From an uncultured bacterium (GTDB lineage: Bacteria; Bacteroidota; Bacteroidia; Bacteroidales; Bacteroidaceae): DNA of 64,000 bases. Shown here one piece after another: positions 1 through 64,000 of the stretch. Numbering within the stretch: the stretch's first letter is position 1; each line of letters begins with the position of its first letter. The notes below the pieces were generated by a model. It did no database searches, had not been told where the DNA came from, and was given only the letters and a program-made list of their open reading frames with translations. A program made the position numbers and the translations under genes. The stretch lies in contig CAMHUC010000002.1 of the NCBI GenBank assembly GCA_946188155.1, forward strand, positions 1 to 64,000, in the 5' to 3' direction.

Positions 1-2
1 CT

Positions 3-1220
3 CTCGGCTTTCTCTATTTCCCTATCCGCGACTATGACCAGCGATTGCTCGAACAGGCACGTAGGGAGTATGAAGCCTATGCCCAGCAGCAGGCGGTCAA
101 GAAAGACGGGGATGCGGCGGAACAGGCTGAAAAACCTCGCCTGATGCAGACGGTTATCTCTGATTTCACTCAGGAGGCCATGCTGAGCATCCACTATGAC
201 AACCCACGTGGCATCGTCCTACTGGTGGATGAGATAGTATCACTCTTCAACTCCGTAAAGCGGTATAGTACGAAGAGCAATCTGATAGAGGATCTGCTCT
301 CTGCCTATAGCGGCCAGCAGTTGAAGGCTGTCCGTAAGTCCGAGGTGTTCCCCATCTGCATCCCCCATCCTTGTATCAACCTCATCGGTGGCATCCAGAC
401 CAACCTACTCGATGAGATTTTCCGCAAGGAGTATGTGGCCAACGGACTCACAGACCGCTTCCTGTTTGTTTTCCCCAAGAACAAGAAGATTCCCAAGTGG
501 CAGATTGGTATCGGACAGGAGAAACAACCTGATACGATGGGCAAGTGGTCCTACTATATCAATAAGGTGCTGAATATTCCCTGTCCGCTGAGAGAGGACG
601 GAATAACACCCCAGCCTGTGGTGTTGGATTTCTCCGATGATGCCAGAACCTACTTCTACAACTGGAACAACAGCATCATTGATGAAGTAAATGGTATCGA
701 GGATGACAATGAGGTGGAGAGCCGGAAAGTAAAGCTCAACGGTAATGCTGCACGTCTGGCCTTGATCCTTCAGGTGATGCGATGGGCTGCAGGCGAATGT
801 CAGATGGACTGTATCGACATCACTTCCGTCAAAGGCGCAATCCAGTTGATAGAATACTTTGAGGACTCCTATAAGCGAGTAAATGCTCTCTCAGGGATGG
901 ACGAGCCAAATAGGAACCAGGATCGTTGGCTGGCTATGGTCGGTGACACCTTCACTTCATCCGAGGCAGAGCAGGCTGGACAAAGGACTGGCGTTTCACG
1001 TCGTACGGTGTTCTCTTCCCTTAAAAGACTATGCGAAACCACACCTCCTGTATTACAGAAGGTAAAACAAGGCGTTTACGAGAAGGTAGTGAAGCGTTGC
1101 ACAACTGCACTCTGCACTTCTGCACTCTCCGATAGTTCAGAAGATGGCGGTGAAGGGAAAGTGCAAAGTGCAGAAGTGCAAAGTGCAGACAGTGCACAGG
1201 AAGGAGGCGAGGATGAGTGA
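3..1220 (+). CDS. DUF3987 family protein, 5' truncated by window edge
   Basis: The frame is open from base 3 (translation LGFLYFPIRDYDQRL...) before the TTG used by the ORF track, so the true start lies left of the window. The visible part matches the DUF3987 family found in Bacteroidota mobilizable and conjugative elements, next to primase-like genes: a Walker B-like stretch (GIVLLVDEIVSLFNS) and the conserved NLIGGIQTNLLDEIF and NGLTDRFLFVFP segments. The last 90 residues contain a probable winged helix (SRRTVFSSLKRL) and then a low-complexity acidic tail. The family probably acts in element replication, but no biochemical role is certain. The stop overlaps the next gene (ATGAGTGA), so the two are likely translationally coupled. 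Confidence 0.75.
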   Translation, partial: LGFLYFPIRDYDQRLLEQARREYEAYAQQQAVKKDGDAAEQAEKPRLMQTVISDFTQEAMLSIHYDNPRGIVLLVDEIVSLFNSVKRYSTKSNLIEDLLSAYSGQQLKAVRKSEVFPICIPHPCINLIGGIQTNLLDEIFRKEYVANGLTDRFLFVFPKNKKIPKWQIGIGQEKQPDTMGKWSYYINKVLNIPCPLREDGITPQPVVLDFSDDARTYFYNWNNSIIDEVNGIEDDNEVESRKVKLNGNAARLALILQVMRWAAGECQMDCIDITSVKGAIQLIEYFEDSYKRVNALSGMDEPNRNQDRWLAMVGDTFTSSEAEQAGQRTGVSRRTVFSSLKRLCETTPPVLQKVKQGVYEKVVKRCTTALCTSALSDSSEDGGEGKVQSAEVQSADSAQEGGEDE

Positions 1221-2277
1221 TTACAGATTCCATCTGGAGAAATATCGTCCTAACAGCAAGCTTACTTGTCCCCAGTGCAAGAAGCTACGTTGTCTCGTTC
1301 ACTATGTCGATGATCAGGGTATCATCAAGTTCCCAAACTATGTCGGCAGATGTGACCATGAGAACAGTTGCGGGTACCACTATACTCCCAAAGACTATTT
1401 TCATGATAATCCTGATATGAAGCCCAAGGATTGGGACGACGACACTCCTATATATAATAAGGTGGGAACAACGAAAGGGAAGGAAGAGCCCAAGTCCATT
1501 GAACCTTCTTTCATCCCTATGGTATTTGTCAGCAAAAGCCTGTCAGCATACAAGACAAAGAACCCTCTCTACCAATACCTCTGTGGTGTTATCGGCGAAG
1601 ATGAGGTTAAGCGTATCTTCCGCTTGTATCTTGTCGGAACGGGGAACAAATGGGGAGGTTGTACTGTCTTCTGGCAGATTGATACCAATGGTAATGTGAG
1701 GGCAGGCAAACTGATGGGCTATGACAGCAAGACTGGCCATCGGATAAAGGAACCCCAAAGTCAGGTCACTTGGGCGCACTCTGAATTGAAGATAGCGGAT
1801 TTCCATCTGGTACAATGCCTGTTTGGCGAGCACCTTCTTCATGAAAGGCCAACTGCACCCGTCGCTTTGGTGGAGAGTGAGAAGACTGCTCTTATCATGA
1901 CTCACTTCATGCCCGACCTTTTATGGTTGGCTACTGGAGGCAAGAACGGATGCTTCAATGAAAAGGCCGTTCAAGTCCTTCGTAACAGGGATGTGTTTCT
2001 TCTTCCCGATCTTGGTGCCAAGGAGCAATGGCAGCAGAAGGCTCTCATACTCCAGACGCTCTGCAAACGAGTTGTCGTATCTGACTGCATAGAGAAGATT
2101 GCAAACGGCGAACAACGTGAACAAGGCCTTGATGTGGCAGACTTCTTCCTGATGAAGCCAACGGCTCATGAAATCCTGGCAGACATGATAAGACGAAATC
2201 CTGCCGTTGGACTATTGGTGGAGAAACTTGATTTGGAGGTCTGTAATGATGAGGAACCTCAGGATGGTGTGCCGTAA
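1213..2277 (+). CDS. DUF6371 protein (CHC2-like zinc finger and toprim-like region)
   Basis: The ORF track starts at 1144. ATG 1213 (MSDYRFHLEKYRP) is preferred because it follows a strong ribosome site (aaggaggcgagg) and overlaps the previous stop by a few bases. Near the N-terminus there is a CxxC...CxxxxxC cluster (TCPQCKK, GRCDHENSCGYH), like a primase CHC2 zinc finger. Near residues 205-235 is a toprim-like VESEKTA stretch, then LLPDLGAKEQW. This arrangement matches DUF6371, which pairs with DUF3987 proteins upstream of mobilization genes in Bacteroidota elements. A role in element DNA replication or priming is inferred. It is followed by about 300 bp without a convincing gene. Confidence 0.75.
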   Translation: MSDYRFHLEKYRPNSKLTCPQCKKLRCLVHYVDDQGIIKFPNYVGRCDHENSCGYHYTPKDYFHDNPDMKPKDWDDDTPIYNKVGTTKGKEEPKSIEPSFIPMVFVSKSLSAYKTKNPLYQYLCGVIGEDEVKRIFRLYLVGTGNKWGGCTVFWQIDTNGNVRAGKLMGYDSKTGHRIKEPQSQVTWAHSELKIADFHLVQCLFGEHLLHERPTAPVALVESEKTALIMTHFMPDLLWLATGGKNGCFNEKAVQVLRNRDVFLLPDLGAKEQWQQKALILQTLCKRVVVSDCIEKIANGEQREQGLDVADFFLMKPTAHEILADMIRRNPAVGLLVEKLDLEVCNDEEPQDGVP

Positions 2278-2295
2278 CGTGCGTGCAGGGAGATA

Positions 2296-2456
2296 AAGGG
2301 CTTGCCCTTGATATAGCCCACTATAACTACGAGCTTCGCTTTCGTAGTTGTGGGCTCTTCCGAGGGACTCAGGGCTTTGCCCTAAGAACCTACAAGGCTC
2401 TGCCCTTGACCCGTTCAGGACGCTGCCCCGAAACCCCGGCAAGGGCTGTCAGCCCT
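2296..2456. repeat. Array of GGGC-stem hairpins, candidate oriT/origin region
   Basis: The 302-bp gap between the DUF6371 gene and the relaxase holds five short inverted repeats: AAGGGC/GCCCTT (2296-2309), AACTACGA/TCGTAGTT with a 9-nt loop (2325-2349), AGGGC/GCCCT (2371-2383), an imperfect AAGGC/GCCCTT (2394-2407) and AGGGCT/AGCCCT (2442-2456). None has a long T tract, so terminators are unlikely. Relaxases of the MobV type usually act on an oriT just upstream of their gene, which makes this region the best oriT candidate. The 88-aa ORF drawn across it (2283-2549) looks like translated repeat. Confidence 0.5.
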
Positions 2457-2579
2457 CTGCAACCTGAGCAGGAAGTGACTCTCTCCCTGCACCCTCCAAT
2501 CAGGGTTACACCCCGATACCCCTTTGGGGAAGATATAGCAATGATATAATAACGTAATGATATAAAACAGTAATGCAAC

Positions 2580-4283
2580 ATGAGTACAATCTCAAAATCA
2601 TCCGACCACGTAAAGCCCTGCAACATCGAGCAGAGTGAACGCCACAACAGACGGGACGCTGATTATATCGCCTCGCTGAACCCACGCACTTTGTATGTGC
2701 GTACCGAACTGAGTCATAACAATGAATCGTATGTGGTACCCGACTTGAAGGGTGTCACCCTCCAGCAGCACTATGATGCCATCAAAGCGATGGTAAAGCA
2801 GAAGACTGGCCGAGCCATGCAGGAGAAGAAGGTAACTGTCATTGGCAAGAATGGTAAACCGAAAGAGCGTAACGGCAGCAGCCCCATCCGTGAGAGTGTG
2901 GTCAATATCAAGCCTGATACCACAATGTCTGACCTCCTGAAGTACACTGAGAAAGTGCGCCAAAGATGGGGAGTCAGAGCCATCCAGATACACATCCACA
3001 AGGATGAAGGACATTATACCAACCCAGATGATCCTTCAACCTGGCAACCTAATCTTCACGCGCACATCATTTGGGATTGGATGAACCACGAAACGGGAAA
3101 GTCCTTTAAACTCGGCAAGAAAGACATGGAAGAACTACAGGATCTGGCAGCAGAGACACTGGAGATGGAGCGTGGCAAACGAAAGTCTGAGACAGGAGCC
3201 GAGCATCTGGAGCGTAACGACTTTATCCTGCAGAAGCAGGAAATGGAGAAACAAGAGAACCAGACTGCGATAGAGAAGCAGAAGAAGGAAATCGATAAGA
3301 TGGCTCATGCCACGCTGTTCGACAAACTTTTCAACTCCAATCTGAGTCCTAATGTCAGAAAGGCGTTTGAAGAGAAGGACACTGCCCACAAGGAGGAAAT
3401 TCGTAAGGCTATCACTGCCGTAGATTCCAATGGGCGCAACCTGGAGTGGAGTAATGGCAAGAAGAAGGGGCAACTACTCACTTGGCCCGAATACATGAGA
3501 GTTCTTGAAAAGAAGCATAGTGACGAAATAGCCCAAATAGAGGCAGACAAGGAATCAGCCATAGCAAAGATAAAGTTGGATACTGATGCTGAGATCCGTA
3601 CAATGAAAGACCAGCTGACTGTCAAGGACGAGAGAATCAAGTCGCTGAATGGTAAGAATTCCAAGCAGGATGAGTCCAACAGACTTCTGAAAGAACGGCT
3701 AAACGCTATAAAGGAAATTCTGTTGGCAGGATTCAGCATGAATTTCAGGAAGGTGATACAGATTATCATTGACCAGTGGAAGGCAGAAGCCAGACACTTC
3801 ACCAAGGAACTGAAAGACTTCCTGTGGAAAGCCATGAGTGGAGAAAAGACCTCAGAAGGGCGCAAGTCTTACGTCAATGATGCCTTCTGGTATGCTAAGA
3901 TAGTAGCCAAGACAGATACAGATTGGAAGCCAGATGAAAAGAAACTGAAGCCTCTTGAAGAGGATGCCAATCGTATTGCAGACGGAACATGGGACGCATA
4001 CCATGAGAGGCATGACCAGATTTTCGATGTAGCCGTCAATGCTCTGGTCGCAATGGGCAACTGTTCATATCAACGGCGATTGAGCAAGGAACAGGCTGCT
4101 GCCATTGAAGCGTACCTGAGTATAGAAGGAGAAGACAGAGACCTGCTTGCCATAGAACTCTGGGATGCTGCCAGTCCCAAGATTGATCACTATTGGCGTG
4201 ATATTACTTTCGATGCTCTCGAAGAACTGCGAACAAAAGAGTTTTATAATCACACAAACAGCAACGGTCTAAAACTATGGTAG
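2580..4283 (+). CDS. MobV/Mob_Pre-type relaxase (plasmid mobilization protein)
   Basis: A 567-aa relaxase. The N-terminus carries the Mob_Pre pattern: HNRRDADYIASLNP followed by YVRTELSHNNE. The metal-binding histidine motif is IHIHKDEGH...PNLHAHIIWDW (about residues 140-170), a variant of HxDE..PH with an extended spacer. Residues 190-400 are strongly charged and predicted coiled coil, and the C-terminal 170 aa are helical and unassigned. The protein would nick oriT and transfer the element with help from a co-resident conjugative system; no type IV secretion genes are in view. ATG 2580 follows an A-rich leader. It points towards the minus-strand P47 operon and may define one arm of the same element. 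Confidence 0.8.
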   Translation: MSTISKSSDHVKPCNIEQSERHNRRDADYIASLNPRTLYVRTELSHNNESYVVPDLKGVTLQQHYDAIKAMVKQKTGRAMQEKKVTVIGKNGKPKERNGSSPIRESVVNIKPDTTMSDLLKYTEKVRQRWGVRAIQIHIHKDEGHYTNPDDPSTWQPNLHAHIIWDWMNHETGKSFKLGKKDMEELQDLAAETLEMERGKRKSETGAEHLERNDFILQKQEMEKQENQTAIEKQKKEIDKMAHATLFDKLFNSNLSPNVRKAFEEKDTAHKEEIRKAITAVDSNGRNLEWSNGKKKGQLLTWPEYMRVLEKKHSDEIAQIEADKESAIAKIKLDTDAEIRTMKDQLTVKDERIKSLNGKNSKQDESNRLLKERLNAIKEILLAGFSMNFRKVIQIIIDQWKAEARHFTKELKDFLWKAMSGEKTSEGRKSYVNDAFWYAKIVAKTDTDWKPDEKKLKPLEEDANRIADGTWDAYHERHDQIFDVAVNALVAMGNCSYQRRLSKEQAAAIEAYLSIEGEDRDLLAIELWDAASPKIDHYWRDITFDALEELRTKEFYNHTNSNGLKLW

Positions 4284-4295
4284 AGCAAAGACTCC

Positions 4296-4320
4296 TGCGC
4301 CAATCACTGAGACTGGCGCA
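4296..4320. terminator. Inverted repeat between convergent genes
   Basis: TGCGCCA and TGGCGCA pair across an 11-base loop, just after the relaxase stop and before the convergent 153-aa gene ends. The position suggests a bidirectional terminator, although neither side has a strong T run. Confidence 0.4.
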
Positions 4321-4346
4321 AGAGTTGACAGAATCCTTCTGTATGG

Positions 4347-4808
4347 TTACCCTTCGCGATATTCTTCCCTCTCGGCAAGAGCCGTCTCCTCTTCGTCAAT
4401 CTCTTGGATGGCCTTGTCGGCTTCATCAGAGAGACCTAAATAGAGGTTTTCGTGATGTACCATTTCCATGCTCAGTTTTTCATACTCCACGCAGATGGCA
4501 TCTGTCAATATATCTAACTCATTCTCTGTGATGCGCTTCTCATCGAAGTGCATACGTCCAACCAGTTTCATGGCTTGCATTTCCAGTTCCATACGCTGTT
4601 GGCGGGTACGCAGGATAAGGGCATGTCGCTCCTTCAGGTGCTGTTGCCGCTGCTGTTGGGCTTCACGCTTGCGTTCTTCTCGTTCCTGCCACTGCTGGTC
4701 GCGACGCTTCAGTTCCTTCCTGTCTCGCCAGAAGAACCAGAGGATAAGGATGGCGGCGGCTGAGAACCACATCACTGCGAATACGGTCATATATGGGCTA
4801 TTCGGCAT
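4347..4808 (-). CDS. Membrane-anchored coiled-coil protein, last gene of the P47-like operon
   Basis: A 153-aa protein of unknown function. Residues 6-26 (YMTVFAVMWFSAAAILILWFF) form one transmembrane helix, followed by positive charges (RDRKELKRRDQQW). Residues 30-85 are Q/E/R-rich coiled coil and the tail is acidic. The topology predicts a short periplasmic N-terminus with the coiled coil in the cytoplasm. The start lies 12 bp after the stop of the 52-aa peptide gene, so it belongs to the minus-strand operon. It could be a scaffold or regulator for that operon, but nothing in the sequence assigns a function. Confidence 0.6.
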   Translation of the reverse strand: MPNSPYMTVFAVMWFSAAAILILWFFWRDRKELKRRDQQWQEREERKREAQQQRQQHLKERHALILRTRQQRMELEMQAMKLVGRMHFDEKRITENELDILTDAICVEYEKLSMEMVHHENLYLGLSDEADKAIQEIDEEETALAEREEYREG

Positions 4809-4820
4809 AGGTCACCATAC

Positions 4821-4979
4821 TTATGTTAGATGATTCATGCCGTCCTTCCTCAATTCAGGCATATAGCCGTAGTCATCATCATAGCCTGGAACGCCGTTGG
4901 GACTGCCGCAAAGTATCATTGTGCGGTGCTTCAACTCTACCACCTTCATTGATGGCTTCTCATATCGTTTCTTCTTCAT
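4821..4979 (-). CDS. 52-aa KP-M-V-EL peptide, not in the ORF track
   Basis: Reading the minus strand from 4979 gives a 52-residue protein starting MKKKRYEKPSMKVVELK and continuing HRTMILCGSPNG, with an acidic and glycine/tyrosine-rich tail. A good ribosome site (GGAGG) lies about 10 bases upstream. It starts 13 bp after the stop of the 1309-aa surface protein and ends 12 bp before the 153-aa gene, so the spacing is that of a real operon member. From memory, short Prevotella proteins with the pattern MKKxYxKPxMxVxEL then LLxGS are common beside secreted proteins and have no known function. It has no signal peptide. A secreted or modified peptide is possible but not shown. Confidence 0.65.
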   Translation of the reverse strand: MKKKRYEKPSMKVVELKHRTMILCGSPNGVPGYDDDYGYMPELRKDGMNHLT

Positions 4980-4992
4980 TGCTGTGTCCTCC

Positions 4993-7900
4993 TTACTTAA
5001 TTACTACCTTCTTACCATTATTGATATACAATCCCTTCTTCGTGGGTTTGCCGGAGAGTTTGCGACCATTCATGTCGTACCAACCGTCTGTCGTAAACTC
5101 GCCAGTACGGGTATCGAGAGTGCCAATACCTGTCGTCTCACCATTTGCTCCAAGCAGTCGCACGGTGATTGTCTGAGGCATCTCGTCTGTCGGCGATGCA
5201 TGGCGGCTCATGGCACGCGCTCCGTTAAATTCCTCACCGTTCTTATACTTAAGGAAGCATCGAAGCGGAGGCACTGCTGCACCCTCTTTGGCATACACGA
5301 ACTCACCTGCTTTCACCTCAATGCCATCCACAGTCTTGTCCTTCGAGGCAAAACCGTATGCATTGCCTGTGAACGGAGTCGTGCCGTAGGTCAGTCGGGT
5401 GTAGGTGCCGACAAACTGCCAGTCGGTGTTGGTGCTTCCCTCGTTGCTGGTCTCGGTCTTTAGTGTCACCATACCGCCGTTAAGGTCGAATGTTACTTTG
5501 CCGTCTGTCAAGTCGCTCGTTACAGGCTCCACTAGATATGGCGTATTGGCCTGAAGTGGCGAGGGGGGTGTCTGCATCGTGGCAATCCATTGTTCTTCAA
5601 CCTTTTCCACTCCCACGAATTGATAGATTTTTGCACCTGTCAGCGTCATACCGTCTGTCATAGTAAACGGCAACATCAGTGTGGCATATTTGCCATTGGA
5701 GAAGTTGCGCTCCAGTGTCACAGACTTAACCGTGATGGCATCTGGTATGTTCACCGCGTCGTTTGCTGAGCCTGTGAATGTAGCGTAGAATCCGTTTTGA
5801 TCCTGCGTAACCTTCAGTGCACTATCGTCAGATACCGTCTTTGCCGTAATAGTCAGCGTTCCGTTCGTGGTCTCGGTCACAACATAATTACCACTTTCAT
5901 CTTTTGTGGTATTGAGTGTTACCCCAGTAAAGGTCACATCGTAGGTGCCCGTATTCGTACCGCTGCCGCTGGCGGTGACTCCATTGAAGGTCAAACCCTC
6001 CACGCTACTCGTGAAGCCTGTCAAGGTCTGCGCCTCGCCGCTGTATTCCTTCGTGCCGCTGTTAGCGGTCAGAGTAACGCTTGCGGGATTGATGGTGAAC
6101 GTCTTATTCACACTGCCAATCGATGCGTAATTGCCCTTGAATGTAACGGTCACCGTCGCCGTGCCGACATTGGTATTGTTCGTGTAGGAATACTCATAGT
6201 CCGTGCCTTTGGTGAGGCTGAGCGAGCCAGCCAGCACGAGCGGTTCGGGGGTAATCTCGCTGCCAGTGTAGGTCTGGTCGGGAACATTGTCTATAACACC
6301 AACTGTTTTCAGGATAGAAACACTCCACTTATCGTTGCCGACATCGGTCATGGTGATGTCATAGAAGCCCGATTCGCTATTATAATCCACTCTAAAATTC
6401 GTGCCATTTCCATACTCAGGGAATGTCCCTGTGCCGCCGGAATAAGGAATCGTTGCATCGTAGGTATTGTTGTCCAAAAGAAATTTTCTATAGCTGTATC
6501 CATAATCATATTTCAAAATCTTATACGATTGCCCCTGCTGAAGGTTTACCGTAGTCACACCGTCGTAGATGGTGGCCTCCGTAACAAAACTATCTGGTCC
6601 AGAATATCCCCACGCAAACTCCGTCGTGCCATGAACGCCTTGCTCAAACACTGCACTTACCGTCACGTTGCTCTTGGGCATGAAGAAGCTGTTGCCCGTG
6701 GACTCAACGTCGTTGTTCTGAGCGTCCTTTACGACAAGCCTGCTCAGACGGTAGCCGAAGTCGGGCGTGGCGGTGATGGTTACCTTATCGCCATACTTCG
6801 CCGTTGCTGCCGTACATGCTATTGTACCGTGTTCATTGTTGCCGACAATGGTGATGGTGTAGTCGGTGTCGTCCTTCAGTGTGATGGTGCGGCGGTCGCC
6901 GTCCTCGATAATGGTGAAGTAGGTGCTGGCGCTGGCCGTCACATCAGTCTCGGTCTCATTCTCAACATGCATATAGGTCACGCTCTCGGTGATTGCCGAT
7001 GCGTCAACCTTGTCGATGGTATCATAGATTTTGATGGCGCCAATTGTAGCCGTACATCCATAATTGATGGTGCCTTTGCCGAGCCGTGCGTTGACCGTAC
7101 CACCTTTGATTACGATGTCACCAATGGTAGCGGTCTTTACGTTCCCGACCGTTCCCGTGCCGATGCCGTTGCCGCCGCTTGCGGTGACGGTGCCGCCCTC
7201 AATGACGACGCTGCCGCCCGTGGCGTTAGCGTCCCACGTTCTGCCAAGACCGATGCCTGCAGACGCACTTCCGCCTGTGGCATTCAGCGAGCCGCTGCCC
7301 TTGATGGTGAGCGTAGTGCCGGAGCTGCCAATCTGAATGCCTGCTGTTCTATAGATAAGAGTACCATCAAGTGAAGTAACTCCAACAGCATTCTCCCCAA
7401 CAAGCGTAATCTCCGCTGTTCCATCACAGACGATGCCGCCCGTGATAGTCGCATTGTTGAGCGTAATCTCTGCATTGTTTGCAATCGTCACGGTATGGCT
7501 CGTTGCGCCAATAAGTATATTTCCGTCAGCAGCCGTGAAATCACTGTTGGCGGTTGCCAAATAGAGCGTGTTGCTGCTCTCCGTGGTGGCTGTGATGTTG
7601 ATGTCGGCTTCTGCGACGGTCACGGTGTAAATACCGTCGGCATCGGGTTCAAGCGTATTCATGCCGTCGGAAACATTGGTGGCTGCATATCCGAAACTTG
7701 CCGCAAATTTAATGACAGTTCCCGAAATGTACTTGCCATTGCCGTCGGCTGCGTTCGTTGCGCTGACGATTTCCATATTTGCGGGCAGGGTAACAGAATA
7801 AGTAGTTGAGGTAGATGCCGTTACGGTCACATCTGCCGCAGGCACGGTGAAAGTGTAAATTCCGTTTCCTGCATCTGTTAGCGGCACACTGCCATTATTC

Positions 7901-8922
7901 ACTTTGAGAGTGTTTGCGTCTATCAGATGACTGACGGTAAGAGTCACTGTAGCACCGGCAAGCGCCTTATCCACGCTGCTCGTAACAAGACTGCTGATAC
8001 CATCGTCAATCGTGATGGTGCGATAAATCTTGGTGTCTTCTTCCGTTATCTCCGTGGAGCAAGCTTCGTCACTAAAATACTTATGGCACATGGAGCATTG
8101 CCAATACTCGATGTTCACGTCTGTGGCATCGTGGTGTTCGCCCGTGTGGGCAATGATCGGTGCTATAACATCAGACTCGGCAAGTTCAGTTGCGCCCGTC
8201 TCGTCGGTGAAATATTTGCCGTCATTGCGTAAATAACAGTCTCGCTTGATGCCCGTTTCGGTACAGGTCGCAGCCCTTACCGTCAGGTGGGTGTAGTAGA
8301 CATCAGGAGATGAGCCGTAGAACTCCAACTCGCTTAGTATGCTCTGATATGTCGAACCAACATCGTATATTTCAAAGCGGAAGTACTGATACTGATTGTC
8401 GCCGTTGTTGTTGCAGGCAATTTCAAAGCGTGAGCCGTTGCCAAGCGAGGAATTGGAAGAATGAATCATCGTCCATTCATCGCTCTCGTTCTGTTTTGCT
8501 TTTAACGCCCACGATGTAGGTTTCCAATTCTCATTGATCGAATTGTCGTATGTCAGAACATAGCCTTTGGGAATGATAGGCGCATCGGCGTGAAACTCCA
8601 CATAGGCTGGGTCTTCCGTGCCGCCTGCGAAATCATTTGCACTTTCTCCAAGTTTTTTCATTACCCACCACTTTGTCGATGTATTTCCATCGACAAAGTT
8701 TCCATAAGATTTTGTTCCAGCCGTAGCCGTAAAGCCCGTGAACAGCGTGTAGTCAGTGCCGCCCACGGTGATGGTTGATGTCGTTGTCGCCCACGCCGTC
8801 ATGGTCGTGAGCATTGCAAGGACGAGCGTCATGGCCATCCGCCTTGCTGCACCGTATAGCCCAGTGGCTGCTAATGCCGTAAAGAATCGCATAATTGTTA
8901 GTTTTATATTTATCTTATTCAT
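4993..8922 (-). CDS. Large secreted surface protein with discoidin-like N-terminus and T9SS C-terminal signal
   Basis: A 1309-aa protein. A signal peptide (about residues 1-45, hydrophobic MTLVLAMLTTMTAWA) is followed by a discoidin/F5-8-type-C-like region (about 50-205: VDGNTSTKWW, YFRFEIYDVG, LSELEFYG). Next comes a Cys-containing segment with paired motifs (CTETGIKRDCY, WQCSMCHKYFSD), repeated beta-rich surface domains, a beta-helix-like stretch of GGTV motifs (about 470-640), and MBG-like domains (VPDQTYTGSEITP, about 880-1040). The end (WYDMNGRKLSGKPTKKGLYI) is a T9SS type A sorting domain, so the protein should be exported across the outer membrane and anchored or released. Its ATG overlaps the P47-like gene stop (ATGAATAA). 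A carbohydrate or host-surface adhesin role is inferred. Confidence 0.75.
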   Translation of the reverse strand: MNKINIKLTIMRFFTALAATGLYGAARRMAMTLVLAMLTTMTAWATTTSTITVGGTDYTLFTGFTATAGTKSYGNFVDGNTSTKWWVMKKLGESANDFAGGTEDPAYVEFHADAPIIPKGYVLTYDNSINENWKPTSWALKAKQNESDEWTMIHSSNSSLGNGSRFEIACNNNGDNQYQYFRFEIYDVGSTYQSILSELEFYGSSPDVYYTHLTVRAATCTETGIKRDCYLRNDGKYFTDETGATELAESDVIAPIIAHTGEHHDATDVNIEYWQCSMCHKYFSDEACSTEITEEDTKIYRTITIDDGISSLVTSSVDKALAGATVTLTVSHLIDANTLKVNNGSVPLTDAGNGIYTFTVPAADVTVTASTSTTYSVTLPANMEIVSATNAADGNGKYISGTVIKFAASFGYAATNVSDGMNTLEPDADGIYTVTVAEADINITATTESSNTLYLATANSDFTAADGNILIGATSHTVTIANNAEITLNNATITGGIVCDGTAEITLVGENAVGVTSLDGTLIYRTAGIQIGSSGTTLTIKGSGSLNATGGSASAGIGLGRTWDANATGGSVVIEGGTVTASGGNGIGTGTVGNVKTATIGDIVIKGGTVNARLGKGTINYGCTATIGAIKIYDTIDKVDASAITESVTYMHVENETETDVTASASTYFTIIEDGDRRTITLKDDTDYTITIVGNNEHGTIACTAATAKYGDKVTITATPDFGYRLSRLVVKDAQNNDVESTGNSFFMPKSNVTVSAVFEQGVHGTTEFAWGYSGPDSFVTEATIYDGVTTVNLQQGQSYKILKYDYGYSYRKFLLDNNTYDATIPYSGGTGTFPEYGNGTNFRVDYNSESGFYDITMTDVGNDKWSVSILKTVGVIDNVPDQTYTGSEITPEPLVLAGSLSLTKGTDYEYSYTNNTNVGTATVTVTFKGNYASIGSVNKTFTINPASVTLTANSGTKEYSGEAQTLTGFTSSVEGLTFNGVTASGSGTNTGTYDVTFTGVTLNTTKDESGNYVVTETTNGTLTITAKTVSDDSALKVTQDQNGFYATFTGSANDAVNIPDAITVKSVTLERNFSNGKYATLMLPFTMTDGMTLTGAKIYQFVGVEKVEEQWIATMQTPPSPLQANTPYLVEPVTSDLTDGKVTFDLNGGMVTLKTETSNEGSTNTDWQFVGTYTRLTYGTTPFTGNAYGFASKDKTVDGIEVKAGEFVYAKEGAAVPPLRCFLKYKNGEEFNGARAMSRHASPTDEMPQTITVRLLGANGETTGIGTLDTRTGEFTTDGWYDMNGRKLSGKPTKKGLYINNGKKVVIK

Positions 8923-10591
8923 TATCTTTTAGCAAACTACTTTCGAATCCTATTTGAAAACATGCCATTGGCTTAACTGTTGTAATTTTGCCGATACCAG
9001 TAAAACCCCATTTCAATTTTCCGTTTAGCAAATCGTCTGTATTAATAAAATTGTCAACGTCAATCTTATCAACACTGCTATCAATAATCTTGTCAATGAT
9101 AAGAACGATTACGCCTGCGATAATTCCAATAATACCTCCAGCAAACAAGAATGTAACCACAATCCATGATAAAACTCCGACATTACAATCTGCATCAACT
9201 ACAGGATCGCCAATAGCACTAAGTTTTATTATCTGTACATCCTTTCCGTTTTCGTCTTTGGCATCTTCAATGTCAAACTTAAACTTCCCACTGAAAGATC
9301 CTCTGATTTCAAAGAAGTGAGCTAATGTGGCATTAATGTCTGCAGACATTTCAATTTCTTCGTCAGAATTTACAATTACCTGTAAATTTGACAAATCCAC
9401 ATCAGGACAATTATCTACAGGGATTCTTATTGTTACTCCGTCATTTGTCTTCAAACCAACAACCGTACTGTTGTTAATAATCATACTGAACGAATCTTTT
9501 GTTAATCCCGCAGAATATAGACTATTAAAACCTTTAGTTAAACAGTCAATTAAGATATGTCCAAAGAATATATCATTTGAAATGTTAAGTCCAATATCTG
9601 CTCCATCTGGAATGGAGTCTATTGATGTCATGATTTGACGATTATCTTTACAACCAATTGTTTGTATTAATGCGGAAAGACAAGATTTGTTCACATCCTG
9701 CGCATTTCCACTAGCAAAGTAAGATTCTGTCGGTACAAGATAATTGTAGTTCTTTATAAGTTCTTTAATGTTGTCTTTATCCGTAACATCTACAGTAAAT
9801 AGATTAAGTCTATAGTCAATAGAGAGTACTGATTTCAGATAAGCTTCAAGGAAAGTAAAATCATAATTACAATTCATTGGTTTATTGATTGTAATTTTAT
9901 CTATATATTCAGAGCCCAAATTTAGGTAATATTCCATTTTTCCTTCTTGCTTGTTTGGATCTGATGAATTTGTGTTTATAAACACTTCCTCCAGCTTTAC
10001 ACGCATATTGAATGAAAGCCCCTTTAAGTCCATGCTGACATTAGCTTCATCATCATTCATTATTCCTTGTTTAATTGGAAAATCAAGAGTTACAAAATTT
10101 CCCCCTCCAATATCATCTGAAACGACTTGAAATAGACCCAATTTTAGGTCAACGACTTGTATGCCACGTATATCATCATCGGGAACAGAAATCGAAAATC
10201 CGCTGAGCCCTAAAGTTAATTTCAAGAATTTATTTAGCGTTGCTATCTTTGAGGATGCGACACAATCCCAACCATAGGTATAATCAGCTGTCGGAGCTTC
10301 AGTTACTTTTCGTGAGATAGCTGATTTTAACGTGTTTAGTTTATAGTTGGCATATGGTGAGACATCTGTAAAGGAAAAAGTAGATTCGTTACTTAACTGT
10401 TGTAGTTTTGATATGAGTTTCTCGTCACCTGTTATTTCTTGAGCAACACCAATAGGATCGGTAATAAACCGCTTCTTATTGTCATCGTTTTCCTCAACCC
10501 AATTAATCAACTTTTCCTCAAACATACTAAGTGAGGAATAATGATTTGCCGTTTCTTTGACAAAATTGATCGTTCTAAAATTTACACTCAT
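8915..10591 (-). CDS. TULIP-family P47-like protein
   Basis: A 558-aa protein. From about residue 104 it shows the hallmark P47/OrfX start (YTYGWDCVASSKIATLNK), then VVDLKLGLFQVVS with GGG and FPIKQG, matching the P47 pattern of an IVxGGS-like turn before a PIKxG strand. A long hydrophobic segment with glycines (WIVVTFLFAGGIIGIIAG, about 468-500) sits where P47 relatives also have one. TULIP proteins bind lipids; P47 and OrfX proteins accompany botulinum-like toxins, and their exact role is unsettled. The first 100 residues are an extra helical domain of unknown type. No signal peptide is seen. The gene is visibly AT-richer than its neighbours, which suggests horizontal transfer. The stop overlaps the next start. 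Confidence 0.65.
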   Translation of the reverse strand: MSVNFRTINFVKETANHYSSLSMFEEKLINWVEENDDNKKRFITDPIGVAQEITGDEKLISKLQQLSNESTFSFTDVSPYANYKLNTLKSAISRKVTEAPTADYTYGWDCVASSKIATLNKFLKLTLGLSGFSISVPDDDIRGIQVVDLKLGLFQVVSDDIGGGNFVTLDFPIKQGIMNDDEANVSMDLKGLSFNMRVKLEEVFINTNSSDPNKQEGKMEYYLNLGSEYIDKITINKPMNCNYDFTFLEAYLKSVLSIDYRLNLFTVDVTDKDNIKELIKNYNYLVPTESYFASGNAQDVNKSCLSALIQTIGCKDNRQIMTSIDSIPDGADIGLNISNDIFFGHILIDCLTKGFNSLYSAGLTKDSFSMIINNSTVVGLKTNDGVTIRIPVDNCPDVDLSNLQVIVNSDEEIEMSADINATLAHFFEIRGSFSGKFKFDIEDAKDENGKDVQIIKLSAIGDPVVDADCNVGVLSWIVVTFLFAGGIIGIIAGVIVLIIDKIIDSSVDKIDVDNFINTDDLLNGKLKWGFTGIGKITTVKPMACFQIGFESSLLKDNE

Positions 10592-10628
10592 AAAAATCTT
10601 CTGGAATTAAGTTTGTAATGGTTTTGAT

Positions 10629-10760
10629 TTATAAATTATTTGCATGGGATTCTTTTCCTGCTTTGATGTTGCGCCAACAGGCGCGGAAGAAGAGAAAGAT
10701 GCCAACGGCAACAAACACCAGGAGAAGAATCTCCAGGATGTTCGCTGTTGATATTTCCAT
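10629..10760 (-). CDS. 43-aa single-helix membrane peptide, not in the ORF track
   Basis: The minus strand encodes MEISTANILEILLLVFVAVG followed by IFLFFRACWRNIKAGK and a polar tail. It has one transmembrane helix (about residues 8-25) and then positive charges, which predicts a cytoplasmic C-terminus. An in-frame ATG four codons upstream (10772) is an alternative start. It is the first gene after the TACCTTTG promoter at 10800 and precedes the P47-like gene by 37 bp. The function is unknown; small hydrophobic peptides in this position can be holin-like, toxin-like or assembly factors, and the sequence does not choose between them. Confidence 0.5.
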   Translation of the reverse strand: MEISTANILEILLLVFVAVGIFLFFRACWRNIKAGKESHANNL

Positions 10761-10799
10761 CGTATGTGTCATGTCTATATCTTTAATGGTTTTATGGCG

Positions 10800-10808
10800 G
10801 CAAAGGTA
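10800..10808 (-). promoter_or_regulatory. Promoter -7 box of the P47-like operon
   Basis: On the minus strand the site reads TACCTTTGC, the Bacteroidota -7 consensus TAnnTTTG. Transcription would start near 10797, about 25-37 nt before the membrane-peptide gene. No TTTG sits at the normal 20-bp distance. Instead a CATATCA repeat covers the -33 position, as expected for an activator-dependent promoter. Confidence 0.65.
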
Positions 10809-10829
10809 CGGAGATTATGCGGAATCGGG

Positions 10830-10911
10830 CATATCAAATTGTACAAACGCATATCAAAACGGGTGAAAGTTCATATCATCTGATTGATAGAAACATATCA
10901 AATTGTACAAA
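10830..10911 (-). promoter_or_regulatory. Four phased CATATCA repeats, probable AraC-type operator
   Basis: CATATCA starts at 10830, 10850, 10872 and 10894, so the spacings are 20, 22 and 22 bp (about two helical turns). The first and last are 18-bp identical copies (CATATCAAATTGTACAAA); the middle two share only the core. The array covers about -33 to -115 of the promoter at 10800 and lies between that promoter and the AraC-type gene ending at 10983. Tandem half-sites at 21-bp spacing are typical of AraC-family activators, which suggests that the neighbouring regulator binds here. Confidence 0.6.
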
Positions 10912-10982
10912 ACGTGAAAGAAAGATTGAAAGAACTATTGCAAATGTATCATTCCAGCCCCGAAACTTTATTTTTTTTTGTA

Positions 10983-12086
10983 TCATTTGGGCATTTTCTG
11001 GCCATAACCCTCATGTTCCAGTTTCTGCTTGGCACGATAGTAAGCCAAATATGACGAAAAGCCCGATGCGAGGGCGGCAGACTCCTTGGTTTCGTCTGGG
11101 TGCTGAGACAGATATTGCTCGTAGTGAGCCAGACGAAGACTGTTCACATAGTTGGCGAAAGAGCCGAAACGGCGCTGGAAGGTAAGCGAGACATTGGTGC
11201 GGCCAAGATGCGTGTGAGCCACGACATCATCAATCTTCAGGTGGCAGTCAAGATAGGCACGCTGGCCTTTGACGTATGCCTCTATCTTGATAGCGGTCTG
11301 TTCCATCTGCTCATCCTTGTTATCATCTGCCTGTTCGTCGCGGCTTTCGGTGATGTCGGTTTCCGATGACGAGAGTATGGCTTTGCGTCGCCAGACAGGC
11401 ATGACGTTGAGCAGCAACAGGATGTTGGATGCTGCCAGGAGCACATTTTCAATGGCCATCAGCAGCGGCGAGTCCCAGATGTAGGCGGGCCAGAGCAGCG
11501 GTGTGAAGAGCACAGGGGCGAGCCAGACACGACGGGCATATTCGGTGGGGAAGTCATCGGGGTTGGAATAGTTCTGGTCGCGGGCCTCGTCCATCCAGTG
11601 TTTCACCTGCCACATGGCAAGCCCGGAATAGACCATCATGGTGATGCTCTCAATGAGTACCACGTAGTTCCAGATGCGCAGTCCTTGGGCATTGAGGATT
11701 CCAGAGGGTAGCCAGGCATCGAGGGCTGGTACGAGCATAGTGGCGACAACTATCAGTGCAGCCGCCCAACTGACGGTTTTCCACTGGTTCCATTGCTTCA
11801 CCGTGCCGAAGAAACAGAGCAGCAATACGCCGCAGTAGAAATAGTAACAGGCTGGGAAGTATGATTTCTCCAGCATCCATGCCGACGGACTGTCCGGGTT
11901 GATGATATATGGTAGCAGGATAGTGGCGCAAAGGTAAATAAGGCACTGTAGTTTGCGGTCGGGCCAGATATATTGGTGGCGTTCCTTGGGGGTGCGACAG
12001 GTGTGGAACCATCGTACCGCTGAAAAGGTCCAGCAAGTGGTCAGATACATCAGTGCTGCCAATCCGTAGAAATAGTATTCGCTCAT
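10983..12086 (-). CDS. Membrane-bound AraC-family transcriptional regulator
   Basis: A 367-aa protein. The N-terminal 230 residues contain about six transmembrane helices (for example YYFYGLAALMYLTTCW, LQCLIYLCATILLPYI, VSWAAALIVVATMLV). A short charged linker (TDITESRDEQADDNKDEQ) leads to a C-terminal AraC-type helix-turn-helix (about 285-360: KIDDVVAHTHLGRTNVSLTF, RFGSFANYVNSLRL, ESAALASGFSSYLAYYRAKQ). The architecture implies sensing in or at the membrane with DNA binding at the inner face. It is transcribed towards the P47-like operon, whose promoter carries the four repeats, so it is the likely regulator. The signal is unknown. Confidence 0.8.
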   Translation of the reverse strand: MSEYYFYGLAALMYLTTCWTFSAVRWFHTCRTPKERHQYIWPDRKLQCLIYLCATILLPYIINPDSPSAWMLEKSYFPACYYFYCGVLLLCFFGTVKQWNQWKTVSWAAALIVVATMLVPALDAWLPSGILNAQGLRIWNYVVLIESITMMVYSGLAMWQVKHWMDEARDQNYSNPDDFPTEYARRVWLAPVLFTPLLWPAYIWDSPLLMAIENVLLAASNILLLLNVMPVWRRKAILSSSETDITESRDEQADDNKDEQMEQTAIKIEAYVKGQRAYLDCHLKIDDVVAHTHLGRTNVSLTFQRRFGSFANYVNSLRLAHYEQYLSQHPDETKESAALASGFSSYLAYYRAKQKLEHEGYGQKMPK

Positions 12087-12189
12087 CGTCGTCTCTTTTT
12101 ATTATCTCACTGCTTGCAGGGCGAGTACTATCAATATGGGCATAAAGAAAGCGCAGGCCCCGTCCATACTCTCACTCAGGCCCGCTACA

Positions 12190-12310
12190 GCCCCTATATA
12201 TCTATGGATTGGAAACTGCGCTATGGTGCGCAGCCCCAATGATATATAGGTTTGCTCTTGAAATCTCGTTTCGAGGTAGCGGTTCGAGTGAGAGATTGTG
12301 AGCAACAAAA
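12190..12310 (-). ncRNA. Candidate structured leader RNA upstream of the AraC-type gene
   Basis: Two nested hairpins are visible. The first pairs CCTATATATC (12193-12202) with GATATATAGG (12241-12250), then ATTGG with CCAAT, then CTGCGC with GCGCAG around a 6-nt loop: 21 bp in three perfect helices. The second pairs TTGCTC and ATCTC (12252-12267) with GAGAT and GAGCAA (12292-12305). A TAACTTTGC -7 box lies just upstream on the minus strand. The same stretch is read by a 72-aa ORF (12102-12320), which could be a leader peptide. The structure argues for a cis-regulatory RNA or small RNA, but I cannot name a known family. Confidence 0.4.
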
Positions 12311-12338
12311 AGATCTGCATCCCTTTCGAAATGCGTCT

Positions 12339-12347
12339 GCAAAGTTA
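12339..12347 (-). promoter_or_regulatory. Promoter -7 box for the structured leader and AraC-type gene
   Basis: The minus strand reads TAACTTTGC. A T-rich GTTTT lies about 20 bp upstream, in place of a perfect TTTG. Transcription would start near 12332, giving a leader of about 245 nt before the AraC-type ATG. Confidence 0.5.
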
Positions 12348-12452
12348 CGAACTTTCTGCTAATTAAAACTCGTTTATTACTTTTTTTTGATGTTTTACCT
12401 TATTAATTATTGAAATTATTACATTTAAGCTTAAATTTCTTCATTTTGACAA

Positions 12453-12558
12453 TGCGAACACCGAAACAACAATTTGCGAACACCGAATCTGAAATATCAA
12501 TAAATAGAGTGTTTACGGCAATCCTTTAAAAAGCATCCGTGTTCGCATCGTGTTCGCA
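12453..12558. repeat. Four copies of TGCGAACAC in two orientations
   Basis: TGCGAACACCGAA occurs at 12453-12465 and 12475-12487 (22 bp apart). The inverted form GTGTTCGCA occurs at 12539-12547 and 12550-12558 (11 bp apart). The distances are one and two helical turns. The cluster lies in a gene-free AT-rich stretch between the leader promoter and the tRNA terminator. It could be a regulator or recombinase binding region. Confidence 0.5.
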
Positions 12559-12564
12559 AAAAGA

Positions 12565-12604
12565 AAAATCAGCAACTCCAAAATCTTTGTAAGTTGCTGA
12601 TTTT
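12565..12604 (-). terminator. Terminator of tRNA-Met
   Basis: AAAATCAGCAACT pairs perfectly with AGTTGCTGATTTT (13 bp, 14-nt loop). The 3' arm on the minus strand ends in a T run, and the hairpin begins 5 nt after the tRNA 3' end. Confidence 0.75.
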
Positions 12605-12609
12605 CAGCG

Positions 12610-12683
12610 TGGACCAGGTAGGGCTTGAACCTACGACCTCCAGATTATGAGTCTGTTGCTCTAACCAACTGAGCTACAAGTCC
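12610..12683 (-). tRNA. tRNA-Met (anticodon CAU)
   Basis: The minus strand gives a 74-nt cloverleaf: acceptor GGACTTG/CTGGTCC, D-stem GCTC/GAGC with loop AGTTGGTTA, anticodon loop CTCATAA (CAU), and T-arm GTAGG-TTCAAGC-CCTAC. The anticodon stem has one A-G mismatch at its top. CCA is not encoded. The sequence resembles elongator tRNA-Met; a CAU tRNA-Ile2 is the alternative. Its 3' end faces the accessory region. Confidence 0.9.
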
Positions 12684-12750
12684 GGTGAAATCGGTCATTC
12701 TACCGAAATCGGGTGCAAAGATACACTAAAATTGGGAAATATCCAAATAT

Positions 12751-12784
12751 TTTTGCCAAAATAGCAAAATTATTTGTAACTTTG
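12751..12784 (+). promoter_or_regulatory. ribF promoter
   Basis: TTTTG at 12751 and TAACTTTG at 12777-12784 are separated by 21 bp, a near-ideal Bacteroidota promoter. The transcript would begin only a few bases before the ribF ATG, so the mRNA is almost leaderless. Confidence 0.65.
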
Positions 12785-12792
12785 CCGCCCAA

Positions 12793-13737
12793 ATGAATAT
12801 AATCGCATTATCCAACGATACCAGGCTGGCCATGCCGAGCGCTGCTACTATCGGTTGCTTTGACGGTGTCCATCGTGGCCACCAACGGGTGGTCAGGCTG
12901 CTTACCGAGCAGGCTCGACTGCGTGGTATGGTGCCTACGGTCATCACCTTCGACCGTCAGCCGAGGCAGTTGTTCGATCCCGCATTCCGACCTCAGTTGT
13001 TGTCGACGCCCCAGGAGAAGGAGGCTTGCCTAAAGATGCTGGGCGTGGAGCAGTTGGTCGTTCTGCCTTTCACTAAAGCGATGGCAGCCCTCCCGGCGGA
13101 GACATTCATGCGGGAAGTGCTGGTGCGACAATTGAATGCACGCTTGCTCCTGACGGGCTATGACAATCGTTTCGGGCATGATCGCAGCGAAGGTTTTGAC
13201 GACTATGTGCGCTATGGGCAACAGATGGGGTTGGAGGTGCTACGGGGTGACGTGGAGTTGATAGACGGCGAGACGGCCGTCAGTTCAACCGTTATCCGGC
13301 GGATGCTCACAGAGGAAGGTCGGGTGGATCTGATGCCCGAAGTACTGACGCGTCTGTATACACTGACAGGCCATGTGGTTCGGGGCGAGCATATCGGCCA
13401 TGAACTGGGTTTCCCGACAGCCAATCTTAAGCCGGATTGCGCTGACAAATTGACTCCTGCGGGCGGAGCCTATGCCGTATGGGCCTCTCTTGACGGTGAT
13501 GACCATCGGATGCCGGCGATGATGAATATCGGCGTGCGTCCGACGTTCGAGGGCCATCGGACGACGCTGGAGGTCCACATCCTGGAGGAGGTAGGCGATA
13601 TCTATGGGCGGCAACTTACCGTTGCGTTTGTCAAGCGTCTACGTGACGAGCGCCGCTTTGACAGCCGTGAGGCACTGATGATGCAACTCCGGCATGATCG
13701 CGAAGAAGCCAAGCGCCTACTGAATACTCAATTGTAA
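12793..13737 (+). CDS. ribF: Bifunctional riboflavin kinase/FAD synthetase
   Basis: A 314-aa cytoplasmic enzyme that phosphorylates riboflavin to FMN and adenylates FMN to FAD. The N-terminal FAD synthetase domain has the nucleotidyl-transferase motif GCFDGVHRGHQ (about residues 18-28) and TGYDNRFGHDR. The C-terminal flavokinase domain has GHELGFPTANL (about 200-210) and NIGVRPTFEG. The length is normal for the family. The gene is divergent from tRNA-Met and followed after 23 bp by the CPBP protease gene, with a GTAAATC-type repeat in the gap, so the two are probably co-transcribed. Confidence 0.95.
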   Translation: MNIIALSNDTRLAMPSAATIGCFDGVHRGHQRVVRLLTEQARLRGMVPTVITFDRQPRQLFDPAFRPQLLSTPQEKEACLKMLGVEQLVVLPFTKAMAALPAETFMREVLVRQLNARLLLTGYDNRFGHDRSEGFDDYVRYGQQMGLEVLRGDVELIDGETAVSSTVIRRMLTEEGRVDLMPEVLTRLYTLTGHVVRGEHIGHELGFPTANLKPDCADKLTPAGGAYAVWASLDGDDHRMPAMMNIGVRPTFEGHRTTLEVHILEEVGDIYGRQLTVAFVKRLRDERRFDSREALMMQLRHDREEAKRLLNTQL

Positions 13738-13760
13738 ATCCGTAAATCGTAAATATCAAG

Positions 13761-14519
13761 ATGAAGAAAGCATTGGTCTATACGTTGGCATTCCTGGCCA
13801 TCCAACTGATGTCAGGGGCTGTCATGCAGGGTGTCTGGACATTGCTCAAAGGTCCCGGAGCCCAATTAGATGCTGTGGGCACGATTCTGCTGATGGCACT
13901 CTTCAGCATCGTGACGCTAGTATTATTCCTTTATAAGAAGTGGGCTGTGGCGTCGCGCCACTGGATTCGCACCCGTCCGTGGCTGGTGCTCATCTGGTGC
14001 GTGCTGGCTGCTCTGGGAGCCATCATACCCTCTATATGGCTTCAGGAGCAGATGCCAGAACTGCCGAATATCGTTGAGGAGGAGTTTGACATGATTCTGC
14101 GTAACCGCTATGGCTATCTTGTCGTGGGGCTGCTGGCTCCGCTGGCCGAAGAGGTGGTGTTCCGTGGCGCTGTGCTGCGATCCTTGCTTCAATGGAATCG
14201 CCGTCCGTGGCTGGCCATCGTCCTGTCGGCCCTGCTTTTCAGTGCCGTCCACATGAACCCGGCCCAACTGCCCCATACCTTTCTCGTAGGCCTGCTTCTC
14301 GGCTGGCTATATTACCGCACCGACAGTATTGTGCCCGGAGTGGTCTATCACTGGGTAAATAATACGGTGGCCTATGTGATGTACAATCTGTACCCAAGTT
14401 CTGACATGACGTTAGCTGACGTCTTTGGCGGTCAGCAGCGTGTACTGATGGCTGTCGGGTTCTCGTTGTGCATCCTGTTGCCAGCCCTGTTCCAGCTGAA
14501 TCTGAGGATGAAGAAATGA
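13761..14519 (+). CDS. CPBP-family intramembrane metalloprotease
   Basis: A 252-aa membrane protein with about seven hydrophobic segments. The family motifs are present: EEVVFRGAVLRSLL (EExxxR, about residues 130-143), FSAVHMNP (FxxxH, about 160) and VYHWVNN near 195, which provide the metal ligands. CPBP (Abi/CAAX) proteases cleave substrates within the membrane; bacterial substrates are mostly unknown. It follows ribF on the same strand and ends before a GC-rich hairpin. Confidence 0.85.
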   Translation: MKKALVYTLAFLAIQLMSGAVMQGVWTLLKGPGAQLDAVGTILLMALFSIVTLVLFLYKKWAVASRHWIRTRPWLVLIWCVLAALGAIIPSIWLQEQMPELPNIVEEEFDMILRNRYGYLVVGLLAPLAEEVVFRGAVLRSLLQWNRRPWLAIVLSALLFSAVHMNPAQLPHTFLVGLLLGWLYYRTDSIVPGVVYHWVNNTVAYVMYNLYPSSDMTLADVFGGQQRVLMAVGFSLCILLPALFQLNLRMKK

Positions 14520-14522
14520 AGC

Positions 14523-14549
14523 GGGCTGCCCGGAATCCCGGTGCAGCCC
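14523..14549. terminator. Hairpin between convergent genes
   Basis: GGGCTGC and CCGG pair with CCGG and GCAGCCC around AATC. The site lies 3 bp after the CPBP stop and before the convergent putative anti-sigma gene. No clear T run follows, but the position and stability suggest a terminator. Confidence 0.55.
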
Positions 14550-14650
14550 ATACTTCTACGTTAGCATTTTAAAAATTTGAGAGAACAGAAACTTCACAGT
14601 TTCGTGGTGTTTTAATAAATGTGTTAATATTATAGAGAAAGCATAGAAAA

Positions 14651-15142
14651 TTATTCGTAGTACTTGACCTCCTCCGCTTTTGGCGTTATCACCGTGTCGG
14701 CATCGGCCTGGATGGGTGTGAGCATGTTGACAGAGTCGGTGGACTGTTGGTGGAACTTGGCGTATTCATCCTTAGGATTGTCCCAGCCGTAGTTCCATGG
14801 TGCCTGGGCAGCGTTGCCGAGCGTGAGCAGTATGGCGACGATGGCTGCAGCCTTGAAGAGAGGCTTGAGTCGATTCGTCAGAGTTACTACCTTTGCCTTT
14901 TGTGGCTCTGTGCCCTCTGTCATTTCGAGTATACGGTTGTCAAAGTCATCGCCAAGTGGAGCATCTTTCTCCATGGTGAAGAGCGGCAGGAATTGCCTGA
15001 TGTCCTCTGGCACGTCGTCGGCGACGGCTGGTTCAGAGGATGCCAGCTGGCTGTAGAAGTTGTGGAGGATGGCTTCCTCCTGCAAGGTGGACTCCCCCTG
15101 CCAGTAGCGCTCCAATAGTTGTTCGATGTACTTATAGTCCAT
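14651..15142 (-). CDS. Putative anti-sigma factor (single-pass membrane protein)
   Basis: A 163-aa protein. The N-terminus (MDYKYIEQLLERYWQGESTL) resembles the start of Bacteroidota anti-sigma and related regulators paired with ECF sigma factors. One transmembrane helix lies at about residues 93-110 (FKAAAIVAILLTLGNAA), leaving a cytoplasmic sigma-binding half and a short periplasmic tail with Trp and Asp. The start overlaps the end of the sigma gene by 11 bp. The pairing supports an anti-sigma role; no family was matched by search. Confidence 0.65.
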   Translation of the reverse strand: MDYKYIEQLLERYWQGESTLQEEAILHNFYSQLASSEPAVADDVPEDIRQFLPLFTMEKDAPLGDDFDNRILEMTEGTEPQKAKVVTLTNRLKPLFKAAAIVAILLTLGNAAQAPWNYGWDNPKDEYAKFHQQSTDSVNMLTPIQADADTVITPKAEEVKYYE

Positions 15143-15647
15143 AATTCTCTGTTTCGTTGAATTTTTGTCTGACCGTCTGCCTGGCTCGGAAGATGTTCAC
15201 TTTCACCTGTTCTTCGCTGATGGCAAGGATGGCGGCGATTTCCCTGTAGCTTTTTCCCTCGACATCGCGTAGCTGCATGCAACTGCGCTGTTTTTCGGGT
15301 AGGCTGTCAATGAGGCGGCGCAACAGTTGGATGCGATCCCGCTGAAAGGCCTGTTCCTCAGGATTGGATGAGTAGCTGCTGTCGGGCGCGTCGTGCTCTT
15401 CCTGCAGGCTTTGGTTCTGGTTCTCTGCCCGTTTCACTTTGTCGAGTGAGATGTTTCGGCAGGTGGTCAGGCAGAAGGCTTCGATAGACTCTATCTCGTC
15501 CCAGCGGTCTCGCCTGTTCCAGACTTTAATCATTGTGTCCTGAACAATATCTTCAGCCTCCGCAGGGTTGAGAGTGATGCGGAGGGCCAGTCTGTAGAGT
15601 TCGTTCTTCAGTGGCAGGATATCATTCCGGAAACTGATTTTTTTCAT
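15132..15647 (-). CDS. ECF RNA polymerase sigma factor
   Basis: A 171-aa sigma-70 family protein. Region 2 is seen in AEDIVQDTMIKVWNRRDRW (about residues 30-50) and AFCLTTCRNISLDKVKR. Region 4 is LPEKQRSCMQLRDVEGKSY then REIAAILAISEEQVKVNIFR (about 115-160). The length and lack of region 1 place it in the extracytoplasmic-function group. It forms an overlapping pair with the downstream putative anti-sigma gene. A strong terminator separates it from argB, so it has its own promoter. Confidence 0.88.
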   Translation of the reverse strand: MKKISFRNDILPLKNELYRLALRITLNPAEAEDIVQDTMIKVWNRRDRWDEIESIEAFCLTTCRNISLDKVKRAENQNQSLQEEHDAPDSSYSSNPEEQAFQRDRIQLLRRLIDSLPEKQRSCMQLRDVEGKSYREIAAILAISEEQVKVNIFRARQTVRQKFNETENYGL

Positions 15648-15686
15648 CCTCTCTATTAGAAAGACGATTGTGAAATGGAAAAGTTA

Positions 15687-15720
15687 CAGGAATAGGCAAA
15701 AAAAGTTTTGCCTATTCCTG
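15687..15720 (-). terminator. argB terminator, overlapping the argB stop
   Basis: A perfect 15-bp hairpin (CAGGAATAGGCAAAA and its complement) has a 4-nt loop. The argB codons CAG GAA TAG form one arm, so the stop codon itself lies inside the terminator stem. The A/T part supplies a short T run on the minus strand. Confidence 0.8.
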
Positions 15721-16488
15721 AATGACGGTTCCGTGCTGTCCGTCGATGGCTGTTGCGAGGGTGATAATGACACGTGCTACACCGGCATCGATAGCCGAGA
15801 GTGCATTTTCAATCTTGGGCAGCATGCCGCCGCTGATGGTGCCATCCGACTTGTACTTTTCAAAGTCCTCACGGTTGATGGTTGGAATGACCGAGTTGTC
15901 GTCATCAGGATTTCTCAGTACTCCTTTCTTCTCAAAGGAGAAGATGAGTGTGACGTCATAATAGGGTGCCAGTGCCTTGGCCGTCTCTGAGGCGATGGTG
16001 TCGGCATTGGTGTTGAGGATGCAGCCCTGGCCGTCGTGTGTCAGCGGTGCCATCACGGGGGTGATGCCAGCCTCGATGAGGCGGGCGAGCATCTTGCCGT
16101 CGGCACGGTCTACGTCACCTACGAAGCCGAAGTCTACACCATCTTTTATCGGGCGCTTATGGCTGCGGATGATATCGATGTCGGCGCCGGTGAGTCCGAG
16201 GGCATTCACACCATTGGCCTGAAGCCGTGCCACGAGATTCTTATTCACCAGGCCTCCGTAGACCATCGTCACCACGCCGAGCATGTCGGCATCGGTGATG
16301 CGGCGGCCATTGACCATCTTCGACTCGATGCCAAGGCTGGCAGCGACCTGGGTGGCGCGCCGGCCCCCGCCGTGCACGAGCACTTTTCTGCCATCGATGG
16401 CACTGAAGTTATGGAGCAGTTGCGCGAGTTGGGCCTCGTCTTCGACGACAGCCCCGCCCACCTTTACTATTGTCAGTCTTTCTTTCAT
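15712..16488 (-). CDS. argB: Acetylglutamate kinase
   Basis: A 258-aa amino acid kinase that phosphorylates N-acetyl-L-glutamate, the second step of arginine synthesis. Visible motifs are the N-terminal VKVGGAVV phosphate-binding strand, VHGGGRRATQ (about residues 38-47), GLTGADIDII and GGMLPKIENALSAID. It starts 11 bp after the speA stop and ends in its own terminator. Bacteroidota may use N-succinylated intermediates in this pathway, so the exact substrate could differ. The aroK-speA-argB order puts arginine synthesis beside arginine decarboxylation. Confidence 0.92.
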   Translation of the reverse strand: MKERLTIVKVGGAVVEDEAQLAQLLHNFSAIDGRKVLVHGGGRRATQVAASLGIESKMVNGRRITDADMLGVVTMVYGGLVNKNLVARLQANGVNALGLTGADIDIIRSHKRPIKDGVDFGFVGDVDRADGKMLARLIEAGITPVMAPLTHDGQGCILNTNADTIASETAKALAPYYDVTLIFSFEKKGVLRNPDDDNSVIPTINREDFEKYKSDGTISGGMLPKIENALSAIDAGVARVIITLATAIDGQHGTVIQE

Positions 16489-16499
16489 TTCGTAAATAA

Positions 16500-18392
16500 T
16501 TACTCTAAATAGGTATATCCATAGAGGCCGGAGCGGTAGTTGGAGAGGAATTCCTTACCCTCTTCCAGGCTGATCTTTCCCTGCTTGACGCTCTTGGCCA
16601 CCCACACCTCCAGCTGTCGTACAAGTTTCTTGGGGTCGTACTGCACGTAGTCGAGCACCTCGGCCACCGTCTCGCCGTCGATAATCTGGTCGATGTGGTA
16701 GCTACCGTCTTTCTCTGAGATGTGTACGGCGTTGGTGTCGCCGAAGAGGTTATGCATGTCGCCGAGGATTTCCTGATAGGCCCCCACGAGGAATACGCCG
16801 AGGTAGTATGGCTCGTTCTTGCGTAGGGCGTGTACGGGCAGCGAGTGCGAGTTGTTGCGGTTGGTGACGAAGGATGCTATCTTGCCGTCGCTGTCGCAGG
16901 TGATGTCCTGCAGGGTGGCGTTGCGCGTGGGTCGTTCGTCGAGCCGCTGGATAGGCATGATGGGGAATAGCTGGTCGATGGCCCACGAGTCGGGCAGGCT
17001 CTGGAAGAGCGAGAAGTTGCAGAAATATTTGTCGGCCAGCAGCTTGTCGATGTTCATCAGTTCCTCGGGGATGTGCTTGAGGCTCTTGGTGAGGATGTTA
17101 ATCTCGTGGCATACGCTCCAGTACATGGCCTCAATCTCTGCCCGTGTCTTGAGGTCTACGATGCCGTGCGAGAACAGGTCGAGCACCTCGTCGCGTATTT
17201 GCTCTGCGTCGTGCCAGTCCTCCAGCACGTTGCGGGGTGACAGGTTGTCCCATATCTCGTAGAGGTCTTTCACCAGCTGGTGGGCGTTCTCGTCGGGTTC
17301 ATACTCCTCTGGCATCTCCGGCAGCGAGGCCGTCTCCAGCACGTCGATGATGAGCACAGAGTGGTGGGCCGCCAGCGAGCGTCCGCTCTCGGTGATGATG
17401 TTGGGGTGGGGCAGGTCGTTCTTGTTGGCTGCCTCTACGAAGGTGTAGATACAGTCGTTGACGTATTCCTGTATGGAGTAGTTGACCGACGACTCGCTCG
17501 ACGGTGAGCGGGTGCCGTCGTAGTCGACGCCCAGTCCGCCGCCGCAGTCCACGAAGTCTACGTTGTAGCCCATCTTGTGCAGCTGGATATAGAACTGCGA
17601 AGCCTCGCGCAGTGCTGTCTGTATGCGTCGTATCTTGGTGATTTGGCTGCCGATGTGGAAGTGGATGAGTCGCAGACAGTCGCGCATGTCCTTCTTGTCG
17701 AGCATATCGAGGGCTTCGAGCAGCTCGGCACTCGTCAGTCCGAACTTCGAGGCGTCGCCTCCGCTCTCCTCCCACTTGCCGCTGCCGCTGCTGGCCAGCT
17801 TGATGCGGATGCCGATATTGGGCCGGATGTTCATCTTCTTGGCCACTCGGGCAATAATCTCCAGTTCGTTGAGCTTCTCCACGACGATGAAGATGCGCTT
17901 GCCCATCTTCTGAGCCAGCAGTGCCAGCTCGATGTAGCCCTGGTCCTTGTAGCCGTTGCACACGATGATGGAGTCGCTCTGGCACTGTACGGCTATCACG
18001 GCATGCAGTTCGGGCTTGGAGCCTGCCTCCACGCCGAGGTTGAACTTCTTGCCGTGCGAGATGATTTCCTCCACCACGGGCTGTATCTGGTTCACCTTGA
18101 TGGGGTACACCACGTAGTTCTCCCCTTTGTAGTCATATTCCTCGGCGGCTTTCTTGAAACAGCTCCACGTCTTTTCGATGCGGTTGTCGAGGATGTCGGG
18201 GAAGCGCAGCAGCACGGGCGGCGTGACGTCGCGCAGGGCCAGTTCGTCCATCACTTCACGCAAGTCTATCTGCGTGTTGTTCTTACATGGAGTAACATAG
18301 ACATCGCCTTTGTCGTTGATGCCGAAGTAGGAGGTGCCCCATCCGTTGATGTTGTAGAGCTCCTTGGAGTCGTCGATGGTCCATTTTTTCAT
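16500..18392 (-). CDS. speA: Biosynthetic arginine decarboxylase
   Basis: A 630-aa PLP enzyme that converts arginine to agmatine, the first step of polyamine synthesis. The PLP lysine lies in YVVYPIKVNQIQPVVEEI (about residues 95-112). Further motifs are FNLGVEAGSKPEL, RLIHFHIGSQITKI, DFVDCGGGLGVDYDGTRS and the C-terminal NLFGDTNAVHI. The length is normal for SpeA. ATG overlaps the aroK stop by 4 bp, so the two are translationally coupled. Confidence 0.95.
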   Translation of the reverse strand: MKKWTIDDSKELYNINGWGTSYFGINDKGDVYVTPCKNNTQIDLREVMDELALRDVTPPVLLRFPDILDNRIEKTWSCFKKAAEEYDYKGENYVVYPIKVNQIQPVVEEIISHGKKFNLGVEAGSKPELHAVIAVQCQSDSIIVCNGYKDQGYIELALLAQKMGKRIFIVVEKLNELEIIARVAKKMNIRPNIGIRIKLASSGSGKWEESGGDASKFGLTSAELLEALDMLDKKDMRDCLRLIHFHIGSQITKIRRIQTALREASQFYIQLHKMGYNVDFVDCGGGLGVDYDGTRSPSSESSVNYSIQEYVNDCIYTFVEAANKNDLPHPNIITESGRSLAAHHSVLIIDVLETASLPEMPEEYEPDENAHQLVKDLYEIWDNLSPRNVLEDWHDAEQIRDEVLDLFSHGIVDLKTRAEIEAMYWSVCHEINILTKSLKHIPEELMNIDKLLADKYFCNFSLFQSLPDSWAIDQLFPIMPIQRLDERPTRNATLQDITCDSDGKIASFVTNRNNSHSLPVHALRKNEPYYLGVFLVGAYQEILGDMHNLFGDTNAVHISEKDGSYHIDQIIDGETVAEVLDYVQYDPKKLVRQLEVWVAKSVKQGKISLEEGKEFLSNYRSGLYGYTYLE

Positions 18393-18934
18393 TTGGCTTC
18401 GGTTTTTTGTAAGTTTAGCAGTTCCTTTACATTCTTCACGCAGGTCTGAAGTTTCGACATGTCGTCTATCAGCGTGACGTCGAGGGTGTAGCGGGCCTTG
18501 GTGTAGAAGGGCTCGCGCTTCTGGAGTTGTTCGCGGATGAAGGCAATCAGTTCGCCCTCCGACTTGCCGCGCAGCAGCGGTCGGTCGTTCTTGCTCATCT
18601 TCAGGTGCTTGTAGAGCGTCTCCGGGTCCAGCTTCAGATATACCACCTGCCCCTGTTGGTTCATGTAGTCGATGTTGTCGAAGAAGCAGGGCGTGCCGCC
18701 GCCGCAGCTGATGATGACGTCCTCAAACTCGGCCACCTCGTGTAGCATGTTGTGTTCTATCTGGCGGAAGCCCTCTTCGCCGCGCTCTTCGAAGATTTGT
18801 CCCACGGTCTTGCGCATGCGGCTGGTGATGTACCAGTCGAGGTCGTAGAATGGAACGCCCAGTTCCTTGGCCAGCGCTTTGCCGATTGTTGTCTTGCCGG
18901 CACCCATGTAGCCGATGAGGATAACCCTGATCAT
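18389..18934 (-). CDS. aroK: Shikimate kinase
   Basis: A 181-aa cytoplasmic kinase that phosphorylates shikimate in aromatic amino acid synthesis. The Walker A motif is GYMGAGKTTIGKALA (about residues 8-22), the substrate-binding motifs are YDLDWYITSRM and ISCGGGTPCF, and the lid region contains RPLLRG. The length is typical. It is the first gene of an overlapping aroK-speA-argB cluster; the gap to topA upstream holds a 15-bp tandem repeat. Confidence 0.94.
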   Translation of the reverse strand: MIRVILIGYMGAGKTTIGKALAKELGVPFYDLDWYITSRMRKTVGQIFEERGEEGFRQIEHNMLHEVAEFEDVIISCGGGTPCFFDNIDYMNQQGQVVYLKLDPETLYKHLKMSKNDRPLLRGKSEGELIAFIREQLQKREPFYTKARYTLDVTLIDDMSKLQTCVKNVKELLNLQKTEAK

Positions 18935-18936
18935 TT

Positions 18937-18984
18937 ACTATTTACGGATTTACTATTTACGGATATACTATTTACGGCTTACTA
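18937..18984. repeat. Three 15-bp tandem repeats (TTTACTATTTACGGA)
   Basis: TTTACTATTTACGGA is repeated three times with small changes, then breaks down in the end of topA. The unit contains GTAAATA on the other strand, the same word found in repeats after ribF and at 42.8 kb. The topA stop codon lies inside the repeat region. Confidence 0.7.
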
Positions 18985-21293
18985 TTACGATTGGCGGGTG
19001 CGGCATTGATGATGTCCATGCACTCCTCCAGGGTCAGTTCGGCGGCCTTCTCGTGCAGCTTCTTGGGCAGTCGGTAGTTCTTGCCGTCGTAGGCCAGGTA
19101 TGGGCCATAGCGTCCGTTGAGGACTTGCAGGTTCGGATCTTCGTCGAACGACTTGAGGTGCTTCTGGGTCTCCTCCTGTCGCTTGTCCTCTATCAGCTTG
19201 ATGGCTGTCTCGAGGGTGATGGTCAGCGGGTCCTCGTTCTTGGGCAGCGAGATGAATTTCTTGTTGTGCAGCACGTAGGGGCCGAATCGTCCACTGCCGA
19301 TGGTGACCGTAGCCCCCTCATAGTTGCCCAGGGTCCGCGGCAGCTTGAACAGTTCGAGGGCTTCCTCCAGGGTGATGCTCTCCATCGACTTGTCCTTGGG
19401 CATCTGTGCGAACAGGGGCTTGTCCTTGTCGTCGGCGGAGCCTATCTGGACCACAGGCCCGAAGCGTCCGATTTTCACGAACACGGGCTTGCCGCTCTTG
19501 GGGTCGATGCCCACCTGTCGCTCTCCGGCCTTATGCTCCGAGCGGGCGTTCATTGTCTTTTCAACGGTGGGTTCGAAACTCTTGTAGAACGTCTTGAGCA
19601 TCGCCTGCCACTGTTCGTCGCCGTCGGCTATCTTGTCGAAGTCCTGCTCCACCTTGGCGGTGAAGTTGTAGTCCATGATGTCCTTGAAGTGCTCCATGAG
19701 GAAGTCGTTCACCACCAGGCCGATGTCCGTTGGCAGCAGCTTCCCCTTCTCCGAGCCTACCATCTCCTTGCGCTGCTTCTGGCTGATCTGCTTGCCTTTC
19801 AGGATGTCGACGGTGTAGAATCGCTCTTCGCCTTTCTTGTCGCCTTTCTGCACGTACTCGCGCTGCTGTATCGTAGAGATGGTGGGAGCGTAGGTCGACG
19901 GACGGCCGATGCCCAGCTCCTCAAGCTTATGCACGAGGCTGGCCTCGGTGTAGCGCTGCGGGCCCTGGGTGAACTTCTCCGTGGCCAGGATTTCGCGGCG
20001 CGTCAGCTGCTGGCCCTCTGCGAGCGGCGGCAGCGTGTGCGAGTACTCGTCCTGCTGCTCCTCGTCGTCGGCCGACTCACGGTACACCTTGATGAATCCG
20101 TCGAACTTGACCACCTCGCCCTGGGCTACGAACAGCTCCTGGCTGCCGCTGACGGAGATGTTGGCCGTGGTCTTCTCAATCTCCGCGTCGGCCATCTGGC
20201 TGGCGGCGGTGCGCTTCCATATCAGGTCGTAGAGCCGCTTCTCCTGCGGCGTGCCTTCTATCTCTGTCTGGTTCATATAGGTGGGGCGGATGGCCTCGTG
20301 GGCCTCCTGGGCACCCTTCGAGCTGGTGTGATACTGGCGCGTCTTGCTGTACTGCTCGCCGTAGAGCTTGGTGATTTCCTCCTTGCTGGCTCCGAGGCAG
20401 AGTGTCGACAGGTTGACCGAGTCGGTACGCATGTAGGTGATGAGTCCGTTCTCGTAGAGGTGCTGGGCCAGCATCATTGTCTGGCTGACGGTATAGCCCA
20501 GCTTGCGGGCGGCCTCCTGCTGCATGGTGGAGGTGGTGAAGGGGGGAGCGGGCGTGCGCTTGAGCGGTTTCTTGCTGACGCTCTCCACGGTGAAGGTGGC
20601 GTCCTTGCAGTGCTCCAGGAAGGCCGTCACCTCCTCGTGGGTCTTGAAGCGGCTGGCCAGCGTGGCCTTTACCTCGGTGGCCGACCCGTCGGGGTTGGTG
20701 ATGGCGAACACGCCGTTCACGTTATAGAATGTCTCGCTCTTGAAGCTGTCCACCTCGCGCTCCCGCTCCACAATCAGCCTCACGGCAACACTCTGCACGC
20801 GGCCTGCCGAGAGGGCGGGCTTCACCTTGCGCCATAGTACCGGCGAGAGCTTGAAGCCCACCAGGCGGTCGAGCACGCGGCGGGCCTGCTGGGCGTTCAC
20901 CAGGTTCATGTCCAGGTGGCGCGGGTGCTCGATGGCCTCCAGGATGGCTGGCTTGGTGATTTCGTGGAACACGATGCGGTTGGTCTTTTCTTCGTCCAGG
21001 CCCAGCACCTCGCACAGGTGCCAGGAGATAGCCTCTCCCTCACGGTCCTCATCGGATGCGAGCCATACCTTGTCGGCTTTCTCGGCCTTGGCCTGTAGCT
21101 CGGCCACGAGCTTCATCTTCTCGGCGGGGATTTCGTATTCCGGCTCGAGTGTCTTGTCGTCGATGCTCAGCTCTTTCTTCTTCAGGTCGCGGATGTGACC
21201 ATAACTCGACATCACCTTGAAGTCCTTTCCGAGGAACTTCTCGATGGTCTTTGCCTTGGCGGGAGACTCTACTATTACGAGATTCTTTTGCAT
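18972..21293 (-). CDS. topA: DNA topoisomerase I
   Basis: A type IA topoisomerase of about 773 aa that relaxes negative supercoils. ATG 21293 (MQKNLVIVESPAKAKTIEKF) is chosen over the track start at 21326, because the -7 box (TACTTTTGC, 21323-21331) lies downstream of that codon and the family begins with this toprim strand. Other motifs are SDEDREGEAISWHLCEV (toprim acidic cluster, about residue 67) and GLITYMRTDSVNLS (active-site Tyr). The C-terminus has repeated GRFGPYV/GRYGPYL motifs and no Cys4 zinc fingers, as in many Bacteroidota. Confidence 0.95.
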   Translation of the reverse strand: MQKNLVIVESPAKAKTIEKFLGKDFKVMSSYGHIRDLKKKELSIDDKTLEPEYEIPAEKMKLVAELQAKAEKADKVWLASDEDREGEAISWHLCEVLGLDEEKTNRIVFHEITKPAILEAIEHPRHLDMNLVNAQQARRVLDRLVGFKLSPVLWRKVKPALSAGRVQSVAVRLIVEREREVDSFKSETFYNVNGVFAITNPDGSATEVKATLASRFKTHEEVTAFLEHCKDATFTVESVSKKPLKRTPAPPFTTSTMQQEAARKLGYTVSQTMMLAQHLYENGLITYMRTDSVNLSTLCLGASKEEITKLYGEQYSKTRQYHTSSKGAQEAHEAIRPTYMNQTEIEGTPQEKRLYDLIWKRTAASQMADAEIEKTTANISVSGSQELFVAQGEVVKFDGFIKVYRESADDEEQQDEYSHTLPPLAEGQQLTRREILATEKFTQGPQRYTEASLVHKLEELGIGRPSTYAPTISTIQQREYVQKGDKKGEERFYTVDILKGKQISQKQRKEMVGSEKGKLLPTDIGLVVNDFLMEHFKDIMDYNFTAKVEQDFDKIADGDEQWQAMLKTFYKSFEPTVEKTMNARSEHKAGERQVGIDPKSGKPVFVKIGRFGPVVQIGSADDKDKPLFAQMPKDKSMESITLEEALELFKLPRTLGNYEGATVTIGSGRFGPYVLHNKKFISLPKNEDPLTITLETAIKLIEDKRQEETQKHLKSFDEDPNLQVLNGRYGPYLAYDGKNYRLPKKLHEKAAELTLEECMDIINAAPANRNSKP

Positions 21294-21322
21294 ACTTTTG
21301 GTCTTTATGTTCAATTTGGGGT

Positions 21323-21331
21323 GCAAAAGTA
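21323..21331 (-). promoter_or_regulatory. topA promoter -7 box
   Basis: TACTTTTGC on the minus strand matches TAnnTTTG and lies about 30 bp before the chosen topA start. Confidence 0.6.
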
Positions 21332-21380
21332 AGCAAAAAACTTTCTCTCACCTTATTTATATATAAGATTTTTCGATTTA

Positions 21381-21902
21381 TTAACTCTTCAGCTGCAAAA
21401 AAGTGTGTACGGCCTGCCGGATGGAGCGCAGTCCGAAGCGCTCCACATACACCTCCCTCAGGGGCACCCATGCGCATTCGGCCACGTCGTCGGCAGCCTT
21501 CAGCGTGTCGTTGTCTGCATGGCAGACGTAGAACATGTCGAGCGTGTGGATGTCCATGCCCGAGTAGCGGTAGACGTTGGGGATGGAGAAGAGGTATTCC
21601 ACCTTTTCTACCTCCAGCCCCGTCTCTTCCTTTATCTCGCGCCGGATGCCCTGCTCGCCCGTCTCGCCGTTGTCCACGAAGCCGCCGGGCAGGTCGAGGG
21701 TGCCCTTGGCGGGGTCCTTGGCCCGGCGCGCCACGAGCAGCTCGCCCCGGCTGTTGAGGATGAAGGCTGCCGTGGCCGCGCTGGGGTTCTGGTAGTAGGT
21801 GAACCCGCAGCTGGCACAGTGGCGGCTTTTGAAGTTGTTGATCTCGAAGTCCGCGCTGCCGCACTTGGGGCAGAATCGGAATAGTTCCAGCGGATGTTGC
21901 AT
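21381..21902 (-). CDS. NUDIX hydrolase with N-terminal zinc ribbon
   Basis: A 173-aa protein. A four-Cys zinc ribbon (FCPKCGSAD ... HCASCGFTYYQNP, about residues 10-45) precedes a NUDIX domain with an intact box: GGFVDNGETGEQGIRREIKE then ETGLEV. The ribbon plus NUDIX layout resembles the NudC (NADH pyrophosphatase) side of the family, but the NudC N-terminal domain is missing. It probably hydrolyses a nucleoside diphosphate derivative; the substrate is unknown. The gene lies 54 bp upstream of topA's own promoter. Confidence 0.85.
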   Translation of the reverse strand: MQHPLELFRFCPKCGSADFEINNFKSRHCASCGFTYYQNPSAATAAFILNSRGELLVARRAKDPAKGTLDLPGGFVDNGETGEQGIRREIKEETGLEVEKVEYLFSIPNVYRYSGMDIHTLDMFYVCHADNDTLKAADDVAECAWVPLREVYVERFGLRSIRQAVHTFLQLKS

Positions 21903-21918
21903 CTTTTTTCTTTTTTGT

Positions 21919-22050
21919 TTATAGTTTATGGTTTATAGTTTATAGCTGATTACCCTACAAGCCCTTCTGCCTGCAGATGTAATCATCTATAAACTATAAA
22001 CCATAAACTATAAACTATAAACCATAAACCATAAACTGTAAACCGTAAGC
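21919..22050. repeat. Heptanucleotide repeats in inverted blocks
   Basis: A block of TATAGTT/TATGGTT units (21919-21945) is followed by about 35 bp of unique sequence and then a longer inverted block of ATAAACT/ATAAACC units (about 21987-22045). The two blocks can form a long hairpin between the esterase stop and the NUDIX start. It looks like slippage-prone 7-bp repeat DNA; no gene is seen. Confidence 0.75.
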
Positions 22051-22052
22051 CA

Positions 22053-23504
22053 TCACCAGTTGTCCGTGCGGAAGGGGAACAGGGGCAGGTTGCCGCCATT
22101 CCTGACGTTGCCCAGCTGCCAGTTCTTGAAGCAGTAGCGCACGGCCACCGGCTTCTTCACCTCGGGGCAGGTGATGAGGATGGCCTCGTCCCAGTAGCCG
22201 CCGCCGGGCTGCCAGAAGTGGCGCGCCTGGGCGGGATGGAACACGCGGTCCTGGCCAGCCACCTCGAAGCCCTGCATCTGCTCGAAGGGGGCATCGCACC
22301 AGTAGTTGTCCTGCGTGTGGATCAGCACCGAGTCGCCCTTGATGGTCATGTCCTTATACGACGAACTCTGGTACTGGATGGTCTTCATGCCGTAGTCGCG
22401 GTTCAGGGCTGTAAATGCCAGGCGCTCGCCCACGGGCTGCTTCTGCGAGGGGTGTATCTGAGTGGTCTCGTAGGGCTTCACCAGGTCGTTGGTGCATACC
22501 AGCGAGCTGTTGGGGATGATCTGGGCAGCCTTCCACTGCTGTTCGCGCAGCAGTGCCCCGCTGATGCCGTCGGGGCCGTCGCCATAGACGTAGGGGGCTA
22601 TCTGTACGAAGTAGAAGGGTATCTCGCCCAGTCCGAACTGCTGTCTCCACTGCTCCACGAGCAGCTTCAGCCGCTGCGAGTACTGGTCGCCAGGGTCGCC
22701 CACGTTCGAGCAGCCCTGGTAGAAGAGTATGCCCTTCACCGTGTAGTTCAGGATGGGGTTGAAGGTGCCGTTGCCCCAGAGCATGGCGCGGTGGTAGTCC
22801 CATTCCTTCTTGAAGTTGACGATGCCCATCGAGTCGGTCGGCTCCTGGGTGTATTTCTCCAGGTTCTCCTTCGTCAGCCAGCTCTCCACGCGCGAACCTC
22901 CTTTATTAGCCTCGATGATACCCACGGGGATGTCGAGCGTGCGGCTCACTAACCGGGCGAAGAAGTAGCCCGTGGCCGAGAAGTCGGGTACCGTCTGTGG
23001 CGTACAGACGCGCCACTCGCACTGCGCATCCTCCTGGGGCGTCATGCGCATGATGCTGGGAATCTTCACCGAGCGCACACCCTTCGACTGCAGGGCGTCC
23101 ACCACGTGGTGGTTGTAGCCCTCCACGGGGCACATGCCGAAGCCCTTGACGGGCATCTCCATGTTCGACTGCCCGGCGCACACCCATACCTCGCCGCTCA
23201 CCACGTTGCGTATGGTCAGCGGCTCGCCGTCGTCGAAGGTGATGGTCAGCGGCTCGTACGAGGCTTTCGGCGTCTTGACCTTCACGAGCCACTTGCCGTC
23301 GCGACCGGCCTTCGCCGTCACGGCCTCGCTGCTCCACGAGGTGGTCACCTTCACCGTCGCTCCGGCCTTCGCCCACCCCCAGAGGCGGGCATCGGTCTGC
23401 TGTTGTAGTACCATGTTGTCGCAGATGATGTGCGGCAGCCTTACCTTGGCCTGGGCACCCATGGCGAGCGCGGCGAGGGCCATCGTTACGAGAATCTTCT
23501 TCAT
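22053..23504 (-). CDS. Secreted sialate O-acetylesterase-like (SASA) esterase
   Basis: A 483-aa protein with signal peptide (MKKILVTMALAALAMGAQA). An N-terminal beta domain (LPHIICDNMVLQQQ, DGKWLVKVKTP) leads to the SGNH-like hydrolase block I, EVWVCAGQSNMEMPVK (about residues 108-123), with the catalytic Ser. Later motifs are GIIEANKGGSRVESWL and GCSNVGDP. The C-terminus matches the family end (VRYCFKNWQLGNV). It removes acetyl groups from sialic acid or acetylated plant glycans in the periplasm. It is divergent from a second esterase gene with back-to-back promoters. Confidence 0.85.
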   Translation of the reverse strand: MKKILVTMALAALAMGAQAKVRLPHIICDNMVLQQQTDARLWGWAKAGATVKVTTSWSSEAVTAKAGRDGKWLVKVKTPKASYEPLTITFDDGEPLTIRNVVSGEVWVCAGQSNMEMPVKGFGMCPVEGYNHHVVDALQSKGVRSVKIPSIMRMTPQEDAQCEWRVCTPQTVPDFSATGYFFARLVSRTLDIPVGIIEANKGGSRVESWLTKENLEKYTQEPTDSMGIVNFKKEWDYHRAMLWGNGTFNPILNYTVKGILFYQGCSNVGDPGDQYSQRLKLLVEQWRQQFGLGEIPFYFVQIAPYVYGDGPDGISGALLREQQWKAAQIIPNSSLVCTNDLVKPYETTQIHPSQKQPVGERLAFTALNRDYGMKTIQYQSSSYKDMTIKGDSVLIHTQDNYWCDAPFEQMQGFEVAGQDRVFHPAQARHFWQPGGGYWDEAILITCPEVKKPVAVRYCFKNWQLGNVRNGGNLPLFPFRTDNW

Positions 23505-23534
23505 TGCTATGCTTTAAGTTTTCAGTTTTTGCTT

Positions 23535-23568
23535 GCAAAGGTACGAATTTCTTTGTAAGCAGCCAAAA
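23535..23568 (-). promoter_or_regulatory. Promoter of the SASA esterase
   Basis: On the minus strand TTTTG (23564-23568) and TACCTTTGC (23535-23543) are 20 bp apart, a textbook Bacteroidota promoter. Confidence 0.75.
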
Positions 23569-23625
23569 CTTTTCGGCGAAAAATGGGGCTGCTGATGCGC
23601 GGTTTGTCAGTTTTTCGGCAAAAAG

Positions 23626-23657
23626 TTTGGTAGGTTAGGGATTATTGCTTATCTTTG
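23626..23657 (+). promoter_or_regulatory. Promoter of the alpha/beta hydrolase
   Basis: TTTG (23626-23629) and TATCTTTG (23650-23657) are 20 bp apart. The start site would lie about 10 nt before the ATG at 23674. Confidence 0.75.
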
Positions 23658-23673
23658 CCGAAAAAAGAAGAAA

Positions 23674-24510
23674 ATGAAACGCTTAAAGACAGTTATGACC
23701 ATGCTGCTGCTCACGCTCTGCGCAGCAGCCTTTGCACAGAAAGGAACGAAAATGGAACTATGGCCCAAGGGTGCGCCCAACGACAATGGCGACGAGAAGG
23801 ACAAGGCTGAACTCACCGTCTATCTGCCTGATGCCAAGAAGGCCACGGGGCGCGCCGTCGTCTGCTGCCCCGGTGGCGGCTATACCCACCTGGCGATGGA
23901 CCACGAGGGGCACCAGTGGGCCACTTTCTTCAACTCTAAGGGCATCGCCCTCATCGTGGTGAAGTACCGCATGCCCCACGGCAATCCCCAGGTGCCCATC
24001 AGCGATGCCGAGGAGGCCGTCAAGACCGTGCGCCGCAATGCCCAGGCCTGGCACATCGACAAGGACGACGTGGGCATCATGGGATTCTCCGCCGGCGGCC
24101 ATCTGGCATCGACCGTGGCCACCCACTCCAAGGGCGACGCGGCCCCCAACTTCCAGATTCTCTTCTATCCCGTCATCACGATGGACCCGGCCTTCACCCA
24201 CATGGGTTCGCACGACAACTTCCTGGGAACCAACCTCTCGAAGAAACAGCAGAAGAAGATGGAGCTGGAGTACAGCAACGACGTGCAGGTGAACCGCACC
24301 ACGCCCCGCGCCTTCATCGCCCTGAGCGACGACGACCGCGCCGTGCCTGCCGCCAACGGCTTCAACTACTACTCCGAGCTCTACCGCCACGACGTGCCTG
24401 CCTCGCTCCACATCTATCCTACCGGCGGCCACGGCTGGGGATACCGCGAGTCGTTCACCTACCACTACCTGATGATCTTCGAGCTGAAGGCCTGGCTGGA
24501 GAGCTTCTAA
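23674..24510 (+). CDS. Secreted alpha/beta-hydrolase esterase (acetyl xylan esterase-like)
   Basis: A 278-aa protein with signal peptide (MKRLKTVMTMLLLTLCAAAF). The alpha/beta-hydrolase core shows the oxyanion motif CCPGGGYTHLAMDHEG (about residues 67-82), nucleophile GFSAGGHLAST (about 133-143), acid loop SDDDRAVP and catalytic His in GGHGWGY. This set matches the BD-FAE/Aes-like esterases of Bacteroidota that deacetylate xylan oligosaccharides. The divergent SASA esterase suggests a shared deacetylation role. The exact substrate is inferred. Confidence 0.85.
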   Translation: MKRLKTVMTMLLLTLCAAAFAQKGTKMELWPKGAPNDNGDEKDKAELTVYLPDAKKATGRAVVCCPGGGYTHLAMDHEGHQWATFFNSKGIALIVVKYRMPHGNPQVPISDAEEAVKTVRRNAQAWHIDKDDVGIMGFSAGGHLASTVATHSKGDAAPNFQILFYPVITMDPAFTHMGSHDNFLGTNLSKKQQKKMELEYSNDVQVNRTTPRAFIALSDDDRAVPAANGFNYYSELYRHDVPASLHIYPTGGHGWGYRESFTYHYLMIFELKAWLESF

Positions 24511-24550
24511 ACCCTGTAAGTAACTCTGGTTTCCCACCCCTCAAACCTTT

Positions 24551-24740
24551 TAAGAACAACGAATTAAGACGAATTTTACGAATTGCACAAATGAAAACAA
24601 GTTCTACGAATCATACGCGCTCGGCTCTGCGAAAGGACGCAAGAATTTGCTACGCGCAGACAGTCGCCGCCTGCGGCGAAAATTTGTGGAATTAGTTATA
24701 ATTCGTACAATTCGTGAGATTCGTCTTAATTCGTTGTTGA
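24551..24740. mobile_element. MITE-like element with about 31-bp terminal inverted repeats
   Basis: The left end (AACAACGAATTAAGACGAAT then TTTACGAATTG) and the complement of the right end (AACAACGAATTAAGACGAAT then CTCACGAATTG) match at about 28 of 31 bases, with about 130 bp between them. The interior has no credible gene and includes GC-rich inverted words (CGCCGCCTGCGGCG). The element sits between two same-strand genes. Length and ends fit a non-autonomous element or a large intergenic repeat. Confidence 0.55.
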
Positions 24741-24784
24741 AAATAACTCGATCCCCCGCACCCCCGAATAAATAAGTAGAAACA

Positions 24785-25561
24785 ATGGCACTAATCATCG
24801 GACTCCTGATCCCCCTCCTGGGAACCATGCTCGGGGCAGCCTTCGTATTCCTGATGAAGGACGAGATGTCGCCCCGGTTGCAGAAATCACTGTTGGGTTT
24901 CGCCTCGGGCGTGATGGTGGCGGCGTCGGTATGGTCGCTGCTCATTCCCGCCATGGAGATGGAGGCGGCACGCGGCCCCTGGTCGGTGCTGCCCGCCGCC
25001 GTGGGCTTCCTGCTGGGCATCGCCTTCCTGCTGCTGCTCGACGAGCTGACGCCCCACCTGCATATCGGCACCGACAAGCCCGAAGGCCCCCGCTCCCACC
25101 TCTCGCGCACGGCCATGCTGGCCCTGGCCGTCACCATCCACAACCTGCCCGAGGGCATGGCCGTGGGTGTGGTGTTCGCCGGGGCCGGGGAGGGCGCTGC
25201 CGGCCTGTCGCTGGCCAGCGCCCTGGCCGTCAGCATCGGCATTGCCATCCAGAACGTGCCCGAGGGGGCCATCATTTCCATGCCCATGCGTGCGGCAGGC
25301 AATACGAAGTGGCGCTCCTTCGTCATCGGCAGCCTCAGTGGCGCCGTCGAGCCGGTAGGTGCCCTGGCAGTGGTGCTGCTGGCCTCGCTGATGACGCCCG
25401 TGCTGCCCTATATGCTGGCCTTCGCCGCCGGGGCCATGTTCTATGTAGTGATTGAAGAATTGATTCCCGAAGCCAGCGAGGGCGAACACTCCAACCTCAG
25501 CACCATCGGCTTTGCCGTAGGCTTTGTGCTGATGATGGTGCTCGACGTGGTGATGGGATAA
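24785..25561 (+). CDS. ZIP-family metal (zinc) transporter
   Basis: A 258-aa inner-membrane protein with eight hydrophobic segments. The conserved ZIP motifs are HNLPEGMAVGVVFAG (TM4, about residues 119-133) and QNVPEGAIISMPM (TM5, about 158-170), which carry the metal ligands. A His-containing loop (DELTPHLHIG) lies between TM3 and TM4. It should import zinc or a related divalent metal. The pullulanase gene follows after 30 bp, so co-transcription is likely. Confidence 0.88.
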   Translation: MALIIGLLIPLLGTMLGAAFVFLMKDEMSPRLQKSLLGFASGVMVAASVWSLLIPAMEMEAARGPWSVLPAAVGFLLGIAFLLLLDELTPHLHIGTDKPEGPRSHLSRTAMLALAVTIHNLPEGMAVGVVFAGAGEGAAGLSLASALAVSIGIAIQNVPEGAIISMPMRAAGNTKWRSFVIGSLSGAVEPVGALAVVLLASLMTPVLPYMLAFAAGAMFYVVIEELIPEASEGEHSNLSTIGFAVGFVLMMVLDVVMG

Positions 25562-25591
25562 CTAAACAGTCAAATAAACTAAAACTAATTT

Positions 25592-27583
25592 ATGATGAAG
25601 ACATTATTAATAGCCATGCTACTGACAGTGACCACAGCCCTCGAGGCTCAGCAAGCCAGATTCCAGGAGATGACCTACACACCCGAGGCCACCACGTTCG
25701 AACTCTTTGCACCCTCCACGGCCAAGGCCGTCAAGGTGCGCATCTATAAGGAGGGCCTCGGCGGCAAGGCCCTCAAGACCGTCAGGATGCAGCCTGCCGG
25801 CAACGACCGCTGGACGGCCACCGTCCGGGGCGACCTGATGGGACGCTTCTACACCTTCGACATCGGGCGCGGCGAGTGCCCGGGTGTATTCGCCAAGGCC
25901 GTAGGCGTGAACGGACGCCGCGCTGCCATCATCGACATGGCCACGACCGCACCCGAGGGATGGGCCGACGACCGGCGACCCGTCTGCAAGTCGCCTGCCG
26001 ACCTGGTCATCTACGAGATGCACCACCGCGACTTCTCCATCGCCCGCCCCGATGCCCGCCATCCCGGCAAGTTCCTGGCACTCACCGAGCCGTGGGCCAT
26101 CGACCACCTCCGGCGGCTGGGCGTCAACGCCGTACACATCCTGCCAAGCTACGACTACGGCTCGGTGGACGAGACGCGCCTCGCTGACAACAAGTACAAC
26201 TGGGGCTACGACCCGGTGAACTACAACGTGCCCGAGGGCGGCTACAGCACCGACCCCTACCAGCCCGCCGCGCGCATCCGCGAGTTCAAGCAGATGGTGC
26301 AGGCCCTACACAAAGCCGGCATCCGCGTCATCCTCGACGTGGTATACAACCATACCTACGACATCGACCACTCCAACTTCCAGCTGACCTATCCGGACTA
26401 TTATTATAGAATCGAAGGGAGCGGTGTATACTCCAACGGCTCCGGCTGCGGCAACGAGACGGCCTCCGAGCAGCCCATGATGAGGCAGTTCATGATGGAG
26501 TCGGTGAAGTACTGGATCGACGAGTACCACATCGACGGCTTCCGCTTCGACCTGATGGGCGTTCACGACATTGAGACCATGAACCAGATACGGCAGATGG
26601 TGGACACCATCGACCCCACCATCTTTATCTATGGCGAGGGGTGGAGCGCCGGCCAGTGTGCCTATCCGCAGGAGAAACTCGGCATGAAGGCCAACATCCC
26701 GCAGATGCCCGGCATCGCTGCCTTCAGCGACGAGATGCGCGACGCACTGCGCGGACCCTTCTCCGACGACTCCAAGCCCGGATGGCTGGGCCTGGCCGAC
26801 GCCTCGGAGAAGGAGTCGCTGAAGTATGGCATTGCCGGCTGCATAGCCCATCCGCAGGTGGACATGGCGAAGGTGAATTACTCCAAGGCCCCGTGGGCCC
26901 TGCAGCCGACGCAGATGATCAGCTACGTCAGCTGCCATGATGACATGTGCCTCGTGGATAGGCTGAAGGCCTCCATCCCCGGATTATCCGGAAAACCCGG
27001 AATATCCGGAAAATCCGGAAATTCCGGTCTATCCGGAAAATCCGCCCAGCCCGCCCCACCCGCCGCCCCCCTCTCCGAGCTCATCCGCCTCGACCTGCTC
27101 GCCCAGACCGCCGTGTTCACCTCGCAGGGCGTGCCCTTCATGCTCAGCGGCGAGGAGCTGCTACGCGACAAAAAGGGCGTCCACAACAGCTTCGAATCCC
27201 CCGACAGCATCAACCACCTCGACTGGAGCAACCTCAGCCGCTATCCACAGGTGTTCAGCTACTATAGCGCCCTGATACAGCTACGTAAGAATCACCCCGC
27301 CTTCCGACTCGGCTCTGCCGACCTGGTGCGGCGCCACCTGGAGTTCCTCGACACCCCGGGGCAGGTGCTGGCCTACCGCCTGAAGAACTACGCCGGCCGC
27401 GACGACTGGCGCGACATCATCGTAGTGCTTAACGCCGGCAAGGAGCAGCAGCAGGTCGCCATCCCGAAGGGCACGTACACCGTCGTCTGCCGCGACGGCA
27501 TGATCAGCGAGCAGGGCATCGCTACAGTCGAGGGGCCTGTCGTCACCGTCGGCCCCCAGTCGGCACTTATCCTGCACAACTGA
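25592..27583 (+). CDS. pulA: Secreted type I pullulanase (GH13) with collagen-like insert
   Basis: A 663-aa enzyme that cleaves alpha-1,6 bonds of pullulan and starch branches. Signal peptide MMKTLLIAMLLTVTTALEA. An N-terminal CBM48-like domain is followed by the pullulanase signature YNWGYDPVNYNVPEG (about residue 206) and GH13 motifs: DVVYNHTYD, DGFRFDLMGVHD (nucleophile Asp), FIYGEGWS (acid Glu) and SCHDDMCLVDR. Right after the last motif there is an odd seven-triplet Gly-X-Y run (GLSGKPGISGKSGNSGLSGK) and a Pro/Ala linker before the helix that normally follows. It works with the SusA-like enzyme at 31.2 kb. Confidence 0.9.
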   Translation: MMKTLLIAMLLTVTTALEAQQARFQEMTYTPEATTFELFAPSTAKAVKVRIYKEGLGGKALKTVRMQPAGNDRWTATVRGDLMGRFYTFDIGRGECPGVFAKAVGVNGRRAAIIDMATTAPEGWADDRRPVCKSPADLVIYEMHHRDFSIARPDARHPGKFLALTEPWAIDHLRRLGVNAVHILPSYDYGSVDETRLADNKYNWGYDPVNYNVPEGGYSTDPYQPAARIREFKQMVQALHKAGIRVILDVVYNHTYDIDHSNFQLTYPDYYYRIEGSGVYSNGSGCGNETASEQPMMRQFMMESVKYWIDEYHIDGFRFDLMGVHDIETMNQIRQMVDTIDPTIFIYGEGWSAGQCAYPQEKLGMKANIPQMPGIAAFSDEMRDALRGPFSDDSKPGWLGLADASEKESLKYGIAGCIAHPQVDMAKVNYSKAPWALQPTQMISYVSCHDDMCLVDRLKASIPGLSGKPGISGKSGNSGLSGKSAQPAPPAAPLSELIRLDLLAQTAVFTSQGVPFMLSGEELLRDKKGVHNSFESPDSINHLDWSNLSRYPQVFSYYSALIQLRKNHPAFRLGSADLVRRHLEFLDTPGQVLAYRLKNYAGRDDWRDIIVVLNAGKEQQQVAIPKGTYTVVCRDGMISEQGIATVEGPVVTVGPQSALILHN

Positions 27584-27608
27584 TGTGAGCGGGGGAGCCT
27601 CCTCTCTA

Positions 27609-27745
27609 CAAATAGGAGCCTTCCTTTTCCAAACAGGAGCCTTCCTTTTCCAAACAGGAGGCTCCTCTTGCTCAAAGGGAGCCTTCCTTTTCACGATAGT
27701 AGGCTCCTGCCGACAGAAAACAGGCTCCTCCCGCTCGGAAGGGGA
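27609..27745. repeat. Minisatellite of about six 21-22-bp units
   Basis: Units of the form AAACAGGAGCCTTCCTTTTC repeat at 21-22 bp just after the pulA stop; two copies are nearly identical and four have diverged. Some units contain AGGAGGCTCCT palindromes. Read on the minus strand it yields PVWKRKA heptapeptides, an accident of the period. Confidence 0.65.
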
Positions 27746-27804
27746 ATCCTGGTCACTGAGAGTAGCCTGAATCGGCTCTATAGTGCATAGTTGTTATATC
27801 GTAA

Positions 27805-27872
27805 AAACATGTGTGCCATCTGTACCATCTGACACACCCGCGTGGCAGATGGTACAGATGGCACACATGTTT
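27805..27872. repeat. Perfect 27-bp inverted repeat
   Basis: The arm beginning AAACATGTGTGCCATC pairs without mismatch with its complement across a 14-nt loop. A 12-bp palindrome (GCGCGTACGCGC, 27897-27908) follows. The rest of the 507-bp gap between pulA and the isomerase gene holds the minisatellite and the isomerase promoter, and no gene. Confidence 0.8.
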
Positions 27873-27996
27873 CCTGTCATATCCAATACTATATATGCGC
27901 GTACGCGCGAGACCACCCTTCGCATCGCCATGCCTATTTGACCCGCCAACTGCCACGGAACCGCCATTTTTGCATAATTTACACAAAAGAAAAACT

Positions 27997-28045
27997 ATTT
28001 GATACAATTTGATAGGGTCGTTTCGGAAAATATCCGTAACTTTGC
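27997..28045 (+). promoter_or_regulatory. Isomerase promoter with paired ATTTGATA sites
   Basis: TAACTTTGC (28037-28045) is a good -7 box. ATTTGATA occurs at 27997-28004 and 28007-28014, 10 bp apart, in place of a well-spaced -33 element. Activator control is likely. Confidence 0.5.
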
Positions 28046-28090
28046 AGCCCGTAACTAAGCATTACTTTAATTTATTAACTTTATAAGAAT

Positions 28091-29587
28091 ATGAATAATG
28101 TACCTGTAATTAAGATTGGCATCGTGGCCGTGAGCCGCGACTGTTTCCCTGAGTCTCTGGCCGTGAACCGCCGCAAGGCCGTCATCGCAAAGTATGCTGA
28201 AAAGTATGGCACGGAGAATATCTACGAGTGCCCCATCTGCATCGTGGAGAGTGAGATTCACATGTGCCAGGCCCTCGAGGACATCAAGAAGGCCGGCTGC
28301 AACGCCCTCTGCGTCTATCTGGGCAACTTCGGCCCTGAGATTTCCGAGACCATGCTGGCCAAGTATTTCGACGGACCCGCCATGTTCATCGCTGCTGCCG
28401 AGGAGACCCAGCAGGACCTCATCGACGGTCGTGGCGACGCTTACTGCGGCATGCTCAATGCCAGCCACGCCCTCTCGCTGCGCAAGACCCGTGCCTATAT
28501 CCCCGAGGAGCCCGTGGGCGACGCCGGCCAGTGCGCCGACATGATCCACGAGTTCCTGCCCATCGCACGTGCCATCGTGGGCCTGAAGAACCTGAAGATC
28601 ATCAGCTTCGGTCCGCGCCCCAACAACTTCCTGGCCTGCAACGCCCCCATCCGTGCGCTCTATGACCTCGACGTGGAGATCGAGGAGAACTCGGAGCTCG
28701 ACCTGCTGGAGTCCTTCCAGAAGCACCAGGGCGACCCCCGCATCGACGACGTGGTGAAGGACATGGTGGCAGAACTGGGCACCGGCAACAAGATTCCCAG
28801 CGTGCTGCCCAAGCTGGCTCAGTATGAGCTGACACTCTGCGACTGGCTGGAGGCTCACAAGGGCTGCCGACAGTTCGTGACGCTCACCACGAAGTGCTGG
28901 CCCGCCTTCCAGACCATGTTCGGCTTCGTGCCCTGCTACGTGAACAGCCGTCTGACCAGCCGCGGCATCCCCGTGAGCTGCGAGGTGGACATCTACGGCA
29001 CCCTGTCGGAGTACATCGGCACCTGCATCAGCGAGGACGCCGTGACGCTGCTCGACATCAACAACACCGTGCCTCAGGATATGTACGAGGAGAGCATCAA
29101 GGGCAAGAAGTTCGCCTGCGACACCTATACCGAGAAGGAAATCTTCATGGGCTTCCACTGCGGTAACACCGCCAGCTCGAAGGTATGCAACTGCCAGATG
29201 TGCTTCCAGCGCATCATGGCCCGCGCACTGCCCGTAGAGGTGACCAACGGTACGCTGGAGGGCGACATCCAGCCGGGTCTGGCCACTATCTACCGCCTGC
29301 AGTCGACGGCCGACACCAAGTTGCGTGCCTACATCGCCCAGGGCGAGGTGATCCCTGTGGCTACCCGTTCGTTCGGTTCCATCGGCATCTTCGGCATCAA
29401 GAACATGAGCCGCTTCTACCGCCACGTGCTCATCGAGAAGCACTATCCGCACCACTGCGCCGTGATGTTCGGCCACCAGGGCAAGTATCTCTGGGAGGTG
29501 CTCAAGTACATGGGCATCCCCGTGGACGAGATCGACTACAACTTCCCCAAGGGCGACTTCTACCCCACGGAGAACCCCTTCGCTTAA
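28091..29587 (+). CDS. L-fucose/L-arabinose isomerase family protein
   Basis: A 498-aa cytoplasmic protein of the FucI/AraA fold. The N-terminal sugar-isomerase domain begins IKIGIVAVSRDCFPESLA and contains CVYLGNFGPE and FIAAAEETQQDL. The C-terminal half has CEVDIYGTLSEYIG, FHCGNT and HHCAVMFGHQGKYLWEV, with acidic and histidine residues suited to metal binding. These proteins interconvert aldoses and ketoses (fucose, arabinose); the Bacteroidota subgroup is rarely tested, so the substrate is open. It is a single gene ending in a strong terminator. Confidence 0.8.
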   Translation: MNNVPVIKIGIVAVSRDCFPESLAVNRRKAVIAKYAEKYGTENIYECPICIVESEIHMCQALEDIKKAGCNALCVYLGNFGPEISETMLAKYFDGPAMFIAAAEETQQDLIDGRGDAYCGMLNASHALSLRKTRAYIPEEPVGDAGQCADMIHEFLPIARAIVGLKNLKIISFGPRPNNFLACNAPIRALYDLDVEIEENSELDLLESFQKHQGDPRIDDVVKDMVAELGTGNKIPSVLPKLAQYELTLCDWLEAHKGCRQFVTLTTKCWPAFQTMFGFVPCYVNSRLTSRGIPVSCEVDIYGTLSEYIGTCISEDAVTLLDINNTVPQDMYEESIKGKKFACDTYTEKEIFMGFHCGNTASSKVCNCQMCFQRIMARALPVEVTNGTLEGDIQPGLATIYRLQSTADTKLRAYIAQGEVIPVATRSFGSIGIFGIKNMSRFYRHVLIEKHYPHHCAVMFGHQGKYLWEVLKYMGIPVDEIDYNFPKGDFYPTENPFA

Positions 29588-29599
29588 TTAAGAGTTTAG

Positions 29600-29632
29600 A
29601 ATCCCCGCTCGAAGGCCGAGCGGGGATTTTTA
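29600..29632 (+). terminator. Rho-independent terminator after the isomerase gene
   Basis: AATCCCCGCTC pairs with GAGCGGGGATT (11 bp, 7-nt loop), followed by TTTTATA. Confidence 0.88.
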
Positions 29633-29807
29633 TAACGCAGTGCTGATAGGGGTGGTCTGAATATTTTTTGTGTATACACCTTGATGTGCATCTCTATGCG
29701 CTTGGCGCCACTGTTGATATACAAAGGGCAGGGCTTTGGATGGTTCAGCCTGTCACGTGCCTGCCCGGCGGCATCGCCGGGTGGCTTTCCGCTGGGTGTC
29801 GGGCTGT

Positions 29808-31049
<1,242 letters not shown>

Positions 31050-31078
31050 TTAGCGTTGTTACTACTTTGGTTTCGGGG

Positions 31079-31180
31079 GCAAAATTACTAATTTTAATCC
31101 ATTGTGCAAACGTTTTTCCTCGCGAAAAGTCTTAATCAGTGTTAATCCGGCTGTTCTGTGGCCGAAAATGCCTATCTTTG
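31079..31180. promoter_or_regulatory. Divergent promoters of the CE1 and SusA-like genes
   Basis: The minus strand has TAATTTTGC (31079-31087) for the esterase and the plus strand TATCTTTG (31173-31180) for the amylase. Both fit TAnnTTTG. Neither has a perfectly placed TTTG. Confidence 0.6.
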
Positions 31181-31198
31181 CACCAGCCAAACTAAAAA

Positions 31199-33130
31199 AT
31201 GATTATGCGACGAATTTTATTCCTAACCGCCATCCTGATGGCAAACGTAATGACAATGAGTGCAGCAAAGAAGAGTGTGATCGACAGGATCGAGCCTACC
31301 GACTGGTTCGTGGGGATGAAGAATCCACGGGTGCAGCTGATGGTCTACGGAAAGGGCATACGCGACGTGGAGAGCGTGACGACCGACTATCCCGGCGTCG
31401 CCATCGACAGCCTGGTGCGCCTCGACTCGCCCAACTACCTGTTAGTATATATGAATCTCAGCGGTGCCCAGCCGGGCACGATGACGCTGAAGTTTGGCAA
31501 GACGAAGGTGCCTTACCAACTGAAGCAGCGCGAGATGGCGGGCGAGAAGCGCATGGGATTCACCAATGCCGACGTGCTATACATGCTCATGCCCGACCGC
31601 TTCGCGCAGGGCACCGGCCATCAGAAGCAGGTGAAGGGCATGCGAGCCTATACGGAGGACCGCACGAAGCCCTCGCTGCGCCACGGCGGCGACCTGAACG
31701 GCATACGCGAGCACCTGGACTACTTCAAGGAGCTCGGCGTGACGGCACTCTGGCTAACACCCGTATTAGAGAACGACTCGCCCGACACCCCCAACGGCTA
31801 CTCCACCTACCACGGCTACGCCACCACCAACTACTATCGCGTGGACCCGCGCTTCGGCACCAACGACGACTACCGCCGACTCTGCGACGAGGCCCACCAG
31901 AAGGGACTGAAGGTAGTGATGGACATGATCTTCAACCACTCGGGATTCGAGCACCCCTGGACCCACGACATGCCATCACGCGACTGGCTCAACACCCCCG
32001 AATGGCTCACCGAGGACAGCAGCGGCCGAGACCCCATGACGGGATTCACCGCCAACAGCGACGGCTCGGCACCCCAGAAGAGCAAATACCTGCAGACGTC
32101 GTATAAGCTCACCCCGGTCGTGGACCCCTACGCATCGAAGGTAGACCTGCGCGAGACCACCGAGGGCTGGTTCGTGCCCTCCATGCCCGACCTCAACCAG
32201 CGCAACCCCCACCTGATGCGCTACCTCATACAGAACAGCATCTGGTGGATAGAGACAGTGGGCATCGACGGCATTCGCATGGACACCTATCCATACGCCT
32301 TCGCCGACGGCATGGCACAGTGGATGAAGGAACTCAACGACGAATACCCCAACTTCAACACCGTAGGCGAGACGTGGGTCACTGAGCCCGCCTATACAGC
32401 GGCGTGGCAGGACGGATTCGGGACATCAAGAACCTATCTGAAGACCGTCATGGACTTCAGCTTCTTCGACAAGCTCAACCAGGCCAAGAACGAGGAGACC
32501 GACGGCTGGTGGAACGGGCTGAACCGGCTATACAACTCCTTCGTCTACGACTACCTCTATCCGAACCCGGCGAGCGTGATGGCTTTCATCGAGAACCACG
32601 ACACCGACCGATTCCTCGGCAACGGCCGCGACACGCTGGCACTGAAGCAGGCTCTGGCACTGCTGCTCACCGTCAGGCGCATACCGCAGCTCTACTATGG
32701 CACGGAGATACTGATGAACGGCACCAAGGAGGTGACCGACGGCAACGTGCGCAAGGACTTCCCCGGCGGATTCCCCGGCGACGAGCACAACGCCTTTACG
32801 CGCGAGGGGCGCTCGAAGGCCGAGCAGGCCATGTTCGCATGGACCAGCCGACTGCTACACTGGCGGCAGAACAACGACGTGATCATCCGCGGCTCGCAGA
32901 CGCAGTTCATACCCTACAACGGCATCTACGTCATAGCACGCCAGTATCAGGGACGCACGGCGCTCACCGTGCTCAACGGCACCTCGAAGACAGCCACGCT
33001 CGACCCGGAGCGCTACGCCGAGGTCATCGGCGGAAACACCCGGGCCAAGGACATCCTCACCGGTCGCTACTATGACCTGTCGAAGCCCTTCGACCTCAAG
33101 CCGCGACAGTCGCTCGTGCTCGAATATTAA
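31199..33130 (+). CDS. SusA-like neopullulanase/cyclomaltodextrinase (GH13)
   Basis: A 643-aa periplasmic alpha-glucanase. A signal peptide (about 1-22) precedes an N-terminal cyclomaltodextrinase N-domain (IDRIEPTDWFVGMKNPRVQL), the GH13 barrel and a C-terminal domain ending KPFDLKPRQSLVLEY. Catalytic motifs are VVMDMIFNHSG, DGIRMDTYPYA (nucleophile Asp, about residue 360), VGETWV (acid Glu) and FIENHDTDR. The match to SusA-type enzymes is close, but no susC/susD pair is in the window. The next start 6 bp in (MRRIL) is an alternative. It complements the pullulanase in starch breakdown. Confidence 0.88.
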   Translation: MIMRRILFLTAILMANVMTMSAAKKSVIDRIEPTDWFVGMKNPRVQLMVYGKGIRDVESVTTDYPGVAIDSLVRLDSPNYLLVYMNLSGAQPGTMTLKFGKTKVPYQLKQREMAGEKRMGFTNADVLYMLMPDRFAQGTGHQKQVKGMRAYTEDRTKPSLRHGGDLNGIREHLDYFKELGVTALWLTPVLENDSPDTPNGYSTYHGYATTNYYRVDPRFGTNDDYRRLCDEAHQKGLKVVMDMIFNHSGFEHPWTHDMPSRDWLNTPEWLTEDSSGRDPMTGFTANSDGSAPQKSKYLQTSYKLTPVVDPYASKVDLRETTEGWFVPSMPDLNQRNPHLMRYLIQNSIWWIETVGIDGIRMDTYPYAFADGMAQWMKELNDEYPNFNTVGETWVTEPAYTAAWQDGFGTSRTYLKTVMDFSFFDKLNQAKNEETDGWWNGLNRLYNSFVYDYLYPNPASVMAFIENHDTDRFLGNGRDTLALKQALALLLTVRRIPQLYYGTEILMNGTKEVTDGNVRKDFPGGFPGDEHNAFTREGRSKAEQAMFAWTSRLLHWRQNNDVIIRGSQTQFIPYNGIYVIARQYQGRTALTVLNGTSKTATLDPERYAEVIGGNTRAKDILTGRYYDLSKPFDLKPRQSLVLEY

Positions 33131-33157
33131 GTAATCGTTAAAAAATAAGTTGGTATT

Positions 33158-33249
33158 ATCTCGGGGGCGCGGGGGCGCGAGGATAGTTTTGTCGGATGAA
33201 ATCAAGGACCGAATCTATTCTCGCGCCCCCGCGCCTACGTACCCCCGAG
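33158..33249. repeat. GC-rich imperfect inverted repeat
   Basis: CTCGGGGGCGCGGGGGCGCG near 33158 is complementary to the right side (CGCGCCCCCGCGCC ... CCCCCGAG), with an 8-nt insert in one arm and about 40 bp between them. It lies between the SusA-like gene and the regulator and may act as a terminator or be an inserted repeat. Confidence 0.5.
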
Positions 33250-33361
33250 CCCCGGCGTGCCCGTTCCTTAAAAAATCTAAAAAGTTCCCTCCCCAAAGGA
33301 CAATGTTCTGACTTTTTTATTACCTTTGTATTCCGCAAGTCTATTATGAGAGAGGAATCAC

Positions 33362-35062
33362 ATGAAGAAGATACTATTAGCCACCGTGATGACAATCATA
33401 TCCCTGCTGACCGGCAGGGCCAAGGGCAGTCTGCCCGACTCGCTGCTCACCATCGACAAGGCTTACACCTATACCCTCTCCGACACCGACACCTCGCTGG
33501 CCATCCTCAAGACCATGCGCGAGCGACATCTGGAACCCGACTGGCAGATCAGCCTCTGCGAGGGCGACGTGTATATCAACAACCGACAGATGCGACGGGC
33601 CATACCGTGCTACGAAGCCGCACTCGACGACCCGCAGCTCAGCGACAGCCTGCGCATGGCCATCTATAAACGCATGATGGACGTCTACGACCTGCTGCAG
33701 GACCACCAGCGGCTTACCTACTATATCTACCAACTCAGGGAACTGGCCCTGAAGCAAGGCGACAGCCATTTCATCGCACTGGCCGACTTCATGGCCGGCA
33801 AGCATTTCCACCACCATGGCGACAGACAGCAGGGCTACGACCTATGCCGAAAAGCCCTGGAGATGATGAAGGAGTCGGCCAACGACCGCAGGCTCATCGA
33901 GCTGCGGGCCTTCTACGCTGAATTTGTGAAGATGTACACGCACGACGGCCGCTACGACGACGCCATGAGGGCCTCGCTGCTACAGGAGCAGGCGGCCAGG
34001 GAGAAGTCGCCACTGGCGATGCAGAAGCTCGACGAGCGGGCACTGCGGCGCGTCTATGCCCTCAGGGCTTCCATGCTGGCCAAGGCCGGGCGGATGGAGG
34101 AGGCCGATGCCGCCTACGCCCTTTGGCAGCAGACCACTGGCGGCAATGCCATCGACGACCGGGAGATCATCGACTACCTCATCATCAGCGGCCATGGCCA
34201 GGAGGCGCAGACCGTCATCCGCCGCTACCGTGACTTCCTCAGCAGTCAGGGCGACTCCATCTCCTTCGGTATGCTCAGTATGCTCTACAATGATGCTCGT
34301 GTGCTGCTCGACTTGGGGCAGATGGAGCGTGCTGGCGACAATCTCAGTGTGGTTACGCGCATCGCCGACAGCCTGCATGTACGTGCCGCGAGGAGTCAGA
34401 TGAGCGTCACCTACCAGCTGCTGAAGGAGCAGAAGGAGGCGCATCGCCGACAGATGGTGATCAGCTGGCTCGTGGCCCTGCTCATACTGCTGGTAATCAT
34501 GGCCCTTGCCGTAATATATTATAATGGTATCATCCGTAAGCGAAACAAGGCATTCCTGAAGGTGCTCAACCGCCTGGATGCCTACCGCAACGCCAATATC
34601 GGGGCAGAGGGCGACCTTCAGGATCAGCCCGACGGTCAGGAGGGAACGGAGGGCGGCCCGCAGACCCTGTCGCAGGATGACGACGAGCGGCTGTTCGTGG
34701 AGATGGACCGCCAGGTGACGCGCCAGCGCCTCTTCCTGAAGCCCGACCTGAGCCGCGACGACCTGATGCGACTCATCGGTGTCGACAAGAACCGCTTCGG
34801 ACGGATGATCAGCCGCTATTCTGATGCCTCCAACGCCTCAGTATATATCAATACCAAGCGGGCGGAGTATGGCGCACAGCTCATCAAGAGCCATCCCGAA
34901 TACACCATAGCCTCCATAGCCGAGGCCTGCGGCCTGCAGAATACCGTGACATTCAACCGCGCCTTCAAGCGCGTGTTCGGCATCACGCCGTCGGAGTACC
35001 GGGCCGACATCGAAGCCTCGCGCAGCGGCAGTCATGTAGAGATGCCACACGACGGGAAATAA
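33362..35062 (+). CDS. TPR-containing membrane regulator with AraC-type DNA-binding domain
   Basis: A 566-aa protein. Signal or anchor helix at 1-20, then a periplasmic TPR-like helical region (about 30-370: GDVYINNRQMRRAIPCYEAA and similar). One transmembrane helix follows (about 375-397, VISWLVALLILLVIMALAV), and a cytoplasmic AraC helix-turn-helix sits at about 455-550 (TIASIAEACGLQNTVTFNRA, FKRVFGITPSEYR). The layout resembles one-protein sensors of the periplasm in Bacteroidota. Its neighbours suggest control of the starch genes or of the fimbrial locus; the ligand is unknown. A TACCTTTG box (33321-33328) precedes it. Confidence 0.85.
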   Translation: MKKILLATVMTIISLLTGRAKGSLPDSLLTIDKAYTYTLSDTDTSLAILKTMRERHLEPDWQISLCEGDVYINNRQMRRAIPCYEAALDDPQLSDSLRMAIYKRMMDVYDLLQDHQRLTYYIYQLRELALKQGDSHFIALADFMAGKHFHHHGDRQQGYDLCRKALEMMKESANDRRLIELRAFYAEFVKMYTHDGRYDDAMRASLLQEQAAREKSPLAMQKLDERALRRVYALRASMLAKAGRMEEADAAYALWQQTTGGNAIDDREIIDYLIISGHGQEAQTVIRRYRDFLSSQGDSISFGMLSMLYNDARVLLDLGQMERAGDNLSVVTRIADSLHVRAARSQMSVTYQLLKEQKEAHRRQMVISWLVALLILLVIMALAVIYYNGIIRKRNKAFLKVLNRLDAYRNANIGAEGDLQDQPDGQEGTEGGPQTLSQDDDERLFVEMDRQVTRQRLFLKPDLSRDDLMRLIGVDKNRFGRMISRYSDASNASVYINTKRAEYGAQLIKSHPEYTIASIAEACGLQNTVTFNRAFKRVFGITPSEYRADIEASRSGSHVEMPHDGK

Positions 35063-35066
35063 CATG

Positions 35067-36401
35067 TCATTTAGCGTCGTCACATCGCTCAATACGGCAC
35101 GCGTGCTGTTTGCTCTCGCGGTCGTAGCTGATGCCCAACAAGAGCAGGTTGTCGGCATATTGGGCCACCTTCTCAGGATATTTCCTGCACTTGATTTGCG
35201 AGAGGGCTGTGTCGGCTGTCTGATTGTACTTCAGTTCGATAAGAGCTTCCAGCGACTTGGCCACCTGCGTCCAGTTGTTATCCTCCACGGCATTGACCAT
35301 CTCGCCGGCCACCTCGCGGTTGGGGATGTAGCACTCGCTGCGCCGCCAGTCGTAGCTCAGGTAGCCCAGATGAATGAGTACCGTCAGCACGTCATCCTTC
35401 GAGCGGATGACCGACATGTCGTTCTGAAACTTCGTCGGATTCACCTTGCACCGCCCGCCGGCCAGCATCTCGATAACGTCATCCTTCAGACCCTCGTAGT
35501 TCATCTGGATATAGCGGGCCACGGCGTCGTAGGCACCCGTCGAGGCCCAGAAGCTGGTACAGTAGCCATTGTCTATGGCCTGCATCACAGAGTTGGGGTT
35601 GAACACCGATGCCTCGTTGCCTATCTGATAGCCGTCGTACCACTTCTCCAGCTCATCGAAGTCCATACCGTATTTCGCGGCGAGGGCTCTCACCTCGTCC
35701 TTGGTGAAGCCGAAATAGCCAGCCATGCGCCGGGGCGTCACCATCGAGTACTCCTGGAAGTTGTTCAGGGCCGACTCCGTCTTATACTTCTTGACAGGCA
35801 GGATGCCCGTCATATATGCACCGGCAAAGGTCTGTTGTGTCAGCCCTCCCTTGAACATCCGACGGAGCCAGGACACATAACTGTCCATAGCCTCACTCCC
35901 CGGGGCGAACTCACGGCAGATGGCATCCCACTCGTCGATGATGAATATGAACTGTTGCTGATATTTGACCGCAATGCGGAAGAGCAATGCCATCAGATCG
36001 TCGCCCTCTTCCTGCAAAACGTCAGGATAAGCCCGCCCGATGTCCGCTCTCAGCTCGGCATCCATCTTCTGGACAATGTCATCCGTCTTATACCGTGTCA
36101 CGAAGTCGCTGAGGTCGAGATAGATGACAGGATACCTGTTCAGGTGCTTCTCAAAAGTCGGGTCAGCGGCTATCCGAAGGTCGGAGAACAAGGCCCGCGA
36201 GTCGCACGACTGGTCGTAGTAGGCGCAGAGCATCTTTGCCGCCATCGACTTGCCGAAGCGGCGGCAGCGCGTCACGCAGCTGAAACGACGCTCTGTAAAC
36301 AATGTGTCGTTCACAATAGAGATAAGCCCCGACTTATCGACGTACTCCCCATTCCTAACACTCTGGAATCCGGCATTGCCTGTATTGATGTAGTTCCCCA
36401 T
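35067..36401 (-). CDS. AAA-ATPase-like protein (PF09820 type) with internally deleted PD-(D/E)XK domain
   Basis: A 444-aa protein. The N-terminal AAA-like domain has the family features (YVDKSGLISIVN, CRRFGKSMAAKML as Walker A-like, FIFIIDEWDAI as Walker B). The C-terminal nuclease domain is cut short: after EDNNWTQVAKSLEAL the sequence jumps to IELKYNQTADTALSQIK. Full-length relatives carry roughly 80-100 residues here, including the first acidic residue of the PD-(D/E)XK site. The ELK triad end remains, so catalysis is probably lost while the frame is kept. The family is abundant in Bacteroidota and its biology is poorly known. Confidence 0.8.
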   Translation of the reverse strand: MGNYINTGNAGFQSVRNGEYVDKSGLISIVNDTLFTERRFSCVTRCRRFGKSMAAKMLCAYYDQSCDSRALFSDLRIAADPTFEKHLNRYPVIYLDLSDFVTRYKTDDIVQKMDAELRADIGRAYPDVLQEEGDDLMALLFRIAVKYQQQFIFIIDEWDAICREFAPGSEAMDSYVSWLRRMFKGGLTQQTFAGAYMTGILPVKKYKTESALNNFQEYSMVTPRRMAGYFGFTKDEVRALAAKYGMDFDELEKWYDGYQIGNEASVFNPNSVMQAIDNGYCTSFWASTGAYDAVARYIQMNYEGLKDDVIEMLAGGRCKVNPTKFQNDMSVIRSKDDVLTVLIHLGYLSYDWRRSECYIPNREVAGEMVNAVEDNNWTQVAKSLEALIELKYNQTADTALSQIKCRKYPEKVAQYADNLLLLGISYDRESKQHACRIERCDDAK

Positions 36402-36416
36402 ACCGATAATTTTTCT

Positions 36417-36448
36417 GCAAAGATAATGCTTTTTCCCGAAACGGCAAA
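36417..36448 (-). promoter_or_regulatory. Promoter of the internally deleted AAA gene
   Basis: TATCTTTGC (36417-36425) with TTTG (complement of 36445-36448) 19 bp upstream, on the minus strand. Confidence 0.65.
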
Positions 36449-36555
36449 ACTTTTCCCGCAGATAATGTCACGGGCTGTGGTATGGCATACGCCACTCTGC
36501 TATGTCTTTGGGCTTCGCCATCAACGTGCGATAACAGCGTAAAAAACAGGCTGTT

Positions 36556-36630
36556 GGACAAATTGTTTGATAGAAACGGACAAATTGTTTCATCGCGGGC
36601 ACCTTTATTTACTACGCGCGGACAATTTGA
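36556..36630 (+). promoter_or_regulatory. GGACAAATTGTTT repeats upstream of the fimbrial locus
   Basis: GGACAAATTGTTTGAT (36556) and GGACAAATTGTTTCAT (36578) are exactly 22 bp apart; a third, shorter copy (GGACAATTTGA) begins at 36620. They precede a TTTTG (36673) and a weak -7 box GAACTTTG (36698) before the DUF3575 gene. The spacing suits an AraC-type activator. The 36402-36723 gap contains nothing else apart from the two promoters. Confidence 0.5.
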
Positions 36631-36723
36631 AGTGGGGTTGCGACAAAATGTTATAAACTTCCGCTGCTGAAGTTTTGTTAATTAAACTGAAATTACGAAC
36701 TTTGCAGGCGGTATACCAATAAT

Positions 36724-37353
36724 ATGATGTCAGTAATTAAGAAATCGACCTTTCTTGGTCTGCTGCTATTGGCGACGTACCATGCCAGTGCCCAGGTGGC
36801 CTTACGCACAAATCTGGCATACGATGCTACGCTGACACCGAATCTCGGAGCGGAGATGCGGCTCGATTCGGCGTGGACCATGGGCATCAACGTGGGCCTG
36901 AACGCATGGGACATCAACAAGGCTGAGAACAAGAAGTGGCGCCACCTGCTCGTCAGCCCCAATGTGCGCCGATACTGGGGGCGCCGGACGGAGCATGCCG
37001 CACCCGACTCCCTATGGGGCATACCGCCCACGGAGAGCCGCTCCCTCCGCTATCTGGAAATGAACGCCATCTACAGCCACTTCAACGTGGGCAACACCCG
37101 CATCCCATTCGGACTATACAATGCCATCAAGGACCGACGCCTGCAGGGCGATCTGGTGGCGCTTGGCGCGAAATACGGATGGTCGTGGATCATGGCACGC
37201 CACTGGCGCATTGAGGCAGAGGCCGGCATCGCCGTCGGCTATGCCTGGTTCAAGGAGTACGACTGCGAGACCTGCGGCACCTACTACGGCCGCGGCGACC
37301 GCATCTTCCTCCTCCCTCAGTTAGGAGTTAACGTGGTGTACATCATCAATTGA
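36724..37353 (+). CDS. DUF3575 family protein (fimbrial-locus outer membrane protein)
   Basis: A 209-aa protein with signal peptide (LGLLLLATYHASAQ) and alternating strands typical of DUF3575: VALRTNLAYDATLTPNLGAE near the N-terminus, LVSPNVRRYWGR, FNVGNTRIPFGLYNAIKDRR, LVALGAKYGWSW and WRIEAEAGIAVGYAW. DUF3575 proteins often start Bacteroidota fimbrial operons and are predicted small outer-membrane beta proteins; how they help is not established. The fimbrillin-like gene follows after a decayed fragment. Confidence 0.85.
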   Translation: MMSVIKKSTFLGLLLLATYHASAQVALRTNLAYDATLTPNLGAEMRLDSAWTMGINVGLNAWDINKAENKKWRHLLVSPNVRRYWGRRTEHAAPDSLWGIPPTESRSLRYLEMNAIYSHFNVGNTRIPFGLYNAIKDRRLQGDLVALGAKYGWSWIMARHWRIEAEAGIAVGYAWFKEYDCETCGTYYGRGDRIFLLPQLGVNVVYIIN

Positions 37354-37367
37354 ATCTCTCTGTGTGT

Positions 37368-37517
37368 ATGACAATAGAACAATTGCTACAGCTTAAAGAC
37401 TTGGGCGAAGTGACCAAGGTCCAGTTCAAGGAGCGCATCATCGACAGAAATGATGTGTCCTGCGAGCTTGTCGCCTTAAGCAATGGCTGTGGTGAGTGGG
37501 CGGGAAAAGACCCATAG
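37368..37517 (+). pseudogene. Truncated Schlafen/AlbA_2 domain fragment
   Basis: A 49-codon ORF (start MTIEQLLQLKDLGE, then VQFKERIIDRNDVSCELVAL and SN) not listed in the track. It matches the start of AlbA_2/Schlafen-type ATP-binding proteins, which normally continue SNxxGGxLxxGV for hundreds of residues. Here a stop follows after 10 more codons (GCGEWAGKDP). It looks like the 5' remnant of a lost gene between the DUF3575 and fimbrillin-like genes. Confidence 0.6.
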
Positions 37518-37592
37518 TGGTAATAGATACGGAATAAACGATAGAAATGAGATAAAGAAATGAGTATTAACAATTTTAAACTTTCGAAAGTT

Positions 37593-39611
37593 ATGAAAAA
37601 GAATTTCAGATTTGCCTTGATGAGTGCGATAGCACTCGTGGGCGCAGCTACGTTTACTGCATGCTCGTCGAGCGACGATGTGGCAGATGTGAACCCGACC
37701 TACGACGGTACCTCGGTTCGCACGGACTTTGCCTTCAACATCACGAAGGCCTCTCAATCTCAGACACGTATGACGGCTACTAATGTGCAGGAGCCAACTG
37801 GGTTCCGTGGAATGCAGGATATGTATCTTTTCGCTATGCAAGGAGTACCTGGGGAGGATGGTACTACTCGTCATCAGACTTATGCATTACAAACTCTTGC
37901 TGCTAATCTTTTGGATGATGATGATGCGACTACCACTCCTTCTAGTAAAGTTTATCCTTTGACAATTCCTGTCGGAACAGACAATTTCCTATTTTATGCT
38001 CGTGCCTTACGGAATAGTGAGACAAACTTTCAGGTAGGTAAAGTTGGTTTTAATAATCTTGAAACTACTACTACTACTACTGATATTTCTTTCAACCTTG
38101 CTCCGATTGAGAAGCCATCTAGTGTTACAGCCGCCAGAAGTGTTACTGAAGAAAAGTTTGTGACTTATCTTAACAATATTGCCGGAGCACAATATAATGT
38201 GGAAAACACTTGGGCTGGTACAGTAACGAAGGCAGAAACAGACTCACGCTATTCAGGAATTGCAAAGCTTTATACTGATTTTGCTAAGCCTGTTGACGGC
38301 GAGGTGCGTTCTGGTTCTTCTGAGTCTATCATGCGTACAATTCGTGACCTTTACACCTCAATGAAAGGTATAATCGAATTGTCAAATGGCACCGATGAAG
38401 TAAGTGTGGCGATTAATGGTATCGCTGATGCCGTATGTACTGAGATTGAGTCATCTTCATCGCCGATATTCACATTGACAGCACCAACAGGTGGCTTATA
38501 TAATCAATCGGACCCCTATACGATTGCATGGGCCGGGGGTATAAATGAATGGGAAAAGAATTTCCCGGCTTCTTACGACCTGCCTATGGGTGCTGCCCAG
38601 TTGGTATGGGATTCTACAAATAAGAAAATCAAGTACAACACAAACTTCGATTACTCTCCGCAAACCGCTACATCTTCAACGTTGGGGGTAGATGTTACCA
38701 AAATTGCTTATCCTGCCGAAATACTCTATTATGACAATTCTCCCCTTCGCGCTACAGATGAGTATAAAACAGTTGCACAATACCCTACCACCACAACTCT
38801 TTGGGATGCTGAGCCTGGTAGTAAAACAGGTGCTTTCGACGGCACTTGGTTAGGAACGAGCGTACAGCCATCCACACGTGCCGTGGCCATGAAGAACAAT
38901 GTCAACTATGGCGTGGCATTGCTGGAGTCAACAGTTAAGCTGAATCCTAGTGTGACTACTACTCTTAATGACAATAGGAACGCGATTGTGGCTGGTTCTG
39001 GTAATCAGAGCTTCCCAGTATCTGGTTTGACCGAAGGTAAAGGCTTTCAGCTAACTGGTATCTTGATTGGTGGACAGCCTGGTAGTGTTAACTGGAAATT
39101 GCTTCCATCAAATGCATCATTTGATTATGCAATCTATGATAAAGACCTCGATGGCACTGGAAATTGGGTAATAAATGCAACTACATCAGAACTAACAAAA
39201 CTGTATACTGTTTGTTTCGACAATTTTGTCTCAGGAGGAGGTGCCCAGAAAGAGGTTTGCATAGCTTTGGAGTTTAAGAACAATATGGGTGTTGATTTTT
39301 ATGGTGCCAAGAACATGATTCCTGCTGGAAACACATTCTATTTGGTAGGAAAGCTGCAAGTAACTGCTAGCAGTAGCTCCCCCGGCACATGGAAGAGTGA
39401 CTATCCAACTGGCTACCGTGTATCTGAATCTGCAACTCCACGAGTATTTGGCCAGGATCACAAGACTGTTGTTACCTTTAATTTGAATGAAAATTCACTT
39501 AAGGCAGCTTATAGTACTATTCCTGACCTGCGTTCTACCGAGATGCTGTTCGGTCTGTCAGTTGATTTGCATTGGAAGAGTGGCCTGACATTTGATATAG
39601 ATCTTCAGTAG
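37593..39611 (+). CDS. Fimbrillin-like lipoprotein, candidate major fimbrial subunit
   Basis: A 672-aa lipoprotein from ATG 37593 (MKKNFRFALMSAIALVGAAT, lipobox FTAC/S near residue 24); the track starts 11 codons earlier at an in-frame ATG. The N-terminal region contains the Prevotella fimbrillin-like phrase FRGMQDMYLFAM. The C-terminal half shares blocks with the 42884 gene (RAVAMKNNVNYGVALLESTV, FQLTGILIGGQ, VCIALEFKNNMGV) and ends in alternating strands (VDLHWKSGLTFDIDLQ) suited to donor-strand assembly. Position beside DUF3575 and FimB/Mfa2 genes supports a structural fimbrial role. The gene is clearly AT-richer than its neighbours. Confidence 0.72.
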   Translation: MKKNFRFALMSAIALVGAATFTACSSSDDVADVNPTYDGTSVRTDFAFNITKASQSQTRMTATNVQEPTGFRGMQDMYLFAMQGVPGEDGTTRHQTYALQTLAANLLDDDDATTTPSSKVYPLTIPVGTDNFLFYARALRNSETNFQVGKVGFNNLETTTTTTDISFNLAPIEKPSSVTAARSVTEEKFVTYLNNIAGAQYNVENTWAGTVTKAETDSRYSGIAKLYTDFAKPVDGEVRSGSSESIMRTIRDLYTSMKGIIELSNGTDEVSVAINGIADAVCTEIESSSSPIFTLTAPTGGLYNQSDPYTIAWAGGINEWEKNFPASYDLPMGAAQLVWDSTNKKIKYNTNFDYSPQTATSSTLGVDVTKIAYPAEILYYDNSPLRATDEYKTVAQYPTTTTLWDAEPGSKTGAFDGTWLGTSVQPSTRAVAMKNNVNYGVALLESTVKLNPSVTTTLNDNRNAIVAGSGNQSFPVSGLTEGKGFQLTGILIGGQPGSVNWKLLPSNASFDYAIYDKDLDGTGNWVINATTSELTKLYTVCFDNFVSGGGAQKEVCIALEFKNNMGVDFYGAKNMIPAGNTFYLVGKLQVTASSSSPGTWKSDYPTGYRVSESATPRVFGQDHKTVVTFNLNENSLKAAYSTIPDLRSTEMLFGLSVDLHWKSGLTFDIDLQ

Positions 39612-39770
39612 TGTTACCTCTCAGTGGTAGCTGGCACGTCAGTGCCGTCCCCCATTGAGATGAGTAAATAGCAATCGTTCTTTGACTTATTGACACCCCC
39701 TAAGCATACAGGATGCAGGAACGGCCCGGCAGCGGGCGAAGAAATCCGTCCGGATGTTTGGCCGTTTCTG

Positions 39771-39863
39771 CACTTATTCGTATCTTTGAGCATCGCCCGA
39801 AGATACTTTCGCTCGGAAATACTCAAATAAATTTGGTGTTTCGCCCGCTTATTCGTATCTTTG
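39771..39863 (+). repeat. Duplicated promoter segment (TTATTCGTATCTTTG twice)
   Basis: TTATTCGTATCTTTG occurs at 39774-39788 and again at 39849-39863. The second has TTTG (39832-39835) 20 bp ahead and is a complete promoter for the following AAA/nuclease gene. The sequence in between (GAAGATACTTTCGCTCGGAA and onward) has the look of a dispersed Prevotella intergenic repeat. Confidence 0.6.
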
Positions 39864-39878
39864 CACAAAAATCAGAGT

Positions 39879-41459
39879 ATGATGAAATATCCCATTGGTG
39901 TACAAAGTTTCGAGACCCTCCGTCAGGGAGGGTTTGTGTATGTGGACAAGACCGACCTGGTCTATAAGCTGGCCCAGGGACACATCTACTTCCTTGCCCG
40001 TCCGCGCCGCTTCGGCAAGAGCCTGCTGCTGAGCACGCTGAAGTGCTACTTCGAGGGGCGCAGGGATCTCTTCGAGGGCCTGAAGATGATGGAGCTGGAG
40101 CAGGAGTGGGTGAAGTATCCCGTGTTCAGCTTCGACTTCAACCGGTTAGAGAAACCTGCCGACCTGCGGGAGTACATCCGGCTGTCGATAGAGGAGTGGG
40201 AGAAGGAATACCCGACGGACACCATCCCCGAGAACCTGTCGCTGCGCTTCAGCCGCCTCATCGAGAATGCGCACAAGAAGACAGGGCGGCGCGTGGTGGT
40301 GCTCATCGACGAGTACGACAAGCCGCTGCTCGACCTGATGGAGACGGGCAATCCCGACGACGAGAGCCTGATGGCCGAGAACCGCAGCTTCCTGAAGAGC
40401 TTCTTCTCGGTGTTCAAGGCTGCCGACGACCACCTGCGCTTCGTGATGCTCACGGGCATCACCAAGTTCTCGCAGGTATCGATGTTCAGCGGCTTCAACC
40501 AGCCGGACGACATCTCGCTTGATAAGCGGTATGACACGCTGCTTGGCATCACGGAGCAGGAGTTGTATTCCGTTTTCGCGGAGTCAATCCGTGAGTTGGC
40601 AGATGCCTGGCAGAGTAGTGAGGCGGAAGTGAAGCAGCGGCTGAAGGCCCGCTACGACGGCTACCACTTTAGCGAGCGACTGATAGATGTATATAACCCG
40701 TTCAGCCTCATCAACGCCTTTGCCAAGCTGCAGCTGAAGGACTTCTGGTTCACCTCGGGCACGCCTTCATACCTTGTCCGGCTCTTATCAGGCCGCAAGG
40801 AGGAAATGATGCAGTACACCGGCCGCTACTATAATGAGACGATGTTTGTGGACTACAAGGCCGACAAGGCCAAGCCCCTGCCGATGATATTCCAAGGCGG
40901 CTATCTGACCATCAAGGGCTACAACAAGCAGTTTAACTCCTATCTGCTCGACTATCCGAACAATGAGGTGCGGCAGGGTTTCATAACGCTTCTGGCCAAC
41001 AACTATCTTCAGCCTGCAGAAGATGCGTCATCGTGGGTTCAGGAATTCGTGATGGCACTTCAGGAGGCCGATACCGACCAGATGCGCCGTCTGCTGACCA
41101 GTTTTCTGGCCGAGACACCCTACGCCATGCGGCCGAAGAAGGATCAGAAGGACCGCGAGCTGTACTTCCACTACACGTTCTACCTGATCATGCGGCTCAT
41201 CTCGTGCTACACCGTCTATACGGAGAAGCAGCTCAGCGAGGGCCGGGCCGACTGCATCGTGGAGACCTCGCAGCAGGTCTACATCTTCGAGTTCAAGCTC
41301 GACGGCACGGCCGACGAGGCCCTGCAGCAGATCCATGACCGGGGCTACGCCAAGGCATACGAGGCCGACGGTCGGCCTATATATATAATAGGTGTTAGCT
41401 TCTCGAGCAAGACGGGCACCATCGAGGAGTGGAAAGCTGAAGCGAAGAGTGAAAAGTGA
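39879..41459 (+). CDS. AAA-ATPase-like/PD-(D/E)XK nuclease family protein (PF09820/PF08011 type), intact
   Basis: A protein of about 526 aa. ATG 39879 (MMKYPIGVQSFETLR) is chosen over the TTG at 39861, which lies inside the promoter. The AAA-like domain has FVYVDKTDLVYKLAQ, FLARPRRFGKSLLL and VVVLIDEYDKPLL. The C-terminal nuclease retains GRADCIVETSQQVYIFEFKL, that is D...E-x-K, and QIHDRGYAKAY, so the catalytic core is complete. It carries its own promoter and terminator and sits between the fimbrillin-like gene and the FimB/Mfa2 gene, so it appears inserted in the fimbrial operon. The cellular role of the family is unknown. Confidence 0.85.
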   Translation: MMKYPIGVQSFETLRQGGFVYVDKTDLVYKLAQGHIYFLARPRRFGKSLLLSTLKCYFEGRRDLFEGLKMMELEQEWVKYPVFSFDFNRLEKPADLREYIRLSIEEWEKEYPTDTIPENLSLRFSRLIENAHKKTGRRVVVLIDEYDKPLLDLMETGNPDDESLMAENRSFLKSFFSVFKAADDHLRFVMLTGITKFSQVSMFSGFNQPDDISLDKRYDTLLGITEQELYSVFAESIRELADAWQSSEAEVKQRLKARYDGYHFSERLIDVYNPFSLINAFAKLQLKDFWFTSGTPSYLVRLLSGRKEEMMQYTGRYYNETMFVDYKADKAKPLPMIFQGGYLTIKGYNKQFNSYLLDYPNNEVRQGFITLLANNYLQPAEDASSWVQEFVMALQEADTDQMRRLLTSFLAETPYAMRPKKDQKDRELYFHYTFYLIMRLISCYTVYTEKQLSEGRADCIVETSQQVYIFEFKLDGTADEALQQIHDRGYAKAYEADGRPIYIIGVSFSSKTGTIEEWKAEAKSEK

Positions 41460-41533
41460 AGAGTGAATAATTTCTTGCCGTGCAAGCGTCGCAAAGCGCC
41501 GGGCGGATACCGCTGTAGAGATAGGCGGAGAAG

Positions 41534-41562
41534 GGGGGCAGGCTTTATCAGTCGCCCCCTTT
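41534..41562 (+). terminator. Terminator after the intact AAA/nuclease gene
   Basis: GGGGGC (41534-41539) and GCCCCC (41554-41559) form a stem followed by TTT. Confidence 0.5.
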
Positions 41563-41614
41563 ATGTGTACTTTAGGGGGGAGAAAGAGTTAACAGGAGGG
41601 AATGTGGATGAGAT

Positions 41615-42724
41615 ATGAATTGTAGGAAGTGGAACATAGGCAGAATGGTGGTGAGTGCAGCCCTGGGGGCTGTGCTCACAGGCTGCGGTATGATCGATGA
41701 GGACTTGTCCGACTGTGGCAAGGAAGCCACGGTGGACTACGAGGTGCAGTTAGTGACGAACATGAGTCTGGAGCTGGAGCTACAGCTCGACGCGCAGACC
41801 GACAAGGAGATCATGGACCTGCTGCGCCAGTACATGTCGCGCATCTTCACGGATCACGCCCACGACGTAGACCTCTCGTTCTATGAGACCCAGGGCGACT
41901 CTGCCCGTCTGCTCCACGACCAGCATATCATGGATGCCAACCAGCGCCGCTATGTGCTCCACTTGCCCATCCACGAATACCAGCACCTGGCAACGGCCAA
42001 TCTGGTGGACAACGCCATGGTGAGCCTGGCGGGCGATGAGCGCTGCCATCGCTCGCAGCTGCTGCAGCAGAAGGGCGACACCATCACTCCCCATACCACC
42101 GGCCTCTTTACGGCCCGACTGCCGATGCAGCTGGTGGAGGGCGTTGACCAGACGTTCTACGTGCGCCTCTACATGGCCAACTGCGCCTCGGCACTGGTGG
42201 TGGACCCGCGCCGCTTCAAGGCCGATGACATCCGCGTGGTGGCCTCGGGCTTCGCCTCGCGGTATCAGATCTGCGATAGTTCCTTCGTGTTCGACACCGC
42301 CGCACCAGTCATTGCTACCGACAGGCTGACGGCCAAGACCGACCCGAGGGTATGCTACTGCACGGTGAACTTCCCGTCGAGGGAGGCTGGACAGACGCGC
42401 TCCGGCCATGCTGCTGTCGGGGATTTGCACTCTGTTGTCGGGGATTTGCAATCCCCGACCCGCACCGTCATCGAGACCCAGGAGCCCTTCGTGGCCCAGC
42501 CCGGCGAGCAGTCGCTGTGGGAGTACCGCGTCTACGTGACGAATGCCGACGGCACGGTGACGGAGAGCATCGTCGGCATACGCGAGCCCCTGCGTGCCGG
42601 CCAGCTGAAGATCATCCAGGTGTGGATAGGCGACGACGGCCGCGTCAACAGCGAGTCGCCCGAGGTGGGTGTCAGCGTGACGCTCGACTGGAAGCCGGGC
42701 AATACGTATGAGCCGGAGATATAA
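41615..42724 (+). CDS. FimB/Mfa2-family fimbrial anchor lipoprotein
   Basis: A 369-aa lipoprotein (signal then lipobox LTGCG near residue 24). The start MIDEDLSDCGKEATVDYEVQ and the phrase DLSFYETQ.. match FimB/Mfa2 proteins, which anchor and limit the length of FimA- or Mfa1-type fimbriae in the outer membrane. The C-terminus is QVWIGDDGRVNSES...VSVTLDWKPGNT. A strange stretch (about residues 266-284, HAAVGDLHSVVGDLQSPTR) is encoded by an inserted palindromic repeat. ATG 41615 follows AGGAGGG by 14 bp; the nearer ATGs run into a stop. Confidence 0.85.
   Translation: MNCRKWNIGRMVVSAALGAVLTGCGMIDEDLSDCGKEATVDYEVQLVTNMSLELELQLDAQTDKEIMDLLRQYMSRIFTDHAHDVDLSFYETQGDSARLLHDQHIMDANQRRYVLHLPIHEYQHLATANLVDNAMVSLAGDERCHRSQLLQQKGDTITPHTTGLFTARLPMQLVEGVDQTFYVRLYMANCASALVVDPRRFKADDIRVVASGFASRYQICDSSFVFDTAAPVIATDRLTAKTDPRVCYCTVNFPSREAGQTRSGHAAVGDLHSVVGDLQSPTRTVIETQEPFVAQPGEQSLWEYRVYVTNADGTVTESIVGIREPLRAGQLKIIQVWIGDDGRVNSESPEVGVSVTLDWKPGNTYEPEI
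42413..42459 (+). repeat. In-frame palindromic repeat inside the FimB/Mfa2 gene
   Basis: GTCGGGGATT and AATCCCCGAC form a perfect 10-bp stem with a TGC loop (42437-42459). A half copy (CTGTCGGGGATTTGCACTCT) lies immediately before. The repeat keeps the reading frame and adds the VGDL...VGDLQ residues. Confidence 0.65.
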
Positions 42725-42882
42725 TAAGGGAAAAGTGAATAGTGAATAGTGAAAATTTTGCTGCCGCCCTTTTTAAAATGAAGAATGAAGAATATGCTGC
42801 CGCCCTTCAGGGGCACGGCAGACAACTAAATAATAAAATCGTAAATCGTAAATAGTAAATAGTAAAATAGTAAATTAACATA
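42725..42882. repeat. Intergenic heptanucleotide repeats (GTGAATA and GTAAATA)
   Basis: After the FimB/Mfa2 stop comes AGTGAATAGTGAATAGTGAA; then a duplicated TGCTGCCGCCCTT; then GTAAATC/GTAAATA/GTAAAAT units up to the next gene. The 7-bp period is the same as near 21.9 and 45.7 kb. No gene or clear promoter is visible. Confidence 0.65.
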
Positions 42883-42883
42883 G

Positions 42884-44533
42884 GTGAGTGAAGTGAAGAG
42901 ACATATTGGATTGTTGCTGTTGTCCGTGCTGGCATTGGCCATCACGGGCTGCAAGGACTATGAGGCTGACAATCTGAGCCGCGAGCCAGTCAGTGTGCAG
43001 TTTGCCTTTTCACTATCCTCCACCCGTGATGGCTCCCATACCCGACAGTCCGATGGTGTTGTGAGCAATACAGCGGTGGAAATTCTGAAAATCGTCCCGA
43101 TGCGTGGCGGGGCTATTGACGACTCCGAAGTGTCCAACTTGGTTGAGGTAGTCGATAAAACGGGCCCGGCGAAATTTTATCGCTATGGTTACTGCAATAT
43201 GCAGCCGGGCGTGGACGGCTGCCTGGTGTATGCCAAGGCAACGGATGAGGGCGGCTTAGAGGCGACACTCCCCGAAGAAGTGACATCTACCGACGACATC
43301 TCCTTTGCGCCGACGACTATCTATAACTATACAACGGCTCCAGCTGATGGCGAAGCCTGGGATATAGCGGAAGCCCTGACGGCCGTTGCAAATACCGGAG
43401 GGTGGTCGACCACAACCAATACCACGCTCAAGAACCTTTATAACAACTTTATCAACCACGGCTACGACCTGCCAGGCTCTGCTGCCAGTGTGATGGCATG
43501 GATTAAAGCACTGAAAGAGGAGGCGGGGAAGATGAGTGGGTTGTCTGGAACTGATGAGACCCTCAGAGGGACTTTAGCCAAGATAGCCATTCCGACGACA
43601 TTGCCGAACTATCCGCAATCCGTTGGACTGCCCGACGGTGCGGCAGCCCTGAGATGGACAACGTGGACTGATGGACAGGGGAAGCATACCGGCTTTATGC
43701 CCCAGCTGCAGACCACCACCATCGACAACATCAACACCGTGTCGCGCTTCGCCTATCCTCCTGCGAAATACTATTTCGTTAATAGCTCCATCAAATCATC
43801 GGATACGCCCGTTGATCTGGCGTCCCTATACAATACTAATAATACATGGGAAGGGGTGCTGCAAAACTTTCCCATTGAGGGAGTCACTGATGCTTCCAGA
43901 GCCATCGCCCTCAAAGATCCGGTGCAATATGCGGTGGCTCAGCTGAACATGACGGTGAAAGCCAGTGCATCGCCGCTGAAGGATGACAATTCTGCTGATG
44001 TCACCCTCGGAACAGAAGTCTTCCCTCTACGGGGTATCATCGTCGGCGGCCAGCGCGCTGCCGACTACAAGTTTGAACCCGTAAGCAATTCTGACGCCAA
44101 CGTGAAGTTCGTTTACGACCATCAGGGCATGGACGGCAGGTATCTCACCACCACAGCTACTGCCGCCACTAGCACACTCGTTCTGCAGAGTTACGACGGT
44201 GAGGACGTGTTGATTATCCTGGAGTTTGAGAACAAGAGCGGTCAGGCGTTCAAGTGCGTTGACGGCATAGTCTATCCCGATACCCGCTTTTACCTGATAG
44301 GGCGGGTTAGTCCCGACGATTTTGTCGTCTCCATAGCGCCAGATGTCCTTCCAGAAGGAGCAAAAGACCGCGTGTTCACCAAAGACTACATCACGACGGT
44401 GAATATGACGGTGACGTCGCTGGCGAAGGCATACAATGTGCTGCCCAACCTGCTGACGAAGAATCTGGAGATAGGCGTGGAGACCACTCCGCAGTGGGTA
44501 GCCGCCACGCCGACCCCCGTGCATTTGAATTAG
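42884..44533 (+). CDS. Fimbrillin-like lipoprotein, second subunit
   Basis: A lipoprotein of about 549 aa (signal HIGLLLLSVLALAI, lipobox ITGC/K). There is no ATG; GTG 42884 or GTG 42893 must be used. The C-terminal half shares order and wording with the 37593 gene: RAIALKDPVQYAVAQLNMTV, FPLRGIIVGGQRAADYKFEP, DVLIILEFENKSGQAF and a final strand region. It follows the FimB/Mfa2 gene on the same strand, so a structural or accessory subunit is likely. The N-terminal part differs from the first subunit. Confidence 0.7.
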   Translation: MSEVKRHIGLLLLSVLALAITGCKDYEADNLSREPVSVQFAFSLSSTRDGSHTRQSDGVVSNTAVEILKIVPMRGGAIDDSEVSNLVEVVDKTGPAKFYRYGYCNMQPGVDGCLVYAKATDEGGLEATLPEEVTSTDDISFAPTTIYNYTTAPADGEAWDIAEALTAVANTGGWSTTTNTTLKNLYNNFINHGYDLPGSAASVMAWIKALKEEAGKMSGLSGTDETLRGTLAKIAIPTTLPNYPQSVGLPDGAAALRWTTWTDGQGKHTGFMPQLQTTTIDNINTVSRFAYPPAKYYFVNSSIKSSDTPVDLASLYNTNNTWEGVLQNFPIEGVTDASRAIALKDPVQYAVAQLNMTVKASASPLKDDNSADVTLGTEVFPLRGIIVGGQRAADYKFEPVSNSDANVKFVYDHQGMDGRYLTTTATAATSTLVLQSYDGEDVLIILEFENKSGQAFKCVDGIVYPDTRFYLIGRVSPDDFVVSIAPDVLPEGAKDRVFTKDYITTVNMTVTSLAKAYNVLPNLLTKNLEIGVETTPQWVAATPTPVHLN

Positions 44534-44538
44534 AATAT

Positions 44539-45696
44539 ATGCAGATGAGACATATCTATAGACATATTGGATGGCTGACGGGCTGCATGCTGATGCTGCT
44601 CCTGGCGGTGGGCTGCTCCTCTGGCTCTGAGGATGCGGAGAGTCCGCTGCCTAAGGAGAAGCCCGTGCTCAAGGTGTACGTCTTCGCCCCTGAGAAACCC
44701 ATCGTCACCCGTGCTGACATCGGCAACGTGGATGCCTCAGCCGAAGAGGCTGCCATCAACACGCTCGATGTCTGGGTGTTCGAAACGGGCACAACGACCC
44801 TCGTCGGCCATGTCCATCAGTCTAATATCTCATGGGATGGCCAGAAGGAGGTGGCCATCAACGTCAGCGACGATTTTGCCAGCCGCAAGCCCAATGTGGA
44901 CATCTACGTCGCGGCCAATGCCGACGCTGCCGGTCTGGCGCTCGGAGCCACATCTACTGCCTCGGCTTTGGAATCCGCCATAATAGCGAGCGACTACTTC
45001 GGCCTAACCAGTCCTGTCAGCTCCGTACCCGTAGAGGGGCTGCCGATGTCGGGCCTGCTGAAGGATCAGGCGGTCACGGACACCTCGCCCGTCTATGCCG
45101 TCACGCCGAGGGTCAAGCTCGTTCGCGCCGTGTCGAAGGTGCGCTTCATCTTCACTAAGTCGGTAAGCGTGGCCAATGATGAGAGCCTGAAGGTGAACAG
45201 TATCTCCCTCAACGGCGGCGTGCTGCCCAAGCAGGAGTACCTCTTCAATAGTAGTGACAATGTGGTTGCCGACAACTATGAGACAGCAGCGGCCACGCTC
45301 GTCTCGGAGGTCAGTGGCGACGCTATTAATTCCTGCGACAACCCTTCTATATATATATATAAGGTGGAGCAGACTGGTCAAGAGTATGAGAACAAGATTA
45401 ACGATGGACTCGAGGAACATGTCGTGGAAGACGTGACCACCCCCGCCGCTCTCTCCGAGCTTGGGCGCTTCTACCTGCGTGAGTCCGACAAGAAGCTCGC
45501 CGGCACTATCAGCTTCACCTCGGAGGGCACAGCGAAAAGCACTACCTTTGAGATGGCAGAAGCCGGCGACTTCTCGCGAAACCACACCTGGATAGTATAC
45601 GCCTACTTTCTGGGAGGAGGTGAGCTGAAGGTGAATGTAGTGAACGTGAAGAGCTGGACGGCTCAAGACGGGACGCATGCCATTTATAATTGGTAG
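44539..45696 (+). CDS. FimA/Mfa-type accessory fimbrillin lipoprotein
   Basis: A protein of about 385 aa from ATG 44539 (MQMRHIYRHIGWLTG); the track start at 44494 lies in the previous gene. The lipobox is LLLAVGC/SS. The N-terminal domain shows the P. gingivalis FimA-type pattern EEAAINTLDVWVFETGT and INVSDDF...VDIYVAAN, with IVTRAD before it. The C-terminus YAYFLGGGELKVNVVNVKSW is fimbrillin-like. It starts 5 bp after the previous stop, so it is in one transcript and probably forms part of the tip complex. Confidence 0.72.
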   Translation: MQMRHIYRHIGWLTGCMLMLLLAVGCSSGSEDAESPLPKEKPVLKVYVFAPEKPIVTRADIGNVDASAEEAAINTLDVWVFETGTTTLVGHVHQSNISWDGQKEVAINVSDDFASRKPNVDIYVAANADAAGLALGATSTASALESAIIASDYFGLTSPVSSVPVEGLPMSGLLKDQAVTDTSPVYAVTPRVKLVRAVSKVRFIFTKSVSVANDESLKVNSISLNGGVLPKQEYLFNSSDNVVADNYETAAATLVSEVSGDAINSCDNPSIYIYKVEQTGQEYENKINDGLEEHVVEDVTTPAALSELGRFYLRESDKKLAGTISFTSEGTAKSTTFEMAEAGDFSRNHTWIVYAYFLGGGELKVNVVNVKSWTAQDGTHAIYNW

Positions 45697-45705
45697 CGAG
45701 CTGGA

Positions 45706-45738
45706 TAGTGAATAGTGAATAGAGAATAGTGAATAGAT
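45706..45738. repeat. Heptanucleotide repeat (ATAGTGA) at a start codon
   Basis: ATAGTGA ATAGTGA ATAGAGA ATAGTGA then ATAG. The last GTG is the only usable start of the next gene; the two earlier GTGs read into TAG after four codons. Confidence 0.65.
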
Positions 45739-46766
45739 TAAGAGCGATAGAAAGATGGACGTGCCGCTGCCTGCTGACAGGCTGCCTGCTGAACCTGTTG
45801 GCCTGTTCCGACGAGCAGGATACGCAGAACGGCGCACAGCCCGACGGCAACCTGCGGCTGGCTGCAGTCACCCGTGCCGGCGAGGACTACTACCCCCTTA
45901 CAGAATACGGGAGCCGGATTGGCCTGATCATCGCCACAGCGGATGGCATCGCGAGCAGCAACGGTGTTTTCAGCTATGCCGATGCGGCCTGGTCATCGAC
46001 AGCATCCGTCAGGGAGAATACACAATACTACATCTACGGCTACCTGACAAACACGAACACCTCGGGCATCACCACTACTCCCACTAAGCCTGCCGGGGGC
46101 GACTTTTCCGGGGGTGCCGACTTGGCACTCAGCGGCCTGCCCGTCATCACCGGCGACGATATCTGCATCATCGTGGGCGTGGAGAAGGTCAACAGCATGA
46201 ATGCACCATGGAATGTCACCGAGGGCAGCTACGGCTATCTCTCTACGACTGCCGACGAGAACTACGTCAACCTGCTGCTCGACCACCTGTACACGAAGTT
46301 CACCCTGCAGTTCTGCATAGGCTCGGTGTATGCCGAACTGCGCGAGATACGACTGAAGACCGTCAAACTGTCTACTACTTCGGGCGAAACGGCCAGTGCT
46401 GTGGTCAGCCTCAGAAGCGGCTTCGGCATAGGCACGCCGGTATTTACTCTTTCCAATGGCAGCTTCGACTTCGACATGCTCCCTGAGGAAAAGCTCCTGA
46501 CGACCACCCCTGCCTTAACGGGCACCACGGCATACTGCGTACCCAATATTTTCGAAGGCTCGACGCTCAAGCTCACCAGCACCTACGACGTGTATGACCG
46601 CAAGGGTAACAAGATTGCTGAACGGACGGCGGAGAACAAGATAGCAGTCACAGGTATGGCCCCCGGCAAAAGCTGCCAGCTGACGCTCACCGTGGAGCCT
46701 ACCTATTTATATATATTGTCTGACGACGACCTCGACAACCCCGAGGTGAAATTGACAAGTGAATAG
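45729..46766 (+). CDS. Fimbrillin-family accessory lipoprotein
   Basis: A 345-aa lipoprotein (CLLTGCLLNLLAC/SD). No in-frame ATG precedes the signal peptide, so the GTG at 45729, which belongs to the heptad repeat, is the start. The N-terminal domain has an AVTRAGEDYYP strand after the signal and a body of strands (YYIYGYLTNTN, DICIIVGVEKVN, LYTKFTLQFCIGSVYAELRE). The order after two fimbrillin-like genes and before the giant T9SS protein resembles mfa4 in P. gingivalis mfa clusters, but the sequence alone does not prove orthology. Confidence 0.65.
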   Translation: MNRLRAIERWTCRCLLTGCLLNLLACSDEQDTQNGAQPDGNLRLAAVTRAGEDYYPLTEYGSRIGLIIATADGIASSNGVFSYADAAWSSTASVRENTQYYIYGYLTNTNTSGITTTPTKPAGGDFSGGADLALSGLPVITGDDICIIVGVEKVNSMNAPWNVTEGSYGYLSTTADENYVNLLLDHLYTKFTLQFCIGSVYAELREIRLKTVKLSTTSGETASAVVSLRSGFGIGTPVFTLSNGSFDFDMLPEEKLLTTTPALTGTTAYCVPNIFEGSTLKLTSTYDVYDRKGNKIAERTAENKIAVTGMAPGKSCQLTLTVEPTYLYILSDDDLDNPEVKLTSE

Positions 46767-46770
46767 AGAC

Positions 46771-49700
46771 ATGCTGATGAAGATATATTCTGACCATAAT
46801 ACGATAAACACCAGGCGATGGGTGATAGTACTGTCACTGCTCGTCTGCCATCTCTCATGCGGCTTTGCGCAAATAAAGATTGGCGGCAACGTCTACGGCG
46901 GCGGAAATGAGGGCGACACTGGCGGCAGCACCAGTGTCACCGTGCGTGCCGGCGACTTTAATGGTGCCGTCTTCGGCGGTGCCCGTCAGGCTAATGTAGG
47001 CGGGTCTGCCTTCGTCAACATCGACGGAGAGCATATCAGTGGCGACATCACCATCAACTACGTCTATGGCGGCAACGACATCTCCGGCAACGTGGGGGAA
47101 AAGGTGACTGCTAACGATGACCTGCCCGTTGCCCTGACCACCCCGCCGACGGGCAAGACTCAGGCCCACGTGGTGGAGTATGGTCTCACTACCAACACTG
47201 GCGGCGATGCGGGCAAGAACACCCAGGCATACAATGCCTTCATACTCACCACCCCGGAGCGCTCTGTCACTACCAGCGGCGAGGGTGACGCCACCACCAC
47301 ATCCACGTACCAAATCTTCATCGGACAGATGTTCGGCGGCGGCAACGGTGCATACGACTACACCTCAGAACCCTATAAGGGCATGCAGCTACCCGAAGTG
47401 AAGCGCACCTATCAGGAGCTGCGAGGCGGAACGTTCGGCTATGTCTATGCCGGTGGCAATAATGCCACCGTCACCGACAAGGCTGACATCTGTATCGACA
47501 ATAGCAGCACCATTACCACCGCGACCGATGCCCTTGTGGTGAAAGACTATACCAAGCCGGAGAATATCAGTGGCGGCGTTGGCAGTGCTGTCGACCAGCG
47601 CCTGATGAGCATGGGGCTCAACCTCTCTACGTTCAACAACGACCACCAGTTCCTGCGTGTATTCGGCGGCAACAACAAGGCCGACATGCACATACGGCCC
47701 ACGTGGCACCTGCAGCAGGGCGACATCGAGAATCTCTATAGCGGCGGCAACGAGGGGCGCATGACCGCTACCGAAGGCATACTCTTGGAAATCAATCCCC
47801 AGGGAAAAGACGAGGAGAAGATGAAGCTGAAGGTGGAGAATGTGTTCGGCGGCTGCCGCAGGGCCGATGTGTGCCCCACTACCGACGTGGACGGCAAGAC
47901 CCCGGTAACGAGTGTGGCGAACCTCAGCGGCTATAGATTCCCTCCCAATCTGGCAGCCCGCGTACTGGTGCGCGGCGGCGACATCACCAATGTGTATGGC
48001 GGCAACGACATCTCCGGAAAGGTCTATTTCGGCAATGCCTTGGGCGTATATACCAGTATCAAGGGCGATATCTATGGCGGCGGCAACGGCTCATACGCCT
48101 ATACCGACAACCCAGACCTGAAGGACGACCTCATCTGGGGCGACTTCTATTACGATAAAGGCGATGATTCTGCCAAGGCCCTTAATGCCAACCGCCCCAA
48201 TGCCGAGCAGGTATCCATCCGTGTGGCTGGTGAGGCCGACGCCAAGGGGACGATGAAGAGGCAGGTAATCATCGGCGGTAGCATCTACGTGGGTGGCAAC
48301 AGCGCCACGCTGAAGCCGGATCCCGTCCATGCCAGCCTTCCCAACTATCCGATGGCAGAGCTGAAGATAGGCTCCTACGTCATTGCCGACAAAGTGTTCT
48401 TGGGAAACAACGGCGAGGAGATGATCTCGCGTGACGTGCTGGAGCAGTATGTCGGTACCGTGACGGGAGCCAACGCCACGGCGACGACCAGCGACAAGCA
48501 CGACTTCAGCTCGCTTGACCTGACCGATGAGGCCGTCTTTGCAGAGTATATGAACGGCTGCGCCATGGACATGATGCCACAGGTGGTGTTCGACGACTCC
48601 ACCAGGACTTCCAACCCCGACCCTGCCACCTACATCGACTACTCATCCTATTTCGGCTCCTTCTTTTGCGGCGGCAACGTGGGCAGCATGACAAAGGATG
48701 GTAAGGAAATCATAGACTTCAGCCATCCCGTCATCATCTTCGACAAGCTTGTCGGCGGATGCAACAATGCCTTTGTCTATCCTGTTGCCAAAGTGGGCGG
48801 CGGCTATCTGAATGCAGCCTATAACGGCGGCCTCACGGGCGACCCCGACGACAGCGGTGTCAAGCTACAGCTCGACCTGGAAGGGCTGAAGATACAGCCG
48901 AAGCGCTGGAAGGATGAGACCGACAAGACGCAAGGCTTGGAGTGGAACACCTACGTTGATGATACCGAGAATGTTATTGCTGATAATGCGGGAATAGGCG
49001 TTGCTTCAGACGATGACAAGAACCGCCGCTTCCGTGGCGGCAACGTCTATGGGGGCTGCTATGAGAGCGGCCACGTTAACGGCGACGTTGTCATCAACAT
49101 CAACGGCACCATCATCGACCGCGAGGGCGAGCATGGCGTGTTCGATACCGTCACAGAGGATGCCGAAGGCGAGGGCATCCTCTATGACGACACCCAGTTC
49201 CACATCACCGAGCGCCGCTCCGGCGTCATCCTCGACCAGCAGGGCATGGACGTGCTCGGCTCTGCCCTGAGTGTGTTCGGCGGCGGCTACGGCAAGGACT
49301 CCGAGATATGGGGCAGCACCACCGTCAACCTCAACAAGGGCTATGTGTTCCAGATCTTCGGCGGCGGCGAGATGGGGGCTATCGGCAAGGGCACGCGCAA
49401 CGAGACCACTCACAAGTTAAACGATAGTTCATATTCATATAATGCCGCCTACAGCACCACCATCAACCTGCATGGCGAGGTGGCCGGCGTGTCGAAGGGC
49501 GTCACGCTGACTGACGCCCAGGAGGCGATGCTCGCCGAGGCGGAATTCATCTACGGCGGCGGCTTCGAGGGCCTCATTAGCGGCGACACCCACATCTACC
49601 TTGGCAACGGCCGCGTGTTCAACACCTTCGCCGGCTCGTGCAACGCCGACATCCTCGGACATACCGAGACCTACGTGGGTAAGGGCAAGAATGCCAACGG

Positions 49701-52700
49701 CACCGTCGTTGCCGGCTTCCCTTGGGTGCGTGACCACGTCTATGGCGGCAACGACCTCGGTGGGCGCATACGGGGCTCCGCCAGCTTCAGCGGGAAGCTG
49801 AGCGACTTTGCTCAGGGCAAGAGCTATTCCTCCGCCGTGGCCGCCCCCACCACTGCCTCCGCCTATATGGAGTACACGCAGGGCCGCGTGGACCGCATCT
49901 TCGGCGGATGCTATGGCGACTATGACTACATCACGGCGACGGACAATCCGTTCAACAACGACAAATACTCCTTTGAGACCTACCAAGGCAGCGAAACCCA
50001 CACCTATGGCATCAAGTATTTCAAGCCCTACCTGAACAATGCCTTCGTCAACATCATACCGACGAGCAATGCCAACAACGCCATCTCGATGGTGTTCGGC
50101 GCCGGACAGGGCATCAGCGGCGACCGCGACGGCGACGACATGCAGGACCGCAGCTACGTGCTCATCGACATTCCGCAGACCCAGGAGAAATTCAAGGGGC
50201 TTGAGGTATTCGGTGCCGGAGCCTACGACGGCCTCGGCATGCGCTTCGACCCAGCCAACGACAGCGAGAAGGTGACCACCGCCAACAGCGACAAGGCGAC
50301 GGCCATCGTCGACCTGGTACGTGGACAGATAGCCGCCGCCTATGGTGGCAGCTACAACGAGGGCATCACCCGCCGCACGATGGTCAACGTGCCCGCCGGC
50401 TCCACCATCCGCTTAGGCAGCATCTTCGGAGGGGCCTACGGCAACAACACCTTCAAACCCTGCGACGTCTACGAGTCGCACGTGGAATACCACAGTGCCG
50501 ACGCCTGGCTGATATGCAACCCGTTGAGGCTGGATGACGACGGCAACACGATTGGTGACAGGCGCATGAAGGGAGCCATCTATGGCGGCAACAACAACGA
50601 GCGGCGCACTATCTATGCCAAAATCAACGTCGACGTGAAGGTGAACCAGGATCACTGGAAGAATGGCGCCACCACCGGCAACATCTATGGCGCGGGATGC
50701 GGTGCCAACACCTGGGCCGAATATACCGAGGTAAACCTCAACAGCGGCGCAGAGGTCTACGAGGTCTACGGCGGCGGCGAGGCCGGAAAGGTGTTCAATA
50801 CGCTGAGCGTGGAGAAGTATATGCAGAAGTACAAGGATACCCCGCCAGATGGTGTCGTCGTCGATGGCGACTGGGCTACTGTGTGGCCGGCTGCCTGGAC
50901 GTTCGGGAGATACTATACCCCCAATGCAGCCTTTGATAATTACAGGGCTAACGACTTGACCAGCCTCAACAATACCGACCTGGTGACACGTGCCGCCTTC
51001 GACGACCGCACCACCAAGACATACCCTTACCGCTACAACACCAACGTGCTTATCCGCCGGGGAGCCCTGGTCAACAACTATGCCTACGGCGGCGGCCTCG
51101 GTGCGGATGCCAAGATCTGCGGGTCTACCTACATCGCCCTGCTCGGCGGCACGGTGAAGAAGGACTTGTATGCCGCCGGCACCAGTGGCGCCGTGCAGGA
51201 CTGGCTCGACGACCAGCGCTTCACAGCCAGTGCCAACGCTTACGTGGCGGGGGGAACGGTGCGCAATGTCTACGGCGGCGGATGGGAAGGCAGCGTGGGC
51301 CACCACGAGGGAGCCATTGAGAACGACCCCTCTGGCGACAGCCTCGGCGAGACGCACGTCGTCATCGGCATACGCCGGGACCAGCCCGACAACCAGCTTA
51401 TCGACGACCTGACATACGCTAAAGGTAGCAAAGCCACGGTTGACGACTACGGCCTTTACTACGGCGTGCCGGCCATCCAGCGCAATGCTTACGGAGGCGG
51501 CGAGGGCGGCGCCGTATTCGGCACCACCAGCATCACGCTGAACAACGGATACATAGGCTACGTCTATTCTGACAGCGAACCCGAGGACAAGACGATTCCT
51601 TACGTCAATATCTACGATGGCTACTATCAGGAGAAACTGCACGACGAGACATGGACGGACCACGTCGGTGAGAACCGCTTAGAGGGCAGTGGCAACTTGT
51701 TCGGCGGCGGCTACGTGGACAACAGCAGTGTAGACTTCACCAACGTCACCATGTATGGCGGACTGGTGCGCAACAGCCTCTTCGGCGGCGGCGAGATTGC
51801 GGCTGTGGGAAGAGGAAAAGTGAAAGCGGGAGGCTATCAGAACAGTGAGCGCAACTACATAGGCACCACCAAGCATGGCAAGACCACGGTGACGATGTAC
51901 AAGGGACACGTGCAGCGCGACGTCTTTGGCGGCGGCAAGGGCTACGACAACTTGGGCAAGGTGGGTACGCTCTATACCGACGGCTACGTGTTCGGACAGA
52001 CCGAGGTGCGCATACGCGGCGGCGAGGTGGGCACGGCCACCAACTATGCCGACGGCTACGGCAACGTGTTTGGAGGCGGCGACATCGGCTACGTCTACGG
52101 CCTGGGGACGGCCGACGAGGCGGGCGAGAAGCCATCGCCCGACCACTATTACTATATAGGCTATCGATGCAAGGCGGCATACGGTACGTATAAGGCCGGC
52201 GACGTCATCGCCAAGCAAGACTATGACAAGTTCGGCGACGGCGACAAGAGCAAATGGGAAAAGGTGTGGACGGAGGATGTCAAGGTGGTGGTGGAACCCT
52301 ACGCACAGGTGACAGACGCCGGCGGCGTGACCATCGACGGCACAGCCTACCCCCAATACAGCTATGTGCCCACCGACGTGCTGAACAAGCTGAAGGGCAA
52401 GAACGACGTAAGCGATGGAGCCACGTGGAACAATCTCGACGACAGTGGCGTCATCATCCATAACGCCGTGTTCGCCGGCGGCAACATCGCCGTGGGCAGC
52501 GACAAGGTGTATGCCAATGCCGTCACCGTGTTCGGCAATGTCACCGCATCGCTGCGCGACATCTACCGCCGCGACCTCATCACCATCGGCACCGAGCATA
52601 TCGGCGGACTGTACGGTGGCGGCAACCTGTCGCTCGTCAACGGCTACCGCGAGATGCACATCTCCAACTACGGCACCGACTACTACGGGCTGTCGCAGGA

Positions 52701-55700
52701 GGTGACCTACGACTACTACCAGAACCAACTGACCGACCGCGAGCGTGCCTACTTCCGCCTGCGCTATACATGCCTGACGGCATTTCAGGGCGGCAAGGAT
52801 GCCCAGGGCATCACCTACAAGGGGCATCAAGTGGGCGACCAGATCTATGAGGACGAGTTCAACGACTTGCCTGACGCATACAAGTCGGTGCAAGGCGAAG
52901 GGGTTAGCGACGCCTACTGGAAGCTCGACGGCGTGTGCTCCATCTATGCCGGCCGCCTGCTGAACACGCTGCAGCGTGCCGACCTGGTGGGCGTCTATGG
53001 CTCGCGCCTGGTGCTGCAGGGCGCACGCGACCGCGTGACCGACGTGGTGGACTACACCCGCTACACCATCAACCGCGTGGGAGAGTTGTCGCTCAAGAAG
53101 GTGGACTCACCCGCCGGCGAGACCGACGACACCAACATGAGCCACGGCAACTACTTCGGCATCTACAGCGTGGTGAACTACTTAGGCAACATGACCAGCG
53201 ACGTGCTCTTCGACGATGTACGCACGTCGGATACCAGCGACACCGACGACCATACCACCTATTATGATTGGAAGAAAAGCAACCCCAACAGCCGCAAGCG
53301 AAACACGGCCACCTGCCACAACCAGGTGGCACTGGCATCGGGCGTGTTCCTCGAACTGACCAAGGAGACGAGCACCGCCGAACGCAAGGACTACGGCTAC
53401 ATCACCGGCGTGGTGGAACTGGACCTCATCAATGCCAAGGCCGACGAGATTGGTGGCGGCTACGTCTACGCCAAGAACGAGCACGGCACGCGAAGCACGG
53501 TGGACTATACGATGGTGACACTCTCTGAATTCAACAACGACCTGCGCACCTATAAGATGTACACATATAATGAGGAACCCGACCACCTACAGTTGATACA
53601 GACATCGGGCAACTTCATCCACGACTCACGAAAGATCATCATCGACGACTGCTACCCTCACAACATGTCGTATGACCATACGAAGGCCCCCTACTCCGAG
53701 GCGCACTACTGGTACATCAAGGGTAGCATCTACATCTACGACCAGGTCATCTCGGCCTACACTGGCTCGCCAACGGCCTACACCCGCGAGAAGCAGATAC
53801 CGCTCACCATCACTGCCGGCTCGCACGGACAGCTGAAACTGGTCAACGTGCAGCCCAACCTCTATGCCTACTACGAAAATTTCGACACCAGGACGAAGAT
53901 TGGAGAGGACGGTGTGAAAGTGAACAACAACAGCGTGACCTACAAGCTTAACGACATCATCACCTACTGGGATTGGAGCCAGCTGCCTGAGAAAGAGCGA
54001 GAGCTGTTCGTCGAGGAGACCTACGTCAGCACGTCGGCCTATAAGCTGAGTGCCGGTGACACCGAGGAGCATCCTGCCGGCGAGGTGATGCTGCCAGATG
54101 ACTACAAGACTCTCAAGAACAGTCATCCGACGCTATACGACATAGCGAATGAAAAGATGGTCGATGCAGACGACATCATCCACCCGTCGAACAACATCAG
54201 CCATAAAACGGGCTACGTGGTCAGCTTCGAAATGGACACACCGCCCGACTGGAACACGTGGTATTCGAAGAAGACGGGAGACATCGACAAAATCAGCACA
54301 ACAGCATACAAGAATCTGACAGACACGGAACAAGACGGTTACCGGCCCGGCCCCACCTTCAAGCTGACAGCCGACGGAAGCCAGGTGTTCGGCCAGCGGC
54401 ACTATGATGAGGGCGAGATCATCCCGCAGTCTGTTCACGACGCCTATAGCCCCGGCACTGGCGACCAAGCCACTGTGAGCCGCGCCTACGTCACGGCAGA
54501 ACAGGTGTCGTACACATATAACAGCCAGTCCAAGACCGTCAATGCAGGCACCGCCATCTCCGAGACGGAATACAACGGACTGGACACAGCCACCAAGGCC
54601 AAGTTCAAGGAAGCCAAGATGTGCATCAGCACGCTGAAGCTGAGCGACGAGACATACATCCTATATGGCGAACTGCTCAATGAAGACAAGATTGACGAAC
54701 TGGCCCGAGCCTTCAGTGCCAGCGAGAGTACTGCCGACATCGCTGCCATGAAGGCGGAGATAGAGGCCTGCCTCTCCGATGCATACATCTGCGAGGAGGG
54801 AGGCCTGTACGGCGGCCACAGCTATGACGGCGGCACCAACTATGACGCCCTGGAAGGCTGGGCAGCCCTGACGGCTGAAGACCGCAATTCGAACAAGTTC
54901 ACATTCAACTTCGATGCCTTGGACGTCCTGGCCGACCCCGACTATCGGGGCGACATGAACTATTACAGAGCACCATACAACGAGGTGAAGAACGTGGAGT
55001 ACACTGCCATCTATAACGGCGATGAGCCGCTCACGCCTTCTGTGTCCATTGATGGAGTAGCATCATCCATCACGCAGGGTACAGAGCTGACTCGTCCGCA
55101 GTATGAACAGCTGGCCAACGAGAAGTATCACTACACGCCCATCCGCGTCACGACCACCGCTGAAGATGGCGACGACTACTACATCGCCAAGCAGGCCTTC
55201 TCGCGTGGCAACATGGCATACGCCGAGGGCCAGGTCATCAGCTCGGGCACCTACCGCGCACTGTCGGCTACGGAACGCGCCGACTGGGTGACGGTACTCA
55301 AGTTCACCAACACCAGCTCCGACGACAAGATGTACTTCTACTGCCGCGAAGACTACACGGGAGTTACGTCGGTGACCAACCTTGAAAGCGGAGGCACGGT
55401 GAGTGACGGCACTGTCAACGGCTCCGGCACCACCGTCGGCAAGGGCTGGGTCATCTCGCAGGCCGACTACACCACCCTGAAGAACGAGCAGAAAGACTTC
55501 ATCATCAAGGGTGAGGAACCCACGGAGTCGACCACCCTCTACGTCAGCCGTGAGAGCGACATCAGAGACCTCTCGAAGGAGAAGATCATCAGCGTCATCT
55601 ACCAGTACACCTATAATGAAGGCTCCGACGACGGCGACAACGTGGAGCTGGTCAACGAGATGCACATCATCAACATCCACCTGCAGTTTGAGAGCGGAGC

Positions 55701-58700
55701 ACCCATCATCGACCAGCTGTTGCCGCCAGAACTCGTGCTGCCGGGCACCATCGTGGGCATGAACCAGCCCAACGTCACACCGGGGGCCTATGAACTCATT
55801 GGAGGCGGATGGGAAATCTTCGACAACGAGACCGACGCCAAGCACAACCGCAACGGACAGACCTACCGCAACAACGAGACACCGATGTACTGGTATCAGA
55901 ACAACTACTGGGTGGCCTACTATGCCAAGAGCTATCTCGGAAAGACCTACTCGAACCCCGTGCAGTTCAGCGTGGCCAACTACCACGACCTGGCCAAGGT
56001 GATGGGCGACAAGGAGCATCACTACTACATCGACCACAAGGATGCCTCCAAGGAGCGCAACCCGAAGATATACATCAACGACTACTCGACGCTCGACGAC
56101 GAAGACCCGATGAAAAACGCCAACGGCCTCGACCTGCTCAAGCAGCTCTACGACCTGAGCCTGCTGACCACTGAGGCAGCCACCGGCGAGCTGGAGGGCC
56201 ACGCCCTGCTCAACGAGCGCGTGAAGGGCGGCGAGAATCTGGACTTCATACTCCGCACCAACATCGACCATAGCAGCCCTTGGACACCCATCGGCAGCAC
56301 GCAGTGCTTCGGCGGCACGCTGCATGGCGACGGCTATACCATCAGCGGCCTCGACCACTCGCTCTTCGACAAGCTCTGCGGCGCGGTCTATAACCTCGGC
56401 GTCACCGGTTCGTTCTCCGAGGCCGGCATCGCCAACAGCGGCGAGGGCTACATGGAGAACTGCTGGATAAGCACCACGGGAACACCCGACGGCTCACTAA
56501 GGGCTGTATTCGGCAATCCTACGGCCACAAGCGGCATAAAGGTGGTGAACTGCTACTATCCTGAGGGCAAGAACTACCTGACCACCGACAATGGCCGTGG
56601 ACTGGCCAAGCCCATGTCGGCCAGAGCCTTCTACGACGGCACCGTTGCCTACGACCTCAACGGCTTCTACCTCTGGAAGCGATACAACGACCACAGCACG
56701 CCTGCCGGCACGCCCACGGCGTATAACTACTACGTTGACGACACTGACACTGGCGGCAACGCCATCCTGACGCTCAGAACCGATGGCAAGTACGGCGAAG
56801 ACGTGAGCCTCTGCTCGTCGGGATTCGATGGCTTCCGCTATGTGGAAGACCGCTACGGCGACGGTGACTTCATCTATCAGGAGGGCACTATCCCCGAAGA
56901 GGACAACATCAGACTCTATACGCCCGTCGGCTCTTCCGACCCCATCGCAGCAGGCTACTACCCCATCTGGCCCGACGACTACCTGTTCTTCGGCCAGAGC
57001 CTGAACTACGGACAGGTGACGGGTCGCACCCACCAAGGCCGTCCCTCGCGAATCGCCAAGGGAGGCGACCGCCTTACTACCGACGTAACGGGCAACCGTG
57101 TCTACCGCGCACCGGCATATTTCCGTAATTACAACATGGCGACCGTTCACTTCAACCCCTACGCCGTCTTTGTCGAAAAGAATGTCGACGGCACCGTGGA
57201 GGTACACAAGAATATGACCGCCATCGACTTCACGGGCTATAACGACACCAGCTATCCCTATGATAAGGGCTGGAAGCAGTGGTCAAAGACGTCGCAGATG
57301 CTACAGACCTCCGGAAAGTCGTCCGACGCATACGCATTCTACCCGCCACTGCTCGACGACGGCGGCCTGTCGGAGATGCGCAACATCGGGCTGACGCAGA
57401 ACCTGCTGGCCTATACCGATGCCACGGGAAAGACCGCCGATGCCGTGGCCACAGCACTGCCCGACGAGGCATACGCCGAGCTTGACACTGGGGAAAAGCC
57501 GGCAAAGTATCGTGCGGTGGCATATCAGGATCCTTCGTCGGTGAAGGGGCACCACGTAAGCCTTTCCGGCAGCGACTATGTGGCAACCAACGACCACTTC
57601 TTAGTAGACAAGCAGGACTTCAACGCGCCTATCGCCTATACCTTCGCCGATGGCTATCGGATGTGGTACCAGCGTTATCCTGACACTTACGTTGCCATCT
57701 CATGGACAGATGATGACAGCAACGAATCAACGCCGCCCGTGCGCACCACGACTGGCTGGGAGGGCATCAGCCTGCCGTTCAACGCTGAGGTAGTCACTAC
57801 ACATCAGAAGGGCGAGATAACCCACTTCTACAACAAGAGCTGGGAGAGTAAGAACGACAAACCGGCGAAGATAGGTCACGAGTACTGGTTGCGCGAGTTT
57901 GCCGACGGAGGTACTTCTGAGGGTAGTGTCTATAAGGCAAACATGGTATTCCCAACGACTGTTCCCACGGGTGACGAATTGCCTGAGAAAAAAGAGTTCG
58001 AAAGTACCTTCCTCTGGGACTACTACTACTCGTACAACAGGTATGACGATGCCAATACCGATGACTACCAAGAGGATGACAGAGACCACGTATACTATAA
58101 GGAAGGTCGCATTTATGAGGACTATGCCTACCTGACAGCTGCCAAGCCCTACATCATTGGCTTCCCTGGCGCGACGTACCGTGAATTCGACCTTAGTGGC
58201 AATTTCACTCCAGCCAACACGCTTAACTGGCCTGTCTCGCGTAAGCTCGCCAAGCAGTATGTCACCTTCGCCTCGGCAACTGGGACGGCCATCGGCGTGA
58301 GCGACCTCGCCACTGGCATCTCAGCAGATGGCTACATCTTCAAGCCCAGCTACCTGAACGAGGCGTTCGCGGCAGGCACGGCCAACACCTATACCCTCAA
58401 CGCTGAGGGCAGCAGCTACGACGTGCCCGCAGAGGGCGAGGCCGTCAGCGTGGCTGCCTTCCGGCCTTACTTCGTCAAGGCTGCTGGTGGCAATGCCCGC
58501 ACCCGCAGCATCATCTTCGGCGACGCGGAGCAGTCGCAGTTAGGCGGCGACGGGGAGCACAGCGATGCCGACCAGACTGGAACGCTCATCATCCGTCCCG
58601 ACAAGTCGGCGATTGTGGTCACCTCGGCCCTGAGCTATACCACCGATGTGCGCATCTTCAGCACCGCAGGCGTCACGCTCCGCTCGTTCACCATCCAGCC

Positions 58701-58794
58701 GGGCGAGACGGTGGAGTCGCGCGTGCTCAATAGCGGTGTCTACATTGTGCGCACCCTCGACGGGCAGTACACCAAGAAGCTCAGTGTGAAATGA
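46771..58794 (+). CDS. Giant (about 4007-aa) T9SS surface protein, candidate fimbrial tip adhesin
   Basis: ATG 46771 or 46777 is preferred over the GTG at 46759, which overlaps the previous gene. A signal peptide (VIVLSLLVCHLSCGFAQ) is followed by a region to about residue 1960 with some 35 short motifs of the type (V/I)(Y/F)GGG or YGGN, each at a turn after a strand, as in a beta-helix. Next come about ten copies of an IxxxxYxxLxxxxxxxF module (about 1800-2950), a GLUG-like stretch (FGGTLHGDGYTISGLDHS), and a T9SS type A sorting domain at the end (RIFSTAGVTLRSFTI ... LNSGVYIVRTLDGQ). Its place at the end of the fimbrial cluster matches the tip protein Mfa5, itself a large CTD protein. No enzyme domain is seen. 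Confidence 0.75.
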   Translation: MLMKIYSDHNTINTRRWVIVLSLLVCHLSCGFAQIKIGGNVYGGGNEGDTGGSTSVTVRAGDFNGAVFGGARQANVGGSAFVNIDGEHISGDITINYVYGGNDISGNVGEKVTANDDLPVALTTPPTGKTQAHVVEYGLTTNTGGDAGKNTQAYNAFILTTPERSVTTSGEGDATTTSTYQIFIGQMFGGGNGAYDYTSEPYKGMQLPEVKRTYQELRGGTFGYVYAGGNNATVTDKADICIDNSSTITTATDALVVKDYTKPENISGGVGSAVDQRLMSMGLNLSTFNNDHQFLRVFGGNNKADMHIRPTWHLQQGDIENLYSGGNEGRMTATEGILLEINPQGKDEEKMKLKVENVFGGCRRADVCPTTDVDGKTPVTSVANLSGYRFPPNLAARVLVRGGDITNVYGGNDISGKVYFGNALGVYTSIKGDIYGGGNGSYAYTDNPDLKDDLIWGDFYYDKGDDSAKALNANRPNAEQVSIRVAGEADAKGTMKRQVIIGGSIYVGGNSATLKPDPVHASLPNYPMAELKIGSYVIADKVFLGNNGEEMISRDVLEQYVGTVTGANATATTSDKHDFSSLDLTDEAVFAEYMNGCAMDMMPQVVFDDSTRTSNPDPATYIDYSSYFGSFFCGGNVGSMTKDGKEIIDFSHPVIIFDKLVGGCNNAFVYPVAKVGGGYLNAAYNGGLTGDPDDSGVKLQLDLEGLKIQPKRWKDETDKTQGLEWNTYVDDTENVIADNAGIGVASDDDKNRRFRGGNVYGGCYESGHVNGDVVININGTIIDREGEHGVFDTVTEDAEGEGILYDDTQFHITERRSGVILDQQGMDVLGSALSVFGGGYGKDSEIWGSTTVNLNKGYVFQIFGGGEMGAIGKGTRNETTHKLNDSSYSYNAAYSTTINLHGEVAGVSKGVTLTDAQEAMLAEAEFIYGGGFEGLISGDTHIYLGNGRVFNTFAGSCNADILGHTETYVGKGKNANGTVVAGFPWVRDHVYGGNDLGGRIRGSASFSGKLSDFAQGKSYSSAVAAPTTASAYMEYTQGRVDRIFGGCYGDYDYITATDNPFNNDKYSFETYQGSETHTYGIKYFKPYLNNAFVNIIPTSNANNAISMVFGAGQGISGDRDGDDMQDRSYVLIDIPQTQEKFKGLEVFGAGAYDGLGMRFDPANDSEKVTTANSDKATAIVDLVRGQIAAAYGGSYNEGITRRTMVNVPAGSTIRLGSIFGGAYGNNTFKPCDVYESHVEYHSADAWLICNPLRLDDDGNTIGDRRMKGAIYGGNNNERRTIYAKINVDVKVNQDHWKNGATTGNIYGAGCGANTWAEYTEVNLNSGAEVYEVYGGGEAGKVFNTLSVEKYMQKYKDTPPDGVVVDGDWATVWPAAWTFGRYYTPNAAFDNYRANDLTSLNNTDLVTRAAFDDRTTKTYPYRYNTNVLIRRGALVNNYAYGGGLGADAKICGSTYIALLGGTVKKDLYAAGTSGAVQDWLDDQRFTASANAYVAGGTVRNVYGGGWEGSVGHHEGAIENDPSGDSLGETHVVIGIRRDQPDNQLIDDLTYAKGSKATVDDYGLYYGVPAIQRNAYGGGEGGAVFGTTSITLNNGYIGYVYSDSEPEDKTIPYVNIYDGYYQEKLHDETWTDHVGENRLEGSGNLFGGGYVDNSSVDFTNVTMYGGLVRNSLFGGGEIAAVGRGKVKAGGYQNSERNYIGTTKHGKTTVTMYKGHVQRDVFGGGKGYDNLGKVGTLYTDGYVFGQTEVRIRGGEVGTATNYADGYGNVFGGGDIGYVYGLGTADEAGEKPSPDHYYYIGYRCKAAYGTYKAGDVIAKQDYDKFGDGDKSKWEKVWTEDVKVVVEPYAQVTDAGGVTIDGTAYPQYSYVPTDVLNKLKGKNDVSDGATWNNLDDSGVIIHNAVFAGGNIAVGSDKVYANAVTVFGNVTASLRDIYRRDLITIGTEHIGGLYGGGNLSLVNGYREMHISNYGTDYYGLSQEVTYDYYQNQLTDRERAYFRLRYTCLTAFQGGKDAQGITYKGHQVGDQIYEDEFNDLPDAYKSVQGEGVSDAYWKLDGVCSIYAGRLLNTLQRADLVGVYGSRLVLQGARDRVTDVVDYTRYTINRVGELSLKKVDSPAGETDDTNMSHGNYFGIYSVVNYLGNMTSDVLFDDVRTSDTSDTDDHTTYYDWKKSNPNSRKRNTATCHNQVALASGVFLELTKETSTAERKDYGYITGVVELDLINAKADEIGGGYVYAKNEHGTRSTVDYTMVTLSEFNNDLRTYKMYTYNEEPDHLQLIQTSGNFIHDSRKIIIDDCYPHNMSYDHTKAPYSEAHYWYIKGSIYIYDQVISAYTGSPTAYTREKQIPLTITAGSHGQLKLVNVQPNLYAYYENFDTRTKIGEDGVKVNNNSVTYKLNDIITYWDWSQLPEKERELFVEETYVSTSAYKLSAGDTEEHPAGEVMLPDDYKTLKNSHPTLYDIANEKMVDADDIIHPSNNISHKTGYVVSFEMDTPPDWNTWYSKKTGDIDKISTTAYKNLTDTEQDGYRPGPTFKLTADGSQVFGQRHYDEGEIIPQSVHDAYSPGTGDQATVSRAYVTAEQVSYTYNSQSKTVNAGTAISETEYNGLDTATKAKFKEAKMCISTLKLSDETYILYGELLNEDKIDELARAFSASESTADIAAMKAEIEACLSDAYICEEGGLYGGHSYDGGTNYDALEGWAALTAEDRNSNKFTFNFDALDVLADPDYRGDMNYYRAPYNEVKNVEYTAIYNGDEPLTPSVSIDGVASSITQGTELTRPQYEQLANEKYHYTPIRVTTTAEDGDDYYIAKQAFSRGNMAYAEGQVISSGTYRALSATERADWVTVLKFTNTSSDDKMYFYCREDYTGVTSVTNLESGGTVSDGTVNGSGTTVGKGWVISQADYTTLKNEQKDFIIKGEEPTESTTLYVSRESDIRDLSKEKIISVIYQYTYNEGSDDGDNVELVNEMHIINIHLQFESGAPIIDQLLPPELVLPGTIVGMNQPNVTPGAYELIGGGWEIFDNETDAKHNRNGQTYRNNETPMYWYQNNYWVAYYAKSYLGKTYSNPVQFSVANYHDLAKVMGDKEHHYYIDHKDASKERNPKIYINDYSTLDDEDPMKNANGLDLLKQLYDLSLLTTEAATGELEGHALLNERVKGGENLDFILRTNIDHSSPWTPIGSTQCFGGTLHGDGYTISGLDHSLFDKLCGAVYNLGVTGSFSEAGIANSGEGYMENCWISTTGTPDGSLRAVFGNPTATSGIKVVNCYYPEGKNYLTTDNGRGLAKPMSARAFYDGTVAYDLNGFYLWKRYNDHSTPAGTPTAYNYYVDDTDTGGNAILTLRTDGKYGEDVSLCSSGFDGFRYVEDRYGDGDFIYQEGTIPEEDNIRLYTPVGSSDPIAAGYYPIWPDDYLFFGQSLNYGQVTGRTHQGRPSRIAKGGDRLTTDVTGNRVYRAPAYFRNYNMATVHFNPYAVFVEKNVDGTVEVHKNMTAIDFTGYNDTSYPYDKGWKQWSKTSQMLQTSGKSSDAYAFYPPLLDDGGLSEMRNIGLTQNLLAYTDATGKTADAVATALPDEAYAELDTGEKPAKYRAVAYQDPSSVKGHHVSLSGSDYVATNDHFLVDKQDFNAPIAYTFADGYRMWYQRYPDTYVAISWTDDDSNESTPPVRTTTGWEGISLPFNAEVVTTHQKGEITHFYNKSWESKNDKPAKIGHEYWLREFADGGTSEGSVYKANMVFPTTVPTGDELPEKKEFESTFLWDYYYSYNRYDDANTDDYQEDDRDHVYYKEGRIYEDYAYLTAAKPYIIGFPGATYREFDLSGNFTPANTLNWPVSRKLAKQYVTFASATGTAIGVSDLATGISADGYIFKPSYLNEAFAAGTANTYTLNAEGSSYDVPAEGEAVSVAAFRPYFVKAAGGNARTRSIIFGDAEQSQLGGDGEHSDADQTGTLIIRPDKSAIVVTSALSYTTDVRIFSTAGVTLRSFTIQPGETVESRVLNSGVYIVRTLDGQYTKKLSVK

Positions 58795-58814
58795 TGCAAC
58801 CACGGATGACACGG

Positions 58815-59768
58815 ATGAAACGGACGGAAGATATGACGAAAGATGCGTCGCGCGACATACAGACCTCACAGCACAGCGGCCAGCAGGGAGAGATCATCCT
58901 CTACCAGCCCGACGAGACCGTGCGCCTCGAAGTCCGCCTGGAGGACGATACCGTATGGCTGACGCAGGCGCAGATGGCGGAGTTGTTCCAGAAAGACCAG
59001 TCGGTGATAGCAAGGCATATTGGTAATGTGTTCCGTGAAGGGGAACTCGAAGAAAAGAGTAATATGCAAATTTTGCATAATACTCTGTCAAAATATAAGC
59101 CGACAAAGGTATATAGCCTTAATGTTATTATTTCTGTAGGCTATCGGGTAAAAAGTAAAAGAGGTACTCAGTTTAGAATTTGGGCTACATCCGTTTTAAG
59201 AGACTTTCTGCTTAGGGGTTATGCTATAAATCGGCAGCTAACAGAATTAGAGCGGCATGTGGATGCCCGTTTTGATGCGCATATACTGACAGAAGAGCAA
59301 CGGTTTAGGAAGATAGAGCAAGTACTTTCTGACCATCAGCAGAAGATTGACTTCTTCGTGCGCACATCGCTGCCGCCCGTTGAGGGTGTCTTCTACGACG
59401 GACAGATATTCGATGCCTACGCCCAGATTGTCAGTCTTATCAAGCAGGCCAGGCGCAGCATCGTACTTATCGACAACTACATTGACGAGACGACACTGAC
59501 CATGCTCAGCAAGCGTGCAGTCGGTGTCTCGGCAACCATCTATACCCGCCCGCTCTCCCAGCAACAGCAACTCGACCTCGAGCGCCACAACCAGCAGTAT
59601 TCGCCCATCGCGGTGAATATCTGCCAGCACAACCACGACCGCTTCCTCATCATCGATGACACGGTTTACCTCTTCGGTGCCAGCCTGAAGGATGCCGGCA
59701 AGAAATTCTTCGCATACATCAAGATGCAGGAGACATCGGCTGCAGAACTGCTTGGCGGAATAAGATAA
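58815..59768 (+). CDS. RhuM-family protein fused to a PLD-like domain, copy A
   Basis: A protein of about 317 aa. ATG 58815 (MKRTEDMTKD) is chosen because this start sits in a cassette repeated before three other ORFs; an ATG at 58791 overlaps the giant gene's stop and is the alternative. The RhuM-type domain (about 25-150) has GEIILYQPDETVRLEVRLED, VWLTQAQMAELF and LNVIISVGYRVKSKRGTQFR. The C-terminal part has SIVLIDNYIDE and HDRFLIIDD...FGASLKD, a PLD-like HKD motif with Arg for Lys. RhuM proteins are found with restriction, phage and virulence genes; the role is unsettled. Nuclease activity is a guess. Confidence 0.75.
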   Translation: MKRTEDMTKDASRDIQTSQHSGQQGEIILYQPDETVRLEVRLEDDTVWLTQAQMAELFQKDQSVIARHIGNVFREGELEEKSNMQILHNTLSKYKPTKVYSLNVIISVGYRVKSKRGTQFRIWATSVLRDFLLRGYAINRQLTELERHVDARFDAHILTEEQRFRKIEQVLSDHQQKIDFFVRTSLPPVEGVFYDGQIFDAYAQIVSLIKQARRSIVLIDNYIDETTLTMLSKRAVGVSATIYTRPLSQQQQLDLERHNQQYSPIAVNICQHNHDRFLIIDDTVYLFGASLKDAGKKFFAYIKMQETSAAELLGGIR

Positions 59769-59787
59769 ATGGCAACGGATTACGCGG

Positions 59788-60696
59788 ATGAAACGGACAG
59801 AAGATATGACGAAAGATATAACGCACGACATACAGACCACGCGGCAGGGCGTTCAGCAGGGAGAGATCATCCTCTACCAGCCTGACGAGACCGTGCGGCT
59901 CGAGGTCAGGCTGGAGGATGACACCGTCTGGCTGACAACTAATCAAATGGCTCTGCTGTTTGACAGAGAAGAGTCAAATATTCGCCGTCATATTCTAAAT
60001 GTGTTTGGTGAAGATGAGCTGGAGCGTTCGAATAACGTGCAAAATTTACACGTTAATGGGGTTAAGAAACCTGTTCCCTATTACTCGCTTGATGTCATCA
60101 TCTCCGTAGGCTACCGGGTTAAGTCCAAACGGGGAACTAAGTTCCGCCAGTGGGCTAACAGGGTACTTAGGGAATACTTGCTGAGAGGCTATGCCGTTAA
60201 TTCACGGATTATGGCACTGGAGCAAAGGGTTGATGAGCAGGCTTCTCAGCTGAAACTAGTGCGGCAGAAGATTGACTTCTTCGTGCAGACCAGCCAGCCG
60301 CCTGTGGTGGGAGTATTCAGTGGCGGTCAGGTGTTCTCCGCCCGCCTGTTTGTCGAAGACCTTGTCAAGACGGCGAAGCGGGAAATCGTGCTCATCGACA
60401 ACTATGTGGATGCCAAGACATTCGACCTGCTGGACGTACGCGGCACAGGTGTCGATGCAACAATATATACCGATAGGATAGATGCCGGCCTTCAGCGTCT
60501 GCAGCAACTCCACAACCAGGAGCATAGCAGTCTGCCAGTGAATATAGCAACATTCACGCATCCCTTCCACGACCGCTTCCTCATCATCGACGATGACCTC
60601 TGGCATTGCGGTGCTTCGTTCAAGGACTTAGGCCGCAGACTGTTTGCCATAGACAGGCTGAACATCGACAAGAGCATCATCCTCGGGCAACTTTAA
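59788..60696 (+). CDS. RhuM-family protein fused to a PLD-like domain, copy B
   Basis: A 302-aa tandem paralogue of copy A, 19 bp after its stop. The first 50 residues are almost the same (MKRTEDMTKD then GEIILYQPDETVRLEVRLED), while the DNA-binding-like part differs (TTNQMALLFDREESNIRRHI). The Virulence_RhuM signature LDVIISVGYRVKSKRGTKFR is intact. The PLD-like part is retained (EIVLIDNYVDAKT, HDRFLIIDDD, CGASFKDLG). The divergent middle suggests different recognition by the two copies. The stop is followed by the third copy of the start cassette. Confidence 0.75.
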   Translation: MKRTEDMTKDITHDIQTTRQGVQQGEIILYQPDETVRLEVRLEDDTVWLTTNQMALLFDREESNIRRHILNVFGEDELERSNNVQNLHVNGVKKPVPYYSLDVIISVGYRVKSKRGTKFRQWANRVLREYLLRGYAVNSRIMALEQRVDEQASQLKLVRQKIDFFVQTSQPPVVGVFSGGQVFSARLFVEDLVKTAKREIVLIDNYVDAKTFDLLDVRGTGVDATIYTDRIDAGLQRLQQLHNQEHSSLPVNIATFTHPFHDRFLIIDDDLWHCGASFKDLGRRLFAIDRLNIDKSIILGQL

Positions 60697-60701
60697 CTGA
60701 C

Positions 60702-60738
60702 AACGGATTACACGGATGAAACGGATTGAAGATATGAT
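60702..60738 (+). repeat. Start-cassette repeat (third of four copies)
   Basis: CAACGGATTACACGGATGAA followed by ACGGATTGAAGATATGA provides leader, ATG and the codons for MKRIEDM. Related copies precede the ORFs at 58815, 59788 and 61867. Confidence 0.7.
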
Positions 60739-60925
60739 GAAAGATATGAAAGAAGATATGAACAGTATATACACGATATTCAGAGTGAACAGAACCTCAC
60801 GGGGGGAAACCTCACGGGGGGACAGTCCCCTTGTGAGCACATACGATATTCGGAGTGAACAGAACCTCACAAGTGGTCAGACCCTTTGTGTGCTCAAGGG
60901 GTCAGACCCTTTGTGTGCTTGCTGA
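60716..60925 (+). pseudogene. Surface-protein leader stub, palindrome-rich
   Basis: A 69-codon ORF beginning MKRIEDMMKDMKEDMNSIYT, then codons made from palindromic repeats, then a stop. Beyond the stop the same strand still reads LMAAGMGEVWGQ in another frame, the end of a signal peptide like that of the gene at 63218 (LLLLMAGVTGAWGQ). It therefore looks like the remains of the 5' end of a large surface protein gene whose body is gone. Confidence 0.5.
60811..60917. repeat. Palindromic repeats with CTCAC...GTGAG arms
   Basis: A 27-nt element with a 12-bp stem (including two G-T pairs) and CAG loop at 60811-60837, a degenerate one at 60866-60892 and a further half at 60893-60917. The perfect form of the same element is at 63424-63450. 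Confidence 0.6.
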
Positions 60926-60972
60926 TGGCAGCAGGGATGGGGGAAGTGTGGGGACAGATTTCCGTCTGATTG

Positions 60973-61004
60973 TTTGGTCGTTTCAATGATAATTTGTAAT
61001 TTTG
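60973..61004 (+). promoter_or_regulatory. Promoter of the Abi gene
   Basis: TTTG (60973-60976) and TAATTTTG (60997-61004) are 20 bp apart; the start codon is 27 bp further on. Confidence 0.75.
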
Positions 61005-61030
61005 CGATAGACTTATAATAAAGAAGCGAA

Positions 61031-61729
61031 ATGAAGTATAAGGAATTTGAGAGGATTATATCAGAAGAACGTATGAGTCGCTACGTCGGTGCCTGCGGGG
61101 GCAATACCCGCAAGGCAATGACGCTTTATCGCTACAATGTAGAATTGGCACAGACCGTTTTCCCCATTATTGGATTTTTTGAAGTTGCGCTGCGAAATGC
61201 AATCAATGTAGAACTGACGATAGCACTCGGCAGCGAATGGCTGAAAGACTCGTGTCTGCCAGGGGGTATTTTCAATATCCCTAATGCTCATAAAACCTGC
61301 GATATTATTAGCAACGCTTACCATAGACTACTTCGTGATGGATTGTATTCGCATACTAAGCTGTTGGCAGAAATGGAATTTGGGGTCTGGAAATACATGT
61401 TTTCTCCAGTACAGTATCGTCAAACAGGAAGAATCCTTCTTCGGATATTTCCAAATAGGCCACGTTCTTCAGTTCAAATGCAATACAATTCTTCTTATGT
61501 GTTCAATGAACTCGATAAGATTAATACCCTGCGCAATAGAATAGCCCATCATGAGCCAATTTGTTTTCCTGCTCAAGGGGATATAATATATACAGATTAC
61601 ATCCGAAATGAATATGTTAAGATCTTGTCTTTGCTTGAATGGCTGGGGATCGATAGCAAAAAATATCTTTATGGTTTAGACCATGTTATGGTGATTAGCG
61701 ATAAGATAGATAAGCTAAAACCTGTATAA
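61031..61729 (+). CDS. Abi-family (AbiD/AbiF-like) protein with HEPN motif
   Basis: A 232-aa protein. The N-terminal half contains the Abi_2-like phrase ALYRYN/LYRYNVELAQTVFPII and FFEVALRNAINVELT. The C-terminal half has NTLRNRIAHHEPICF (about residue 168), an RxxxxH HEPN-type motif usually linked to RNA cleavage. Abi_2 proteins cause abortive infection in phage defence. It has its own strong promoter. It lies between two leader stubs, next to other defence-like genes. The gene is AT-richer than the core genes, which fits transfer. Confidence 0.8.
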   Translation: MKYKEFERIISEERMSRYVGACGGNTRKAMTLYRYNVELAQTVFPIIGFFEVALRNAINVELTIALGSEWLKDSCLPGGIFNIPNAHKTCDIISNAYHRLLRDGLYSHTKLLAEMEFGVWKYMFSPVQYRQTGRILLRIFPNRPRSSVQMQYNSSYVFNELDKINTLRNRIAHHEPICFPAQGDIIYTDYIRNEYVKILSLLEWLGIDSKKYLYGLDHVMVISDKIDKLKPV

Positions 61730-61776
61730 AACAATACCCACCAGCTTGACTTGCGTCAGGGGCTGATGGGAATCAA
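61725..61776 (-). ncRNA. Candidate short antisense RNA at the abi 3' end
   Basis: On the minus strand a perfect promoter (TTTG at 61810-61813, TATCTTTGC at 61781-61789, 20-bp spacer) is followed within 10 bases by a hairpin of nine pairs (CCCATCAGC/GCTGGTGGG) enclosing TGAC-GCAA-GTCA, a GNRA-type loop, and then TATTGTTTTAT. That is promoter plus terminator for an RNA of about 50 nt reaching the abi stop. It could instead only be a terminator. Confidence 0.4.
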
Positions 61777-61866
61777 CACTGCAAAGATAGACATTTATTC
61801 GATACGAAACAAACATTTCCACATGGAATTAACAAAATATAACTTTATCGACAACGGATTACACGG

Positions 61867-62064
61867 ATGAAACGGATTGAAGATATGACGAAAGAGATGA
61901 AAGAAGATATGAACGGTGTAACAACGACATTTCGGTTCCGTCCAAACGGAATCAAATCCCTTCTGCTGATGCTCCTGCTACTGGTGATGGGAGTAGGGGA
62001 GAGTGTGGGAGTATTCCCTCGTGTGCTCGTTTTTTATAGAATAATAGGAAAAATAGGTGTATGA
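61867..62064 (+). pseudogene. Surface-protein leader stub with signal peptide
   Basis: A 65-codon ORF: the start cassette (MKRIEDMTKEMKEDMNGVTT), then FRFRPNGIKSLLLMLLLL and VMGVGESVG, a signal peptide of the Prevotella surface-protein kind, then 20 unrelated codons. It ends in ATGA with the start of the DUF1016 gene. The leader of a surface protein appears to have been cut off by arrival of that gene. Confidence 0.5.
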
Positions 62065-63209
62065 ACAGCATGTTGAACTATCCAATCTTGCTCCGACAGG
62101 TAAAGAAACGCGTGGCATTGGCACAGCAGAGAGCAATCTTTGCAGCCAATGAGGAACTGCTGCGAATGTATTGGGACTTGGGGCAGATGCTATATACTGC
62201 ACAAAAGAAAGAAGGATGGGGGAAAGGTACACTCGCTCGTCTTTCCGCAGACTTAAAGAATGAATACCCTGAAGAAAAAGGTTTCTCCGAAAGAAATCTT
62301 CGATGCATGGTTGATTTCTATTTGGAATATAACCAAGACCTTACTGCCATAAAAGATGGACATCATTCCAATTTGCAACCGGCAGTTGCAGAATCGCAAG
62401 AAATTACTAATGAATTGCATAAAAATACAATTGTGCAACCAGCGGTTGCACAATTACCAGAATACAACTTCACGTTGCCTGTTCGTCACATCCATTGGAC
62501 TCATAATGTTATTCTTATGCAGAGAGTAAAAGACATTAAGGCGCGCTACTGGTACATGATGCAGTGTTTGACATCTCATTGGAGTAAGAATTATCTGGCA
62601 GAAGCCATCAAACTAGACTATTACGGCAAACATGGTGCACTTGCCAGCAATTTCGACTCGACATTACCTGCGCCAGATGCAAAAGGAGTAAAGTCGATGC
62701 TGAAGGATCCCTATATATTTGATATGCTCACTTTCACCAACGAATACAATGAACGTGATGTCGAGATTGGTCTGGTGAAACACGTAGAGCAATTTCTTGT
62801 TGAAATGGGGGCTGGCTTCGGTTTCATGGGTCGCCAGTATCATATTACAGTATCAGGTGACGATTATTACATCGACTTGTTAATGTATAACGCCTTTATG
62901 CATCGTTATATGGTTATAGAACTCAAGGATACTGAGTTCAAACCTGAATATATTGGAAAATTAAATTTCTATTGTTCGGCTGTTGACGATGTTCTTTGTC
63001 GTGAAGGTGATAATAAAACAATTGGTTTACTTCTATGTAAGACGAAAGATAAAATAAAGGCAGAATATGCGTTAAGAGATATCAACAAGCCAATAGGCAT
63101 CTCTGATTATGAACTTGGCCAAGCCTTACCCCATGACTTGCGCTCTAATCTGCCGAGCATTGAGGATATTGAAGCGGAATTCGATAACCAGATAGAAGAA
63201 CAGAAATGA
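62061..63209 (+). CDS. DUF1016 (YhcG-type) PD-(D/E)XK nuclease family protein
   Basis: A 382-aa protein. The N-terminal DUF1016 domain shows RVALAQQRAIFAANEELLRM, YWDLGQMLY and LSADLKNEYPEEKGFSERNL. The C-terminal nuclease domain has GFGFMGRQYHITVSGDDYYI then DLLMYN and MVIELKD, that is the D...E-x-K core, and GKLNFYCSAVDD. Such proteins occur with restriction systems and toxin-like loci; substrates are unknown. A non-conserved insert with two short repeats (LQPAVAE/VQPAVAQ, about residues 105-132) separates the domains. ATG 62061 overlaps the leader-stub stop. Confidence 0.88.
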   Translation: MNSMLNYPILLRQVKKRVALAQQRAIFAANEELLRMYWDLGQMLYTAQKKEGWGKGTLARLSADLKNEYPEEKGFSERNLRCMVDFYLEYNQDLTAIKDGHHSNLQPAVAESQEITNELHKNTIVQPAVAQLPEYNFTLPVRHIHWTHNVILMQRVKDIKARYWYMMQCLTSHWSKNYLAEAIKLDYYGKHGALASNFDSTLPAPDAKGVKSMLKDPYIFDMLTFTNEYNERDVEIGLVKHVEQFLVEMGAGFGFMGRQYHITVSGDDYYIDLLMYNAFMHRYMVIELKDTEFKPEYIGKLNFYCSAVDDVLCREGDNKTIGLLLCKTKDKIKAEYALRDINKPIGISDYELGQALPHDLRSNLPSIEDIEAEFDNQIEEQK

Positions 63210-63217
63210 AACTTTAA

Positions 63218-64000
63218 ATGAAACAAGATATGAGCAATAAGATAACCTACACCTCACATGAGATAAACTGTCTCCTTGCTATCAAAGGGCCGCAAGAATG
63301 TAGGAGTTCCCTACCGGGGAACTGCGAGTTTGCTGCCGGGAAACTGACAGTTCCCTCCGGGGAAACTATCAGTTTGCTGCCTGTTGGCTCCAAATCCACT
63401 TGCTCGCAACCATCGGTTAGCACCTCACAAAGTGTCAGACACTTTGTGAGAGTTGGGTTGCTTACACTCCTGCTCCTGATGGCAGGTGTGACAGGGGCGT
63501 GGGGACAGACGGACTATTCTGGTATTTATTATATTGCCAGCGATGGTAATGCTGCAGATATAGATGGTAATGCGGAGTCCTATACCTACTCACCATCGGC
63601 TACAAACACTAACTACTATATTGTTCCTACAGAATATCCCCAACAGAGTGACGAAAAAGATGCCTATTTCGATGGAACGGTAAGAACCAAGCCCTTTCTG
63701 ACAACAGACAAGACTAATCAGGTTGCAGAAGCAATCTGGGTAGTGACTAAGGTAACAGACGATGATGGTACATTTTACTATATCCAGCATGCTCAGACGG
63801 AAAAGTACGTAATCTATGAACCTCTTTTCACGGGCGGCGATAGTCGTAGAAAATGTATGCACCTTGTTGGGGCTGCCCCATCTTCTGATGCATACAAGTT
63901 TATTATAGATGAAAGAGACGGTGCTTGTTATATGGTACCAAAGAGTCAGCAGACTGCAACTCACAAGTATTGGAATATCGCTGACAAGAACCGCCCATGC
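63218..64000 (+). CDS. 5' part of a large secreted surface protein, runs off the window
   Basis: The frame is open from ATG 63218 to the last base (261 codons) and is missing from the track because it has no stop. The signal peptide (LLTLLLLMAGVTGAWGQ) begins about 78 codons in. After cleavage the protein starts TDYSGIYYIAS and continues with YYIVPTEYP, FDGTVRTKPFLTT and EAIWVVTKV, a pattern I recall from the N-terminal domain of large Prevotella surface proteins. The first 78 codons are largely encoded by palindromic repeats; GTG 63446 (just before the signal) is an attractive alternative start. It has no promoter close by. Confidence 0.65.
   Translation, partial: MKQDMSNKITYTSHEINCLLAIKGPQECRSSLPGNCEFAAGKLTVPSGETISLLPVGSKSTCSQPSVSTSQSVRHFVRVGLLTLLLLMAGVTGAWGQTDYSGIYYIASDGNAADIDGNAESYTYSPSATNTNYYIVPTEYPQQSDEKDAYFDGTVRTKPFLTTDKTNQVAEAIWVVTKVTDDDGTFYYIQHAQTEKYVIYEPLFTGGDSRRKCMHLVGAAPSSDAYKFIIDERDGACYMVPKSQQTATHKYWNIADKNRPC
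63305..63381 (+). repeat. 22-bp tandem palindromic repeats in the N-terminal coding region
   Basis: Units AGTTCCCTACCGGGGAACT, AGTTTGCTGCCGGGAAACT, AGTTCCCTCCGGGGAAACT and a partial fourth are each 19 bp with 3-bp spacers, giving an exact 22-bp period that is not a multiple of three. Confidence 0.7.
63424..63450. repeat. Perfect 27-nt palindrome (CTCACAAAGTGT arms)
   Basis: A 12-bp stem with CAG loop lies directly before the signal-peptide codons. It is the same element as at 60811-60892 in the leader stub. Confidence 0.7.

Follow-up and report, generated by a model that had tools for sequence, protein, structure and literature searches.

Probable exchange of the core of a fimbrillin-like subunit gene within a FimA/Mfa1-type fimbrial operon of Prevotella

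Introduction

In Porphyromonas gingivalis, complete fimA alleles flanked by nearly identical DNA are exchanged through natural competence, without any hybrid gene having been detected; fimCDE form a second region of recombination, and the fim locus has been termed modular (PMC3953592). Genome surveys of the species have found the same fim mosaic (PMC5266723). In the related Mfa1 system, the genotypes 70A, 70B and 53 combine with non-matching accessory genotypes, and mature Mfa1 begins after a conserved Arg49, where the precursor is cleaved by gingipain (PMC10201998). The DUF1703 proteins (PF09820 plus PF08011), whose role is unknown, show a multi-copy expansion in Cardinium (PMC6387759). They are not known to have any link to fimbriae.

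The fimbrial locus described here lies in a window of 64,000 nucleotides (the whole stretch of DNA that was analysed) on contig 2 of a 3.9 Mb assembly, whose named relatives in the genus are rumen Prevotella. A preliminary description had proposed that its AT-rich first subunit gene is swapped as a cassette. Our analysis leads us to consider it likely that the core of the subunit gene is exchanged by recombination, that other slots of the locus are exchanged independently, and that the Schlafen and AAA genes beside the subunit gene are separate insertions.

Results and Discussion

Organisation of the fimbrial locus

The genes follow the order DUF3575, AlbA_2/Schlafen-type remnant, AT-rich subunit, AAA-ATPase_like/PDDEXK_9 gene, FimB/Mfa2-like anchor, Fim2, FimA-family gene and Fim4, and the order of the fimbrial operon is kept across the genus. 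The features are the following:

35067..36401, minus strand: upstream AAA-ATPase_like gene with a weak PDDEXK_9 match (PF09820 3e-24, PF08011 0.008)
36724..37353, plus strand: DUF3575 outer-membrane-type protein, short class, 209 aa (PF12099 1e-41)
37368..37517, plus strand: 49-codon remnant of the N-terminal end of a gene for an AlbA_2/Schlafen-type ATP-binding protein (sequence similarity)
37593..37751, plus strand: 5' part of the subunit gene, of native composition (GC3 0.66), with signal peptide, lipobox Cys24 and pro-segment
37752..39611, plus strand: rest of the subunit gene, AT-rich (GC3 0.35) and interpreted as exchanged on the evidence of composition, trees and breakpoints in relatives; its 3' limit carries no signal
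39781-39788 and 39856-39863, plus strand: two -7 boxes, TATCTTTG, the downstream one in a promoter module recurring before unrelated genes
39879..41459, plus strand: inserted AAA-ATPase_like plus PDDEXK_9 (DUF1703-type) gene
41531..41562, plus strand: G+C-rich hairpin 3' of the AAA gene, a possible weak terminator with a short T run only
41615..42724, plus strand: FimB/Mfa2-like anchor gene
42884..44533, plus strand: Fim2, second fimbrillin-like gene, beginning the co-inherited downstream block (32% identical in amino acids to the subunit's C-terminal half)
44539..45696, plus strand: FimA3, FimA-family gene (PF06321 8.5e-8; weak FimD model match, under cut-off)
45729..46766, plus strand: Fim4, fourth small fimbrial gene (gene order kept in relatives)

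The anchor was recognised by its fold, Foldseek matching it to Mfa2 (5nfi, 1e-7), FimB PG0181 (4rdb, 1e-6) and other Bacteroidales adhesins; PF08842 was found in 4 of 21 relatives, and a PDB sequence search with the anchor gave no match. An Mfa2/FimB-like anchor that follows the stalk gene in the operon order is a feature of type V pili. We read the locus as an operon of the FimA/Mfa1 type (type V pilus), made up of a DUF3575 gene, a stalk-like subunit, an Mfa2/FimB-like anchor and further subunits. The DUF3575 gene is present in a single copy in the window genome, and in many relatives (e.g., L085) its counterpart is a DUF3575-OmpA form of about 520 aa, versus 209 aa in the window. When an invertible operon promoter, as in phase variation, was sought through inverted repeats at positions 36380-36760, only imperfect arms of 10-11 nt were seen.

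The identity of the anchor stands on firmer ground than the fimbrillin call for the subunit, which has no sequence match in Pfam, NCBIfam or PDB; likewise, 32 relatives gave no significant hit in Pfam or PDB. Like the stalk proteins of type V pili, the subunit is predicted to be made as a lipoprotein precursor, with a pro-segment at its N terminus and a conserved Arg59. The lipobox Cys24 is kept in 68 and Arg59 in 67 of 70 cases, both being invariant in a set of 32 relatives, and Arg59 would be the maturation cleavage site. In a fold search bearing on the two-domain fimbrillin fold of stalk proteins the best E value was 0.009 with a TM of about 0.12, and most of the top 10 PDB matches are Bacteroidales adhesins or fimbrillins. 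The position before the anchor, the lipobox Cys24, the invariant Arg59 and these weak fold matches support calling the subunit fimbrillin-like. As in the Mfa1 system of P. gingivalis, subunit types mix with accessory types and the precursor has a conserved Arg; unlike Mfa1, the subunit has no sequence match to Mfa1 itself (Pfam, NCBIfam, PDB) and has a segment, residues 178-286, that is predicted to be helical. The family is unannotated and widespread: of 398 genomes sampled across the genus, 105 have matches.

Composition of the subunit gene

The subunit ORF (37593-39611, with a start at 37560 in the ORF list) has a GC of 0.44 and a GC3 of 0.38, the latter at the 4th percentile among 169 ORFs of the window genome. 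For the DUF3575 and FimB genes the corresponding values are 0.59/0.77 and 0.62/0.83, so the contrast with both neighbours noticed in the preliminary description is real. In 60 of 64 relatives, too, the gene preceding FimB has a higher AT content than both neighbours, with a mean GC3 difference of -0.17 (sd 0.12), the window subunit standing at the extreme of the relatives' range with -0.42. Since it is usual for the subunit gene across the genus, low GC alone is weak evidence of transfer.

The distribution of the bias within the gene is more informative. GC3 falls from 0.66 to 0.35 at codon 53 (position 37752; change-point with synonymous-codon permutation, p=0.002), that is, 159 bp inside the subunit gene. 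This break rules out the AT-rich cassette comprising the whole gene that had been proposed for the window; therefore the foreign-looking part is the mature protein and not the signal/pro-segment. At the 3' side of the window subunit gene no change-point was detected (p=0.62), and no correlation appeared between GC3 and residue conservation in the subunit. From the composition and the gene trees considered below, the mature part of the subunit in the window has very probably been replaced by DNA of another lineage.

A contrary reading is that no transfer took place, and that a fast-evolving, highly expressed surface protein became AT-rich and divergent in place through codon usage and selection. 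The low GC of the gene in the relatives is in agreement with this reading, as is the GC3 of the ribosomal protein genes, which is below that of the genome sample (0.64 versus 0.71). Against it, the codon usage of the subunit is unlike that of highly expressed genes (CAI at the 27th percentile, AT-ending two-fold codons) and its choice at two-fold sites is opposite to that of the 21 ribosomal protein genes of the window genome used for comparison; expression-driven codon usage was thus rejected as the cause of the low GC3. Nor does the reading accord well with an abrupt break within the gene, and we judge it improbable, the more so in view of the mosaic loci described below.

Gene histories

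The genes of the locus do not share one history. The flanks of the window subunit have their nearest relative in locus L159, with identities of 71% for DUF3575, 61% for FimB, 52% for Fim2 and 55% for FimA3, versus 38% for the subunit. The nearest relative of the subunit is in L085 (genome G138), where it is 47% identical and DUF3575, FimB, Fim2 and FimA3 are 40, 44, 47 and 48% identical, respectively. In the subunit tree, joining the window with L159 costs 164 log-likelihood units and is rejected; in the FimB tree the grouping of the window with L085 is rejected (p 0.007) and the window groups with L159 and L042 (97/95). Both trees have long branches, and the FimB tree is for this reason to be read with caution.

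When FastTree trees of five genes were compared over 40 loci that have all five, 71-90% of the well supported splits were in conflict for most gene pairs. For Fim2 and FimA3 the conflict was limited to 2 of 21 splits, and these two therefore travel together. DUF3575, the subunit and FimB each follow a history of their own, so that on the evidence of these trees the subunit is not the sole exchanged slot. The earlier proposal of an exchanged subunit slot is supported in that the core is swapped while its flanks stay, and needs to be widened, since the DUF3575, FimB and downstream slots recombine too. In genome G090, SecY is 96% identical and yet FimB just 49%; the SecY tree is incomplete, several genomes having no SecY or two copies and those of L159 and L166 yielding none.

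Mosaic loci in related species

The preliminary description had predicted that the flanking genes would be conserved around a varying subunit, and this pattern was observed between related species. In L048, L052 and L088, from three species-level genomes, FimB is 98-99%, DUF3575 87-91% and the subunit 48-53% identical. Further swaps are seen between L053 and L099 (FimB 97%, subunit 44%) and between L095 and L184 (FimB 99%, subunit 41%), making five pairs in all with FimB at 97-99%, DUF3575, where it is present, at 87-91%, and the subunit at 41-53%. In these pairs, nucleotide identity drops from about 0.95 to about 0.5 within the subunit gene and recovers close to the stop. The reverse case is given by L039 and L095, where DUF3575 is 42% identical and everything else 81-85%.

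At the DNA level, the identity between L048, L052 and L088 is about 0.9-1.0 over the first ~190 bp of the subunit gene and about 0.5 in the core; close to the stop it rises to high values again, reaching 1.00, and stays high across FimB. Where residues are conserved, their third codon positions are identical at a rate of 0.89-0.90 in the N part, 0.46-0.50 in the core, 0.77-1.00 in the C part and 0.96-0.98 in FimB; silent sites are saturated in the core alone. Such a pattern is beyond point mutation and can be explained by replacement, and it makes divergence in place hard to keep for these three loci, where the flanks are near-identical. The 5' breakpoints are at codons 68-76, just past the conserved Arg (codon 61 there) and near the break of the window (codon 53, Arg59), and the 3' breakpoints are ~22 codons before the stop. 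Between L053 and L099 and between L095 and L184 the 5' breakpoint is closer to the gene start, those of L053/L099 being within the subunit gene. Among the loci compared, no close relative has the flanks of the window at high identity; for this reason the exchange in the window itself is deduced from composition and trees and is not seen as a mosaic.

The discordance could alternatively come from tandem subunit paralogues, by differential loss or by gene conversion from a near or distant paralogue of the same genome, and two or three tandem fimbrillin genes do stand before FimB in L093, L108, L046, L047 and L103. The window genome, however, has no second close copy of the subunit, the sole clear other match being Fim2 at 32%; the composition of the subunit is foreign to the window genome, and the mosaics retain identical flanks and ends. 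We therefore assign this explanation a low probability.

Since most of these loci are from metagenome-assembled genomes and the breakpoints are in conserved stretches, the mosaics might also be assembly chimeras joined at conserved gene ends. This seems very improbable, as the pattern recurs in several independent loci, including, on one side of L095/L184, a named Prevotella lacticifex strain record; chimeras would still require both cores to occur between the same ends, and the composition break and tree conflict of the window are independent of the mosaic pairs.

Proposed mode of exchange

In the explanation that we favor, homologous recombination with DNA of another Prevotella lineage would replace most of the mature part of the subunit. 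One crossover would fall within the first 50-70 codons, in the conserved stretch of signal and pro-segment that reaches about as far as the invariant Arg59, and the second, in the relatives, in the conserved last ~22 codons. The crossover positions so suggested follow the pro-segment and precede the last strand. By the same process DUF3575, FimB and the Fim2-FimA3 block would be exchanged independently. Both the DUF1703-type AAA/nuclease gene and the remnant of the Schlafen gene would have entered intergenic gaps as separate insertions. The DNA may have entered by uptake or conjugation and been recombined by RecA, from a donor within another lineage, and the exchange may have altered the antigenicity of the fimbriae.

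With allele exchange and modularity of the fim locus already on record for P. gingivalis, the Prevotella exchange would be of the same kind. In both cases the subunit gene before fimB varies while the DNA on either side is nearly identical (here in related loci), and here, too, the history of the subunit is discordant with that of the flanking genes. The Prevotella case fails just the feature of complete alleles without hybrids, its breakpoints being inside the gene after the pro-segment, with FimB and DUF3575 exchanged as well. Moreover, the P. gingivalis exchange concerns one species and was shown by transformation, whereas ours would be between Prevotella species and is deduced from sequence. 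The picture of modular, exchangeable fimbriae would extend to rumen Prevotella living as commensals, and to exchange from one species to another.

A broader and more tentative possibility is that rumen Prevotella species share a pool of circulating mature pilin segments, swapped precisely between two points: the pro-segment, which ends close to the maturation Arg, and the last strand at the C terminus. Secretion and assembly signals would then stay native and the exposed part would be foreign, in what would be an undescribed fimbrillin with a helical insert.

Apparently inserted genes beside the subunit

The decayed Schlafen fragment reported earlier is real: its 49 codons, followed by a stop, have no Pfam match alone and align at 56-60% identity with the first 42 residues encoded by genes of ~540 aa (E about 1e-9 to 1e-10), one of which has SLFN_AlbA_2 and HATPase_c_4. 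The gap between DUF3575 and the subunit is 239 bp in the window versus about 20-50 bp in relatives of the same DUF3575 class.

The inserted AAA/nuclease gene has both Pfam domains above the curated cut-off (PF09820 2e-64, PF08011 1e-24), a native composition (GC3 0.81) and, as had been stated, its own promoter, with a Bacteroidetes-type -7 box TAtcTTTG in a module repeated before many unrelated genes; the terminator ascribed to it is no more than plausible, since the G+C-rich hairpin at 41531..41562 has only a short T run. The two-domain build and the multi-copy expansion, with about 40 relatives and 45 family matches in the window genome, recall the DUF1703 proteins of Cardinium; unlike those, one copy here interrupts a fimbrial operon.

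The idea that this gene and the Schlafen gene drive the exchange, acting as an element that is mobile or promotes recombination, could draw on its 40 or so relatives in the genome, on a sister copy (88/98, not starred) in the same slot of G032 and on a Y1 transposase (L121) and a transposase-like ORF (L166) in that slot elsewhere, but it is highly improbable, since in the clearly swapped loci neither gene is a neighbour of the subunit, no terminal repeats and no target duplication above 6 nt were found around the AAA gene, and the copies of the upstream AAA gene are alike in gene and promoter only. A role of the two genes as cassette edges or machinery is not supported, and they look like incidental insertions tolerated in intergenic gaps. 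In nearly all relatives the slot between the subunit and FimB is free of the AAA gene. The upstream AAA gene itself is shorter by ~250 bp than its same-genome copies L208 and L209, to which it is 84-92% identical.

AAA-ATPase genes and the recurring promoter module

The genome of the window (3.9 Mb) contains 45 matches to PF09820 (AAA-ATPase_like), several of the genes being arranged in tandem with near-identical domains (e.g., on contigs 4, 10 and 39), and no match above the cut-off was found in any of the 14 control genomes. The AAA gene upstream of the fimbrial locus (window 35067-36401, minus strand) is 84-92% identical to the copies at two other loci, L208 and L209, relative to which approximately 250 bp are missing internally; the likeness extends no further than the gene together with its promoter.

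At window positions 39781-39863 lies a promoter module of the approximate form AAATAAATTTGGT...TTATTCGTAYCTTTGCA, with further loci numbered L221-L241. Its copies in this genome share 80-90% identity across 40-90 bp and precede many unrelated genes, among them a cysteinyl-tRNA synthetase-like gene, a YchF-like GTPase, TonB-type genes, AAA genes and AlbA_2 genes.

Variation among fimbrial loci

In relatives, the gap between the subunit and FimB genes contains the following features, the last two recognized by motif only:

L121:10366-11196, Y1_Tnp transposase, surrounded by palindromic repeats
L166:7292-8896, RAYT-like ORF
L184, intergenic, remnant

A boxA-like stretch, GCAATCGTTCTTTGACTTATTGACA, was also noted 3' of the subunit gene (window 39671-39696); resembling stretches follow the subunit at L166 and L184, and similar ones occur at several other genome sites.

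Two forms of the DUF3575 gene exist in the genus, a short one of about 200 aa and a long one of about 520 aa (e.g., L085:7793-9361) with a C-terminal OmpA domain, and the form can vary among closely related loci (L039 versus L095).

After the fimbrial genes of the window lies one large reading frame:

46759-58794, ORF of 4011 aa

It has no match in Pfam and contains numerous GGN/YGGG-type repeats; it possibly encodes a giant adhesin or tip protein.
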